From Bacillota bacterium (GTDB lineage: Bacteria > Bacillota > Clostridia > Acetivibrionales > JANLFN01), in the NCBI GenBank assembly GCA_030705825.1, contig JAUZPR010000010.1, positions 1-47,549 of the forward strand: a stretch of 47,549 bases of DNA. The letters run 5' to 3'. Positions 1-47,549 of this stretch are shown here, one piece after another; within the stretch, counting starts at the first letter, position 1; each line of letters starts with the position of its first letter. Both the position numbers and the translations under genes were made by a program. The notes under the pieces are model-generated. The model saw only the letters and a program-made list of their open reading frames with translations. It made no database searches and was not told the origin of the DNA.

Positions 1-412
1 CCTTATGATTTTGTTTATATATTTCGATTTACTTATTTTTATTTACTATTTAAACCTGGTGATAAATTTTTTCACAATATTAATTAGACTTCAAATGCTG
101 TTTTTTGTTCCGTAAAATAAAAAATACTACAAGTTGTTTTTTATTTTCATTATAACATTTATGTTACAAAAATATAAATACTTATTTTATTTAAATCGAC
201 AACTTCTTCCATGCATAGTACGCACAATATGACAGCTTCTATTTTTTTAAAATAACTATATTCATAATACGATAATTTGTTTAATAATATTCCATAATAT
301 GTTATAATTATTGTAAATTATTATATAATACAAAACGACATTATTATATGGTAATGCAGTTCCTGGTTCTGTCTACTAAAGCGTAGTGCATTTTATAAGG
401 GGGTCACATATT
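1..412. other. AT-rich intergenic region, no gene seen
   Basis: I see no credible reading frame, tRNA or rRNA here. The stretch is very AT-rich. It ends with an AAGGGGG ribosome binding site at 397-403 that serves the Spo0E-like gene. A TATAAT-like hexamer lies at 303-308, but the matching -35 position is poor, so I do not call a promoter. Confidence 0.6.
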
Positions 413-616
413 GTGTCAAATGAAATCATGCATGCCCTTATCGCAAAAATGTACGTTAAAATGAATCTCATTATTCAGAAAAACGATTTTGATCTACTGG
501 CCGATGAGGTACAAGTCTACAGTAGAAGATTGGACAAAGTGCTAATTCACTACAGCAGAAATACCGAACAGAAAAAAATACACAGAAGCGATCAGCGCCT
601 TACAAAAGCAGTTTAG
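413..616 (+). CDS. Spo0E-like aspartyl-phosphate phosphatase
   Basis: This 67-residue protein has the look of the Spo0E family, small helical-hairpin phosphatases that remove phosphate from the response regulator Spo0A and so hold back sporulation. The family signature is an S-x-x-L-D motif on the second helix, and here it reads YSRRLDKVLIHY in the middle of the protein. The size (50-90 residues is usual) also fits. I chose the GTG at 413 because AAGGGGG at 397-403 sits 9 bases upstream; a GTG at 386 would add nine residues that include the ribosome binding site itself. The gene stands alone. A short GCCTT/AAGGC dyad with a T-rich tail near 651-680 might end transcription, but it is weak. The target could be a regulator other than Spo0A. 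Confidence 0.8.
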   Translation: MSNEIMHALIAKMYVKMNLIIQKNDFDLLADEVQVYSRRLDKVLIHYSRNTEQKKIHRSDQRLTKAV

Positions 617-759
617 GAAGTAATCAACCTTCCTGAAATTATTGAACAGAAGCCTTAAATAATAACCAAAGGCATTTCTTTGAGTCTGTTAATTTATGTT
701 TGAAATTTCTACCATTTTCATTATAATTACAAATAGTACAGCAATATAGTCGGATATTA

Positions 760-1695
760 TTACTTTTTCATCCAATCAATAAGTTTGACAAGTCCTTCCT
801 CAACACCCACCCGTGGATTGAAGCCCAATATATTTCGTGCTCTGGTTATATCGGCCTGTGAATGCTTTACGTCGCCTACCCGTTCATCCTTATAAACGGG
901 TTTTAAATTCTTGCCAAGTATCTTGTTTAGTGTTTCAACCAGTTCATTCAATGATAATCTGTTTCCGCACCCAACATTTATAACTTCGGACCTGCCCGGC
1001 CATCTGCACGAACAAGCTGAAAGATTGGCATCAACTACATCATCTATGTATATGTAATCCCTGCTTGTCAATCCATCCCCGAAAATTACGGGAGCATTTC
1101 CCTGGAGCATCGTATTTGTAAATATCGATATTACACCCGCATAATATGAGCCCGGATCCTGTTTCGGACCAAATACATTGAAGTAACGCAGCGAAATAAC
1201 TTCAAGCCCATATATATGAAAGAAAGCCTTTCCGTAATATTCCTGCGTAACCTTTGCTACAGCATACGGAGATAACGGTTCAGGGTTCATATCCTCGTTC
1301 TTTGGCAGTACCTCCGAATTTCCATACGCCGAAGCAGATGCGGCCTGAACTATTCTTTTTACCGACCCGCTGTCCACAGCAGCTTTAAAAAGATTTACCG
1401 TGGTGTTTACTATGCTCCTGTTTACACCTACCGGATCCTGAACCGAGAGCGGAACTGATGGCATGGCGGCTTCATGAATTATATAGTCAATACCTTTAAC
1501 ACTTTCAGCAGCTGTTTTATAATCGGAAAGATCCGCGTTAATAAATTCTATTCTATTATGAAAATTTTCAATATTTTCAAGCCTGCCGGTAGAAAGATTG
1601 TCTACAACTCTAACATCATGACCCAATCCAACCAGTCTCTCAACAATATTGCTGCCAATAAAACCGGCTCCACCGGTTACAAGATACTTTGCCAT
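760..1695 (-). CDS. NAD-dependent UDP-sugar 4-epimerase (WbpP/Gne-like)
   Basis: This is a 311-residue extended short-chain dehydrogenase. The N-terminal TGGAGFIGS is the NAD-binding glycine motif, and the catalytic pair appears as ASASAYG followed by YAVAK. The SVPLSVQDP segment resembles UDP-N-acetylglucosamine 4-epimerases of the WbpP type more than classic GalE. The likely reaction is C4 epimerisation of a UDP-hexose or UDP-N-acetylhexosamine in the cytoplasm, providing sugars for surface glycans. I chose the ATG at 1695 because GGGGG lies just upstream; an in-frame start at 1731 would place a REP-like palindrome inside the gene. It is outside the main glycan cluster but may feed it. Substrate choice cannot be read from sequence alone. 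Confidence 0.85.
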   Translation of the reverse strand: MAKYLVTGGAGFIGSNIVERLVGLGHDVRVVDNLSTGRLENIENFHNRIEFINADLSDYKTAAESVKGIDYIIHEAAMPSVPLSVQDPVGVNRSIVNTTVNLFKAAVDSGSVKRIVQAASASAYGNSEVLPKNEDMNPEPLSPYAVAKVTQEYYGKAFFHIYGLEVISLRYFNVFGPKQDPGSYYAGVISIFTNTMLQGNAPVIFGDGLTSRDYIYIDDVVDANLSACSCRWPGRSEVINVGCGNRLSLNELVETLNKILGKNLKPVYKDERVGDVKHSQADITRARNILGFNPRVGVEEGLVKLIDWMKK

Positions 1696-1715
1696 AAAAA
1701 CCCCCATAAGTTTAT

Positions 1716-1741
1716 GTAGGGGCAGACCCATGTGACTGCCC
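1716..1741. repeat. REP-like palindrome, degraded copy
   Basis: GTAGGGGCAGAC followed by CCATGT and GACTGCCC forms an imperfect hairpin (one mismatch). It is nearly the same as the perfect element at 47172-47193, and that copy adjoins a REP-associated transposase remnant. It lies between the epimerase and the VanZ-like gene. Confidence 0.75.
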
Positions 1742-1743
1742 GT

Positions 1744-2229
1744 TTATGTATTCCCTTTCAGCCTTCCTTTTTTATAAAAAAGTAAATATACAATAATAAT
1801 TCCTACAGCCGCCGCTGTTGTATCCAGAATCACATCACTTATCATTGCTGCCCTGCCCGGTACAAACAACTGGTGAAACTCGTCCGATGAAGCATACAGG
1901 GTGCTCAGCAAAATTGCCCATATACCATATCTTTTTATTTTAAATTGACGCAGTAAGTTCAATACAAGAATTCCAAGAATAAAATATTCAATGGCATGCC
2001 CGCTTTTTCTTACATAGTGATCCCCATTTAAGACAACCCCTGTAATAAAATGAGGTGTATTTCCTTTAAACAGCTTGTCAAACAGGTCAAGCAGGGTTTT
2101 TGAAACACTGCTGCTCATCTCTGTAGAAGTACCGGCAGGCTGCGCCGAAAACCAGAATATTATACAGCACCATAAGATAGTAATAAAAAGCAGGATTATT
2201 GTTTTTTTATTTAAAATGAGCGACTTCAA
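1744..2229 (-). CDS. VanZ-like family membrane protein
   Basis: This 161-residue protein matches the VanZ-like family. It has an N-terminal membrane segment, then the WFSAQP motif, a GHAIEYFILGIL helix, and the ASSDEFHQLFVPGRAAMISDVILD-type signature (residues near 114-137) that ends in another helix. VanZ gives low-level teicoplanin resistance, but the function of most relatives is unknown and they are common near cell-envelope genes. Four membrane helices are expected. There is no ATG before residue 39, so the start is probably TTG at 2229. Its ribosome binding site, GGGAG, is supplied by a GTTGGGA heptamer repeat directly upstream. The stop lies 48 bases before the epimerase start, so the two may be co-transcribed. 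Confidence 0.85.
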   Translation of the reverse strand: MKSLILNKKTIILLFITILWCCIIFWFSAQPAGTSTEMSSSVSKTLLDLFDKLFKGNTPHFITGVVLNGDHYVRKSGHAIEYFILGILVLNLLRQFKIKRYGIWAILLSTLYASSDEFHQLFVPGRAAMISDVILDTTAAAVGIIIVYLLFYKKGRLKGNT

Positions 2230-2236
2230 ATTATTC

Positions 2237-2250
2237 TCCCAACTCCCAAC
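2237..2250. repeat. Heptamer tandem repeat, two units
   Basis: TCCCAAC occurs twice in tandem. Read on the minus strand it is GTTGGGA, the same unit as the five-copy array at 47018-47052. It forms the ribosome binding site of the VanZ-like gene. Confidence 0.8.
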
Positions 2251-2321
2251 TAATTTATTTTACCTTATTTAATTATAACGGTCAAATAACGGTTTACTTA
2301 AATGAACAGTAATGTATATTA

Positions 2322-2350
2322 TTTACATTCAATAAATAATATGATATAAT
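2322..2350 (+). promoter_or_regulatory. Sigma-A promoter of the cysteine peptidase gene
   Basis: TTTACA (2322-2327) and TATAAT (2345-2350) are separated by 17 bases, about 39 bases before the start codon. Confidence 0.75.
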
Positions 2351-2388
2351 TTGTCATATTATGTAATAATAGTAAAAGGAGAGATGAT

Positions 2389-3261
2389 ATGAATTCAAAC
2401 TTCTGTTACAAATTAGGTTGGATACCCGATTATCCCGATATCAGGGATTATACCCCCGAGCATAAGCAGATAAGAAAAATAATGTCTAATGCCCGTAGAA
2501 AACAAAAACCTCAGAAATCAGAATCGATAGATCTGAGAAAATGGTGCTCCCCGGTGGAAAACCAGGGAGACATAGGTTCGTGTACTGCCCATGCCATCTC
2601 GTCGGTAGTTGAATATTTTGAAAACAAGGCATTCGGAAAGTTTAACCACGTATCCAGACTCTTTATTTACAAGGCAACACGGAATTTACTGCATACCCAA
2701 GGTGACACCGGCGCTTTTCTGCGAAGTGCATTAGGAGCACTTGTACTTTTCGGTACCCCACCTGAAGAGTACTGGCCCTATGACACTAAAAAATTTGATA
2801 CAGAACCTGACGCTTTCTGTTATGCATTCGGTCAAAGCTACAAGGGTGTCAGTTATTTCAAACATGACCCGGCGGGAACATCTAAGAAGACAGTACTTGA
2901 AAGCATTAAAAAATATTTGAACGACAAGGTTCCTTCAGTATTTGGCTTTACCGTATATCAATCAATAACTCAAGCTGACAAAACCGGTATGATACCATTT
3001 CCATCGGTAAATGAAAAAATTCTGGGTGGACATGCGATTGCAGCTGTTGGATACGACGATTCAATCCAGATTACCAACACAGTTAATGGAAAAACAACAA
3101 CCGGGGCCATCTTGATAAAGAACTCCTGGGGCAGTGAATGGGGAGAGGATGGATACGGCTGGCTGCCGTACGATTATATCCTTCAAGGCCTGGCAATAGA
3201 CTGGTGGTCACTGTTAAAACAGGATTGGGTAGATATGGAGCAGTTTTCCGGAGAAGAGTGA
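2389..3261 (+). CDS. Papain-family (C1) cysteine peptidase
   Basis: This 290-residue protein carries the papain catalytic set. Gln59 and Cys65 are in ENQGDIGSCTAHA, His215 is in GGHAIAAVGY, and Asn245 is in IKNSWGSEWG. The short stretch before the catalytic domain (about 50 residues) contains YPDIRDYTP, a segment commonly found at the front of bacterial C1 peptidases. I see no signal peptide or membrane helix, so it probably acts in the cytoplasm or leaves by another route. Start choice is clear: AAAGGAGAG lies just before the ATG, with a consensus promoter upstream. It is the only gene of its transcription unit. The substrate is unknown. Confidence 0.92.
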   Translation: MNSNFCYKLGWIPDYPDIRDYTPEHKQIRKIMSNARRKQKPQKSESIDLRKWCSPVENQGDIGSCTAHAISSVVEYFENKAFGKFNHVSRLFIYKATRNLLHTQGDTGAFLRSALGALVLFGTPPEEYWPYDTKKFDTEPDAFCYAFGQSYKGVSYFKHDPAGTSKKTVLESIKKYLNDKVPSVFGFTVYQSITQADKTGMIPFPSVNEKILGGHAIAAVGYDDSIQITNTVNGKTTTGAILIKNSWGSEWGEDGYGWLPYDYILQGLAIDWWSLLKQDWVDMEQFSGEE

Positions 3262-3459
3262 GGAGAGAGAGGGGCTTTCCCTCTGTCCACCCCCATCTAT
3301 CTTCCCCCACAAGGGGGAACGAAAAGAAGGGCTTTGCAGTAGATAAAGAAGACTTCGAAGCACTGCAGTTCGTTTCTCCCCAGGGGAGAAAGATAGAATG
3401 AGGAGTGGATAATCTCCTGATAACGATATTCAAAGATAACGTCCCCTGACTCTAAGTCT

Positions 3460-3484
3460 CCCCTCTCCTGATGTGGGAGAGGGG
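3460..3484. repeat. Palindromic repeat, copy 1 (CCCCTCTCC stem)
   Basis: A 9-base perfect stem CCCCTCTCC/GGAGAGGGG encloses the loop TGATGTG. The identical hairpin occurs at 4779-4803. In both places a gene 3' end follows at the same distance. Confidence 0.85.
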
Positions 3485-3507
3485 CCGGGGGTGAGGGTTA
3501 AAAAAGA

Positions 3508-3577
3508 AGGACTTATTTACGTCCTCCTTCAATAACTTTATTCCGATATCATGTTTGGTCCACCTAATCAGTTATTG
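3508..3577 (-). pseudogene. 3' fragment of a second copy of the coiled-coil gene
   Basis: On the minus strand this stretch repeats the last 20 or so codons of the gene at 4833-5141, including the ending VIEGGRK and stop. One extra base breaks the frame (GACCAAACATGA instead of GACCAACATGAA). The similarity continues through the adjoining CCCCTCTCC hairpin. It is therefore a truncated duplicate that stops at the end of the flavoenzyme gene. Confidence 0.75.
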
Positions 3578-4702
3578 TCAGGCTATCATCTCTGCGACCA
3601 TCTCGGCTATACTCAAACTGCTTGTCAATCCCGGGGATTCTATTCCTATCAGATTTATTATTCCCTTTAGACCCTTGTCCTCTTCATGATGTATTATAAA
3701 ATCCCTGAAGGCGTCACCCGGACCCTGCAGCTTTGGCCTGATTCCTGCCATGTCGGGGGAAAGGTCGTCTTTATTGATAAAAGGGATATAGTCCTTGACT
3801 GCCGTATAGAACTCATCCAGCTTATCAGGGTTCACGTCATAATTTATATTGTCAACGTAAGCGGCATCTGGTCCCAGACGAATCCTGCCGTCGAGGGATT
3901 TTGTTATATGAACTCCCAGACCCTTGAGATTTTTAAGCGGTGGCGGGTAAACAAGCCTGGTAACCAGCGCCGACTTGCTGCCGGTTATGCTGAAATAGTC
4001 ACCCTTACAGGGATGAAGGCTGTAACCTGCTTTATCTATATCTATACCTTCCATTGCTGCTATTTTATCCGAACCAAGTCCGGCGCAATTAATAACCCAA
4101 CTGCACTCAAGTTCATCCTCTGTTCCCTCAGGAGTTTTATAAGCAACCCTGTACATATCCCCTGTCTTTGCAATAGCAGTAACTTCATGCCCATATGCAG
4201 GCATGGCACCATTATCCACTGAGATACTCTCCAGCCTTGCCATAAACTTGTGTGAGTCAACTATTCCGGTAGACGGAGAAAAAATTGCAGCAGCAGCACT
4301 AATATTGGGTTCCAGCTTTTGAACCTGTTCCGCGTTCAACAGTTCAAGATCTGTCACATCATTTTTAAGTCCCTGCTGCATGAAAGCTTCTATTACCGGT
4401 ACTTCTTCGGAATTACGGGCTATTATTAGCTTTCCAAGCCTCTTATGCGGAATGTCCCACTTACTGCAGAAGTCATAAAGCATTTTGTTTCCCCTGACAC
4501 ACAGCTTTGTCTTAAGGCTCTCTGCAGGATAATAAATTCCCGAGTGAATAACCTCGCTGTTGCGGCTGGAGGTTTCCTCACCGAATTTATCATGGCGTTC
4601 CATGAGAATTATGGTACTATCCTTATGTGTAAGGGATAATTTCTCACAAACCGCAAGTCCTACGACTCCACCGCCTATAATTAATATGTCGATTTGTTCC
4701 AT
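3578..4702 (-). CDS. lhgO: L-2-hydroxyglutarate oxidase-like FAD enzyme
   Basis: This 374-residue flavoprotein belongs to the DAO family, L-2-hydroxyglutarate dehydrogenase/oxidase branch. The N-terminus has the FAD dinucleotide motif ILIIGGGVVGLAVCEKL, then the branch-typical SSRNSEVIHSGIYYP around residues 46-60. Near the C-terminus are GIRPKLQGPGD and GIESPGLTSSLSIAEM, also typical. Family members oxidise L-2-hydroxyglutarate to 2-oxoglutarate, removing a wasteful by-product; a glycerol-3-phosphate or other 2-hydroxyacid substrate cannot be excluded. I chose the ATG at 4702 because AAAGGA sits 8-9 bases upstream; a TTG at 4711 would be too close to it. It is a single-gene unit with its own promoter. 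Confidence 0.85.
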   Translation of the reverse strand: MEQIDILIIGGGVVGLAVCEKLSLTHKDSTIILMERHDKFGEETSSRNSEVIHSGIYYPAESLKTKLCVRGNKMLYDFCSKWDIPHKRLGKLIIARNSEEVPVIEAFMQQGLKNDVTDLELLNAEQVQKLEPNISAAAAIFSPSTGIVDSHKFMARLESISVDNGAMPAYGHEVTAIAKTGDMYRVAYKTPEGTEDELECSWVINCAGLGSDKIAAMEGIDIDKAGYSLHPCKGDYFSITGSKSALVTRLVYPPPLKNLKGLGVHITKSLDGRIRLGPDAAYVDNINYDVNPDKLDEFYTAVKDYIPFINKDDLSPDMAGIRPKLQGPGDAFRDFIIHHEEDKGLKGIINLIGIESPGLTSSLSIAEMVAEMIA

Positions 4703-4735
4703 GGTAATCAATCCTTTTGTTAATTTGGCATTTTT

Positions 4736-4764
4736 AGTATATCATCCGGGAGATAAAAACTCAA
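4736..4764 (-). promoter_or_regulatory. Predicted promoter of the lhgO-like gene
   Basis: Read on the minus strand, TTGAGT (4759-4764) and TATACT (4736-4741) are 17 bases apart. The -35 box lies right beside the palindromic repeat block at 4765-4820. Confidence 0.55.
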
Positions 4765-4778
4765 ACCCTCACCCCAAA

Positions 4779-4803
4779 CCCCTCTCCTGATGTGGGAGAG
4801 GGG
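4779..4803. repeat. Palindromic repeat, copy 2 (CCCCTCTCC stem)
   Basis: The 9-base stem and 7-base loop are identical to copy 1 at 3460-3484. Downstream of the coiled-coil gene it could also act as a weak transcription terminator, though it lacks a run of U directly after the stem. Confidence 0.85.
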
Positions 4804-4832
4804 ACGTGGGTGAGGGTTAAAAAAAGAAGGAC

Positions 4833-5141
4833 TTATTTTCGTCCTCCTTCAATAACTTTTATTCTGATTTCATGTTGGTCTACCTTATTGGTTAATTTAT
4901 CAACTTTTCTTTCAATCTCATTTCGCTTGTCGGTATTCATTTTATTTACGTCAAGAAGTATATCCAGCTTATTCCCATGATCTTGTTCTATATGTAAAAC
5001 GGTCTTCTTTAGACTTGAAACATCAACTTTTAGACCCGATACATCAGTTTTTATATCCGAAATTTCATTTTCAACCTTGTCGAATCTTTTACTGAAATCC
5101 GAATACATTTGTGTAAGAAGTTCAAAGGCCTTATCTTCCAT
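4833..5141 (-). CDS. Small coiled-coil protein of unknown function
   Basis: This 102-residue, highly charged protein is predicted to be one long coiled coil. Hydrophobic residues recur every three to four positions in segments such as FDKVENEISDIKTDVSGLK and VDVSSLKKTVLHIEQD. It has no signal peptide, membrane segment or cysteine. It resembles short tail-fibre-like or scaffold-like coiled-coil proteins, but I do not recognise a named family. GAAGGGG lies just before the ATG and a consensus promoter sits at 5183-5211, so it is expressed on its own. A truncated copy of its 3' end lies at 3508-3577, which suggests that this locus has been duplicated in part. Confidence 0.7.
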   Translation of the reverse strand: MEDKAFELLTQMYSDFSKRFDKVENEISDIKTDVSGLKVDVSSLKKTVLHIEQDHGNKLDILLDVNKMNTDKRNEIERKVDKLTNKVDQHEIRIKVIEGGRK

Positions 5142-5182
5142 ATGATGACCCCTTCAAAACAATAATTATTTTGATTAAATTC

Positions 5183-5211
5183 ATTATATCATTTATATAA
5201 GTATGGTTCAA
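5183..5211 (-). promoter_or_regulatory. Sigma-A promoter of the coiled-coil gene
   Basis: On the minus strand TTGAAC (5206-5211) and TATAAT (5183-5188) are separated by 17 bases, about 42 bases before the ATG at 5141. Confidence 0.75.
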
Positions 5212-5231
5212 GAAAATAATGGGATTTTTTG

Positions 5232-5312
5232 TCAGGTGATAAAATAAGGATAAAAACTTGGAGTCTCTTGGAATGAAACATCGCGCCTAAGCAAGGATTT
5301 TATATCTACCAT
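5232..5312 (-). CDS. Possible 26-residue peptide with strong ribosome binding site
   Basis: The reading frame begins MVDIKSLLRR and ends YPYFIT. AAGGAGAG is placed 6 bases before the ATG, much stronger than expected by chance. The start codon lies inside one arm of a 10-base inverted repeat (5311-5320 and 5338-5347), and the ribosome binding site lies in the loop between the arms. I do not recognise the peptide. It could be a leader peptide, a remnant of a larger gene, or a chance frame. Confidence 0.35.
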   Translation of the reverse strand: MVDIKSLLRRDVSFQETPSFYPYFIT

Positions 5313-5347
5313 TGTTATCTCTCCTTCCATGTGTTAAAGATAACAAT
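5311..5347. promoter_or_regulatory. 10-base inverted repeat, possible operator or RNA hairpin
   Basis: ATTGTTATCT and AGATAACAAT are perfect inverted copies separated by 17 bases. In an RNA from the minus strand the hairpin would bury the AUG of the small frame at 5312 and leave AAGGAG in the loop. There is no U-run, so it is not a terminator. Confidence 0.5.
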
Positions 5348-5396
5348 TATGTCAGATATATTCAGTTGGTAAGGTCACATATTAATGTCACAAATA

Positions 5397-6794
5397 TTAC
5401 TTATAGTTAAATAAATTCTTATGAGACTTTGTATTTTTTTCAAAACTGCTGTTATAAACTGTGTTTCCAGTAAAAACCACCTTAACTGTTCGCAAAATAA
5501 GCTTTAAATCAAACAGCAGTGAAAAGTTCTTAATGTAGATCAAATCATATCTGAGCTTGTCCTCGGCAGAAGTATCATAGTTGCCCAAAACCTGTGCATA
5601 TCCTGTAATACCTGCTTTAACTACATTTCTCTGCTTATATTCGGGAATATCCTTTTCATACTGTTCTACAAAGTATGGCCTCTCGGATCTCGGTCCGACA
5701 ATACTCAAATCACCTTTTAGGACATTAAACAGCTGAGGTATTTCATCTATTCTGAACTTTCTTAAAAATTTTCCTAAAGGCGTGACTCTTGGATCGTCTT
5801 TGCCGGATATAACAGGCCCTGTCTCTTTCTCGGCTCCGTCGTACATGGTTCTGAACTTGTACATCCTGAATAGCTTATCCTTGTAGGTTACCCTCTCCTG
5901 AACGTAAATTATATTACCTCGGGAAGTACATTTAATACATAATGCAGCGATCAGGATAACAGGCAGCAATACAATTATTCCGACCGAAGAGAAGAAAAGA
6001 TCAAATATCCTTTTGAAAAATCTTTGTTCAATACTAAGGCCCAGCCTGTCTATCATAAAAGCCGGTACATCCTCAAACTGTACCAATCTCGTATTCATAA
6101 GAGATATCTCAAATAGTTGAGGAATAACATATACCACTTTCCCATGCATCAGGCACATATTACTGATCTGCATTTTCTGTTCATCCGTTAAACCAGGGCA
6201 TATCAATACTTCATCAACATTTTTTATCCTCTTTACAATCTTATCAATCTCAAGGGGTGAATAGACATACTTGATGCTTATATCAGATTTTTCAATGGTT
6301 ATACTTACCTTGTCGAATATATCCTCCATATTGTCGGAATACCCAATAATCATAAGCCTTTTAGCGCTGGAATACTTTTTCAGCAAGAAAATAAATGAAT
6401 ACCAAATTCCAAGCATTATAAACTGCAGCAGGGGTGCAACTAACAAGACACTTCTTGGGAAAGAAAATCCCTGGAGAAAATATGTTATTGTAGTTGTAAT
6501 TATACCAAGAAGAAAAACAACGAAAGTTATAGATAAGATAGAGTCATACAATGATTTTCTATAGAATCTGAGTATTCCATAAATATCAAAAAGAATCAAA
6601 GCAGAAATTGTAATGAACGGCATTGATTTTAGATATGGGGAAAAATTGTAACTTGGAAGTTGACCATTAAATTTTATCAAGAATGCAATAATATAGGCTA
6701 CATTTATCAATAAAAGATCAACAAGAACTATTATAATCTTATAAAATCTTATTAGATAATTAATCAGATTAGACATGTACCTCTCAAGCCCCAT
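5397..6794 (-). CDS. Polyprenyl-phosphate sugar-1-phosphate transferase (initiating)
   Basis: This 465-residue membrane protein starts glycan assembly by moving a sugar-1-phosphate from a nucleotide sugar to undecaprenyl phosphate. Four or five N-terminal helices (to about residue 140) and a cytoplasmic nucleotide-binding-like middle region precede the bacterial sugar transferase domain. That domain has a re-entrant helix (DLFFSSVGIIVLLPVILIAA), YKFRTM, DDPRVTPLGKFLRK, RIDEIPQLFNVLKGD and SIVGPRSERP. WbaP, WcaJ and the S-layer initiator WsaP share this plan. ATG 6794 lacks a clear ribosome binding site; ATG 6776 (MSNLIN) has GAGAGG very close and is an alternative. The gene is cut off from the main operon by the opposite-strand glycosyltransferase, so it probably has its own promoter in 6795-6860. 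Confidence 0.93.
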   Translation of the reverse strand: MGLERYMSNLINYLIRFYKIIIVLVDLLLINVAYIIAFLIKFNGQLPSYNFSPYLKSMPFITISALILFDIYGILRFYRKSLYDSILSITFVVFLLGIITTTITYFLQGFSFPRSVLLVAPLLQFIMLGIWYSFIFLLKKYSSAKRLMIIGYSDNMEDIFDKVSITIEKSDISIKYVYSPLEIDKIVKRIKNVDEVLICPGLTDEQKMQISNMCLMHGKVVYVIPQLFEISLMNTRLVQFEDVPAFMIDRLGLSIEQRFFKRIFDLFFSSVGIIVLLPVILIAALCIKCTSRGNIIYVQERVTYKDKLFRMYKFRTMYDGAEKETGPVISGKDDPRVTPLGKFLRKFRIDEIPQLFNVLKGDLSIVGPRSERPYFVEQYEKDIPEYKQRNVVKAGITGYAQVLGNYDTSAEDKLRYDLIYIKNFSLLFDLKLILRTVKVVFTGNTVYNSSFEKNTKSHKNLFNYK

Positions 6795-6863
6795 TTCATT
6801 TACAATTCAATAAATACTAAATATATTTTATATCACATAATTATGTAATTCAATTTATAATTC

Positions 6864-6892
6864 TTGTTAACCTTAACAGTCTTAATTATAAT
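6864..6892 (+). promoter_or_regulatory. Promoter of the plus-strand glycosyltransferase
   Basis: TTGTTA (6864-6869) and TATAAT (6887-6892) are 17 bases apart, 55 bases before the ATG at 6948. A 12-base perfect palindrome ACATAATTATGT lies nearby at 6835-6846. Confidence 0.65.
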
Positions 6893-6947
6893 GAAAATAT
6901 ACATCAGGTTAATTTGATGTTTTGAAGAATTGCGAGGAAAATTTATA

Positions 6948-7715
6948 ATGTATAATATCTCAATGTCTATTGTAACATACAACAATGAAAAGATAATTGA
7001 AAATACAATCAATAGTATAGTTTCTAATATAAAAAACGGCATTAGTTATATAATTTATGTGGTGGATAATGCATCAACAGATGGTACAGTTGAAAAGATC
7101 AGATGTTTAGAGGGTAATATCCGCATAATAGAAAACAAGAAAAACGTAGGTTTTGGAGCAGGTCACAATACAGTAATTGATTTATTAGACTCAAATTACC
7201 ATATAATAATAAATCCTGACATATCTGTTATTGATTCTGCTATAGAAGATATGTTCAAATATTGTGAAAATAATGTTGACATTGGGTTATTGAGCCCATT
7301 GATAAAATACCCTGACGGTGAAATACAATATTTATGCAAACATAATCCTACTTTCATTGATCTTTTCATTCGTCTTGTATTACCAGGGTTATTTAAAAAA
7401 AGACAGAATTATTTTACAATGCGTGAAACCGGCTATAATAAGATTTTCGAAATAGAATATGCAACCGGATGCTTTATGTTTTTTAGAACAGAAGTATTCA
7501 AAAAGATCAAAGGTTTTGATGAGAATATATTCCTGTATTTGGAGGACGCCGATATAACCAGGCGGGTTAATCAAGTTTCTAAATCGATTTTTTATACCAA
7601 TGCTGCTGTAATTCATGAGTGGCAGAGGGGTGCTCATAAAAGTCTGAAATTAATGTGGATTAATGTTAAGTCTGCTGCTTATTATTTTAAAAAATGGGGT
7701 TTTAGATTATATTAA
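6948..7715 (+). CDS. Glycosyltransferase family 2 (rhamnosyltransferase-like)
   Basis: This 255-residue GT-A enzyme has the family 2 order: MSIVTYNNEK at the start, VVDNASTDGT (nucleotide binding), NVGFGAGHN, INPDISV (in place of the common NPD/DxD motif) and FLYLEDADITRRV near residue 200. The NPD and ED-D-RR pattern is typical of rhamnosyltransferases such as WbbL, so transfer of L-rhamnose from dTDP-rhamnose is likely. I chose ATG 6948 over the in-frame TTG 6930 because GAGG lies between them. It is the only gene on the plus strand in the cluster. Its stop codon touches the stop codon of the next gene with no base between, and it has a separate promoter, so it looks like a later addition or an inverted segment. 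Confidence 0.88.
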   Translation: MYNISMSIVTYNNEKIIENTINSIVSNIKNGISYIIYVVDNASTDGTVEKIRCLEGNIRIIENKKNVGFGAGHNTVIDLLDSNYHIIINPDISVIDSAIEDMFKYCENNVDIGLLSPLIKYPDGEIQYLCKHNPTFIDLFIRLVLPGLFKKRQNYFTMRETGYNKIFEIEYATGCFMFFRTEVFKKIKGFDENIFLYLEDADITRRVNQVSKSIFYTNAAVIHEWQRGAHKSLKLMWINVKSAAYYFKKWGFRLY

Positions 7716-8687
7716 TCATTTTCCCTTTGTCCTATTTTTAAGCCATTTCTTTTCGAAAACACTCCAAAGATATGAGTTGTCTACTACCTTAAGTTTTTTA
7801 ATCTCTTTTCTTTTTTTTAATATATTTTTTATTTCCTTAAGGACGGCAAACTTTGCTCTAAGAAATGAAAAACATTTACCTTTAGTAATGAAATAACCAA
7901 ACGCAAAAAAATTATAAAAAGTATGCGGTATAATAGTTTTTATAATCAATATACCTGGCATATTTTTTAAATAAGTTAATTCTACATTCCTGTGTCCATA
8001 ATATACATAAAAGCTACTGAATTTACCAAGCGTAGTATTTACTTTATGATATACAACGGCATTGGCAGCAAATTTGCATTTATATCCGGCAAGCTGGGCT
8101 CTAAAGCTTAAGTCTGAATCTTCATAAATTGCAAAAAAGTTCTCATCCAGAAATCCGATTCTGTCCAGCATTTCCCTTTTATAAATAGCTGCTCCTGCAC
8201 ATGCACCAAATACATAATCATTTTCCATATACCTATCCGGTATATCTCCATGGCCTCTTTTAAAGCCGGCACCGCAAACAGCAAAGCCGTCTCCTGCAGA
8301 ATCAATTACTCTATTATCATAGTAAGATATCATTTTAGACGCACAAAACCCGACTGCGGGATCTGTAGAAATACATTTGTGGAGGTTTTCAAGCCAATCT
8401 ACCTCAACCCTTGTATCATTGTTTAGCAGGACTATATATTCACCTTGAGATGCCTCTATTCCAAGATTATTGCCTTTGGCAAATCCGTAATTCCTGTCCA
8501 GGCAAACAAGATTCACATCTGGAAAATTGGATTTTATAAAATCCTGGGAACCATCCGTTGAACCATTATCAACTAATATTACTTCGTAATTCTTATATGT
8601 TTGGTTTTGAACTGAAGCAATACATTCGCTTAAATGCTGTTTGCCGTTCCAATTTAAAATTATTACAGATATAACATTTGTATTCAT
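7716..8687 (-). CDS. Glycosyltransferase family 2
   Basis: This 323-residue protein has the GT2 landmarks: VIILNWNGKQHL, VDNGSTDGSQDF, NYGFAKGNNLGI, LLNNDTRVEVDW (metal-binding region) and FAIYEDSDLSFRAQLAGY. The C-terminal third contains a hydrophobic stretch (MPGILIIKTIIPHTFYNFFAF) that could dip into the membrane. This form is common in rhamnan and O-antigen clusters. The ATG at 8687 begins MNTNVISVII and aligns with family starts; the upstream open frame as far as 8774 overlaps the preceding gene. The ribosome binding site (GAAAG) is poor, so translation may be coupled to the gene ending at 8710. Donor and acceptor are not known. Confidence 0.88.
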   Translation of the reverse strand: MNTNVISVIILNWNGKQHLSECIASVQNQTYKNYEVILVDNGSTDGSQDFIKSNFPDVNLVCLDRNYGFAKGNNLGIEASQGEYIVLLNNDTRVEVDWLENLHKCISTDPAVGFCASKMISYYDNRVIDSAGDGFAVCGAGFKRGHGDIPDRYMENDYVFGACAGAAIYKREMLDRIGFLDENFFAIYEDSDLSFRAQLAGYKCKFAANAVVYHKVNTTLGKFSSFYVYYGHRNVELTYLKNMPGILIIKTIIPHTFYNFFAFGYFITKGKCFSFLRAKFAVLKEIKNILKKRKEIKKLKVVDNSYLWSVFEKKWLKNRTKGK

Positions 8688-8709
8688 CACAATACACTTT
8701 CGTTTGCTT

Positions 8710-9933
8710 TTATTTTGTAATTGATTCAATAATTTGAGCCAATTCCATGGAAAGCTTTTCTCTGGAAAAACCATTAATCTTTTCGTAATCCGGGTTGAAC
8801 CTGTTATAAGTGATCATTTCTAGTATAGCTTTTTCGATATCTTCCGCCCTGAAGTCAGTAACAATTCCAGTATTCGTTTCTTTAATAATTTTTTCAGCTT
8901 CATTCCTTTTACAGATTCCCAATATCGGTTTGTCCATAAAAATGTATTCCAGAAGCTTTGTACTGACTATACTTTTAGTTCCGGGATCTCCATAAAACAG
9001 TAATGCGCTGCAGGCACTCCTCATCAATGAGAGACCTATAATCCTATCCATATAACCTTTAATTTTAACTATATCAGTAAGTTGATATTTTTTAATTTCA
9101 TTTAATTCTTTTTTCAAAATCCGTCCGAAAAATAAGATCTCAAAATTACTATTAGATAATGTACCTTCGGATTTCATTTTCCGTAAAGCTTCAAATAAAG
9201 GTTTTGCATCTCTTTTCCGGCTGCTGGCAATTCCCCCGAAATGAACTAACCTGAATACTCCAGAATCTAGAGCTTTATTATTTTGTGATATTAATTTTAA
9301 ATCATCAGTGTCAAACCCGTTATAAATTGTATATACATTATCTTTTTTATATTTATTGCTGAAGTACTGACTGATTGGGGGCGAAACCGTTGTTATGGCG
9401 TCCGATTCGTCCACAATTTCCCGTTCCAGTTTCTTCGCCAATATCTTTTGTATAAAGTTAAATCTATGCAAACCTTCAAACAAAAAACCATCTCTAAAGT
9501 CAGTTATAAGAGGGATACCATACTTCGATCTGATGTAGGTTCCTATTTTCAGATTACACAATGGTGAATAAGTCGCAAAAACCATATCAGGCTTGGATTC
9601 AGAAACGATTTTATCAATATTATGTAAAACAGTTTTATACCATATGTAATGGTAAATATTCAGGAATCCTATTTGAAATAAGGCTTTTCTCAAAGCTTTA
9701 ATTAAAATAGTGAATGTTTTGTCTATTTTCTTTTTAGCGTGCAGACTTCCATCAAATGAAGGAAATCGTATAATGTTCTCTTCACTATCAAGACAACCGA
9801 AGGTGTCTGTAGTAAGAACTTCTACCTTGTAACCAAATCTCTTCAGATACTTGGCAAAAGCAAAAGGCCTCTGAACACCTCCGTTAGATTCGGGAGGATA
9901 ATGGTAGGCAATCATTAAAACTTTTTTGCTCAT
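8710..9933 (-). CDS. Glycosyltransferase family 4-like
   Basis: This 407-residue GT-B enzyme starts KKVLMIAYHYPPESNGGVQR, the usual N-terminal glycine-rich segment that binds the acceptor side. TIYNGFDTDDL around residue 200 is the linker seen in family 4. The C-terminal domain has FGRILK, GYMDR and STKLLEYIFMDKPILGI, where the E of the donor-binding E-x7-E-like motif would lie. I prefer ATG 9933 because AAGGA is then 8-9 bases upstream; ATG 9939 is too close. It lies between the asparagine-synthase-like gene and a family 2 enzyme in the minus-strand operon. It probably adds one sugar to the lipid-linked chain on the inner face of the membrane. Confidence 0.85.
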   Translation of the reverse strand: MSKKVLMIAYHYPPESNGGVQRPFAFAKYLKRFGYKVEVLTTDTFGCLDSEENIIRFPSFDGSLHAKKKIDKTFTILIKALRKALFQIGFLNIYHYIWYKTVLHNIDKIVSESKPDMVFATYSPLCNLKIGTYIRSKYGIPLITDFRDGFLFEGLHRFNFIQKILAKKLEREIVDESDAITTVSPPISQYFSNKYKKDNVYTIYNGFDTDDLKLISQNNKALDSGVFRLVHFGGIASSRKRDAKPLFEALRKMKSEGTLSNSNFEILFFGRILKKELNEIKKYQLTDIVKIKGYMDRIIGLSLMRSACSALLFYGDPGTKSIVSTKLLEYIFMDKPILGICKRNEAEKIIKETNTGIVTDFRAEDIEKAILEMITYNRFNPDYEKINGFSREKLSMELAQIIESITK

Positions 9934-9990
9934 TTCCATTTTCCTTTCGTATTAAATTTTTTAACTTGGAAACAAATCAATTCAGTAATA

Positions 9991-11850
9991 TCAGGTTTTA
10001 ACTCTAAATAAATTAACCCATCTACCTAAACAAATCAACCTCCAAAGTGTGTGATCAAATTCATATTTTCCTTCCAGTATTCCATCAAACCAGGCTAGGA
10101 CAATTTCCGTATTGACTATCGGCTGTAAGTCACTACAAGCCTTACTTAATTCCCTTCTAATTATATCTTTATTTTCTTTTATCCAAATAAATTCAGGTGT
10201 AACAAAGCCCATTTTATCATATCTGTTTTTGATTTTCTCCGGCAGTATGTCTTTTAAAGATTCTCTTAATATATATTTCGTTTGTGCGTTATGTATTTTG
10301 AAATTATCAGGTAGCCCCAGATTAAATTCTACCAATCTGTGGTCCAAAAAGGGAACCCTGGCTTCAATTGAATGTGCCATTGAGTTTCTGTCTTCATAAT
10401 GAAGCAGCATTGGGACACTTATATTGATTATCTCTTCTATTGAAAGACTTCTAATATCTTTGTAAACTCCAAAATCGTTGATTTCTTTTTTATCATATTC
10501 TACATTCAACCACTCAATTTTTTTCCTCTTTAAAAATATAGATAAATTTTTTCTTAATTCTCTAGGTAAAAAAGAATTTCCGAGCAACCTTAAAATATAA
10601 GTTTCTTTATATCCATGCAGCTTTTTTATGCTTTCTTTTTCTTTTAAAAATTGTAGAAGTCTACCTTTTCTTAATAGACCCGCCAAGAATAATCCAAAGA
10701 ATGGATGATATCCTGCCAGCTGCTCATCCGAGCCCTGGCCATCCAACATAACAATCAGGTTATTTCTTTTTGCCTCCTCAAAAACACACCATTGAGAGAA
10801 AATACTTGTTGAACCAAAAGGTTCATCTTGATACCATATCATTTTATCAATCGTTTTATTGAGATATTTAAAGTCTGGAAATACTTTATGTGATGAAACA
10901 CCTGTTTTACGTATGACTTCATCTATATAATACTGTTCATCATATTCTTTGTTTTCAAAACAGGCTGAAACTGTCTCCTGATTGGATAATAAACTCATTT
11001 GTTTAAAAATATCATTAATAACTGTTACAATGGATGAACTATCAAGGCCCCCTGAAAGACATGACCCGATTTTCACATCTGAACGCAACCTTAGTTTTAC
11101 AGAATCTTTAAATAATATTTCAAATCTACTGCTCGCTTCTTCGAAGCTGGAATCTATGTGCTTTATATTTTCCTTAAGATTATACCATTGATATATGTAA
11201 AAACTGTACTTGTCAAGGTCATATATAAGGTTATACCCGCCCCTGAGCTGAAAAATCCCTTCAAATAGAGTCTCTTCAGTATGATCTGTAATACTGTAAA
11301 GCAGAAAATCTATTGCTCTTTTTAAGTTTACTTTTCTTATAACCTTATCATGTACTAATAACTGTTTGATTTCTGAACCAAATAGAAATATTTCCTCTAA
11401 ATTTGCATAATAGAAAGGTTTTATTCCAAACCTGTCCCTGGAACAAAATAGAATGTTTTCTTTTTTATCATACAATGCAAATGCCCACATTCCATTGAAA
11501 TAGTTTACACAATCTTTCCCCCAATAATCGTATGCAGCCATAATAATTTCCGTATCTGTTTTTGACAGGAATGAATACCCGGCTTGTGTAAGCTCTTCTT
11601 TTAATTCAATATAATTAAATATTTCACCATTGAAGACAATAGTATAACGACCCATATAATGCATGGGTTGGTGACCGTCGTTGGAAAGGTCTATTATTGA
11701 AAGTCGTCTATGACCCAAAGCAATACTTGCATCAAAATAAGAACCAGCATCATTGGGTCCTCTGTGTGATACGGTATCAGACATCAAACCAAGTATTGCA
11801 CGGCTTACCTCTTGTCCGTTTTTATTAACAATACCACATATTCCACACAT
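9991..11850 (-). CDS. asnB: Asparagine-synthase-like glutamine amidotransferase, copy 1
   Basis: This 619-residue protein has both AsnB halves. Cys2 in MCGICGIVN is the glutaminase nucleophile, with SHRGPND and NGEIFNY in the same domain. SGGLDSSS near residue 265 is the ATP pyrophosphatase loop of the synthetase domain, followed by SIEARVPFLDHRLVEF. Free asparagine synthesis is possible. Inside glycan clusters, however, such proteins (WbpS type) amidate uronic acid carboxyl groups, and the WbpA-type dehydrogenase at 31478-32794 would supply such an acid. A second copy lies at 28576-30453. The start is fixed by the invariant Cys2, with GAAGGA before it. Confidence 0.9.
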   Translation of the reverse strand: MCGICGIVNKNGQEVSRAILGLMSDTVSHRGPNDAGSYFDASIALGHRRLSIIDLSNDGHQPMHYMGRYTIVFNGEIFNYIELKEELTQAGYSFLSKTDTEIIMAAYDYWGKDCVNYFNGMWAFALYDKKENILFCSRDRFGIKPFYYANLEEIFLFGSEIKQLLVHDKVIRKVNLKRAIDFLLYSITDHTEETLFEGIFQLRGGYNLIYDLDKYSFYIYQWYNLKENIKHIDSSFEEASSRFEILFKDSVKLRLRSDVKIGSCLSGGLDSSSIVTVINDIFKQMSLLSNQETVSACFENKEYDEQYYIDEVIRKTGVSSHKVFPDFKYLNKTIDKMIWYQDEPFGSTSIFSQWCVFEEAKRNNLIVMLDGQGSDEQLAGYHPFFGLFLAGLLRKGRLLQFLKEKESIKKLHGYKETYILRLLGNSFLPRELRKNLSIFLKRKKIEWLNVEYDKKEINDFGVYKDIRSLSIEEIINISVPMLLHYEDRNSMAHSIEARVPFLDHRLVEFNLGLPDNFKIHNAQTKYILRESLKDILPEKIKNRYDKMGFVTPEFIWIKENKDIIRRELSKACSDLQPIVNTEIVLAWFDGILEGKYEFDHTLWRLICLGRWVNLFRVKT

Positions 11851-11878
11851 AACTAATTCCTTCTAAAAAATTTAATTA

Positions 11879-12964
11879 TTATCCAAGAATTTCCTCATAT
11901 GTCTGTTTTGTTATACTGGCAACATAATTAATGTTATGCCACTTATTAGCATAATCATAAGAAGCCTTTGCATACCTGTCAAGTATATGAATGTTTTCGA
12001 TGACTTCTATTAGCTTATTTGCTAAAGTTAGAGGGTTTATATTAATGAATGCTTCCTTACATTCCTTCTTCATATCTTTTGGTATAAACCGTAGATCGTA
12101 ATCATTTATAAACGCCATTACAGGAATACCAAGCTGCATCATTTCAATTGCAAACCCGCCATACCATCCTATATTTAATTGATCAATTGCTAAATCTGCC
12201 TGTTTATATATTTCCAGTGCTTCACCATGCTGCATGTTTTCAACTAGTATTAATTCTAAACGGTTTCCTGTTTTAGAATTTACTTCATTTACAGCATCTA
12301 TTACTATTTGTGTTCCCTTCACCTGCCTATTGGTTGGAGAATGTACAATTTTTATTTTCTTTCCATTATGCTTATTGGATTCTACCTTATTACAATTGTT
12401 CAAAATTGCATAAGGTAGAAATACTGTTTTTTCAGGTAAAAAATAAAACAAATCAGGATTAAGCGCAAAGATTGCATCTGCAAACCTGCCAAACTTTTCT
12501 GTTCGTTTCTTTTTTGCATTATCATATTTGCCCGACATGGTATGCTCTTTATAAAAGTTGAGATTATGATGTTTTCCGAAATCCTCCTTATAAGTAATAG
12601 GATTGTTAAGCCTTGCATCATCCCCGTTATAAGTTACAACAATTTTACCCTTACGTTTAAAAAAAGGAATGTCTAAAAGGGGTAATCCCTGAAGCCATAA
12701 ATCTAATAAACTGGTACCAAAGTTAAAATGAAAAATATCATATTTATCTCGTACATCCATGATAGTTTGAATTATTTTTGGGATCTCAAGGATTTTTTGT
12801 ATTTTTGTTTGCGGAAGCTCCTTAAAAACAATTCTATCCGATTGGTATCTTAACCAACTATCATGCAGTACAAGGACATCTGATTCTATATTTAAATTTT
12901 TTTCTCCTCTGGATAATGCAAATGAGTTCCCACCAACCGAAGTGGGCAAGTGAAGGACTTTCAT
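11879..12964 (-). CDS. Glycosyltransferase, GT-B fold
   Basis: This 361-residue protein begins MKVLHLPTSVGGNSFALSRG, which is like the N-terminal lobe of family 4 enzymes. In the C-terminal lobe KIVHSPTNRQVKGTQIV and AIDQLNIGWYGGFAIEMMQ match the donor-binding side. The same D-Q-x(4)-G-x(5-7)-E pattern occurs in the glycosyltransferases at 12971, 15138 and 18882, so these four form a related group. The start lies 6 bases after the stop of the upstream gene, with AGAAGGG overlapping that stop, so translation is probably coupled. It is presumed cytoplasmic or peripheral to the membrane. The sugar transferred is unknown. Confidence 0.75.
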   Translation of the reverse strand: MKVLHLPTSVGGNSFALSRGEKNLNIESDVLVLHDSWLRYQSDRIVFKELPQTKIQKILEIPKIIQTIMDVRDKYDIFHFNFGTSLLDLWLQGLPLLDIPFFKRKGKIVVTYNGDDARLNNPITYKEDFGKHHNLNFYKEHTMSGKYDNAKKKRTEKFGRFADAIFALNPDLFYFLPEKTVFLPYAILNNCNKVESNKHNGKKIKIVHSPTNRQVKGTQIVIDAVNEVNSKTGNRLELILVENMQHGEALEIYKQADLAIDQLNIGWYGGFAIEMMQLGIPVMAFINDYDLRFIPKDMKKECKEAFININPLTLANKLIEVIENIHILDRYAKASYDYANKWHNINYVASITKQTYEEILG

Positions 12965-12970
12965 TATAGA

Positions 12971-14185
12971 TTAATTCCCTTCTCTAGATATTCCAATTGA
13001 ATCATTAATTTTCTTAAACATACCACCAATGAATTCTACCGAATGATGCTTTATTGCATACTCCCTTGAACGTTCCCCTAGTTGTTTCAGCATGTGGGGA
13101 TTTATTGCAAGTTCCCTAATCCTATCCTTAACAGTATCGGGTTTACAATTAATAATTGGAATCTCTTCTTTTTTTACTATTCCCGCATTGATATAAAGTT
13201 CTTCCAAATCACTTCGAAGATAGCATAAAACAGGCTTACCCATGGACATTGCTTCGATAGCAAACATTGCATACCAACCTACAATTAACTGGTCCGCCAC
13301 AATATCTACTTCAGTCATTAGTTTTCTAATTTCCTCATTTGAAACCTTCTCCGCGATAATTAGCTCAATATCTAACCCTTCCGTTTTCAGTTCATCTATT
13401 GCCTCTACAAAAAATGAGGAACCTTTTATAGTCCTGTGATTCGGTGCATGCAATATTTTAATAGTTTTTTTACTTGTATTCTGAGGATTTTCGCTTTGAT
13501 TAACTAAAGACTGAGAACACCATAAATCAGTGTCTATAGAAAAATGCCCAAGCATGAGTGTATCCCAGTAATACATATAATCTACCCAATCACAGCCGCC
13601 AATAATATGATTAGCGTATTTGGTCCACAAATCAATTTTCTTAGAAACTAGTTTCCTGTTGTTTTTGAAATTGGGATAATCACGTGACATAGCGTGCTTG
13701 AATAAAAGGTTAGGGCATCTTGAGAGATCTTGGATATCCCCGCCATAAGGCATTATAACAACCTTGACATTCGCAACTCTATAAAGTAAAGGTTCAATTC
13801 TCCATAGTACTTTTCTAAATCCAAGGGTCCCTCCGTTAAAATAAATATACAAGCATTTATACCTGAATATTGACATTATGAAAAGGCAATAATCCCTTAA
13901 AATACTCAAAGGGCCTTTAAACTTAAGATCCCCTCTTATATCAAATTGATCGGTTATGTAGTATACGGAATTGACGAAGGTCTCTGCTTTAAAGCCATAA
14001 TATTGCAAGGCTTTTTTATGATATACGTTATTTATCATAGGTTCCGGACCCAAACCAATATCTACAGGCTTTTTTACAAACCTGGTCAGGACCGCCAGAA
14101 GGAATAATACGGGAATGGCAATAATAAGCAGAATTGTTTTAAAAAATGTTTTCAAAATTTTGTAAATTAACTTTAAAAATAACAT
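12971..14185 (-). CDS. Membrane-anchored glycosyltransferase, GT-B fold
   Basis: This 404-residue protein has a strong N-terminal membrane segment (residues 12-35) and then a GT-B-like domain. KILHAPNHRTIKGSSFF and IVADQLIVGWYAMFAIEAMS in the C-terminal half closely parallel the neighbouring protein at 11879-12964, so the two probably arose by duplication. VVIMPYGGDIQDLS (near residue 145) also fits the family. The anchor would hold it at the inner face of the membrane where lipid-linked glycans are made. GGAG sits 7 bases before the ATG. The family number is not certain from sequence alone, and neither donor nor linkage can be assigned. Confidence 0.75.
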   Translation of the reverse strand: MLFLKLIYKILKTFFKTILLIIAIPVLFLLAVLTRFVKKPVDIGLGPEPMINNVYHKKALQYYGFKAETFVNSVYYITDQFDIRGDLKFKGPLSILRDYCLFIMSIFRYKCLYIYFNGGTLGFRKVLWRIEPLLYRVANVKVVIMPYGGDIQDLSRCPNLLFKHAMSRDYPNFKNNRKLVSKKIDLWTKYANHIIGGCDWVDYMYYWDTLMLGHFSIDTDLWCSQSLVNQSENPQNTSKKTIKILHAPNHRTIKGSSFFVEAIDELKTEGLDIELIIAEKVSNEEIRKLMTEVDIVADQLIVGWYAMFAIEAMSMGKPVLCYLRSDLEELYINAGIVKKEEIPIINCKPDTVKDRIRELAINPHMLKQLGERSREYAIKHHSVEFIGGMFKKINDSIGISREGN

Positions 14186-14204
14186 TCCCTCACTCCAAAA
14201 GTTT

Positions 14205-15083
14205 TTAAATTTCTTTTATACCATCAGCAAAACTGGTAAATTTCTTTTTATATACTGAAATCAATTTGGAATTGTCTGCCAGCAGATCTCCGGTTCTCAA
14301 ATTATCAGTTACTTGAAATATCGGTTCTTTGCCTATCTTTTCCCCTATAGTTTCAGCAAGCTGTCTTATAGATAGCTCTTCGGTACCACTTACATTGAAG
14401 CAGCCTTCAATTGTATTCTGAATTAAGTGCGACATTACATCAGCAACATCCTTTACAAATGTTGGCGTAATTTTAAAACCGCCTGTACCGGCAGCATCTT
14501 CGTTTTCCGTTCTGTCTAATGTAATCTGCTGACCATTTCTCACCCTTTCTATAAGGTTTGGAATGAGCATATTTTTCTGGTTAGGGCCATAAATACAAAA
14601 ATATCTTAAAGACGTAATTTTAAAATATGGCTTATAGTACTCCAATATATCTTCACCGATTTTCTTAGAAAGGCCATATATATTTGAGGGCTTAATATCG
14701 GAGTTTTCACTGAGTTTTGCCAATGACGGTGCATATACATTTCCGCTTGAAGCATATAGTAAATGCTTGACGCCATGAAGCCTTGCCAATTCTGTAAAAG
14801 TAGTCAGTCCCGCCACATTTACGGCAATTACAAGCGATGCTTTTTCAGGAAGCTGCCTGTAAAAAGGTGATTGTGAAAGAAAGATTGCAGTATCATAATT
14901 TTTACCAAGTTCAACTGGTAGGGGGGACGAAATATCACAGTCTATAAACTCACAGCCCAGCTGTTCTACTGATTCCTTGCATATACCTAAGTCAAGAACC
15001 GTAACCTGGTTCTTGTCCATCAAAAATCTTTTGATTAAAAATTTGCCTAAAAAACCTCCGCCACCGGCAATAAGGATATTCAT
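14205..15083 (-). CDS. NAD-dependent epimerase/dehydratase (extended SDR)
   Basis: This 292-residue protein starts MNILIAGGGGFLGKFL, a variant NAD(P)-binding glycine motif. The catalytic serine region is ASSGNVYAPS and the tyrosine-lysine pair is YGLSK. CDISSPLPVEL and the remaining segments do not let me separate an epimerase from a dehydratase or reductase. With about 290 residues it is shorter than GalE (about 330) and RmlB (about 350). It lies between two glycosyltransferases and presumably makes one of their nucleotide-sugar donors. AGAGGTG precedes the ATG. Its partner enzymes may be the aminotransferase and formyltransferase at 16949-18885, but that is only inferred from position. Confidence 0.8.
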   Translation of the reverse strand: MNILIAGGGGFLGKFLIKRFLMDKNQVTVLDLGICKESVEQLGCEFIDCDISSPLPVELGKNYDTAIFLSQSPFYRQLPEKASLVIAVNVAGLTTFTELARLHGVKHLLYASSGNVYAPSLAKLSENSDIKPSNIYGLSKKIGEDILEYYKPYFKITSLRYFCIYGPNQKNMLIPNLIERVRNGQQITLDRTENEDAAGTGGFKITPTFVKDVADVMSHLIQNTIEGCFNVSGTEELSIRQLAETIGEKIGKEPIFQVTDNLRTGDLLADNSKLISVYKKKFTSFADGIKEI

Positions 15084-15137
15084 TGTTACACCTCTACTTA
15101 TATTGTTTGTAAATTATTGTCTTTCTAACTTTATTTA

Positions 15138-16952
15138 TCAGCTTCTCGGGCATGTTTTATCTTGAATGATTCTCCCATATACATTTAGGAGAGTGTCCTG
15201 TATAACCTTATTTGAGTGATACTTTTCGTACCATGCCAAACCATCCTTGCACAGCTTGCTTCTCCACTCACTATTCAAATAAAGCTTCTTAAGTTCAGAA
15301 AAAACATCCTGCTCCGTTCTTGTATTAAGAACAGGCGGCATCTCTTCAAAACACCATCTATGAAGGCTACAGTCCAAATACAGCATTGATGGCTTCCCAC
15401 ACGCCAACGCCTTTGGCATTGTACTGCCAAAAGCGCCCAAATAAAACTGATCTGCCAGCATATCGGTAGCCCTGATGTACCGTATCATCATTCTATTGGG
15501 TAATGGTTTTATCCATTTAACCCTGTTTGCTACACCAAGCTTTACAAGCAGTTCCTTACTCTGTTCCACCTTAGCTCCCCAATCAACTAATATGGCGGCA
15601 CCACGGGGATTGACACATTTTATAAATTCCGCAAAACCCTTGATAAAGATGTCATTTCCCTTTTCCCAGTCAGGGTGTCTTTGCTCTTCCCAGTGCTGTC
15701 TTGATGGATGAAAGATGATAAAGTCACTATCCAACGAACTGTGAAGTTCTCTTTCAAGCTCCGTAGTAATTTTATCATTTTTCATAAAATCTTCATTTAT
15801 TGGATGAGGAATAAAACCATAATTATTAAGCCGTAGTTTTATTGCCGCTTTAATATTGTCAGCATTTGTAATACATACTCTGTCTGCTTCTCTATAAGTC
15901 AAAGCGCAAAGACGACCTTGAACCGTATCCTGGAAAGGTATATTTCTTATTGTACCATGTTCATATGCAACATAGGATTTTTCTGTGAGCAAACCCCAAA
16001 CACCATCTGTAGCATATCCATGAATTAAATCATAATACTTAAACAGCTCTTTCCATTTATAAACTATATTTCGGTACATTTCCAAATCATTCATAGTTAA
16101 TTGGTCACTCCTCCCAGGAAAATCCTCTTTAAAAAGATCAATCAAATGATTGGCGTGACTTGCGAAATACCATTGCACATTATTATCTGATAACTTTTCG
16201 GTTTCTTCTGCTAGATGAGGTTTAAATACAAAACGAATAAATCTAACTCCACATAATACAATGATTTTTAGAATTTTCAAGAATACAAACAGGATACCTA
16301 CAATTATGCATAATACTAAGGCTATAGGGCTGGCTAAAGTTGAAATCAATAAAAACATTACACTTCCTATTGGAAATTTCCATCTTAAGAGAGTAAAAAG
16401 CCTATCCATATTACGCTTCATTAAGTTAACAATTGCTGTCTTATAACTGGCAGATTTTGCGTGTATAAAAAGTTTATACATTTTGGACAAAACACGGTAG
16501 GTTTTATCATGGTTTTGTATGAATTTACGGTAATTCTGCCTAAAATTTATAAGCATAAATAGTTTTAGTAAAAACTGAAATTTAAGCCTTGCAATGAACC
16601 TCCCACTGTGCTTTGCAATCAGATAATTGAGGCATAGCTCCATTGGTCCCTGAATAAACCACTTAGGCCTCTTAAATCCCTTAAGATTAACCGATTTCCA
16701 GTCAGGAGCAAAATCATCTTTGATTATTCCCTCAAAATCAGCATCTTCCCACTCCGGGCAGCCCATAATGTGGTAGTAATCATAGCATAGAACATCACAT
16801 TTAACCCCTGCCCTATTCATAATTTTTGAATTTATATATGCATTGTTGGCTATATTTCCTATATGAAGTACTCTGGGTGACCGTTTATTTTTTTTTCGGA
16901 ACTCCTCTATCCAACCAGACTCTTCAAAAGATATTGTGTTCTCTAATTTCAT
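15138..16952 (-). CDS. Glycosyltransferase with internal membrane hairpin
   Basis: This large (604-residue) protein begins with a GT-B-like lobe: RVLHIGNIANNAYINSKIMN. Between about residues 195 and 245 there is an unusual, very hydrophobic insertion (SVMFLLISTLASPIALV and then LCIIVGILFVFLKILKIIV) that should form two membrane helices. The C-terminal lobe resumes with IFHPSRQHW, LVDWGAK and MLADQFYLGAFGSTMPKALA, the same D-Q donor-site pattern as its neighbours. The GNIANNAY motif is shared with the gene at 18882. Its start overlaps the stop of the aminotransferase by four bases (ATGA), with AAGAGGGG upstream. The insertion could anchor it to the membrane or contact the lipid carrier. Donor unknown. 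Confidence 0.75.
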   Translation of the reverse strand: MKLENTISFEESGWIEEFRKKNKRSPRVLHIGNIANNAYINSKIMNRAGVKCDVLCYDYYHIMGCPEWEDADFEGIIKDDFAPDWKSVNLKGFKRPKWFIQGPMELCLNYLIAKHSGRFIARLKFQFLLKLFMLINFRQNYRKFIQNHDKTYRVLSKMYKLFIHAKSASYKTAIVNLMKRNMDRLFTLLRWKFPIGSVMFLLISTLASPIALVLCIIVGILFVFLKILKIIVLCGVRFIRFVFKPHLAEETEKLSDNNVQWYFASHANHLIDLFKEDFPGRSDQLTMNDLEMYRNIVYKWKELFKYYDLIHGYATDGVWGLLTEKSYVAYEHGTIRNIPFQDTVQGRLCALTYREADRVCITNADNIKAAIKLRLNNYGFIPHPINEDFMKNDKITTELERELHSSLDSDFIIFHPSRQHWEEQRHPDWEKGNDIFIKGFAEFIKCVNPRGAAILVDWGAKVEQSKELLVKLGVANRVKWIKPLPNRMMIRYIRATDMLADQFYLGAFGSTMPKALACGKPSMLYLDCSLHRWCFEEMPPVLNTRTEQDVFSELKKLYLNSEWRSKLCKDGLAWYEKYHSNKVIQDTLLNVYGRIIQDKTCPRS

Positions 16953-18100
16953 AATCCCCTCTTAAGTATCTCTGTTATATAATCTTGATCTTCCTGCGTC
17001 ATGCCGTGATAAATCGGAAGAGTAATGGTACTGTCTTCACTATTGCATGCAACAGGGAAATCATTCGGTTTGATACCATATTTTTTTGTATAATACCCTA
17101 AGCGATGAACAGCATGTGTTCCAGGTCTTGTTTGTATACCATTCTCTGCAAGAATTTCCATAACCTTATTCCTTTTTCCCTTGTTCTTACCAGCCAAACG
17201 GATAACATATGACTGATAGGTATGTCCGCATATACCGGAATAAGGCGGAAGAATGATTCCGTCCAGACCTGAAAGTAAATTCATATATTTCATGGCAATT
17301 GAAGCTCTTTCATCCAGCAAGTTTTCCAGTTTATCCATTTGCGCAAGACCAACCGCAGCCTGAATATCAGATAATCTGTAGTTGAACCCAAGGTTATCAA
17401 ACTCGCCCATTATATAAGGTTTTGCAGGACCTTCCTTTGGGCCTGGGTTACCTGAAGCACCGTGATTTCTTAAGGAACCGGTTTTCCTGGCAAGTTCCGG
17501 ATCATTTGTTGTAATCATTCCACCTTCACCTGTTGTAATAACCTTTCTTGGATGGAACGAGAAACATCCAATATTGCCAAGGCCACCGACAGGTTTTTTA
17601 TTATATGTTGTCCCTATGGCACATGCACAATCTTCAATTACTTTTATTGAATAACGGTTGGCAATTTCCAGTATCTCCTTCATCTCTGCAGCCAGTCCGA
17701 ATAAATGAACCACAACTACAGCACGAGTACAAGGAGTTATCTTTGCTTCAAAATCTTTAGGATCCAGATTAAAAGTGTCTTCTTTAACATCCACAAATAC
17801 AACCTTGGCACCTGCATACTCAACGCAATTCGCAGACGTTATCCATGTAAAGGCAGGGACTATGACCTCATCACCAGGCTTTAACCCTAAAGCCAACGTT
17901 GATAAGTGTAATGCCGCCGTACATGAAGTAACTGCAAGAGCATATTCCACCTGGTGCCTCTTGGCAACCGCCTGTTCAAACTTCTGAGTCATCGGGCCCT
18001 GAGTAACCCAACCTGAGTTTAGGCACTTTTCAACTAGTTCAACTTCTTTTTTATCCAAAACAGGTTTGGTAATAGGAAATATTTTTTTATCCTCAGCCAT
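16949..18100 (-). CDS. PLP-dependent sugar aminotransferase (DegT/DnrJ/EryC1)
   Basis: This 383-residue enzyme has the DegT family order. GWVTQGPMTQKFE lies at the N-terminus, TSCTAALHLS binds the phosphate of PLP, IEDCACAIG (Asp157) contacts the PLP ring nitrogen, and SFHPRK carries the Schiff-base Lys186, followed by TGEGGM. It transfers an amino group, normally from glutamate, to a keto-sugar nucleotide. The dTDP-4-keto-6-deoxyglucose made by RmlB is a reasonable substrate. The formyltransferase just upstream (8 bases apart) suggests that the new amine is then N-formylated. I chose ATG 18100, which has GTGAGG in front; the longer open frame to 18136 would run into the upstream gene. Confidence 0.93.
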   Translation of the reverse strand: MAEDKKIFPITKPVLDKKEVELVEKCLNSGWVTQGPMTQKFEQAVAKRHQVEYALAVTSCTAALHLSTLALGLKPGDEVIVPAFTWITSANCVEYAGAKVVFVDVKEDTFNLDPKDFEAKITPCTRAVVVVHLFGLAAEMKEILEIANRYSIKVIEDCACAIGTTYNKKPVGGLGNIGCFSFHPRKVITTGEGGMITTNDPELARKTGSLRNHGASGNPGPKEGPAKPYIMGEFDNLGFNYRLSDIQAAVGLAQMDKLENLLDERASIAMKYMNLLSGLDGIILPPYSGICGHTYQSYVIRLAGKNKGKRNKVMEILAENGIQTRPGTHAVHRLGYYTKKYGIKPNDFPVACNSEDSTITLPIYHGMTQEDQDYITEILKRGL

Positions 18101-18108
18101 AATTAACC

Positions 18109-18885
18109 TCACTCTTCTATAATATCTGCATCCCATATTATAATTTTTTTACCGGATATTACTGTGAAAGCGCCCGGGTAGGGATGAGTTTGCGCTCTTA
18201 TAAAATTCCTTATCCTTTGAGGCTCCCACGACCAGTCTATTTCTCCGTCCTTGGGAGATCTTTGAGGATATATGGTAACATCGCTTTCTTTTTGTTTTAT
18301 CCTTGGCGCTTTATCGGTAGCCATTAAAGGAAGGTATTTTTCAAGCAGAACTTCGGCAGCAGCTTCAGTCTTAACAAGCAAATCCGCAATTGTATCGCTT
18401 TCACCTATTTCAAAGCTTTCCTGCCCGATTATGTCACCGGTATCTACACCTTGGCTTATATAAAACATACTTAACCCGGTATACTTTTCTCCATTGATCA
18501 TAGCCCACACCAAAGGTGCGCCTCCCCTGTACCTGGGCAACAAGCTTGCATGAAGACCGATTACGCCTTTTGGGGCTATTTCCCTCAATAACTTCGGCAG
18601 CATATAATACCAACCGGCTACTATAATTAAATCCGGTTCAAGAGACTTCACCCGCGAATTAAAGTCCTCTATATTGTCCTTGTCATAGCTAATACAGGGT
18701 ATATTGAATTGTCTGGCTGCTTCGGCAAAGTCGAAATAATTAATATTGTTTACACCCTTCGGAGCATAACTTATATTGAAAACTTTTGGAGTATACGCAC
18801 ATCCGACAATTTCAAACCCAAGATTTATAGCTTTCAGCATGCACTTGAATCCGAACTTGGTAGCCCCCATAAAGAAAATTTTCAT
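18109..18885 (-). CDS. Formyltransferase, probably sugar N-formyltransferase
   Basis: This 258-residue protein is the catalytic domain of the methionyl-tRNA formyltransferase superfamily. The core reads IGLHASLLPRYRGGAP (residues 109-124) and GVDTGDI (146-152). The catalytic His112 and Asp148 are present, but the Asn expected two residues before the His is Gly110. It is shorter than Fmt (about 310 residues) because it lacks the full C-terminal tRNA-contact domain. Together with the adjacent aminotransferase this points to formylation of an amino sugar (as in QdtF or VioF) using N10-formyltetrahydrofolate. The ATG overlaps the previous stop as ATGA. Genes at 16949 and 18109 form a tight pair. 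Confidence 0.85.
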   Translation of the reverse strand: MKIFFMGATKFGFKCMLKAINLGFEIVGCAYTPKVFNISYAPKGVNNINYFDFAEAARQFNIPCISYDKDNIEDFNSRVKSLEPDLIIVAGWYYMLPKLLREIAPKGVIGLHASLLPRYRGGAPLVWAMINGEKYTGLSMFYISQGVDTGDIIGQESFEIGESDTIADLLVKTEAAAEVLLEKYLPLMATDKAPRIKQKESDVTIYPQRSPKDGEIDWSWEPQRIRNFIRAQTHPYPGAFTVISGKKIIIWDADIIEE

Positions 18886-20450
18886 ATGTCCTCACCCTTA
18901 GAATTTAAATTCAAAGCATCTAAATAAGATGTCACATAATTTACATACACCTCTTGGTATCCATGTACCTTATTTAACCACTTGAGGCCTTTAGTTGAAT
19001 ATTCTTCCAAAAATGTTTCATTCACAATTCTACATAAACAATTATAAATCTCCTCTGTACTTTTTGCACGGATGAAAGGAGGTTCTTCTGCAAGGTATTC
19101 ATTTACATTATTTGATTTTTCGAGATTCATCAGAACAGGCTTTCCTGCCGCAAGCGATTCAAGAACACTTGTCCCATACCCTTCCATAACAAACTGGTCT
19201 GCCACAAGATTCGCAACCTGCTGGTATTTTCTAAGCAATAGTTTAGAACAAAGCTTTTGCCATATGATCTTTTCTTCTATACCCAGCTGCGATATCAAGA
19301 CCTTGGTCTTATTTACATCAGGCCCCCATTCCATAATAACCAACCTCCATTCAGGATGATCACATGAAAATTTATAAAAAGCCTTAATTAACCTGTCATT
19401 ACCTTTCCACTCCCATGATTGTCTGCAGACAGATAGAATAAAACGACGTCCACCATTCTTACTGCACCACTGCTTCCTTATATTTTCCTGTTCTCCCGGT
19501 GAATAGGTATCAGTGTCTATCATCATTGGAGCAAACCTGCATTCTGCATTAACATTCAAGCGCCTTATATATTCAGGATAATTTGTTTCGCAGAACAGTA
19601 GCTTACGGGCGCTTTTATATCCAGCCCTCATTAAGAAACCAAACAGGTTTTCTTCAAAAGGAGAAATGAATAAATCTCCACCTGTTGGAAAAACAACATA
19701 AGGCTTTGGGCAAAATATACCCATACTGATAGGGGCACCAGAGAGCTGTACAATATCATATCTGGCCATTGACAGAAGATATGGCCAATGTCCCATGTTT
19801 TGTGCCAGAAGAAAGGCCTTGTCATCAGGCAGATTAATTCCAAAAGCATCCTTATACAGTTCCTTTACCTCCTGAATTGCAGAGTAGCGTCCTTGATATT
19901 TGATTTGAAGCTCGTTATCATATGCTACTCTTCTTACATAATGAGGCTGACTCCACTCACTTTCGTACTGTAGGCCATCTTCATAAGATACACACTCAAC
20001 TTCAACATCCTCCCAAAAAGGACGGTTTAAAAGAAATGCATCAAAAAAACTGTCTTCTATGATAAGTTCCGCATTATATCCAAGCCTGCGCAAACACTTT
20101 ATAAAGTTGTAGGCATTGTTTGCAATATTTCCATAAAAGCCTATCCTTATATTTTTAGGATCTTTATTAGGCTGTGTAGAATCATGCGGTAAAATAACTG
20201 AATTATCACTGCTATTTGAAACAGAGCGGGCAATAGTCGCAATCACTAAATCCATAGGAACAGTATCACTTTTTAGCTTATCTAAAATGTTTATTTCTTT
20301 ACTGTTCTGTGCACTTAATTCATTTGGCAGAATTAAACCTTCGAAATCTTCCTTTGTAATAAAACCGGAAGTTTTATTCTCAATTTCACGATTAACGATT
20401 GGTAAAAAATATCCAACAAATATTGATTTAATAATTTTTTTCAATAACAT
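18882..20450 (-). CDS. Glycosyltransferase, GT-B fold
   Basis: This 522-residue protein carries IRIGFYGNIANNAYNFIK at about residues 115-132, the same GNIANNAY motif as the protein at 15138. The C-terminal lobe has FILSVCRQSWEWKGNDRLI and LVADQFVMEGYGTSVLESLA, where the final Glu lies in the nucleotide-sugar site. About 110 residues precede the catalytic domain, including an N-terminal hydrophobic segment (IFVGYFLPIV). I chose ATG 20450 because GGAGGAAGC lies 8 bases upstream. This gives a 23-base overlap with the fusion gene before it, whereas the longer open frame to 20498 has no such site. Translation coupling with that gene is likely. Confidence 0.78.
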   Translation of the reverse strand: MLLKKIIKSIFVGYFLPIVNREIENKTSGFITKEDFEGLILPNELSAQNSKEINILDKLKSDTVPMDLVIATIARSVSNSSDNSVILPHDSTQPNKDPKNIRIGFYGNIANNAYNFIKCLRRLGYNAELIIEDSFFDAFLLNRPFWEDVEVECVSYEDGLQYESEWSQPHYVRRVAYDNELQIKYQGRYSAIQEVKELYKDAFGINLPDDKAFLLAQNMGHWPYLLSMARYDIVQLSGAPISMGIFCPKPYVVFPTGGDLFISPFEENLFGFLMRAGYKSARKLLFCETNYPEYIRRLNVNAECRFAPMMIDTDTYSPGEQENIRKQWCSKNGGRRFILSVCRQSWEWKGNDRLIKAFYKFSCDHPEWRLVIMEWGPDVNKTKVLISQLGIEEKIIWQKLCSKLLLRKYQQVANLVADQFVMEGYGTSVLESLAAGKPVLMNLEKSNNVNEYLAEEPPFIRAKSTEEIYNCLCRIVNETFLEEYSTKGLKWLNKVHGYQEVYVNYVTSYLDALNLNSKGEDI

Positions 20451-22506
20451 AGCTAGCTTCCTCCGAAGGCCAAAAGAAGGTATCAGGCTCTTTTTCAATT
20501 CTGTTACTTATTGCAGTAACTTCAGCAAATACTTTAGACACATTTTCAGGAATATCCAGTTCAACGTGGGTTTTATTGGTGAAAACCGTGAACACGTCAT
20601 CAGAAGTAGAATTAAGCATATCATCATTAATACTCAAATGCTTATAGGTCCAGTTTCTTGACGTTGTACCTATTCGAACACTATAGCCTTTAACAGAGCC
20701 ATCTTTGACAGATGAATCCGACCACTTAAGACAAAGCCTTTTTAGCCTTATAATACCCTTCGTAAATATTCCAAATTCTATAATATCCGGGATTTCAGGC
20801 GGGTAACCTACTGCCTTTTCTGAATAGTAACCGGATACAAAACCTCTTTCCTTAGGCTCCAAAGCATCTACATACCCCTTAACCTCATTACCTAAAATAC
20901 CTTTTGTATAACTTGTTGCGGGTCTTATAAACCAACCAGTAGCCCTATACTTGTCCAGCTGGTATGGATTCTCAGCAATGTCTTCCATTGAAATTGGTTT
21001 ACCGGAACTATTTCTTGGAATTATTCCGTTTTTAAAGGCATCAGCATCAGCAATTACCCAGCGTCCGTCAACTATAACCTCTGTAATTATATGCTTGCCC
21101 AGATAAGTGATTTTAGCGTCCATACCTGCATATTTAAATAAATCCTCTAAGACCTTGGAAACATGGCCACACCTTCCCCTACCCGAAATCAAAATAGTAA
21201 GAGAATCCGGAAGACTCCCGTCGGGATTAAGCGGCTGTGCCACAGGGTCACGAAAAATGCTTCTCTGTACAAATGAAAGGATACTAACATACGCTTCCTC
21301 CTCACTTTCACAGCCGGTGACCAGTTCTTTCGATAAGGCCCTCAGAAATTCTTCCTGTCCAAGCCGTATTGACAACTTTTTATTATGCTCCAACAAATAT
21401 GATGGGTAGCTGTAAAAGCTTCCGTTACTTAAAACAGGTACTGCGCAGTCTTCTAAATAAACAGACTCAGTCCTGATAGGAACCAAGCTTTGTATAAATT
21501 TTATGGGAGACTCAAAATTAAATGACTTATCTGGCTTACTGAAAATACATTCCCAAACTGCCAGTTCATTCTGGTAAAATCCTGCGAATTTGGAATCTAT
21601 TTGCGGCTGAGTCCAGTCACAAACCAAGCCGGATTCTCCGGACCACTGAAAGTTGGTAAAACCAGCCTCTTCAGCCTCCTTTCCAAACTCTTCAGCACTA
21701 TAAGCTCTGGTAACACCACAGCTTGGAGGTATACTCCCCCCTAATAGCACTGCTTTTATATCATTTACAAGTGTATTTTTGTAATTATCATAGCAGTATT
21801 GAGTTATATACCCTATCATTTTTCTTCCGGATTCCCTGCTTAAAGCCAGTTTCAGGCACATGGTATCGGTTAGCATATCTGCAACCTGTTTACCTGCCTG
21901 ATTTATAATATATGAATATAATTCAAACTCCTGCCGTAGATCATTTATGATACCTTCTCCGATTGCCCTGCTCCAATAGGTATTATAGAGTGTAGACCTG
22001 CCTGCATTTCTTACATTCTCATTATCTGCTCCGCGTTCATTAATCAGGTATTTGCTCCAACCATCCCCGTTCAGGCATACATATATCCGCCCCCCTGGTT
22101 TTAAGACCCTAAAAAACTCTTTCAATGTTTTTTCTATGTTTGTAAACATAATTACACTATAGCAAAAAACAAGGTCAAACTGATTATCGTCGTATGGAAG
22201 TATTTCAATAGAGCCTTCTTTCACACTGATATTACGTATATTCATCTTATCTTTAATTTTTTCAAGTATCGTAAGCCTGTCATTTTTCAAATCAATCGCG
22301 TGTACATCTGAGTATCTCTGAGACAGGGCAATAGTCCATTGTCCTGCACCGCACCCGGCATCTAAAGCACTCTGCCCCGAAAACATAAGTCTGTCAAGCC
22401 GCCTGAGATAATACTCCAGTCCAGGCTTGAATTCAAATTCCAGAAACTCTTTTTCATATTCGGATTCTGTATATTTAGAAATAATACTTAATGATGGAAA
22501 ATCCAT
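20428..22506 (-). CDS. Methyltransferase fused to a transglutaminase-like domain
   Basis: This 692-residue protein joins two enzymes. Residues 30-230 are a class I SAM methyltransferase: LDAGCGAGQWTIAL (motif I), HAIDLK, and FDLVFCYSVIMFT. Residues about 390-560 are transglutaminase-like with a full triad: Cys446 in GRGRCGH, His472 in LGKHIITEV, and Asp487 in RWVIADADAF. The last 120 residues look like a fibronectin type III-like beta domain. There is no signal peptide, so the whole chain should stay in the cytoplasm. The transglutaminase and C-terminal parts resemble the secreted protein at 24174-25478. The methyltransferase could cap a glycan, as WbdD does in ABC-exported O-antigens, but its substrate is unknown. 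AGGTGG precedes the ATG. Confidence 0.85.
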   Translation of the reverse strand: MDFPSLSIISKYTESEYEKEFLEFEFKPGLEYYLRRLDRLMFSGQSALDAGCGAGQWTIALSQRYSDVHAIDLKNDRLTILEKIKDKMNIRNISVKEGSIEILPYDDNQFDLVFCYSVIMFTNIEKTLKEFFRVLKPGGRIYVCLNGDGWSKYLINERGADNENVRNAGRSTLYNTYWSRAIGEGIINDLRQEFELYSYIINQAGKQVADMLTDTMCLKLALSRESGRKMIGYITQYCYDNYKNTLVNDIKAVLLGGSIPPSCGVTRAYSAEEFGKEAEEAGFTNFQWSGESGLVCDWTQPQIDSKFAGFYQNELAVWECIFSKPDKSFNFESPIKFIQSLVPIRTESVYLEDCAVPVLSNGSFYSYPSYLLEHNKKLSIRLGQEEFLRALSKELVTGCESEEEAYVSILSFVQRSIFRDPVAQPLNPDGSLPDSLTILISGRGRCGHVSKVLEDLFKYAGMDAKITYLGKHIITEVIVDGRWVIADADAFKNGIIPRNSSGKPISMEDIAENPYQLDKYRATGWFIRPATSYTKGILGNEVKGYVDALEPKERGFVSGYYSEKAVGYPPEIPDIIEFGIFTKGIIRLKRLCLKWSDSSVKDGSVKGYSVRIGTTSRNWTYKHLSINDDMLNSTSDDVFTVFTNKTHVELDIPENVSKVFAEVTAISNRIEKEPDTFFWPSEEASYVIEKNY

Positions 22507-22561
22507 CTCTTACACCACCTGTGTAAATTTACATTTTAGGTTCGGGAAAAAATATGTATTA

Positions 22562-24013
22562 TTATTTAAAAAATCTAGCCAAGCACTTTTTAAATAAATT
22601 ATTATTATCTTTAACGTATAAGTCGTTGATGACTTTACCATTGTATATAGTAATATTCCAATTAGGAAAATATCCTGGTACAACATTCCTAGGATATAAA
22701 CCAAGTGCATATTTACCATTAGGTAAGTAAACAGAATAAGTATTACCTTTTGGAATGGCATAATACATACATTTTTGAGGTTTGTCACCGCCATAAGGGA
22801 ATATTGCTATTATCAAGTTATCACCATATTGATTCTTGTATGCATTATTCATGCTATCATCAATTTTACCCTCTATCAGAAAATGCTCTTTTTTAAGGAT
22901 ATCCCAGGGTATGGATTTATCCAATACTGTAATATAATTCCTATACTGTATCCTTGAAGCTTCATTCAATTCATTTAGTTTAAATTGGAATAATTCATCA
23001 AATAAATTGTAACTTAATTCTATTGCTTCCTTCCAGCCTTTCATTTCACTGACAGGATTATTAAAGCAATTGATGGCTTGGTCAATAGGCATTGTTAAAA
23101 CAGGTGAAAGGCCGAAATCTAATTTTCTGGAGGCCGCAAAACGTATCAGTTCAGGGATATTAATAATATTTGCTTTCATTACAGACATCGTTATAGAAGT
23201 GAATGAATTAGGCTTCTTATTAGTTATCTCTATAAGTCTGTCTATATTATTTACAACATTTCCGAAATTACCATTAATTCTTACTTTTTCATAAACTTCC
23301 TTTGTTGCACCATCAAAGGAAACATTTAAAGCCAACGTTTTAAACTTATTCAAACTACTAAGAATTTCGTCTGATATTATGGAAGCATTCGTACTAGTAG
23401 CGAAATTCAAATATGGATTTATAGTTAAGTCAGATGATTTTAAGAATTCCTTCCATAATGGAATAATAAAAGGCTCTCCACCGCCAGCAACAATTCTTAC
23501 AAGAACCGGAATAAGTGATAATATTTCTGCAACGGCATCCTTACGCTGTAAACTTACTTCACGAGTACTATCCTGATAACAATGTATACACCTATAATTG
23601 CAAACATGAGATGGTGTTAAGGAAATGACTGTAGGTAAAGATTTCAACACACTTTTACCTTCTCCTATTTCCTGCTTTAGTTTTCTCATGTTTTTAGTAT
23701 ATTCAGTAGAAACAGGTTCCTCACTGTCAGAGTCAATATCATACCTTAAGTCCAAACCCACGCCCTGCTGTATCGCAAGACATTTGCTACAGCCAGCTTT
23801 CTCAAGATCACCTTTAGCCATATTATCTCTCAAATTCCTGTAGACATCGCTGTTCCAAATTTCTAACAAACTTTGTTTGTTCAAATTACCACACGGTGGA
23901 TTCACATTGCCATAAGCACTCCAATAACAGCATGGCACAACTGTTCCATCACTGTCAATAACCATCTGCTGCCAAGGTATATGGCATCTCGGTTTAGTAA
24001 TCTTATCGTCCAT
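22562..24013 (-). CDS. Radical SAM protein with N-terminal SPASM-like region
   Basis: This 483-residue protein has a cysteine cluster at its front that looks like a SPASM domain: Cys10 in KPRCHIPW, Cys28-Cys29 in VVPCCY, Cys41, and Cys75/Cys78 in GCSKC, with GNLNKQSLLEIW between. The radical SAM core follows, with Cys138, Cys142 and Cys145 (CNYRCIHC) for the SAM-bound cluster and AGGGEPF near 177. SPASM normally follows the core, so the order is reversed. The last 70 residues look like a small beta domain (YLPNGKYALGLYP). SPASM enzymes modify peptides, proteins or sugars by radical chemistry; the substrate here is unknown. I chose ATG 24013, with AGGAGGT 9 bases upstream. A separate promoter is predicted at 24070-24098. 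Confidence 0.88.
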   Translation of the reverse strand: MDDKITKPRCHIPWQQMVIDSDGTVVPCCYWSAYGNVNPPCGNLNKQSLLEIWNSDVYRNLRDNMAKGDLEKAGCSKCLAIQQGVGLDLRYDIDSDSEEPVSTEYTKNMRKLKQEIGEGKSVLKSLPTVISLTPSHVCNYRCIHCYQDSTREVSLQRKDAVAEILSLIPVLVRIVAGGGEPFIIPLWKEFLKSSDLTINPYLNFATSTNASIISDEILSSLNKFKTLALNVSFDGATKEVYEKVRINGNFGNVVNNIDRLIEITNKKPNSFTSITMSVMKANIINIPELIRFAASRKLDFGLSPVLTMPIDQAINCFNNPVSEMKGWKEAIELSYNLFDELFQFKLNELNEASRIQYRNYITVLDKSIPWDILKKEHFLIEGKIDDSMNNAYKNQYGDNLIIAIFPYGGDKPQKCMYYAIPKGNTYSVYLPNGKYALGLYPRNVVPGYFPNWNITIYNGKVINDLYVKDNNNLFKKCLARFFK

Positions 24014-24069
24014 AATTGAGGAACCTCCTAAACTCATTTATACAGCCAGCTAATTAAATCATCAGATTT

Positions 24070-24098
24070 AATATAATATTAAGCAAATCAAATATCAA
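24070..24098 (-). promoter_or_regulatory. Predicted promoter of the radical SAM gene
   Basis: On the minus strand TTGATA (24093-24098) and TATATT (24070-24075) are 17 bases apart, 57 bases before the ATG at 24013. It lies in the longest gap (160 bases) of the operon. Confidence 0.5.
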
Positions 24099-24130
24099 CA
24101 TCTGTATATATATTGAAACAGTTTATTAAT

Positions 24131-24160
24131 TTTGTATATAGTATAATATTTATATACAAA
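24131..24160. promoter_or_regulatory. 10-base perfect inverted repeat upstream of the radical SAM gene
   Basis: TTTGTATATA and TATATACAAA are perfect inverted copies around a 10-base loop. There is no GC in the stem beyond one pair and no U-run, so a protein-binding site seems more likely than a terminator. It lies 33 bases above the predicted -35 box. Confidence 0.45.
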
Positions 24161-24173
24161 ACATGTAAATTAA

Positions 24174-25478
24174 CTAATTTTTAAGCTTTATTTCACTTGA
24201 CATGTAGTATAGTTTTTTACCTACCTCTTCTCCATGCTTGTCAAAAGGAGTCACCGTTATATAATATGTTTTTCCCTTTGGTACATTTATTGTTATACTA
24301 GTATCTAAGGTTTTGATATTTGCAATGTCACTAGGAGGTAAGCTGAACAATTTATCGTACATGGATGGTTTCCAACCCAAAGATGAAGCCCAATATATTT
24401 TACAACTAGTGCTGCCTTTAAAGTCATTATAATCCCAACCCCGGGAGTGCATGGAAATATATACATCATAGCCAATTAAATCATTATCTTTATCAATCGA
24501 CGCATTCAACTCCAACCTAAATTTGCTCGAACTAATTTTACTGATACTTTTTATCATTGTAACATATGGCTGATACTTAACACTAAAATCATAAATCTTT
24601 ATATTACTATCGGGAATGTATTTAACGGTATTCCATCCATAATATTTATTTTTAACATCACCTGTTTTGACATAATAACAGGGAGCATGAGTATATGCAT
24701 ATTGGGAAAAGTAAAAATAAGACGGATATACTGCATATGGCACAACGTCATCAATACCTCTATTTTGTTCAACTGTTCCTTTGTAATCAAGTTCATAATA
24801 TGCTGGAAGTGAATCAACTAAAAAAGGTTGCTTACTAAGTTCAACAATTGAAGGTATCTTTTTATTTATCAGGACTGTTTGGCTTCCACCGAAAATATCT
24901 GCATCAAAAAAATGCCAGCCATTATCGTAATATATCTCCGAAACTATGTGTCCGCCAAGCCAAACCATTCTTGTGTTATATCCAACAGAATCGAATAAAT
25001 CTGCTGCTACTGCATTCACCTGCCCACAGCGCATTTCACCCAATCCCAGTAAAACCAATGGGTCGGTAACCATTGTTCTATCCCTGTACATAGGCTGTAT
25101 ATCATTATGATAGCTGCTCTTGTACAAAAAACGCAAAACCGCCAGTTGTTTATCTGTATTGTTTGTACAGTTCTTTGTAAGTGTATTGAATATATATGAC
25201 AGTGCAGTTTTTCTGTCAACATTCTTCAGTTTTTTTTCGACTGATTCAAGCTTATTGAAATCGTAATCATATACTTTATCAATTTTATCAATTGATTTGC
25301 CAATTCGTACCGGAGACAAATCCGGGTTTGTGTAATCACTTCCCTGAATCTCAAATCTGTATATGTTTAAATTATTAATATACTCATTTGTTCCATTATT
25401 TAAAACCGCCGCCTGGCTGTTAAAGAACCCCAGAACCAAGGATAATGAACATAATAAAACAATATGCTTTATTTTCAT
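24174..25478 (-). CDS. Secreted transglutaminase-like protein
   Basis: This 434-residue protein starts with a signal peptide (KIKHIVLLCSLSLVLGFF, cleavage likely after SQA). Residues 90-230 form a transglutaminase-like domain with the triad Cys151 (GEMRCGQV), His177 (LGGHIVSE) and Asp192 (HFFDADIF). The C-terminal 120 residues look like a fibronectin-type beta domain and contain SRGWDY, which parallels SRNWTY in the fusion protein at 20428. Such domains can cross-link, cleave or transfer amide bonds, so it may act on cell-wall protein or peptide outside the membrane. I chose ATG 25478, with GAGGAG 9-10 bases upstream; ATG 25502 overlaps the previous gene but has only a weak site. Enzyme activity is not proven by sequence. 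Confidence 0.82.
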   Translation of the reverse strand: MKIKHIVLLCSLSLVLGFFNSQAAVLNNGTNEYINNLNIYRFEIQGSDYTNPDLSPVRIGKSIDKIDKVYDYDFNKLESVEKKLKNVDRKTALSYIFNTLTKNCTNNTDKQLAVLRFLYKSSYHNDIQPMYRDRTMVTDPLVLLGLGEMRCGQVNAVAADLFDSVGYNTRMVWLGGHIVSEIYYDNGWHFFDADIFGGSQTVLINKKIPSIVELSKQPFLVDSLPAYYELDYKGTVEQNRGIDDVVPYAVYPSYFYFSQYAYTHAPCYYVKTGDVKNKYYGWNTVKYIPDSNIKIYDFSVKYQPYVTMIKSISKISSSKFRLELNASIDKDNDLIGYDVYISMHSRGWDYNDFKGSTSCKIYWASSLGWKPSMYDKLFSLPPSDIANIKTLDTSITINVPKGKTYYITVTPFDKHGEEVGKKLYYMSSEIKLKN

Positions 25479-25498
25479 CGGGTTAAAGCTCCTCTTAT

Positions 25499-26374
25499 TC
25501 ATTGTTCTTCTTTTATTCTAATGTCTCTTAATAAATCCGTTAATAAAGGTATATCAATTATATCCTGATTCCTTAACACCGTCAGCTTTGACAGCCTTTC
25601 TAACGTTTCGTCGGGGAAAACCGGATTTTTGGCAGTATACGGACTCCCATCAGACATACGGTGAACACACCAGTGCTGATATATAATTGTATACCCCTCC
25701 TGCGCAATCAAGGCGGATAAATTCTCCTCCGACAGCTGCTTCCCCAATGAATAAGCATCCGGTGCCTTGGGTAAAAGGCCCCTGTAGCGGTTGAAAGTTA
25801 GTATTTTGTGTCCGGACCTTGTAACTACCGGTTCAAGTAGCTGTGTGCCGGATTTTTCCTTAATATTGAAAACAAAATTATTGATTAAATTTGTATCGGT
25901 ACAATAAAAATGAACTCCGTATTGAAGCAGTAAATCTAGTATATAACAGTCAGAAACAGGATCGTCGCCTTTTTGATATGTAGGAGCTTTTCCTCCTATA
26001 TTTTGTATATCCCCTTCATCACCATGATTTGTCCAGATTTCAGGCACTCTGGCGTATTTTTTAAGATATTCCAGTCCTTCGGCTATCAGTTCTCTATTGG
26101 GTATTTGTGTAGTGTTTGTTATGTCAAAATTGCCTGCGCTGTGCAAAATAGCGAAATCATCCGACATTATTCCTTCAAGAATCTCGTCATGCTTTGGGCC
26201 TTTTTCCTTGATGCTTCCCTTGAACAGGGCCATTTTAGACCCAGTAGGATCAAAGAGCCAGAATGAATCCTGTGCCCTAATACCAAAGTCGTTAAAAAGA
26301 ACATTATGGACTTCTTTATATGAATCCCAGGATGCAAAATCTATGTCATTACAAAAAGTTATCTGTGCCCTCAT
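25499..26374 (-). CDS. Possible polysaccharide deacetylase-like protein
   Basis: This 291-residue protein shows motifs that resemble the NodB/CE4 deacetylase fold: TFCNDIDF at the front (where CE4 enzymes have TFDDG), [19 protein letters not shown] and YQHWCVHR near the C-terminus, rich in His and Asp as a metal site would be. CE4-like WbmS proteins occur in O-antigen clusters, and this may be one, but the match is by eye only. No signal peptide is visible, so it would work on a cytoplasmic intermediate. The ATG overlaps the previous stop as ATGA, with GGAAGG 7 bases upstream. A different carbohydrate-active function is possible. Confidence 0.5.
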
Positions 26375-27711
26375 TTTAAAGCCTTCCATATAACCGGCTG
26401 TTCAAAAACAACCCATTGTGTCAAACCCTCACGTTGTACAGAAACTGCCCATCGCTTCCACTTCACATCAAAATATTCATCCACTGTATTGCAATCACCT
26501 CTGTTTGGAGTAACACCAAGTGTGATAAAATATCTCCCCGCACCTAAAAAAAGCGAAGGTAGGTCCACCTCAACAACATTGATACCTTTGGAAACAGGTA
26601 TATCTATATGGGTTTCATTCCCATCAGGTTTAATAAACGCATATGAAGCAAATGAACAAGCTACCCTTGCATCCTCTGTTATAAACTGGACACTTAAACC
26701 TATGCTTTCCTTATCAATTTTACTGTCAAGAGTTATTTTAAGTTTATATTGTTTTCCAACTGTTAAAATATTGGTACTATTTAACTCGCTGTTTAAAATT
26801 TCAAAATCAATAATTCTAACCTCACCGGTCCCTATCAATTCATTACTTTTATTAAGTATATTACTTGAAGTCCTCTTTTCTCCTTCTTCTGCTTGAAATG
26901 TATTCTCCTTATTGAGCTTCTTTTTTTCAACCTTTTCTGCATTCTTATCACATCTTTGCTGCAAGCTTTTTTGATCCGAGGTTAACCCTGCTAGCTCATA
27001 AGCCTTGCAAACCTCATGTGATCCACCATGCATAATAATTTGTCCATTTTCGATCCACATAACAGTCCTGCAAAATCTTTCAATCATGGAAAGGCCATGC
27101 GATACAAACAGTACCGTAGCACCGCTGTTACATATTTCCTCTATCCTTCTGATACATTTTGATACAAAAAACTGGTCCCCTGCGGCTAAAGCCTCATCAA
27201 CAATGAAAATATCAGGGTCGACGCTTATTGCAACAGAAAAGGTCAGTCTTGCCTGCATACCACTTGAATAGGTTTTAAAAGGCTGGTCAATTACATCTTC
27301 AAGCTCACTGAACTCAATTATATCATCAATTTTATTATTGATTTCTTCCTTGCTCATCCCAAGGCACAGCCCGCCCATATATATGTTCTCTCTGCCTGTA
27401 CAGTCGGGATGAAAGCCTGTTCCCAGCTCAAGTATAGCGGAAATCTTACCGTTTACTTTTACTGACCCGTTTGTTTTATCAAGTGTACCTGCCAAAATTT
27501 TTAATAATGTACTTTTACCTGCACCGTTTCTTCCAATAACTCCTACAACTTCACCGCGGGGAACCTGAAACGATATGTCCCTTAACGCCCAGAACTCCTT
27601 ATATTTTGGTTTTCTGGTTATTATCTCAAGAAACATCTCTGAAGGCTTTTTATAAACCTTATACATTTTTGACAAGCCTTTAACATCAATTGCAATCTCT
27701 TTTTGAGGCAT
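26371..27711 (-). CDS. wzt: ABC transporter ATPase for polysaccharide export (Wzt)
   Basis: This 446-residue protein has the ABC set: Walker [10 protein letters not shown] (60-68), signature YSSGMQARL (148-156), Walker [10 protein letters not shown] (167-175) and the switch His in LFVSHG. About 60 charged residues link it to a beta-rich C-terminal domain (from about 300) of the Wzt C-terminal type, with [21 protein letters not shown] and [14 protein letters not shown]. In the E. coli O8/O9a systems that domain binds the capped end of the glycan and gives export its specificity. Its start shares one base with the stop of the permease gene, as usual for subunits made together. Confidence 0.93.
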
Positions 27712-28541
27712 TACAATACACTCCCGAACATCACTTTTAGCTTTTTAAAAATTCTATATCCAAAATAAAACAAAACACAGCTTACTACAGATACAAATAT
27801 CCACGCCCACCAATGCATGAACCTACCAAAATAAAGCGTATCCTGGTATACCCACATATAATAGCTGAACGGATTTAAATAAAGTAAAGGTCTGAAAAGC
27901 TGCGGTACACTTTCAGGAAGATATACAACAGGAATAAGATATACTCCTGCGACACAAAAAACCTGAACAAAATCCTTCATATCCCTGAAATATGCCCCTA
28001 CCGCAGAAAGCACATAGCTTATCCCTATCATAGTCACTGTTTGTATTAAAATGACCAAAGGCAAAAGACAGTATGTCCACAACAAACCATGATGTGAAAA
28101 AAGGACATATATAATAAGGATTATAAAATATATGACCATTGTAAACATGGAAGCTATTGCCCCTTTGATAGGGAGTATCTCAATAGGGAAAACAACCTGT
28201 TTGACTAGATTGGCATTAGATGTAATGGCAACACTGCCTTTTGACATTGATTCCTGAAAACTCATCCATGGTATCAAACCGCTTAGCAAATATGTGGTGT
28301 AATCTAAAGGCATTGCAACAGTACCGCCTATTTTTATCTTAAATACCACAACGAATACAAAAGTATAGACTGCCATAAGTGTAAGCGGATGCCCGAACGC
28401 CCAGAACACTCCCAGGAATTGTCCGCGGTATCTGTCTGTTATATCTCGCTTTGCCATCTCAATGGTCAGCTGTCTGTGTCTGGTAAGTAGGCCCATCAGG
28501 TCCTTTAAAGCTCCATAGTGGCTTTTTATATTTCTAAACAA
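27711..28541 (-). CDS. wzm: ABC-2 type polysaccharide export permease (Wzm)
   Basis: This 276-residue membrane protein has six predicted helices and the amphipathic N-terminal segment [20 protein letters not shown] typical of Wzm/TagG permeases. It forms the channel through which lipid-linked glycan crosses the membrane, powered by the ATPase encoded next. The start appears to be TTG at 28541 with GAGGTG 6 bases upstream. Because the exporter is of the ABC type, the glycan should be finished on the cytoplasmic side. This agrees with the absence of a Wzx flippase or Wzz length regulator in the window. Confidence 0.93.
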
Positions 28542-28575
28542 TCAAATCACCTCAGCGTTATACATGAAGAACTAT

Positions 28576-30453
28576 CTACAGGTACTCTTTGCACCAGAGT
28601 TCAAAGTTTAAAAGCGACCAGATAAAGAGTCTCCGGTTTTGTTTTCCTTCAAAGTGTTCATCAAGAAGATTACTTATAGAATCCCTGTCAAAATAATCAT
28701 ATATATTTGCATGTTTATTGCAAAGTATATTTTTAACATATTCTATACTTTCGCCTCTGAACCATGAGGCGTCTGGTGCGGAAAAACCTTGTTTCACTGC
28801 ATCTGTAACTTGTTTTGGTATATAACGTTCCATTAATTTCCTTAATATTAATTTACCATCTCTTGTTTTCTGAAAGTACTTATTCGTTTTGCTACCAGCC
28901 TCATTTTCATTTATACGTACTACATCCTGCAGATTTTTGAGTTTATATTTTATAGGTATTTTTGTTGCAAAATCAACCAGGTCATTATCCAAAAAAGGTA
29001 CCCTGGTTTCCAGACTATGAGCCATACTGATCTTGTCTTCAATTACCAATAATCCGTGCAGGAAGGTCTTCGCCTCAAAATATAAAGAGTAGTTGATATA
29101 ATCCTCAGGAGTATTTACTTTCCCAAGAGGTTTTTTAAAAACATCCTTGAATATATCCCTTGTCCAAACATGCTTCACATTACCCCATATAGGTCCGAAT
29201 ACCTTTTGTATATCCTTGTTGGGAATTAGTCTCTGCCAAAAAACATAATATTTATCTATGTAATCCTCAAAATCATTGTTAACAACTGCCCGGTAGTATC
29301 TCCACGGATACCCGCCAAAGAGCTCATCTCCACCGCAGCCCGACAGTACAACCTTCACGAATTTTGAAGCAAGCTGGGCAGCATAGAAATTAGGATAGCT
29401 TTGCCCTACCCTTGGTTCTTCAAGGTGCCAAACCAGGCTTTTCATAACTCTTTCCATATCCCCGGCCTTAAGAACCATTTCATAGTGCTCAGTTTTAAAA
29501 AGATAAGACATCAGCTCAGCCTGTTCCCTTTCATCGAAGGAAAGCTCCAATCCGGATGCCGAATTGAGGTCAAACCCACAGGTAAATGTTTTGATATATG
29601 GTAATTGGGCAGCTGCAATAGCAGTTATAGATCCCGAATCCATGCCGCCGCTTAAATATGAGCCAATATCAACATCACTTACCAGTTGTCTGCTTACTGC
29701 CTGCCTGAACAGCCGATCAAGTTCTTCTACATATTCCTCTTCTCGGTACGTGAATTCAGGCTCAGAAAATTCGAAGTCCCAGTACCTCTCTATATCCAGG
29801 CAGTTTTTATTACTCCCCAGGGGAATTTTTGCCCAACATCCAGCCGGCAGTATTTTTACTTCTTTAAGTAGTGTCTTATCAGTAAATATATTCTGGAATG
29901 TAAAATACTCTATAAGTGCCTCATGATCGATTTCCTTTTTGACTGAAGGATGACACAATATGGCTTTTTGTTCCGATGCGAAAATAAAGCTGTTATTCTG
30001 GAAAGTATAGTATACTGGTTTTATACCATAGCGATCCCTTGCTATAAACAGTTCCTGGTTATGCTTGTCCCAAATTGCAAATGCAAACATACCGTTCAGC
30101 TTGTTTAAGCAACCGCTTCCCCATTGAGCATATGAAAGTAGAACAGCTTCTGTATCAGACTTGGAGTGGAATTGGTAACCCAAACTTTCCAACTCCAAAC
30201 GAAGCTGCATATAATTATACACTTCTCCATTATAAGAAATAATGTATCTACCGTCAGAGGTCATCATAGGCTGATGACCTGCAGGAGACAAGTCTATAAT
30301 AGCTAGCCTCCTATGCCCCAAACCTATAAAACTGTCTACAAAGAACCCTTCCCCGTCAGGTCCTCTGTGAGCAATACTATCGGTCATCTTTTTCAGTATT
30401 ACAGGGGATGCCGGTTCTCCGTTCATGTTAAAAATTCCAGCTATACCACACAT
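28576..30453 (-). CDS. asnB: Asparagine-synthase-like glutamine amidotransferase, copy 2
   Basis: This 625-residue protein has the glutaminase half with Cys2 (MCGIAGIFN), AHRGPDGEG and NGEVYNY, then the synthetase half with SGGMDSGS and LETRVPFLDNDLVDF. It differs from copy 1 at 9991 in the loop after SGG and in many other places, so the two are not recent duplicates. It is next to the epimerase and the exporter and lies just downstream of the WbpA-E-B-D set, so amidation of a uronic-acid sugar is a good candidate role. Ordinary asparagine synthesis cannot be excluded. The start is set by Cys2, with GGA 8 bases upstream. Confidence 0.9.
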   Translation of the reverse strand: MCGIAGIFNMNGEPASPVILKKMTDSIAHRGPDGEGFFVDSFIGLGHRRLAIIDLSPAGHQPMMTSDGRYIISYNGEVYNYMQLRLELESLGYQFHSKSDTEAVLLSYAQWGSGCLNKLNGMFAFAIWDKHNQELFIARDRYGIKPVYYTFQNNSFIFASEQKAILCHPSVKKEIDHEALIEYFTFQNIFTDKTLLKEVKILPAGCWAKIPLGSNKNCLDIERYWDFEFSEPEFTYREEEYVEELDRLFRQAVSRQLVSDVDIGSYLSGGMDSGSITAIAAAQLPYIKTFTCGFDLNSASGLELSFDEREQAELMSYLFKTEHYEMVLKAGDMERVMKSLVWHLEEPRVGQSYPNFYAAQLASKFVKVVLSGCGGDELFGGYPWRYYRAVVNNDFEDYIDKYYVFWQRLIPNKDIQKVFGPIWGNVKHVWTRDIFKDVFKKPLGKVNTPEDYINYSLYFEAKTFLHGLLVIEDKISMAHSLETRVPFLDNDLVDFATKIPIKYKLKNLQDVVRINENEAGSKTNKYFQKTRDGKLILRKLMERYIPKQVTDAVKQGFSAPDASWFRGESIEYVKNILCNKHANIYDYFDRDSISNLLDEHFEGKQNRRLFIWSLLNFELWCKEYL

Positions 30454-30488
30454 TATAAAATTCCAATCTCATTATTTATTTAAACTTA

Positions 30489-31451
30489 TTACCTTATTTG
30501 TTCATTTCTCCACTCAATCAGTTTTTTCAAACCTTCTTTTAATTCTATTTTTGCTTTAAAACCAAGGTCTTTTTCAGCTCTTTCTGTACTTCCGATTCTA
30601 TTTGTTACAAAGGTTTGTCCGGAAGGCTCATATTGTATCTTAAGGTCTGAGCCGGTGATATCAAGAACCATTTCACAAAGTTCTCTAATTGATGTTTTTA
30701 TGCCCATACCAACATTGTAACACTTATCGGTAGCATCGGATTTTAATGCACATACATTTGCTCTTGCTATATCTGAAACATAAATAAAATCATATGCCTG
30801 CGATCCATCACCGTAGACTATAGGAGGCAAGCCTTTGTCTATCCTGTCGAGTATTTTCATTATTACGGCAACATAGGTTCCTCTATAGTCCTGTCTTGCT
30901 CCATAAACATTCATATATCTTAATCCTACATAATTTAGCTTATATCTATCATAAAAAGCACGGCACATATGTTCACCGGCAATTTTTGTCGCCCCGTAGA
31001 AAGTCCTGTTATTGTAAGGATGATCTTCAGTCATTGGAATTTGAACTGCATCTCCATACACAGAGGCTGAAGAAGAGTAAACAAGCTTCTTTATATTGTT
31101 ATTTACACAAGCTTCCAATACATTGAAAGTACCTCTTATGTTTACATCAAAAGCTGCTCTAGGATAATCGTAGCATTGAAGAAGCCACAGTGCTGCAAGG
31201 TGAAAAACATAATCCTTTCCTTTCATTGCTGAATTTAAAATGTCTGTCTGTGTTATATCACCGCCTATATCGTATATCTTAACTCTTGGATCCTTTAAAG
31301 CACTTCTAAGATTATCCCTTGTACCCCTGCAGAAATTATCATATACTACTATCTCTTCAACATCTTCTTTTACAAGTTCTTCTACAACATGAGACCCTAT
31401 TAATCCAGCGCCTCCGATAACCAAAATCTTACTTCCTTCAACTTTGTACAT
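30489..31451 (-). CDS. NAD-dependent nucleotide-sugar epimerase
   Basis: This 320-residue extended SDR has the NAD motif IGGAGLIGSH, the catalytic serine in YSSSASVYGD and the YGATK pair. HLAALWLLQCYDYPRAAFDVN is a segment seen in a branch of WbpP/GalE-like epimerases. It probably interconverts UDP-sugars at C4 (or acts as a related dehydratase). It begins 26 bases after the WbpA-type gene, and AAGGAG precedes the ATG, so it belongs to the same operon. It is not a close copy of the epimerase at 760-1695. The substrate could be the product of the WbpA-E-B-D pathway or plain UDP-N-acetylglucosamine. Confidence 0.86.
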   Translation of the reverse strand: MYKVEGSKILVIGGAGLIGSHVVEELVKEDVEEIVVYDNFCRGTRDNLRSALKDPRVKIYDIGGDITQTDILNSAMKGKDYVFHLAALWLLQCYDYPRAAFDVNIRGTFNVLEACVNNNIKKLVYSSSASVYGDAVQIPMTEDHPYNNRTFYGATKIAGEHMCRAFYDRYKLNYVGLRYMNVYGARQDYRGTYVAVIMKILDRIDKGLPPIVYGDGSQAYDFIYVSDIARANVCALKSDATDKCYNVGMGIKTSIRELCEMVLDITGSDLKIQYEPSGQTFVTNRIGSTERAEKDLGFKAKIELKEGLKKLIEWRNEQIR

Positions 31452-31477
31452 TTAAAACACTCCTTTTTAAATATAGT

Positions 31478-32794
31478 TTAAAGTAATTCAATATTATTTC
31501 TGCTTCTTATATTTTTCATTGCATTTTTAGTATCAAAAATATACTTGGAATTCTCTTGTATAAAAGCATAATCAAAGCAGCTGTGCATAGTTGTTATAAC
31601 AACAAGATCTGCCTTACCCAGGTTTTCAGCGTTTAAGGCTGCTGCTTTATATTCTTTACCCTTATGTTTTAACTCCGGTATATATGGGTCAATATAGCTT
31701 ACTAAGGAACCCTCTTTTTCGAAGTTCTCTATTACCTTTAATGCAGGACTTTCTCTGTAATCATCAATATCCTGCTTGTATGCTACTCCCAAAATTAATA
31801 TCTTGGAGCCATTTAACGGCTTTTTGAATCTGTTAAGAATTTTCGATGCCCGCTCTATAACGTACTGGGGCATAAAATTATTAATCTCACCCGACGTCTC
31901 AATCAACCGGGTGTGGTAATCGTACTCCCTTGCTTTCCATGTGAGATAAAACGGATCTAACGGAATACAATGCCCTCCTATACCCGGGCCTGGGTAGAAT
32001 GCCTGAAACCCATACGGTTTTGTTTTAGCCGCTTCAATGACTTCCCAGACATTTATGTTCATTTTATTGCAAATTATAGCCATTTCGTTAGCAAGACCTA
32101 TATTAATGTTCCTGTATGTATTCTCCAGTATCTTTTCCATTTCAGCCACTGCAGGACAGGACACTTCAAATATTTCGCTCTCAAGTACATTTCTATATAA
32201 TGCTGCTGCAATTTCAGTACTGTCTATACCAACTCCACCAACAACCTTCGGGGTATTTTTTGTTTTATAAATTAAATTTCCCGGATCCACTCTTTCTGGT
32301 GAAAACGCAAGGTAAAAGTCCTGCCCGCATTTAAGGCCCGAAATTTTTTCCAATATCGGTTTTACCAACTCTTCTGTTGTACCAGGATAAGTTGTACTTT
32401 CCAGAACGACCAGCATTCCTTTATGTAAATATTCTGCTATCTTTTCTGAGGATGACCTAACATAACTTATATCAGGCTGCTGATATTCATCGAGCGGAGT
32501 GGGAACACAAATAGCAACACAATCCACATCCCTTATGAATGCAAAATCGGATGTTGCACTCAGAACACCTTTCTTAACCATTTCGGAAAGATCAGAATCC
32601 ACAACATCTCCAATGTAATTTACCCCCTGATTCACCATATCGACCTTCTGCTTCTGAACATCAAAGCCTATTGTTTTATAGCCGGATTTTGCTTTTTCCA
32701 CCGACAAAGGAAGCCCGACATATCCAAGGCCAACTACACCGACAGTTGCGGTTTTGTTCTTGATTTTAAATAAAAGCTCACTTTTTATATCCAA
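31478..32794 (-). CDS. wbpA: UDP-N-acetylglucosamine 6-dehydrogenase (WbpA-like)
   Basis: This 438-residue enzyme oxidises the C6 alcohol of a UDP-sugar to a carboxylate in two NAD-dependent steps. It has VGLGYVGLPL (residues 21-30), CVPTPLD, ESTTYPGTTEE, FSPERVDPGN and the active-site GIGGHCIPLDP, with the catalytic Cys around residue 270. Length and motifs fit the WbpA/WecC group, not the shorter UDP-glucose dehydrogenases. It sits in the order D-B-E-A with the next three genes, the set that makes UDP-2,3-diacetamido-2,3-dideoxyglucuronic acid in Pseudomonas. The start is probably TTG at 32794, with GGGGGGAC 5 bases upstream; no ATG lies near. Confidence 0.9.
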   Translation of the reverse strand: MDIKSELLFKIKNKTATVGVVGLGYVGLPLSVEKAKSGYKTIGFDVQKQKVDMVNQGVNYIGDVVDSDLSEMVKKGVLSATSDFAFIRDVDCVAICVPTPLDEYQQPDISYVRSSSEKIAEYLHKGMLVVLESTTYPGTTEELVKPILEKISGLKCGQDFYLAFSPERVDPGNLIYKTKNTPKVVGGVGIDSTEIAAALYRNVLESEIFEVSCPAVAEMEKILENTYRNINIGLANEMAIICNKMNINVWEVIEAAKTKPYGFQAFYPGPGIGGHCIPLDPFYLTWKAREYDYHTRLIETSGEINNFMPQYVIERASKILNRFKKPLNGSKILILGVAYKQDIDDYRESPALKVIENFEKEGSLVSYIDPYIPELKHKGKEYKAAALNAENLGKADLVVITTMHSCFDYAFIQENSKYIFDTKNAMKNIRSRNNIELL

Positions 32795-32822
32795 ATTTGT
32801 CCCCCCATTATAAACAAATAAA

Positions 32823-33947
32823 TCATACTGACTTTTTAATTACATCGACTATGGTATTCATATCTATATCAGAAAGGTATGGGTGCATAGGTAAACTGAA
32901 TATACGCTCGCAGACATTTTCCGATACGGGAAACTGACCTTTCACATACCCTAAATTCTTGAAGACAGTTTGCAGGTGTAACGGAATAGGGTAATAAACT
33001 GCTGCAGGAATATTATTTTTTTTAAGGTTATTTAGAACACCTGCTTTCTGTGAGCTATCCTTTGCAAGTACTGAGTACTGTGCCCATGTTGAAATGCATC
33101 CTTCTTTTACACAGGGAGTCTTAACATATCCGGACAATTCCCTAGTATATTTAGCTGCCACTTTATTTCTCAAATTGATTTCCTCATTGAATATCTCAAG
33201 TTTAGCAAGCAAAACAGCTGCTTGAATAGTATCAAGCCTTCCGTTAATTCCAAGCCTCACATTCTCGTACTTATCGGAACCCTGTCCGTGTACCCTGATA
33301 GACTTCATTACAGTAACCAATTCATCATTATTGGTAAAAACTGCTCCACCGTCACCGTAACAACCTAATGGCTTTGCAGGGAAAAATGAGGTTGATGCAG
33401 CGTCACCGAAGCTTCCGGCAATCTTTTTATTATAAACCGCACCAAAGCTCTGAGCAGCATCTTCAAGCATAAGCAAATTATATTTTTTTGAAATCTTCTC
33501 AAGCTTATCGTAATCTGCGGGTTGCCCAAATATATCAACAGGAATAATAGCCCTGGGCTTCAGATTACCTTCCTTGATAGTCTTGAGAATCGCACTTTCC
33601 AGGGCTTCAGGATTTATGTTATAAGTATTCTCATCAATATCTACAAAAACCGGTGTTGCTCCTAACAGTTTTATTACTTCTGCAGTAGCAAAGAAGGTAA
33701 AAGGAGTTGTAAAAACCGCATCTCCGCTACCAATGCCCCATGCCATAAGCGGAATAAGCAATGCATCAGTTCCGTTCGAGCATGTAATAGCATGCTTGAC
33801 ACCGGCATAATCAGCCAGTTTTTTTTCAAGTTCGGTTATTTCAGGCCCCATTATAAACTTTCCATGTTCAAGGACTTTTTGTATATTCGTATTAATCTCG
33901 TTCTTCAATCTTTTATACTGTTCTTTCAAATCAATAAATTCAATCAT
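32823..33947 (-). CDS. wbpE: UDP-3-keto-sugar aminotransferase (WbpE-like)
   Basis: This 374-residue DegT-family enzyme has the start IEFIDLKEQYKRLK and HGKFIMGPEITELE, both typical of WbpE, then TCSNGTDAL, LEDAAQSFGA and SFFPAKPLGC with Schiff-base Lys192. WbpE moves an amino group to the 3-keto product of WbpB. I chose ATG 33947; the open frame continues to 34094 but would overlap the WbpB-like gene by more than 100 bases and its extra part looks unrelated to the family. The candidate ribosome binding site, GGGGTGCGGA, is only fair. The gene lies 31 bases after WbpB. Confidence 0.9.
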   Translation of the reverse strand: MIEFIDLKEQYKRLKNEINTNIQKVLEHGKFIMGPEITELEKKLADYAGVKHAITCSNGTDALLIPLMAWGIGSGDAVFTTPFTFFATAEVIKLLGATPVFVDIDENTYNINPEALESAILKTIKEGNLKPRAIIPVDIFGQPADYDKLEKISKKYNLLMLEDAAQSFGAVYNKKIAGSFGDAASTSFFPAKPLGCYGDGGAVFTNNDELVTVMKSIRVHGQGSDKYENVRLGINGRLDTIQAAVLLAKLEIFNEEINLRNKVAAKYTRELSGYVKTPCVKEGCISTWAQYSVLAKDSSQKAGVLNNLKKNNIPAAVYYPIPLHLQTVFKNLGYVKGQFPVSENVCERIFSLPMHPYLSDIDMNTIVDVIKKSV

Positions 33948-33978
33948 TTCCGCACCCCATATATAATCAACATATCTA

Positions 33979-35055
33979 TTAAAGATCCAATGGAATATGA
34001 ATAGTTCTTCCTTCCCTTGATGATTTATACAAGGCAAGTATAAGTTCAAGGGATTTCCTGCCTCCACGTCCATCTGTGCTGGGCTTTGAACCATTTTTCA
34101 AAACATCAATTACGTTTTCATAATATCCGGTATGTCCGAATCCATAAATGTTCGGTGGCTCATAGTTTGAGTCCAGTACTTTAATATCATCTTCGTCCGG
34201 TTCAGCAAACTCCCACTTTTCAACTTTATTTATTGCAACGCCGCCAATTCTTACTGTGCCTTTTTCTCCTATTACAGTAATGCTTCCCTCCAGATTCTTT
34301 GGGTAGGTCAGCATTGTTACATTTACGTTCCCCATAATACCATTTCTGAACTTGATAATAGCAGACCCTGTATCTTCAGTTTCAATCCTTCTTGCCATTG
34401 TAGCCGTTGCGGCTGTAACGTACTCAACAGGTCCTCCAAACCATTCAATCAAGTCGAAATAATGACTTGCCTGGTTCATAAAAGCTCCGCCGTCAAATTC
34501 CCAGGTACCTCTCCATGTTGATTCATCATAATAACTCTGAGGTCTTGTCCACAAAACATTTACAAGCATCATATAGATTCTGCCGAATCTATTTTTATCT
34601 ATAGCCTTTTTAAGATATTGCATTGTGGTGTTTAGCCTGTTCTGCTTAACGACAAATAGCTTTACTTTATTTTCATCACAAGTCCTTATTAAATCATCAG
34701 CTAATTTCAAATTTGTAGCCATTGGCTTTTCAGTAAGAACATTAATTCCCCTTTTTGCAACACTTATACCGTGTATAGGATGAAGCCCGCTTGGAGTGCA
34801 TATGGATACAAGATCAAGCTGTTCATTATCCAGCATTTTTTCATAATCCATATATATCGATGGTAAAGTAGACACATCTTTTTTCTGTTTTGAAAGATAA
34901 TCAACGTATTCCTTTACCTTTTGTTCAGCTTTATCTGATATGACATCACATACAGACACAAGCTCTATATCATTAAAAAAATTAGATGCTGCTTCAATAT
35001 GTTTATAAGATATTCTTCCGCAGCCGATAATTCCAAGCCTGATTTTCCTATCCAT
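33979..35055 (-). CDS. wbpB: NAD-dependent UDP-sugar 3-oxidase (WbpB-like, Gfo/Idh/MocA)
   Basis: This 358-residue protein has the N-terminal Rossmann motif LGIIGCGRISYKH, the family hallmark TEKPMA (the Lys of EKP is catalytic), and the C-terminal beta-sheet region with WEFDGGAFMNQASHYFD, which is closely like WbpB/WlbA. These oxidise C3 of UDP-N-acetylglucosaminuronic acid and recycle their NAD with 2-oxoglutarate. It sits between the acetyltransferase and aminotransferase of the same pathway. WbpB enzymes release 2-hydroxyglutarate; the window also encodes a 2-hydroxyglutarate oxidase-like protein at 3578-4702, which may or may not be linked. Confidence 0.9.
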   Translation of the reverse strand: MDRKIRLGIIGCGRISYKHIEAASNFFNDIELVSVCDVISDKAEQKVKEYVDYLSKQKKDVSTLPSIYMDYEKMLDNEQLDLVSICTPSGLHPIHGISVAKRGINVLTEKPMATNLKLADDLIRTCDENKVKLFVVKQNRLNTTMQYLKKAIDKNRFGRIYMMLVNVLWTRPQSYYDESTWRGTWEFDGGAFMNQASHYFDLIEWFGGPVEYVTAATATMARRIETEDTGSAIIKFRNGIMGNVNVTMLTYPKNLEGSITVIGEKGTVRIGGVAINKVEKWEFAEPDEDDIKVLDSNYEPPNIYGFGHTGYYENVIDVLKNGSKPSTDGRGGRKSLELILALYKSSREGRTIHIPLDL

Positions 35056-35073
35056 TCAAAAATCCCCTTTTAA

Positions 35074-35652
35074 TTAAGCATTAGTAATTATTACAGTATT
35101 TTCATCGTGCATTGTATATTTCTCACCACAAGCTTTGCATTCAGCTATCTTTTTATTAAAATCCAATTTCGCGCCGCACTTGCATACCCACCCTTTAATT
35201 CGCCCGGGATTCCCTGTAACAAGGGCAAAATTGGGTATATCCTTTGTCACTACAGTACCGGCGCCTATAAAAGCATATTCTCCAATTGTGTGCCCACATA
35301 CTATTGTCGCGTTAGCACCTATGGACGCACCCTTTTTTACCAGCGTAGCTTTATATTCATTTTTACGGTTTACATGGCTCCTTGGATTTATTACATTGGT
35401 AAAAACCATAGAAGGTCCTAAAAAAACATCGTCCTCACAAATAACACCCGTATAGACCGAAACATTATTTTGTATTTTTACATTATTTCCAATTACTACG
35501 TCAGGTGATATGACCACATTCTGACCTATATTACAATTACGTCCAATTTTACAATTACTCATTATATGAGAAAAATGCCATACCTTGGATCCAGTACCTA
35601 TTTCACAAGGCTCGTCTATATAACTTGATTCGTGAACAAAGTAATCATCCAT
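35074..35652 (-). CDS. wbpD: Left-handed beta-helix N-acetyltransferase (WbpD-like)
   Basis: This 192-residue protein is a hexapeptide-repeat acetyltransferase. Repeats such as CKIGRNCNIGQNVVIS and VVIGNNVKIQNNVSVY build the left-handed beta-helix, and NPRSHVNRK marks the acetyl-CoA site as in WbpD/WlbB. WbpD acetylates the new 3-amine on UDP-GlcNAc(3NH2)A. After the helix there is a short C-terminal extension with four cysteines (CKCG and CKACG), which looks like a small zinc ribbon. I chose ATG 35652, with GTGAGG 9 bases upstream; GTG 35667 is in frame but lacks a site. Confidence 0.88.
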   Translation of the reverse strand: MDDYFVHESSYIDEPCEIGTGSKVWHFSHIMSNCKIGRNCNIGQNVVISPDVVIGNNVKIQNNVSVYTGVICEDDVFLGPSMVFTNVINPRSHVNRKNEYKATLVKKGASIGANATIVCGHTIGEYAFIGAGTVVTKDIPNFALVTGNPGRIKGWVCKCGAKLDFNKKIAECKACGEKYTMHDENTVIITNA

Positions 35653-35667
35653 ATTAAAAATCCTCAC

Positions 35668-36732
35668 CTATACTGATATTCTTTCCATGTGCCAATTTAT
35701 AGTTTTAATTATGCCAGTTTCAAATTTCATTTCCGGCTGCCAATTCAATTCATTTCTTATTTTCGTTGAATCAACAGCATATCTTCTATCATGCCCCAAT
35801 CTGTCTTTTACAAATTTTATCAAAGTATCGGGCTTCCCGAGTTCTTTTAATATCAATTTTACTATTTCTAAATTAGTCTTTTCATTATTTCCACCAATAT
35901 TGTACACTTCCCCCGGCCTTCCTTCATGGAGGACTAAATCTATCGCTCTGCAGTGATCCTCTACATAAAGCCAGTCCCTTATATTCATTCCATCTCCATA
36001 TACCGGCAGTTCCTTGTCCTGCAATGCATTAGTAATCATTAAAGGTATTAATTTTTCCGGGTACTGACGCAGTCCGAAATTATTTGAGCAACGCGTAATA
36101 TTAATATTCAGTCCATAAGTTTTATAATATGCCCTGACAAACATATCTGCAGATGCCTTACTTGCAGAATAAGGACTATTTGGCGCTAAAGGAGAATTTT
36201 CATTAAAATATCCTTTATCTCCAAGCGAACCATACACCTCATCGGTAGAAATCTGTAAATACTTGTTCGAAGCCGATAGTTGGAAATCGGAAGTTTTCTC
36301 TGAACTCTGAACTCTTAACTCTGAACCGTTTCTAAGCCAATGTTTCCTGCAGGCATCAAGCAGAACCTGCGTACCCTCTACATTTGTTCTGACAAATATC
36401 CCTGGATCATTTATGCTGCGATCGACATGGGACTCTGCTGCAAAATTAACTACATAGTCAGGTTTATGCTCATTAAACAGCCTGTCCAGCAGTTTCGTAT
36501 CACATATGTCGCCTTTTATAAAACTATAGTTCTGATAATGTTCTATATCCTTTAGATTATCTAAATTACCCGAATATTTTAATGCATCAAGATTTAGCAC
36601 CTTATATCCCGGATACTTGTTTAGAAGGTATATAATAAAATTACTACCTATGAACCCTGCCCCGCCTGTTACTAGAATAGTTGGTGATTTATAATTTGTA
36701 GTTGATTGCTTGTATTCTTTCTTATTATTCAT
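35668..36732 (-). CDS. rmlB: dTDP-glucose 4,6-dehydratase (RmlB)
   Basis: This 354-residue extended SDR makes dTDP-4-keto-6-deoxyglucose, the branch point for rhamnose and for amino-deoxy sugars. It has VTGGAGFIGSNF, FAAESHVDRSI, the catalytic TDEVYGSLG (163-171), YSASKASAD and RCSNNFGLRQYPEKLIP. Just before the catalytic strand, residues about 134-156 form an extra stretch (NGSELRVQSSEKTSDFQLSA) coded in part by a four-unit heptamer repeat at 36300-36327. The loop is of variable length in the family, so the enzyme may still work. It is the last gene of rmlD-A-C-B. GGAG lies 7 bases before the ATG. Confidence 0.95.
   Translation of the reverse strand: MNNKKEYKQSTTNYKSPTILVTGGAGFIGSNFIIYLLNKYPGYKVLNLDALKYSGNLDNLKDIEHYQNYSFIKGDICDTKLLDRLFNEHKPDYVVNFAAESHVDRSINDPGIFVRTNVEGTQVLLDACRKHWLRNGSELRVQSSEKTSDFQLSASNKYLQISTDEVYGSLGDKGYFNENSPLAPNSPYSASKASADMFVRAYYKTYGLNINITRCSNNFGLRQYPEKLIPLMITNALQDKELPVYGDGMNIRDWLYVEDHCRAIDLVLHEGRPGEVYNIGGNNEKTNLEIVKLILKELGKPDTLIKFVKDRLGHDRRYAVDSTKIRNELNWQPEMKFETGIIKTINWHMERISV
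36300..36327. repeat. Heptamer repeat inside rmlB, four units
   Basis: Four tandem units (CTGAACT, CTGAACT, CTTAACT, CTGAACC) lie inside the reading frame and code for part of an insertion. A direct change in unit number would shift the frame, since 7 is not divisible by 3. Confidence 0.85.
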
Positions 36733-36756
36733 AAAGAAGCTCCAGCCTGTAGTAAT

Positions 36757-37311
36757 TTAAATAATATCTGCTTTCAAACAGCTTTTTAACGATAAGTCTT
36801 TTTCTGAAAATATTATATCACTAATATCATCCAATGGCCATTTAATCCCAATTTCAGGGTCATTCCATATTACTCCGCATTCATCGTCAGGATAATAGAA
36901 GTCTGTACATTTATAAGCAAACTCTGCTTCATCGGATAATACTAAAAAACCATGAGCAAATCCTGGAGGAATGTAGAACTGTTTTCTATTAACATCAGAA
37001 AGATTAACACCATACCATTTCTTATATGTACTGGAATCCCTTCGTAAATCTACTGCAACATCAAAAACTTCTCCTGAAATGACTCTTACGAGTTTACCTT
37101 GAGGATGACTCATTTGAAAATGTAAGCCGCGCAAAACACCTTTTGTAGATTTTGATTGGTTATCCTGCACAAATACCTCATTTATACCGGCAGCTTTAAA
37201 ATCATTAAAGTTATAAGTTTCCATAAAGTAACCCCGATTATCACAATGCATTTGAGGTTCGACAATTAATAGCCCATCTATTCCGGTCTCTATAAATTTA
37301 AATTGTCCCAT
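36757..37311 (-). CDS. rmlC: dTDP-4-dehydrorhamnose 3,5-epimerase (RmlC)
   Basis: This 184-residue cupin enzyme inverts C3 and C5 of dTDP-4-keto-6-deoxyglucose, the second step to dTDP-L-rhamnose. It has DNRGYFMETYN, VQDNQSKSTKGVLRGLHFQ (with the catalytic His in RGLHFQ), PQGKLVRVISGEVFDVAVD and YIPPGFAHGFLVLSD. Its length is normal for the family. It lies between rmlA and rmlB, 15 bases after rmlA ends, with GGGGGAC before the ATG. Its product goes to RmlD at 38206. Confidence 0.96.
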   Translation of the reverse strand: MGQFKFIETGIDGLLIVEPQMHCDNRGYFMETYNFNDFKAAGINEVFVQDNQSKSTKGVLRGLHFQMSHPQGKLVRVISGEVFDVAVDLRRDSSTYKKWYGVNLSDVNRKQFYIPPGFAHGFLVLSDEAEFAYKCTDFYYPDDECGVIWNDPEIGIKWPLDDISDIIFSEKDLSLKSCLKADII

Positions 37312-37325
37312 AGCTGTCCCCCATA

Positions 37326-38195
37326 TTAAAAACCCTCTGCTATCTGTAGCAAGTAATTACCGTAATCGGACTTGAGTAAGGATTTTGCCAATTTCAGTAA
37401 TTGATTTTTATCTATATACCCTTTTCTATATGCAATTTCTTCTAAACAGGCAATATATAAACCTTGCCGTTTTTGCACAGCTTCTACAAAATTACTTGCC
37501 TCAAGCATAGTGTTATGAGTACCGGCATCAAGCCATGCCATTCCTCTTCCCAGTAATCTAACATTTAACTTTCCTTTTTTAAGATAAATATTGTTGACTT
37601 CTGTAATTTCAAGTTCACCGCGCTCGGAAGGCTTAATATTCTTAGCAATTCTTACTACATCATTATCGTAAAAATACAAACCTGGCACAACATAACGGGA
37701 TTTTGGCATATCAGGTTTTTCTTCAATTGAATTTATCTTCCCTTTTTCATCAAAACCAAGAACTCCATAAGCCTCAGGATTATTCACATAATACCCGAAA
37801 ACTGTCGCGCCATCTTTTATTTGTGTAACTTCTTCAAGTATACCTCCAAAACCTTGGCCGTAGAAAATGTTATCACCTAGTATAAGACTTACATTATCAC
37901 TTCCTATAAAACTTTCTCCTATAATAAATGCATCAGCCAGCCCTCTTGGTAGTTCCTGTATTGCATAGCATATTTTAAGACCCAATTGATCTCCGTCTCC
38001 AAAAAGTTCTTTAAAAAAAGCGATATCCCTTGGAGTAGTAATAATAAGAATTTCCTGTATGCCTGCAAGCATAAGAACTGATAGAGGGTAGTAAATCATA
38101 GGCTTGTCAAATACCGGTAATATTTGTTTTGATATGGCCTTAGTGATTGGATATAGTCTTGTACCGGCACCACCTGCAAGAATTATTCCCTTCAT
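37326..38195 (-). CDS. rmlA: Glucose-1-phosphate thymidylyltransferase (RmlA)
   Basis: This 289-residue nucleotidyltransferase joins glucose-1-phosphate with dTTP, the first step to dTDP-sugars. It starts [20 protein letters not shown] and has [62 protein letters not shown] and [13 protein letters not shown], all hallmarks of the short RmlA form. Length is standard. It is followed closely by rmlC and preceded by rmlD. GGGGGAAAA lies just before the ATG. Confidence 0.97.
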
Positions 38196-38205
38196 GTTTT
38201 TCCCC

Positions 38206-39054
38206 CTATAAATAGAAAGACCTTAGATAATCTACAACTGCTTCTTTATATGACCGCAACTGTGTATAACCGTTAAGTCTTAAATAAAATTTTTCTAATC
38301 TTGAATTTTTCGGCCTGGCTGCAGGTCTATCCAACTGCTCAGATGTTATCGGTTCTAATTTTATATTTTTAAGTTTTAGATAATCAAGTAGCACAAATCT
38401 TGCAAGATCATACCAAGAACAATAATCTTCATTTGTTATATGATATGTACCATAATCCGAAGCCGAAATTAGCTCCAAAAGTGATTCTGCCAAATCTCTC
38501 GTATATGTCGGAGAGCCTACTTGATCAAAAACTATGGAAATTTCATTTTTATCTTTAGCCATTTTTAATATTGAATTGATAAAATTTTTACCATTTTGTC
38601 CATATAGCCAGGAAGTCCTGACAATAAAAAACTTGCTACAAATGGATTTTATAAAATTTTCACCTTCAAGCTTTGACCTTCCATAAACATTTATCGGATT
38701 TGTAAGGTCATATTCATAATATGGTGTACTTTTATATCCATCGTAAACATAATCAGAACTTATATATACTACAGGGACATTAATTTCATTGCATGCTATG
38801 GCTATATTTCTTGTCCCAAGAGCATTTACCTTGAAAGCATTTTCTATATCCATTTCACATCTGTCGACATCTGTATATGCTGCAGTATGAATGACTATAT
38901 CAGGGTTACTATTCTTTATATAATTTATAGTTCTTCCCCTATCTGTAATGTCTAAAATGTTGCTATTAATACCTGAAATATTATGTTTACTATTAAATAT
39001 CTCTTCAATATCTTTTCCCAACATTCCATTACAGCCTGTTATAAGTACCCTCAT
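38206..39054 (-). CDS. rmlD: dTDP-4-dehydrorhamnose reductase (RmlD)
   Basis: This 282-residue SDR reduces the 4-keto group to complete dTDP-L-rhamnose. It has the NAD(P) motif [37 protein letters not shown] with YGRSKLEGE (catalytic Tyr and Lys), [14 protein letters not shown] and [14 protein letters not shown] chose ATG 39054, which has GGAG 6 bases upstream; ATG 39060 is in frame but lies too close to that site. It is the first sugar-nucleotide gene after the O-antigen ligase-like gene, 34 bases further on, so the two are probably co-transcribed. Confidence 0.96.
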
Positions 39055-39088
39055 AGACATCTCCAGATAAATCTATTTGACCATCATT

Positions 39089-40960
39089 TTATATAGTTTT
39101 TAACTTTTTTTTCGTAGAGTTTCCTTTACTTAATTTATTGTTATTTTTAGCTTCCCCAGCAGGCTTTTCATCCTGTTTTCTGATCAATCTATTTACCGCC
39201 ACGCCAAGCCCAAATATAATCCAAAACACAGGCGCTACATCAATAACACTGTCGTTAAATATTCCTGCAAATACGTAACCAATACATGAGCATAAAATAC
39301 TAACACCTGTTATCTCCAACCAACTGGATATTTTACGTCGAAAGAACAATTTAAAGCCATCTGCAAAGTACATTAAGAATAGTATTAAAATAGCTGCCAA
39401 AGAAAGAATCCCAGTATTTATACCTATTTGAAGAAAGAAATTATGAGGCTTATCTACATAAGTACCTGAATCATTATAAGCATCTAATTTTCCTATAAAA
39501 TCATTTTGCGGAAAGTATAATGGAAAAGTATCAGGTCCATGACCTATCAGAATTGTATTCTTTAGCAATGGAATAGATCTTGACCATATAAAGCCTCTGC
39601 CTGAGCCTAAACTTTCCTGATTATTGAAACCGAATTTTTCAGGATACTCAATTGTTGTTGGTACTCCGTTATTGGCCAGCATTCTGAATCCATCCAATGT
39701 GTTACAGAATTCAAATTGATTACCCCCGATTTTAGCTGTGATAGCTCCAGTACTATTATTTATATCAAATTCATAGTTAGAATACTTAGGATCCTTAAAA
39801 GTAATTTTACGTAAAGTAGGATCATTATTTTGAATTATATCCAGTAGCTTACCCTGATCAAAATACTTAATCTGATTATTACTTGATTCAAGTTTTATTT
39901 GTGCTGTATTGGTTATAATGTCCATTTTGCTGCCTTGAAGCAAAATATTTTCTATTTTTATACCAGTATTTGCAGCAATAGCATCATTTGGTATTATAGA
40001 TTTTATTCTTGATAAAACCTTTCCATTTGAAATAACATTTATTCCAGCTAATAAAATGGTAAATCCGGCAGCAACTGCAATTAATATTTTATAATGTTTA
40101 ATAATCTGTTTTCTATAGAAAAATAGTAAAAATAGAAGTGAGAATACACTACCTACTATACCGGCTCTTGAGTTACATCCAAAAGTATTAAATAGCAGCA
40201 GTACTAAAAAAATGGATGAAAATATTCTGGAAAGAGGCTTTCTTGCACATATAATCAAGCCAATTGCGATTGGTAACAATAAAACAACATAACTACCTAC
40301 AAAATTAGAATTATCCAATGTTGAATAGACAGTGTGTGAACCTACAGTAAAATCAACAGAAGAAATCATTTTTCTTACACTGGGGGACATAATTAAGGAC
40401 TGACCGAATGAAGTATTAAAGAAGTCCAGACCAAAATATTGGAATAAACCAATTGTAAGAATTATTACTGAAGAAGGAACTAATGAATAAATTATAACCT
40501 TTAAGCTTCTTTCAGTATTAATTAAATTATAGGTTATCAATACTAAAAGCATATAGCTAAGTAATACAAACATTCCTTCGTATCTTCCAAAAAATCCCCA
40601 TAAAGCGACTTCTTTATATTGACTTATTAAGGTTGAGATTATTACTAAGACCGAATATATAATTATGGGTATTAGGAGCTTAGATTTTATTATTTCCAAT
40701 TTATTCGTTTTTAATTTGAAAATGAATATTATTAAAGCAATAGATGTGGCTAATAATAACCATACCATTTTATAATAGTTGAAAACATCGGTAACTATAC
40801 CTGAGCCAAGGACCTGTGCCTCGATACCACTTAAGCTATAGTACTTAAAGTAAACAATAAGAGGTATAACAGCTATTATAAATACCAGCGGCAATATATA
40901 AAATATATTGGAATCATTTATCTGTGCATTTTTATTTGACTTTTTTTTTACTTTACTCAT
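39089..40960 (-). CDS. O-antigen ligase/polymerase-like membrane protein (WaaL/Wzy_C)
   Basis: This 623-residue protein has about twelve membrane helices and the O-antigen ligase (Wzy_C) features: NTFGCNSRAGIVGS, GRGFIWSRSIPLLKNTILIGHGPD and KPHNFFLQIGINTGILS near residues 510-530. Between helices, about 150 residues (roughly 305-455) form a soluble, probably extracellular region that is larger than usual. Members transfer glycans from undecaprenyl diphosphate to lipid, protein or another glycan. As the exporter here is ABC-type, a ligase fits better than a polymerase. The S-layer-like genes just upstream make protein O-glycosylation (as WsaB in Geobacillus) a good guess. I chose ATG 40960, with AGGTG upstream. 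It heads the operon. Confidence 0.85.
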   Translation of the reverse strand: MSKVKKKSNKNAQINDSNIFYILPLVFIIAVIPLIVYFKYYSLSGIEAQVLGSGIVTDVFNYYKMVWLLLATSIALIIFIFKLKTNKLEIIKSKLLIPIIIYSVLVIISTLISQYKEVALWGFFGRYEGMFVLLSYMLLVLITYNLINTERSLKVIIYSLVPSSVIILTIGLFQYFGLDFFNTSFGQSLIMSPSVRKMISSVDFTVGSHTVYSTLDNSNFVGSYVVLLLPIAIGLIICARKPLSRIFSSIFLVLLLFNTFGCNSRAGIVGSVFSLLFLLFFYRKQIIKHYKILIAVAAGFTILLAGINVISNGKVLSRIKSIIPNDAIAANTGIKIENILLQGSKMDIITNTAQIKLESSNNQIKYFDQGKLLDIIQNNDPTLRKITFKDPKYSNYEFDINNSTGAITAKIGGNQFEFCNTLDGFRMLANNGVPTTIEYPEKFGFNNQESLGSGRGFIWSRSIPLLKNTILIGHGPDTFPLYFPQNDFIGKLDAYNDSGTYVDKPHNFFLQIGINTGILSLAAILILFLMYFADGFKLFFRRKISSWLEITGVSILCSCIGYVFAGIFNDSVIDVAPVFWIIFGLGVAVNRLIRKQDEKPAGEAKNNNKLSKGNSTKKKLKTI

Positions 40961-41000
40961 ATCCATTTCACCTGTCATTTGTATTATTCTGTTATCATAA

Positions 41001-41029
41001 ATAATAGCATATCCGTTTATTTTTGTACA
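41001..41029 (-). promoter_or_regulatory. Possible promoter of the glycan operon
   Basis: On the minus strand TGTACA (41024-41029) and TATTAT (41001-41006) are 17 bases apart, 41 bases before the ATG at 40960. The -35 box is a weak match. It lies below the terminator of the S-layer-like gene, so it would give the operon its own start. Confidence 0.4.
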
Positions 41030-41072
41030 GGAAAATGGCCCTGTAAATAGTTGAAGACATTAATTATAGAAC

Positions 41073-41105
41073 AAAAAAACGAAGGATAGATTTCTCTATC
41101 CTTCG
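41073..41105 (-). terminator. Intrinsic terminator of S-layer-like gene 1
   Basis: On the minus strand the stem CGAAGGATAG/CTATCCTTCG (10 pairs, loop AGAAAT) is followed by seven T. It is almost identical to the terminator at 44024-44059. Confidence 0.95.
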
Positions 41106-41141
41106 CTTAATTACTTAATGAACCTAATTAGTTTGCACTCA

Positions 41142-43658
41142 TCAGTTGGTAACTGTTATCAATCCTGATGCAGGTGCTTTGTTTCCAGGTATTGCCTGGT
41201 CTACAAAGTCTGTTCCAACAAATTTGATCTGATAAGTCTTGGAAAGATCAATTGTAGGTACAGTTATTATAACATCCTTTGAACCAGGGGTTGCTGCAAC
41301 TGCAGTTACGCCGGAAGTGAGTTTAACACCGCCAACATATACTTCAAATGCATTTGTTGAACCAGCGCCAAGAGTTTCACTGAATGTTGCAGTTATTGCA
41401 GTTCCACTAGTGAATTTAGCCGATGCAAGGTATGGTTTAACATTTTCTACGAATGTCTTAGTAACAGTAGAAGTATCCATTACCTTTCCTGCTGCTGTTG
41501 CTACATTCTGAACTGTCATATTTCTTGCTCCGCCTATTGTAATTACATTTGGATTCAATGTAAGTTTTACAGTATGTGCATCGCCATTAAATATAGCGCC
41601 TGAGAATATACTCTGACCTTCAACGAGGTAATTGCTTACATTGAGAGCTGTTGCAGGTGTAACATCCATTGAGAATACTACAGTTACAGCATCTTCGGTA
41701 GCCTGTACAGTAATACTTGCTACTGTTGGCTTAGTAGGATCATTGAATGTTCCAATTGAGAATGAAACAGTCTTGGAATTAGCTGCATTACCTGCTCCAT
41801 CAACAGCTGCACCAGATATTGTAGCTGAATATATGCCAGATGGTAATGAAGATAAGTCAATCTGAATTGTATCAGTTGTTGTTTGTCCTACTGTTGGCAT
41901 ATACAGAGTAGTATCGCCTAATGTTTTTGCAGTAAATGATTTTGTGATTGAGTTGGAATCTACATAAGTTCCAGTCATTATAGCTGTGGAAGCTAAACCT
42001 GCAGCTTTTACAACATTTTCATCGTACTTAACGAGTAAGTACTGAGTAGGACCTATAGCCTTAACTTCACTGCTTACATAAGAAGGAGCAGTAGTATCAG
42101 CAACAAAGTTCATAAGTTTGGTATAGGTATCACCAGCATTTCCAGAAAGATCCTGGAATCCTGCAACTGTTAACAAAGCTGTACCACTCAATCTTGGTGT
42201 TGCACCAGCTGCTGTTACAGTATAAATAAGACCTGTTGAATCTACTGTAGAATTACCAGCGATAGCTATTCCATTAACTGTACCTAAGTGACCTGTTTTT
42301 AACTTTTCAGAGAAAGTCAATTTAACCTTATCAACATCCACTGCTTCTGCTGTAACTGTTGGCTTTACAGAATCAACAGTGTTATTTATTACTGTAGCAG
42401 TACATGGATTAGGAGTAATAAGATTTCCAGCATAATCACCTACACCAACTAAAGTAACTGTATAGCTCTTACCAGTTGTATATCCTGAAATATCCAAGTC
42501 AAATGATTTCTTATCAGCTGCCAGTGTTGCTGAAGGTGCTCCAGCAGCAGCTCCGTCAGAAGGAGCAGTAACTGAAATTAAAGCTGCCATTGCAGCGCTG
42601 TCAGTAACCTTTACAGGTTCTGAGAATGTAAATCTTGCTACACCATTGAAAGGATATGATACTGCTACTGTTGGTCTGTCAGTATCCTTCAAAGTGGAAA
42701 TTGCTGAATATGCTTTAATAGCATTGTTGCTGTCATCTGTAACACCAGTTCCTACAGTAATAACATAGTCACCGCCAAAATATTCTGTAGTTTGTGGAGT
42801 TATAGTAAGAGTCTTGCGATCATCGCTTAATGAAGCTGCAGCTGAAGCTGCTGTAACAAAAGGTGCTCCAGCAATATTTTGTATGGTTATATTAGCATTT
42901 AATAAAGCTCCGTTAAGAACTGTTGCTGATGTTACCGGCTTACTAAATACAATTGTTACTGTCTTACCATTAACATAGTTAACAGAAGCAACCTTTAATG
43001 TAGTATCAGCAGTATAGATGCCAGCTGCAGTTGCTTTAGCTGCGAATGCTGCATCTTTTTCAGCCATAGCAGCAACTAATGACTTGTCACTGCCTTTTAC
43101 ATTAGCTTTCAAAGTCTCAACTGTTGCAACTGCAAGAGTATCGATTGTGAAAGTCTTTGCATCGTTAGCTTTTGCAAGACCTTTGCTTGCTGCAAAGGAT
43201 ATAGTATTGTCCCAAGTGTAGTCAGTTGGGATTACATATCCGAGAGCTGTAAGCATTACTTTGTAGTATGACTTAGCATCGATCTTCTGGTCAGGAGCAA
43301 ACTTGTTGCTGCCAACTCCGCCGAAACCAAGTTCCGGATGTGCTTTCAAATATGCAGTGTAGGGTTTTTCCCATCCTGCTTTAACGTCAGAGAAGTTGTC
43401 TGTTCCGGTAAATGCCTTTGCATCAGCCTCGAGACCCTTCAATCTGAGAAGAAGTATAGCTGCCTGAATTCTTGTAGGCTGTGTTGCAGTATAAGCTGCT
43501 GTTACACCGCTGCCAGAACCCTGGAGCATACTAAGTGTAGCACAAGCCTGTGCATCGGCAGATATAGTTGAGTTGTCAGCGAATGCTACTGTAGCCATAG
43601 CAGAGAGCATTACTACTACAACCAAGACAACTGCCAATAATTTCTTGAGATTCCTCAT
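41142..43658 (-). CDS. S-layer-like protein 1 (SLH-like and Ig-like domains)
   Basis: This 838-residue exported protein has a signal peptide (RNLKKLLAVVLVVVVMLS, cleavage likely after AFA). Residues 28-180 resemble diverged SLH domains, with TRIQAAILLLRLKGLE, FSDVKAGWEKPYTAYLKA and YKVMLTALGY; SLH domains bind cell-wall polymers. The remaining 600 residues are a row of bacterial Ig-like beta domains, recognisable by repeated lines such as VKLTFSEKL, TFSEPVKV and DYAGNLITPN. No LPXTG or C-terminal anchor is present. It is rich in Ser and Thr, potential O-glycan sites. It closely parallels the protein at 44097. ATG 43658 follows AAGGAGG; the open frame upstream to 43715 is leader sequence. Strong promoter and terminator suggest high expression. 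Confidence 0.85.
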   Translation of the reverse strand: MRNLKKLLAVVLVVVVMLSAMATVAFADNSTISADAQACATLSMLQGSGSGVTAAYTATQPTRIQAAILLLRLKGLEADAKAFTGTDNFSDVKAGWEKPYTAYLKAHPELGFGGVGSNKFAPDQKIDAKSYYKVMLTALGYVIPTDYTWDNTISFAASKGLAKANDAKTFTIDTLAVATVETLKANVKGSDKSLVAAMAEKDAAFAAKATAAGIYTADTTLKVASVNYVNGKTVTIVFSKPVTSATVLNGALLNANITIQNIAGAPFVTAASAAASLSDDRKTLTITPQTTEYFGGDYVITVGTGVTDDSNNAIKAYSAISTLKDTDRPTVAVSYPFNGVARFTFSEPVKVTDSAAMAALISVTAPSDGAAAGAPSATLAADKKSFDLDISGYTTGKSYTVTLVGVGDYAGNLITPNPCTATVINNTVDSVKPTVTAEAVDVDKVKLTFSEKLKTGHLGTVNGIAIAGNSTVDSTGLIYTVTAAGATPRLSGTALLTVAGFQDLSGNAGDTYTKLMNFVADTTAPSYVSSEVKAIGPTQYLLVKYDENVVKAAGLASTAIMTGTYVDSNSITKSFTAKTLGDTTLYMPTVGQTTTDTIQIDLSSLPSGIYSATISGAAVDGAGNAANSKTVSFSIGTFNDPTKPTVASITVQATEDAVTVVFSMDVTPATALNVSNYLVEGQSIFSGAIFNGDAHTVKLTLNPNVITIGGARNMTVQNVATAAGKVMDTSTVTKTFVENVKPYLASAKFTSGTAITATFSETLGAGSTNAFEVYVGGVKLTSGVTAVAATPGSKDVIITVPTIDLSKTYQIKFVGTDFVDQAIPGNKAPASGLITVTN

Positions 43659-43715
43659 ACTCTCAAATCCTCCTTGTGAGATTTTAATATTGGAAGCGGG
43701 CAAATCTACTTGCAA

Positions 43716-43755
43716 GTCGGGTTACGCCCTCTTCCGAATGTACGTATAACCAGAC
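43716..43755 (-). promoter_or_regulatory. Structured leader hairpin of S-layer-like gene 1
   Basis: In the minus-strand RNA GUCUGGUUA pairs with UAACCCGAC (one mismatch) around a loop that contains CGGAAGAGGGCG. The same stem and loop motif recur in the leader of gene 2 at 46709-46744. Nearer the start, UCUCA/UGAGA (with AAGGAGG in the loop) forms a second small hairpin in both. Confidence 0.6.
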
Positions 43756-43810
43756 TTTTAATCTGTTAACCCATATCAGGCATATTTTACCTGATTTGAA
43801 TATCAAACAA

Positions 43811-43839
43811 ATTATATCATCGGACTTATGGCTAGTCAA
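43811..43839 (-). promoter_or_regulatory. Sigma-A promoter of S-layer-like gene 1
   Basis: On the minus strand TTGACT (43834-43839) and TATAAT (43811-43816) are 17 bases apart. Twelve bases further upstream, 43852-43873 matches a 22-base element also found above promoter 2 (46841-46862), differing at one base. Confidence 0.9.
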
Positions 43840-44023
43840 CATTTGGTAATCAAGTGTAAAGAAATTGTAATAGATTTGCAACAATACAAAATAGGTAAGT
43901 ATTATGTAAATCATAGTTTATGATAACCAAAATAAATAATTCGAAAGATTATATGTTTAATCAAATAAAGTATACCATATTTTCAAGTAAAAATATGGTT
44001 TTACTAAATAACAATTTTAAAGT
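43840..44023. other. Intergenic region between the two S-layer-like genes
   Basis: The whole gap 43659-44096 holds the leader and promoter of gene 1 and the terminator of gene 2. The remaining stretch is AT-rich with a conserved upstream element at 43852-43873 and no gene that I can support. Confidence 0.7.
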
Positions 44024-44059
44024 AAAAAAAACGAAGGATAGATTTCTCTATCCTTCGTT
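44024..44059 (-). terminator. Intrinsic terminator of S-layer-like gene 2
   Basis: On the minus strand AACGAAGGATAG pairs with CTATCCTTCGTT around AGAAAT, followed by a run of T. The stem and loop copy those at 41073-41105. Confidence 0.95.
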
Positions 44060-44096
44060 CAATAACTTAATAGATTTAGTTGTTCAAAAATTCTTA

Positions 44097-46652
44097 TCAG
44101 TTGACTACAGTTACCAAGCCAGACTGAGGAGCCATATTTGCCACTGTTGCCTGATCTACAAAGTCTGTTCCAACATATTTGATCTGATATGTCTTAGTAA
44201 GATCAATTGATGGAACTGTTATTACAACATCTTTTGAACCTGCTGAAGTAGCTGTTGCAGATACACCGGAAGTAAGTTTAACACCGTTTACATATACTTC
44301 AAACGCATTTGTTGAACCGCCTGCTGCAAGGTTTTCACTGAATGTTGCAGTTATTGTAGTTGAACTCGAGAATTTAGCTGATGCAAGGTAAGGTTTAACA
44401 TTTTCTACAAAGTTTTTAGCAGAAGTGTTAGTATCCATTACTTTTCCAGCTACTGTTGCCACGTTCTGAATTGTCATAACTCTTGATCCACCTACTGTAA
44501 TTACATTTGGCTTCAATGTAAGTTTTACAGTGTGTGCATCACCATCAAATATCGCACTTGAGAATATGCTCTGACCTTCAACGAGGTAATTACTTACGTT
44601 GAGTGCTGTAGCTGGAGTAACATCCATTGAGTATACTACATATACAGCATCTTCAAGGTTTGAAGAGTTAGTTTTATCTCTCTGTACATAGATGTTTGAT
44701 ACTGTCGGTTTAGTAGGATCATTAAATGTTCCAACTGAGAAAGTAACAGTCTGAGCTGCTGCTGAGTTAGGAGCAGTTGCCAGGTCATCAACAACAGTTC
44801 CAGGTATAGTAGCTGTATAAGTACCAGCTGCCAATCCTGTGATTTTTATCTTAATTGTATCTGTAGTAGTCTGACCAACTGTTGGCAAGTACTGTGAAGC
44901 ATTAGCTATCGGAACAGCTGTAAATGCCTTTGTAATTGAAGTTGAATCAATATAAGTTCCAGTTAATGCATCTGAACCAGGAGCTGCACCAATGGTAACA
45001 TTTTCATTGTACTTAACGAGCAAGTACTGGTCTGCACCTATAGTTGCTATTGAATTACTTACATAAGTCGGAGCTGTAGTATCAGTAACAAAATTCATAA
45101 GTTTAGTATAGGTATCACCAGTATTTCCTGAAAGATCACTATATCCTGTCAAAGTTACTAATGCTACACCATTTAATGCTGGTACTGCACCAGGAAGAGT
45201 AGCTGTAACAACAAGTCCTGTTGTATCTACTGTAGCATTTCCAGTTAAAGGAGTTGTACTAATAGCTACACCATTAAGTGTACCATAATTGCTCATCTTT
45301 TCTGAGTATGTGAGCTGAATCTTGTTAATATCCAAAGCCTGTGCTGTTACTGTTGGTTTTACTGAATCAACAGTCTGATTTACTACTGCTGCAGTATATG
45401 GGTTAGGAGCTATAAGATTTCCGGCATAATCAGCTACGCCAACAAGTGTAACTGTATAAGTCTTTCCTGTTGTATATCCACTGATGTCCAAATCAAAGGA
45501 TTTTTTGTCAGCTGCCAATGTTGCACTCGGAGATGGTGCTGTTGCTCCATCAGCCGGAGATACTACTGAGAGTGCTGCGTTTACGGCTGCACTATTAGCG
45601 ATATTCATTGGTTCTGAGAAAGTATATCTTGCTATACCATTAGCAGGATATGATACTGTAACAGTCGGTCTGGTTGTATCCTTCAGAGTAGTAACTGCTG
45701 AATATGCTACTATAGCATTAGCGTTCACATCTGTTATAGATGTTGCAACAGTAATTGCATAGTCGCCACCGAAGTATTCTGCACCAGCTGGAGTTACAGT
45801 AAGAGTCTTGCCGTCATCGCTCAATACTGCACCAGCACTTGCAGAAGTAATTGCAGGTGCTCCGCCAACTGCTGTAAAGCTTACACCTAACAAAGTGTCA
45901 GATCCTGAAACAACTGTTGATTTCAATACAGGTACAGAGAATTTAATCTGTACAGTCTTTGCATCAACGAAGTTAACAGAAGAAACCTTTAATGTAGAAT
46001 CAACTGTATAGATACCTGCTGTAGTTGCTTTTGCTGCGAATGCTGCATCCTTTTCAGCCATTGTAGCAACCAATGACTTATCACTGCCTTTTGCATTAGC
46101 TTTCAAAGCTTCAATTGTTGCAGTTGCAAGAGTATCAATTGTGAAACTCTTTGCGTCAAGTGCCTTTGAAAGGCCCTTGCTAGCTGCAAAGGATATTGTA
46201 TTGTCCCAAGTGTAATCGTCTGGAATTGTGTATCCCAGAGCTGTGAGCATTACCTTGTAATAAGCTTTTGCATCGATTAATGAGTTAGGATCAAGCTTAT
46301 TATTTCCAACTCCCTGGAAACCAACTTCCGGGTGAGCCTTCAGGTATGCTGTGTAAGGCTTTTCCCATGCTGCTTTTACATCAGAGAAATTATCTGTTCC
46401 TGTGTAGTTTGCAGCTGCATCTTCAAGACCTTCCATCCTGAGAAGCAGGATAGCTGCCTGAATTCTTGTAGGTAATGATGCGGTATAAGCAGCATCAACA
46501 CCGTTGCCTGCTCCCTTCAACATTCCAAGGGTTGCACATGATTGTGCATCGGCAGATATAGATGTTGTATCAGCAAATGCTATTGTAGCCATTGTCGAGA
46601 GCATTACTGCTACAACTAATACTACTGCCAATAACTTCTTGAGATTCCTCAT
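44097..46652 (-). CDS. S-layer-like protein 2 (SLH-like and Ig-like domains)
   Basis: This 851-residue protein is a paralogue of the protein at 41142, alike from signal peptide (RNLKKLLAVVLVVAVMLS) to the C-terminal end (SGLVTVVN). Residues 28-180 are SLH-like (TRIQAAILLLRMEGLE, FSDVKAAWEKPYTAYLKA), followed by Ig-like domains (TYSEKMSNYG, SEPMNIAN, TATFSENLAAGG). Small insertions in the middle account for the extra 13 residues. The most variable parts are the loops of the Ig-like domains, and the best conserved are the signal peptide and SLH-like region. It has its own strong promoter, leader and terminator, so the pair is not an operon but two separate units. AAGGAGG lies 10 bases before the ATG. 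Confidence 0.85.
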   Translation of the reverse strand: MRNLKKLLAVVLVVAVMLSTMATIAFADTTSISADAQSCATLGMLKGAGNGVDAAYTASLPTRIQAAILLLRMEGLEDAAANYTGTDNFSDVKAAWEKPYTAYLKAHPEVGFQGVGNNKLDPNSLIDAKAYYKVMLTALGYTIPDDYTWDNTISFAASKGLSKALDAKSFTIDTLATATIEALKANAKGSDKSLVATMAEKDAAFAAKATTAGIYTVDSTLKVSSVNFVDAKTVQIKFSVPVLKSTVVSGSDTLLGVSFTAVGGAPAITSASAGAVLSDDGKTLTVTPAGAEYFGGDYAITVATSITDVNANAIVAYSAVTTLKDTTRPTVTVSYPANGIARYTFSEPMNIANSAAVNAALSVVSPADGATAPSPSATLAADKKSFDLDISGYTTGKTYTVTLVGVADYAGNLIAPNPYTAAVVNQTVDSVKPTVTAQALDINKIQLTYSEKMSNYGTLNGVAISTTPLTGNATVDTTGLVVTATLPGAVPALNGVALVTLTGYSDLSGNTGDTYTKLMNFVTDTTAPTYVSNSIATIGADQYLLVKYNENVTIGAAPGSDALTGTYIDSTSITKAFTAVPIANASQYLPTVGQTTTDTIKIKITGLAAGTYTATIPGTVVDDLATAPNSAAAQTVTFSVGTFNDPTKPTVSNIYVQRDKTNSSNLEDAVYVVYSMDVTPATALNVSNYLVEGQSIFSSAIFDGDAHTVKLTLKPNVITVGGSRVMTIQNVATVAGKVMDTNTSAKNFVENVKPYLASAKFSSSTTITATFSENLAAGGSTNAFEVYVNGVKLTSGVSATATSAGSKDVVITVPSIDLTKTYQIKYVGTDFVDQATVANMAPQSGLVTVVN

Positions 46653-46708
46653 ACTCTCAAATCCTCCTTGTGAGATTTTAATTTGTGGAAGTAGGCTTCA
46701 ATATTAAA

Positions 46709-46744
46709 GTCAGGTTACGCCCCTTCCCGATTTTATAACCTGAC
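46709..46744 (-). promoter_or_regulatory. Structured leader hairpin of S-layer-like gene 2
   Basis: In the minus-strand RNA GUCAGGUUA pairs perfectly with UAACCUGAC (9 pairs) around a loop with CGGGAAGGGGCG. The counterpart in gene 1 is at 43716-43755. It does not fit any riboswitch class that I recognise. Confidence 0.6.
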
Positions 46745-46799
46745 CGGCGTTTAATTCATCCAAGTATTTAAGTTTACATAATACTTGAATTTCAAACCC

Positions 46800-46828
46800 A
46801 TTATAACATCGGGTATATACTCAGTCAA
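46800..46828 (-). promoter_or_regulatory. Sigma-A promoter of S-layer-like gene 2
   Basis: On the minus strand TTGACT (46823-46828) and TATAAT (46800-46805) are 17 bases apart. The shared upstream element lies at 46841-46862, again exactly 12 bases beyond the -35 box. Confidence 0.9.
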
Positions 46829-46862
46829 CATATCAGAACTAAGTGTAAAGAAACTGTAATAG

Positions 46863-47017
46863 GCATATCCTGTATAATTGGGGTACATGTCCAATGTCCC
46901 AGTAGTAGCATATTATGTTACACTTATGTTCTTCATTTATGTTAACTTGTGTAATCATTATTTACTATAATAACAAAAAGGTCAACACTGAAAATATAGG
47001 AAATAGGAGAAAAGGCG
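46863..47017. other. Intergenic region with no gene seen
   Basis: Beyond the promoter of S-layer-like gene 2 the sequence is AT-rich and then becomes G-rich at the heptamer repeat. The open frame that crosses 46915-47406 on the plus strand runs through the repeat, the palindromes and the transposase remnant, and I do not consider it a gene. Confidence 0.6.
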
Positions 47018-47052
47018 GTTGGGGGTTGGGGGTTGGGAGTTGGGAGTTGGGA
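47018..47052. repeat. Heptamer tandem repeat, five units
   Basis: GTTGGGG (twice) and GTTGGGA (three times) stand in tandem, with a broken sixth unit after them. The same unit occurs twice at 2237-2250 on the other strand. Confidence 0.9.
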
Positions 47053-47171
47053 GTTTGGGGAAAACGTATTTACTTGGCTCGCACATACGACCTCATTCTA
47101 TCTTTCTACCTCAGGATAGCGATTAAAGGATTGTGCCCTTGTCACTGTAGGTGGTTGAATGAAAATTTTGA

Positions 47172-47193
47172 GGGCAGACACATGGGTCTGCCC
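47172..47193. repeat. REP-like palindrome next to transposase remnant
   Basis: GGGCAGAC and GTCTGCCC form a perfect 8-base stem around ACATGG. The transposase remnant reads into it from the right, and its stop codon (47194-47196) lies at the edge of the element. A degraded copy is at 1716-1741. Confidence 0.85.
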
Positions 47194-47549
47194 CTACAGA
47201 ATGTTATCCTCATCCGATTCCCAATTCTTTGGGTTATCTCTTATATATGCCTGGATTTTTTTCAATTCTTCCGTGTTCCTAATAATATGCTCATAATAAT
47301 TTCTTTGCCAAATCCTCTTGTTAAATGGCAACCAATTTTACTGTTTTACATTTTTTATATATTCATTTGTTGTCATTGTTTTATACCATTGTATGATTTT
47401 GTGTAGGGGCGAACCCGTGTGTTCGCCCGTCTGAGAATTGTCATTTGTGTACGAAGATAAATCCATATCAGTAATATATATTAAACCATGCAGGTGATTT
47501 GGCATAATAATAAACCCGTCTAATATTATTTCTGGAAACTTATCCTCCA
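47194..47549 (-). pseudogene. REP-associated (Y1/IS200-like) transposase, broken and partial
   Basis: The gene runs in from beyond the right edge of the window. On the minus strand the frame shows GFIIMPNHLHGLIYI, which carries the metal-binding His-x-His pair (HLH) of the Y1 transposase family. Further on come NKRIWQRNYYEHIIRN and IQAYIRDNPKNW, the typical C-terminal part with the catalytic Tyr. One TAA codon (just after VKQ, near 47338-47340) interrupts it, so it is probably dead. Between the two halves the frame passes through a REP-like palindrome, read as TGEHTGSPL. Such transposases (RAYTs) are thought to move or maintain REP elements, and three copies of related palindromes occur in this window. 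Confidence 0.85.
47407..47428. repeat. REP-like palindrome inside the transposase frame
   Basis: GGGCGAAC and GTTCGCCC form a perfect 8-base stem around CCGTGT. The layout copies that of the element at 47172-47193, but the stem sequence is different. It is read in frame by the transposase remnant. Confidence 0.85.

Follow-up and report, generated by a model that had tools for sequence, protein, structure and literature searches.

A gene in the 47,549-nucleotide window (the whole stretch of DNA that was analysed) encodes one chain in which a class I SAM-dependent methyltransferase is followed by a transglutaminase-like (TG) domain and an Fn3-like domain. This fusion is a real, rare and functionally unexplained pairing, and it represents a new combination of known domain families rather than a new kind of system. 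Tentatively, and with somewhat less than even confidence, we read it as a cytoplasmic bifunctional glycan-tailoring enzyme that would pair methylation with Cys-His-Asp acyl chemistry before export. The preliminary description of this DNA had named no established function for the fusion, and likewise a literature search found no description of a methyltransferase-TG fusion. The features discussed below are collected in Table 1.

Table 1. Features of the fusion gene, of the surrounding glycan cluster and of the second fusion
Feature	Position	Strand	Basis or remark
Fusion gene (methyltransferase + TG-like + Fn3-like, 692 aa)	20428..22506	minus	ORF call, coding potential, Pfam
Class I SAM-dependent methyltransferase core, residues ~43-144	22075..22380	minus	Pfam, AF2, Foldseek, PDB
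TG core, residues ~389-488	21043..21342	minus	Pfam, AF2 topology, Foldseek
Cys446 codon, candidate nucleophile	21169..21171	minus	codon check, alignment
His472 codon	21091..21093	minus	codon check, alignment
Asp487 codon	21046..21048	minus	codon check, alignment
C-terminal Fn3-like domain, residues ~569-692	20431..20802	minus	VIA-align, alignment
Radical SAM protein, N-terminal SPASM domain, between the two TG genes	22562..24037	minus	profile search
Secreted relative, 442 aa, TG core + C-terminal domain	24174..25502	minus	signal/TM residues 14-32
Wzt (with Wzt_C terminal-recognition domain) + Wzm ABC exporter	26371..28541	minus	Wzt_C 38.1 bits vs 30.4
AsnB-type amidotransferase	28576..30453	minus	second copy at 9991-11850
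rmlB, rmlC, rmlA, rmlD (dTDP-rhamnose)	35668..39060	minus	four NCBIfam equivalogs above cut-off
Wzy_C (O-antigen ligase) domain membrane protein, candidate glycan ligase	39089..40978	minus	profile match
Polyprenyl glycosylphosphotransferase, priming enzyme	5397..6794	minus	profile match
Second fusion, G1547 locus L130, 515 aa (TM - TG - TM - class I methyltransferase)	8266-9810	plus	

The open reading frame of the preliminary description is present, although its location on the minus strand had been left unstated. It starts with ATG and runs from 22506 to 20428 in one coherent frame, while the plus strand across the same interval contains many stops. In frame, coding potential was positive in 6/6 blocks of 100 codons, and both other frames scored strongly negative; the GC3 was 0.36 in the methyltransferase half vs 0.34 in the TG half, and residues 230 to 462 are free of any ATG codon. 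A frame error, which had been proposed as a possible refutation, left no sign in coding potential or GC3; because the frame is continuous and both measures are normal across the junction, a frame error or chimera is unlikely. That the fusion is a singleton among the sampled Bacillota would fit an artefact of sequencing, frame or assembly, but with normal composition on both sides of the junction, an unbroken frame and no internal ATG between the halves, the chance of this is close to nil. The protein had also been described as lacking a signal peptide, and indeed neither a signal nor a TM segment is predicted, its cytoplasmic location being a prediction. At its 3′ end the gene is overlapped by a glycosyltransferase ORF (18882-20498), whose probable ATG at ~20450 leaves an overlap of ~23 bases; the arrangement suggests translational coupling of the two genes.

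Both domains were recovered by Pfam above their cut-offs, which agrees with the fusion proposed from the letters alone. For the N-terminal domain, Methyltransf_11 (PF08241) matched residues 48-143 (E 3e-20, 73 bits vs a cut-off of 21.2), motif I (DxGCGxG) is present as LDAGCGAG at residues 48-55, and class I methyltransferases were matched both by Foldseek (E 1e-13) and among PDB entries (3MGG, E 7e-14). The AF2 model of this half shows a confident Rossmann core (pLDDT ~85-98 across residues 41-140), followed at residues 170-254 by a low-confidence region that contains long helices. SAM-binding motifs had been placed in residues 30-230; a methyltransferase is found there, but its core is confined to the shorter segment in Table 1. 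The window gave no sign of a second methyltransferase: the full-length query otherwise matched only the secreted relative, through its TG part.

Transglut_core (PF01841) matched residues 389-488 with 25.4 bits (E 1.8e-5) vs a cut-off of 23, and with 27.2 bits (E 5e-6) when the TG half was scanned alone. The positions given earlier for Cys446, His472 and Asp487 proved exact by codon check, and the three residues align with the Cys/His/Asp of peptide:N-glycanase (PNGase) in a weak profile match; PNGases made up the top 3/3 matches of the PDB profile search, at E 0.34. In the AF2 model of the TG half (residues 321-692), in which these residues are numbered 126, 152 and 167, the cysteine opens a helix (126-139), the histidine opens a strand (152-159) and the aspartate directly follows the next one (162-166), so that the order of predicted secondary-structure elements fits a TG core. 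Foldseek returned, at modest scores, 3kd4 and 3isr, two cysteine proteins of the TG-like kind, as well as mouse PNGase 2f4o (E 8e-4, TM 0.24). The domain had been drawn at residues 390-560; the triad does lie inside these limits, but the TG core occupies only ~389-488 and the remainder, 560-692, is Fn3-like. This C-terminal part matched Fn3 domains in VIA-align (Z ~10 over 90-100 residues), with a match list filled by the Fn3 part in which the TG core was hardly sampled. In a full-chain MAFFT alignment the TG rows fell on the methyltransferase, and each half was therefore modelled on its own; both models are of moderate confidence and rest on shallow alignments (mean pLDDT 66.8 for one half and 64.5 for the TG half, the latter with a five-row alignment and core values up to ~93).

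A second protein with this TG module is encoded close by. The related domain noted previously at 24174-25478 is confirmed as related and as predicted to be secreted, but its ORF extends to 25502. Transglut_core scored 16.4 bits in this protein, below the cut-off, whereas its alignment with the fused module (27% identity, E 5e-14) covers the TG core and a C-terminal Fn3-like unit common to both, with the motif SRNWTY / SRGWDY in the Fn3-like domain. In the tree, the secreted relative pairs with a protein from Achromobacter pulmonis (45% identity over 361 columns, support 98/98), and the fused TG module stands alone at ~26% identity. A recent local duplication was considered for the secreted relative and rejected, given its placement with Achromobacter and its identity of only ~26% to the fused module. 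Judging from the sequences, lateral transfer of the secreted TG gene between phyla is likely, and the fused module and the secreted relative were probably recruited separately. The proposal that one domain is used on both sides of the membrane remains the simplest reading of the sequences, the two locations being predictions.

The stand-alone TG+Fn3 proteins, i.e., the secreted relative and its homologues in Thiosymbion, Gemmataceae and Achromobacter, carry the same TG and C-terminal domains as the fusion and, unlike it, no methyltransferase. Three of the four start with a signal/TM-like stretch, the N-terminus of the Thiosymbion protein being incomplete. The genes next to the Thiosymbion, Gemmataceae and Achromobacter homologues are unrelated and do not form glycan clusters. 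Other arrangements of TG domains were also observed: in a genome of the source order, a gene for a stand-alone, cytoplasmic-looking TG protein adjoins one for a beta-propeller-like protein, and loci in Planctomycetota/Lentisphaerota appear to combine propeller, TG and Fn3-like domain in one chain.

The fusion gene is flanked on both sides by the genes of a coherent glycan cluster. Apart from the genes in Table 1, the cluster holds a nucleotide-sugar (UDP-sugar) dehydrogenase, a Gfo/Idh oxidoreductase, a DegT aminotransferase, a hexapeptide-repeat protein, a formyltransferase and several glycosyltransferases. The dehydrogenase/oxidoreductase/aminotransferase/hexapeptide set presumably parallels the Wbp pathway, which leads to a diacetamido uronic acid. 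In its gene content the cluster resembles a glycan locus of the S-layer or O-antigen type, of the ABC-transporter kind, and the S-layer glycosylation (slg) set of rmlABCD, wzm/wzt, priming transferase and O-OTase candidate was found in the window. S-layer glycosylation clusters have been reported with the same make-up, and can include wsfA, an asparagine-synthase homologue (PMC2943079). Beside the cluster, at 41142-46652, two closely similar secreted Ig-like (Big_5) proteins of ~850 aa are encoded in tandem; they gave no match to the SLH domain, and are candidate glycan acceptors or S-layer proteins. The radical SAM/SPASM protein matched no curated family above cut-off, and may be another glycan-tailoring enzyme. 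A 296-aa protein (25499-26389) had no match in Pfam, NCBIfam or PDB; its NHGD and other motifs are, we assume, reminiscent of polysaccharide deacetylases. Anti-phage defence was considered and rejected: apart from generic hits of a methyltransferase to mad2 and of a radical SAM protein to viperin models, the window showed no such system.

Full-length and TG queries were run against ~1,990 genomes, including 2 of the source family, 58 of its order, 391 and 291 at class level and 398 of its phylum, in addition to 398 Pseudomonadota, 199 Planctomycetota, 91 Alcaligenaceae and 99 Desulfobacterota. As the larger groups were sampled evenly, the rarity of the fusion is an estimate. One further TG-methyltransferase fusion was identified, in a capsule-type locus (L130) of the Desulfobacterota genome G1547. 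In a collection of genomic contigs, the full-length protein retrieved no relatives and the TG alignment retrieved 17 loci, of which the best three were stand-alone TG+Fn3 proteins; on inspection, a methyltransferase was found in the ORFs of 0/17. Viral contigs, plasmids and phages yielded no TG relatives, the phage matches being generic methyltransferases.

The G1547 protein resembles the window fusion in joining a TG-like domain (with C, H and D present) and a class I methyltransferase (Methyltransf_23, E 1.5e-22) in one chain, within a capsule-type locus containing AsnB. Its TG part remained below the Pfam cut-off (15.5 bits) and reached 1.9e-8 with the family profile built here. It differs in that the domain order is reversed, the TG domain is predicted to lie outside the membrane and the methyltransferase inside, and no Fn3 domain was seen. 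Since both order and topology are reversed, this fusion arose independently, which supports a functional link between TG and methyltransferase domains in glycan loci; with two cases in ~1,990 genomes, the evidence is suggestive rather than conclusive. The neighbourhood includes Wzi, an RfaH-like antiterminator, AsnB and GT2-methyltransferase fusions, and its AsnB has the same best model (TIGR03108) as the window AsnB at 28576. The methyltransferases fused to GT2 glycosyltransferases in L130 (5609-8260 and 11907-13400) occur in both orders. The co-occurrence of AsnB, methyltransferase and glycan cluster is weak evidence, as these are commonly found together.

Multi-domain methyltransferases have been described as chain terminators in several ABC-dependent pathways: WsaE, whose methyltransferase domain caps the chain in an S-layer glycan cluster (PMC2943079), the O7 methyltransferase-kinase-CBM protein of K. 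pneumoniae (PMC11231755) and WbdD (PMC11231755; PMC3482155). Like the fusion, these are cytoplasmic multi-domain enzymes with an N-terminal class I methyltransferase, encoded in clusters with Wzm and a Wzt bearing a C-terminal recognition domain. Their second domain is a kinase or glycosyltransferase, whereas that of the fusion is TG-like. Terminators of the WbdD/WsaE type combine a methyl cap with a coiled-coil ruler; in the fusion, long helices appear in the low-confidence part of the model.

The glycan-tailoring reading is favoured because both domains and the triad are present in a gene inside a coherent glycan cluster, because the reversed, independent fusion also lies in a glycan-type locus with AsnB, and because ABC-dependent pathways offer precedents for terminators that combine a methyltransferase with other domains; against it, relatives of the TG module lack a known substrate and the stand-alone ones are found outside glycan clusters. 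In the reversed fusion, moreover, the two domains are predicted on opposite sides of the membrane; they need therefore not act in sequence, which argues against an obligatory hand-over of one intermediate. The substrate, reaction, order of steps and catalytic activity that we infer are as follows. The N-terminal domain would transfer the SAM methyl group to a lipid-linked surface glycan or nucleotide-sugar precursor; since the cluster showed no other methyltransferase, this domain may well be the one that adds a candidate terminal methyl cap, which may be read by the exporter bearing Wzt_C. The TG-like domain, together with the Fn3 module, would carry out a Cys-His-Asp acyl-enzyme reaction in which an amide or ester is formed, exchanged or cleaved at a carboxyl, carboxamide or N-acyl group of the same glycan, for example on a uronic acid or uronamide as expected from the UDP-sugar dehydrogenase and AsnB genes. 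After export, bonds of this type would be the target of the secreted relative.

Other functions have to be weighed against this one. The TG domain may instead act on a protein or peptide as a PNGase-like amidase, peptidase or cross-linker, for instance in trimming glycans on glycoprotein or releasing them from it, with the methyltransferase modifying that protein or glycan. This reading draws support from the PDB profile search, whose top three entries are PNGases with the triad residues aligned, from the Foldseek match to PNGase and from the two Ig-like proteins adjoining the cluster; the PNGase profile match is weak, however, and an exported glycoprotein would be out of reach for a cytoplasmic enzyme. 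PNGases, members of the TG-like superfamily, share with the fusion the motif order RCG-Cys, His, Asp, but this likeness is limited to the core, and the context of the fusion is one of synthesis, not breakdown; we know of no PNGase fused to a methyltransferase. Altogether, a protein or peptide substrate is rather unlikely. About as unlikely is a TG+Fn3 module that has lost catalysis and would only bind the glycan or hold it in place for the methyltransferase. Binding is a known role both of Fn3-like domains and of TG domains that have become inactive. The O7 terminator contains a CBM of unclear need (PMC11231755). Conversely, overall identity is ~25%, yet the whole triad and the RCG, H..E and D motifs around it have been retained, although loss of catalysis would predict their decay.

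A more specific alternative is SAM-activated amide formation, in which the methyltransferase would esterify the carboxyl group of a uronic acid and the TG cysteine would transfer the acyl group to an amine without ATP. A carboxyl methyltransferase and an acyl-enzyme transferase are an established pair in capuramycin biosynthesis, where CapS and CapW, two separate proteins, provide a methyl-ester-to-amide route, CapW being capable of direct transamidation too (PMC6384614, PMC10952241). The fusion shares with CapS/CapW this pairing of enzyme types, both of its domains are predicted to be cytoplasmic, and the nucleotide-sugar dehydrogenase would supply a carboxyl sugar. CapW, however, is a beta-lactamase-type serine transacylase rather than a TG-like enzyme, and acts on a small molecule. 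Moreover, the cluster already contains two ATP-dependent AsnB amidotransferases, nothing indicates carboxyl methylation by the methyltransferase of the fusion, and the domains of the reversed fusion are predicted on opposite sides of the membrane. We consider this route improbable. Its extension to a single-chain, SAM-driven acyl-transfer machine that would turn a methyl ester into a glycan amide, while outside the cell the secreted relative would remodel that bond, is more doubtful still.

Bacterial TG-like domains are numerous and mostly lack known substrates. Two independent fusions in distant phyla point to a concrete class of candidate substrates for such domains, namely lipid- or nucleotide-linked sugars with carboxyl, amide or N-acyl groups. 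If the glycan-tailoring reading is true, TG-like chemistry would extend from proteins to the cytoplasmic tailoring of polysaccharides, and the methyltransferase enzymes of ABC-dependent glycan pathways would gain a new kind of second domain.
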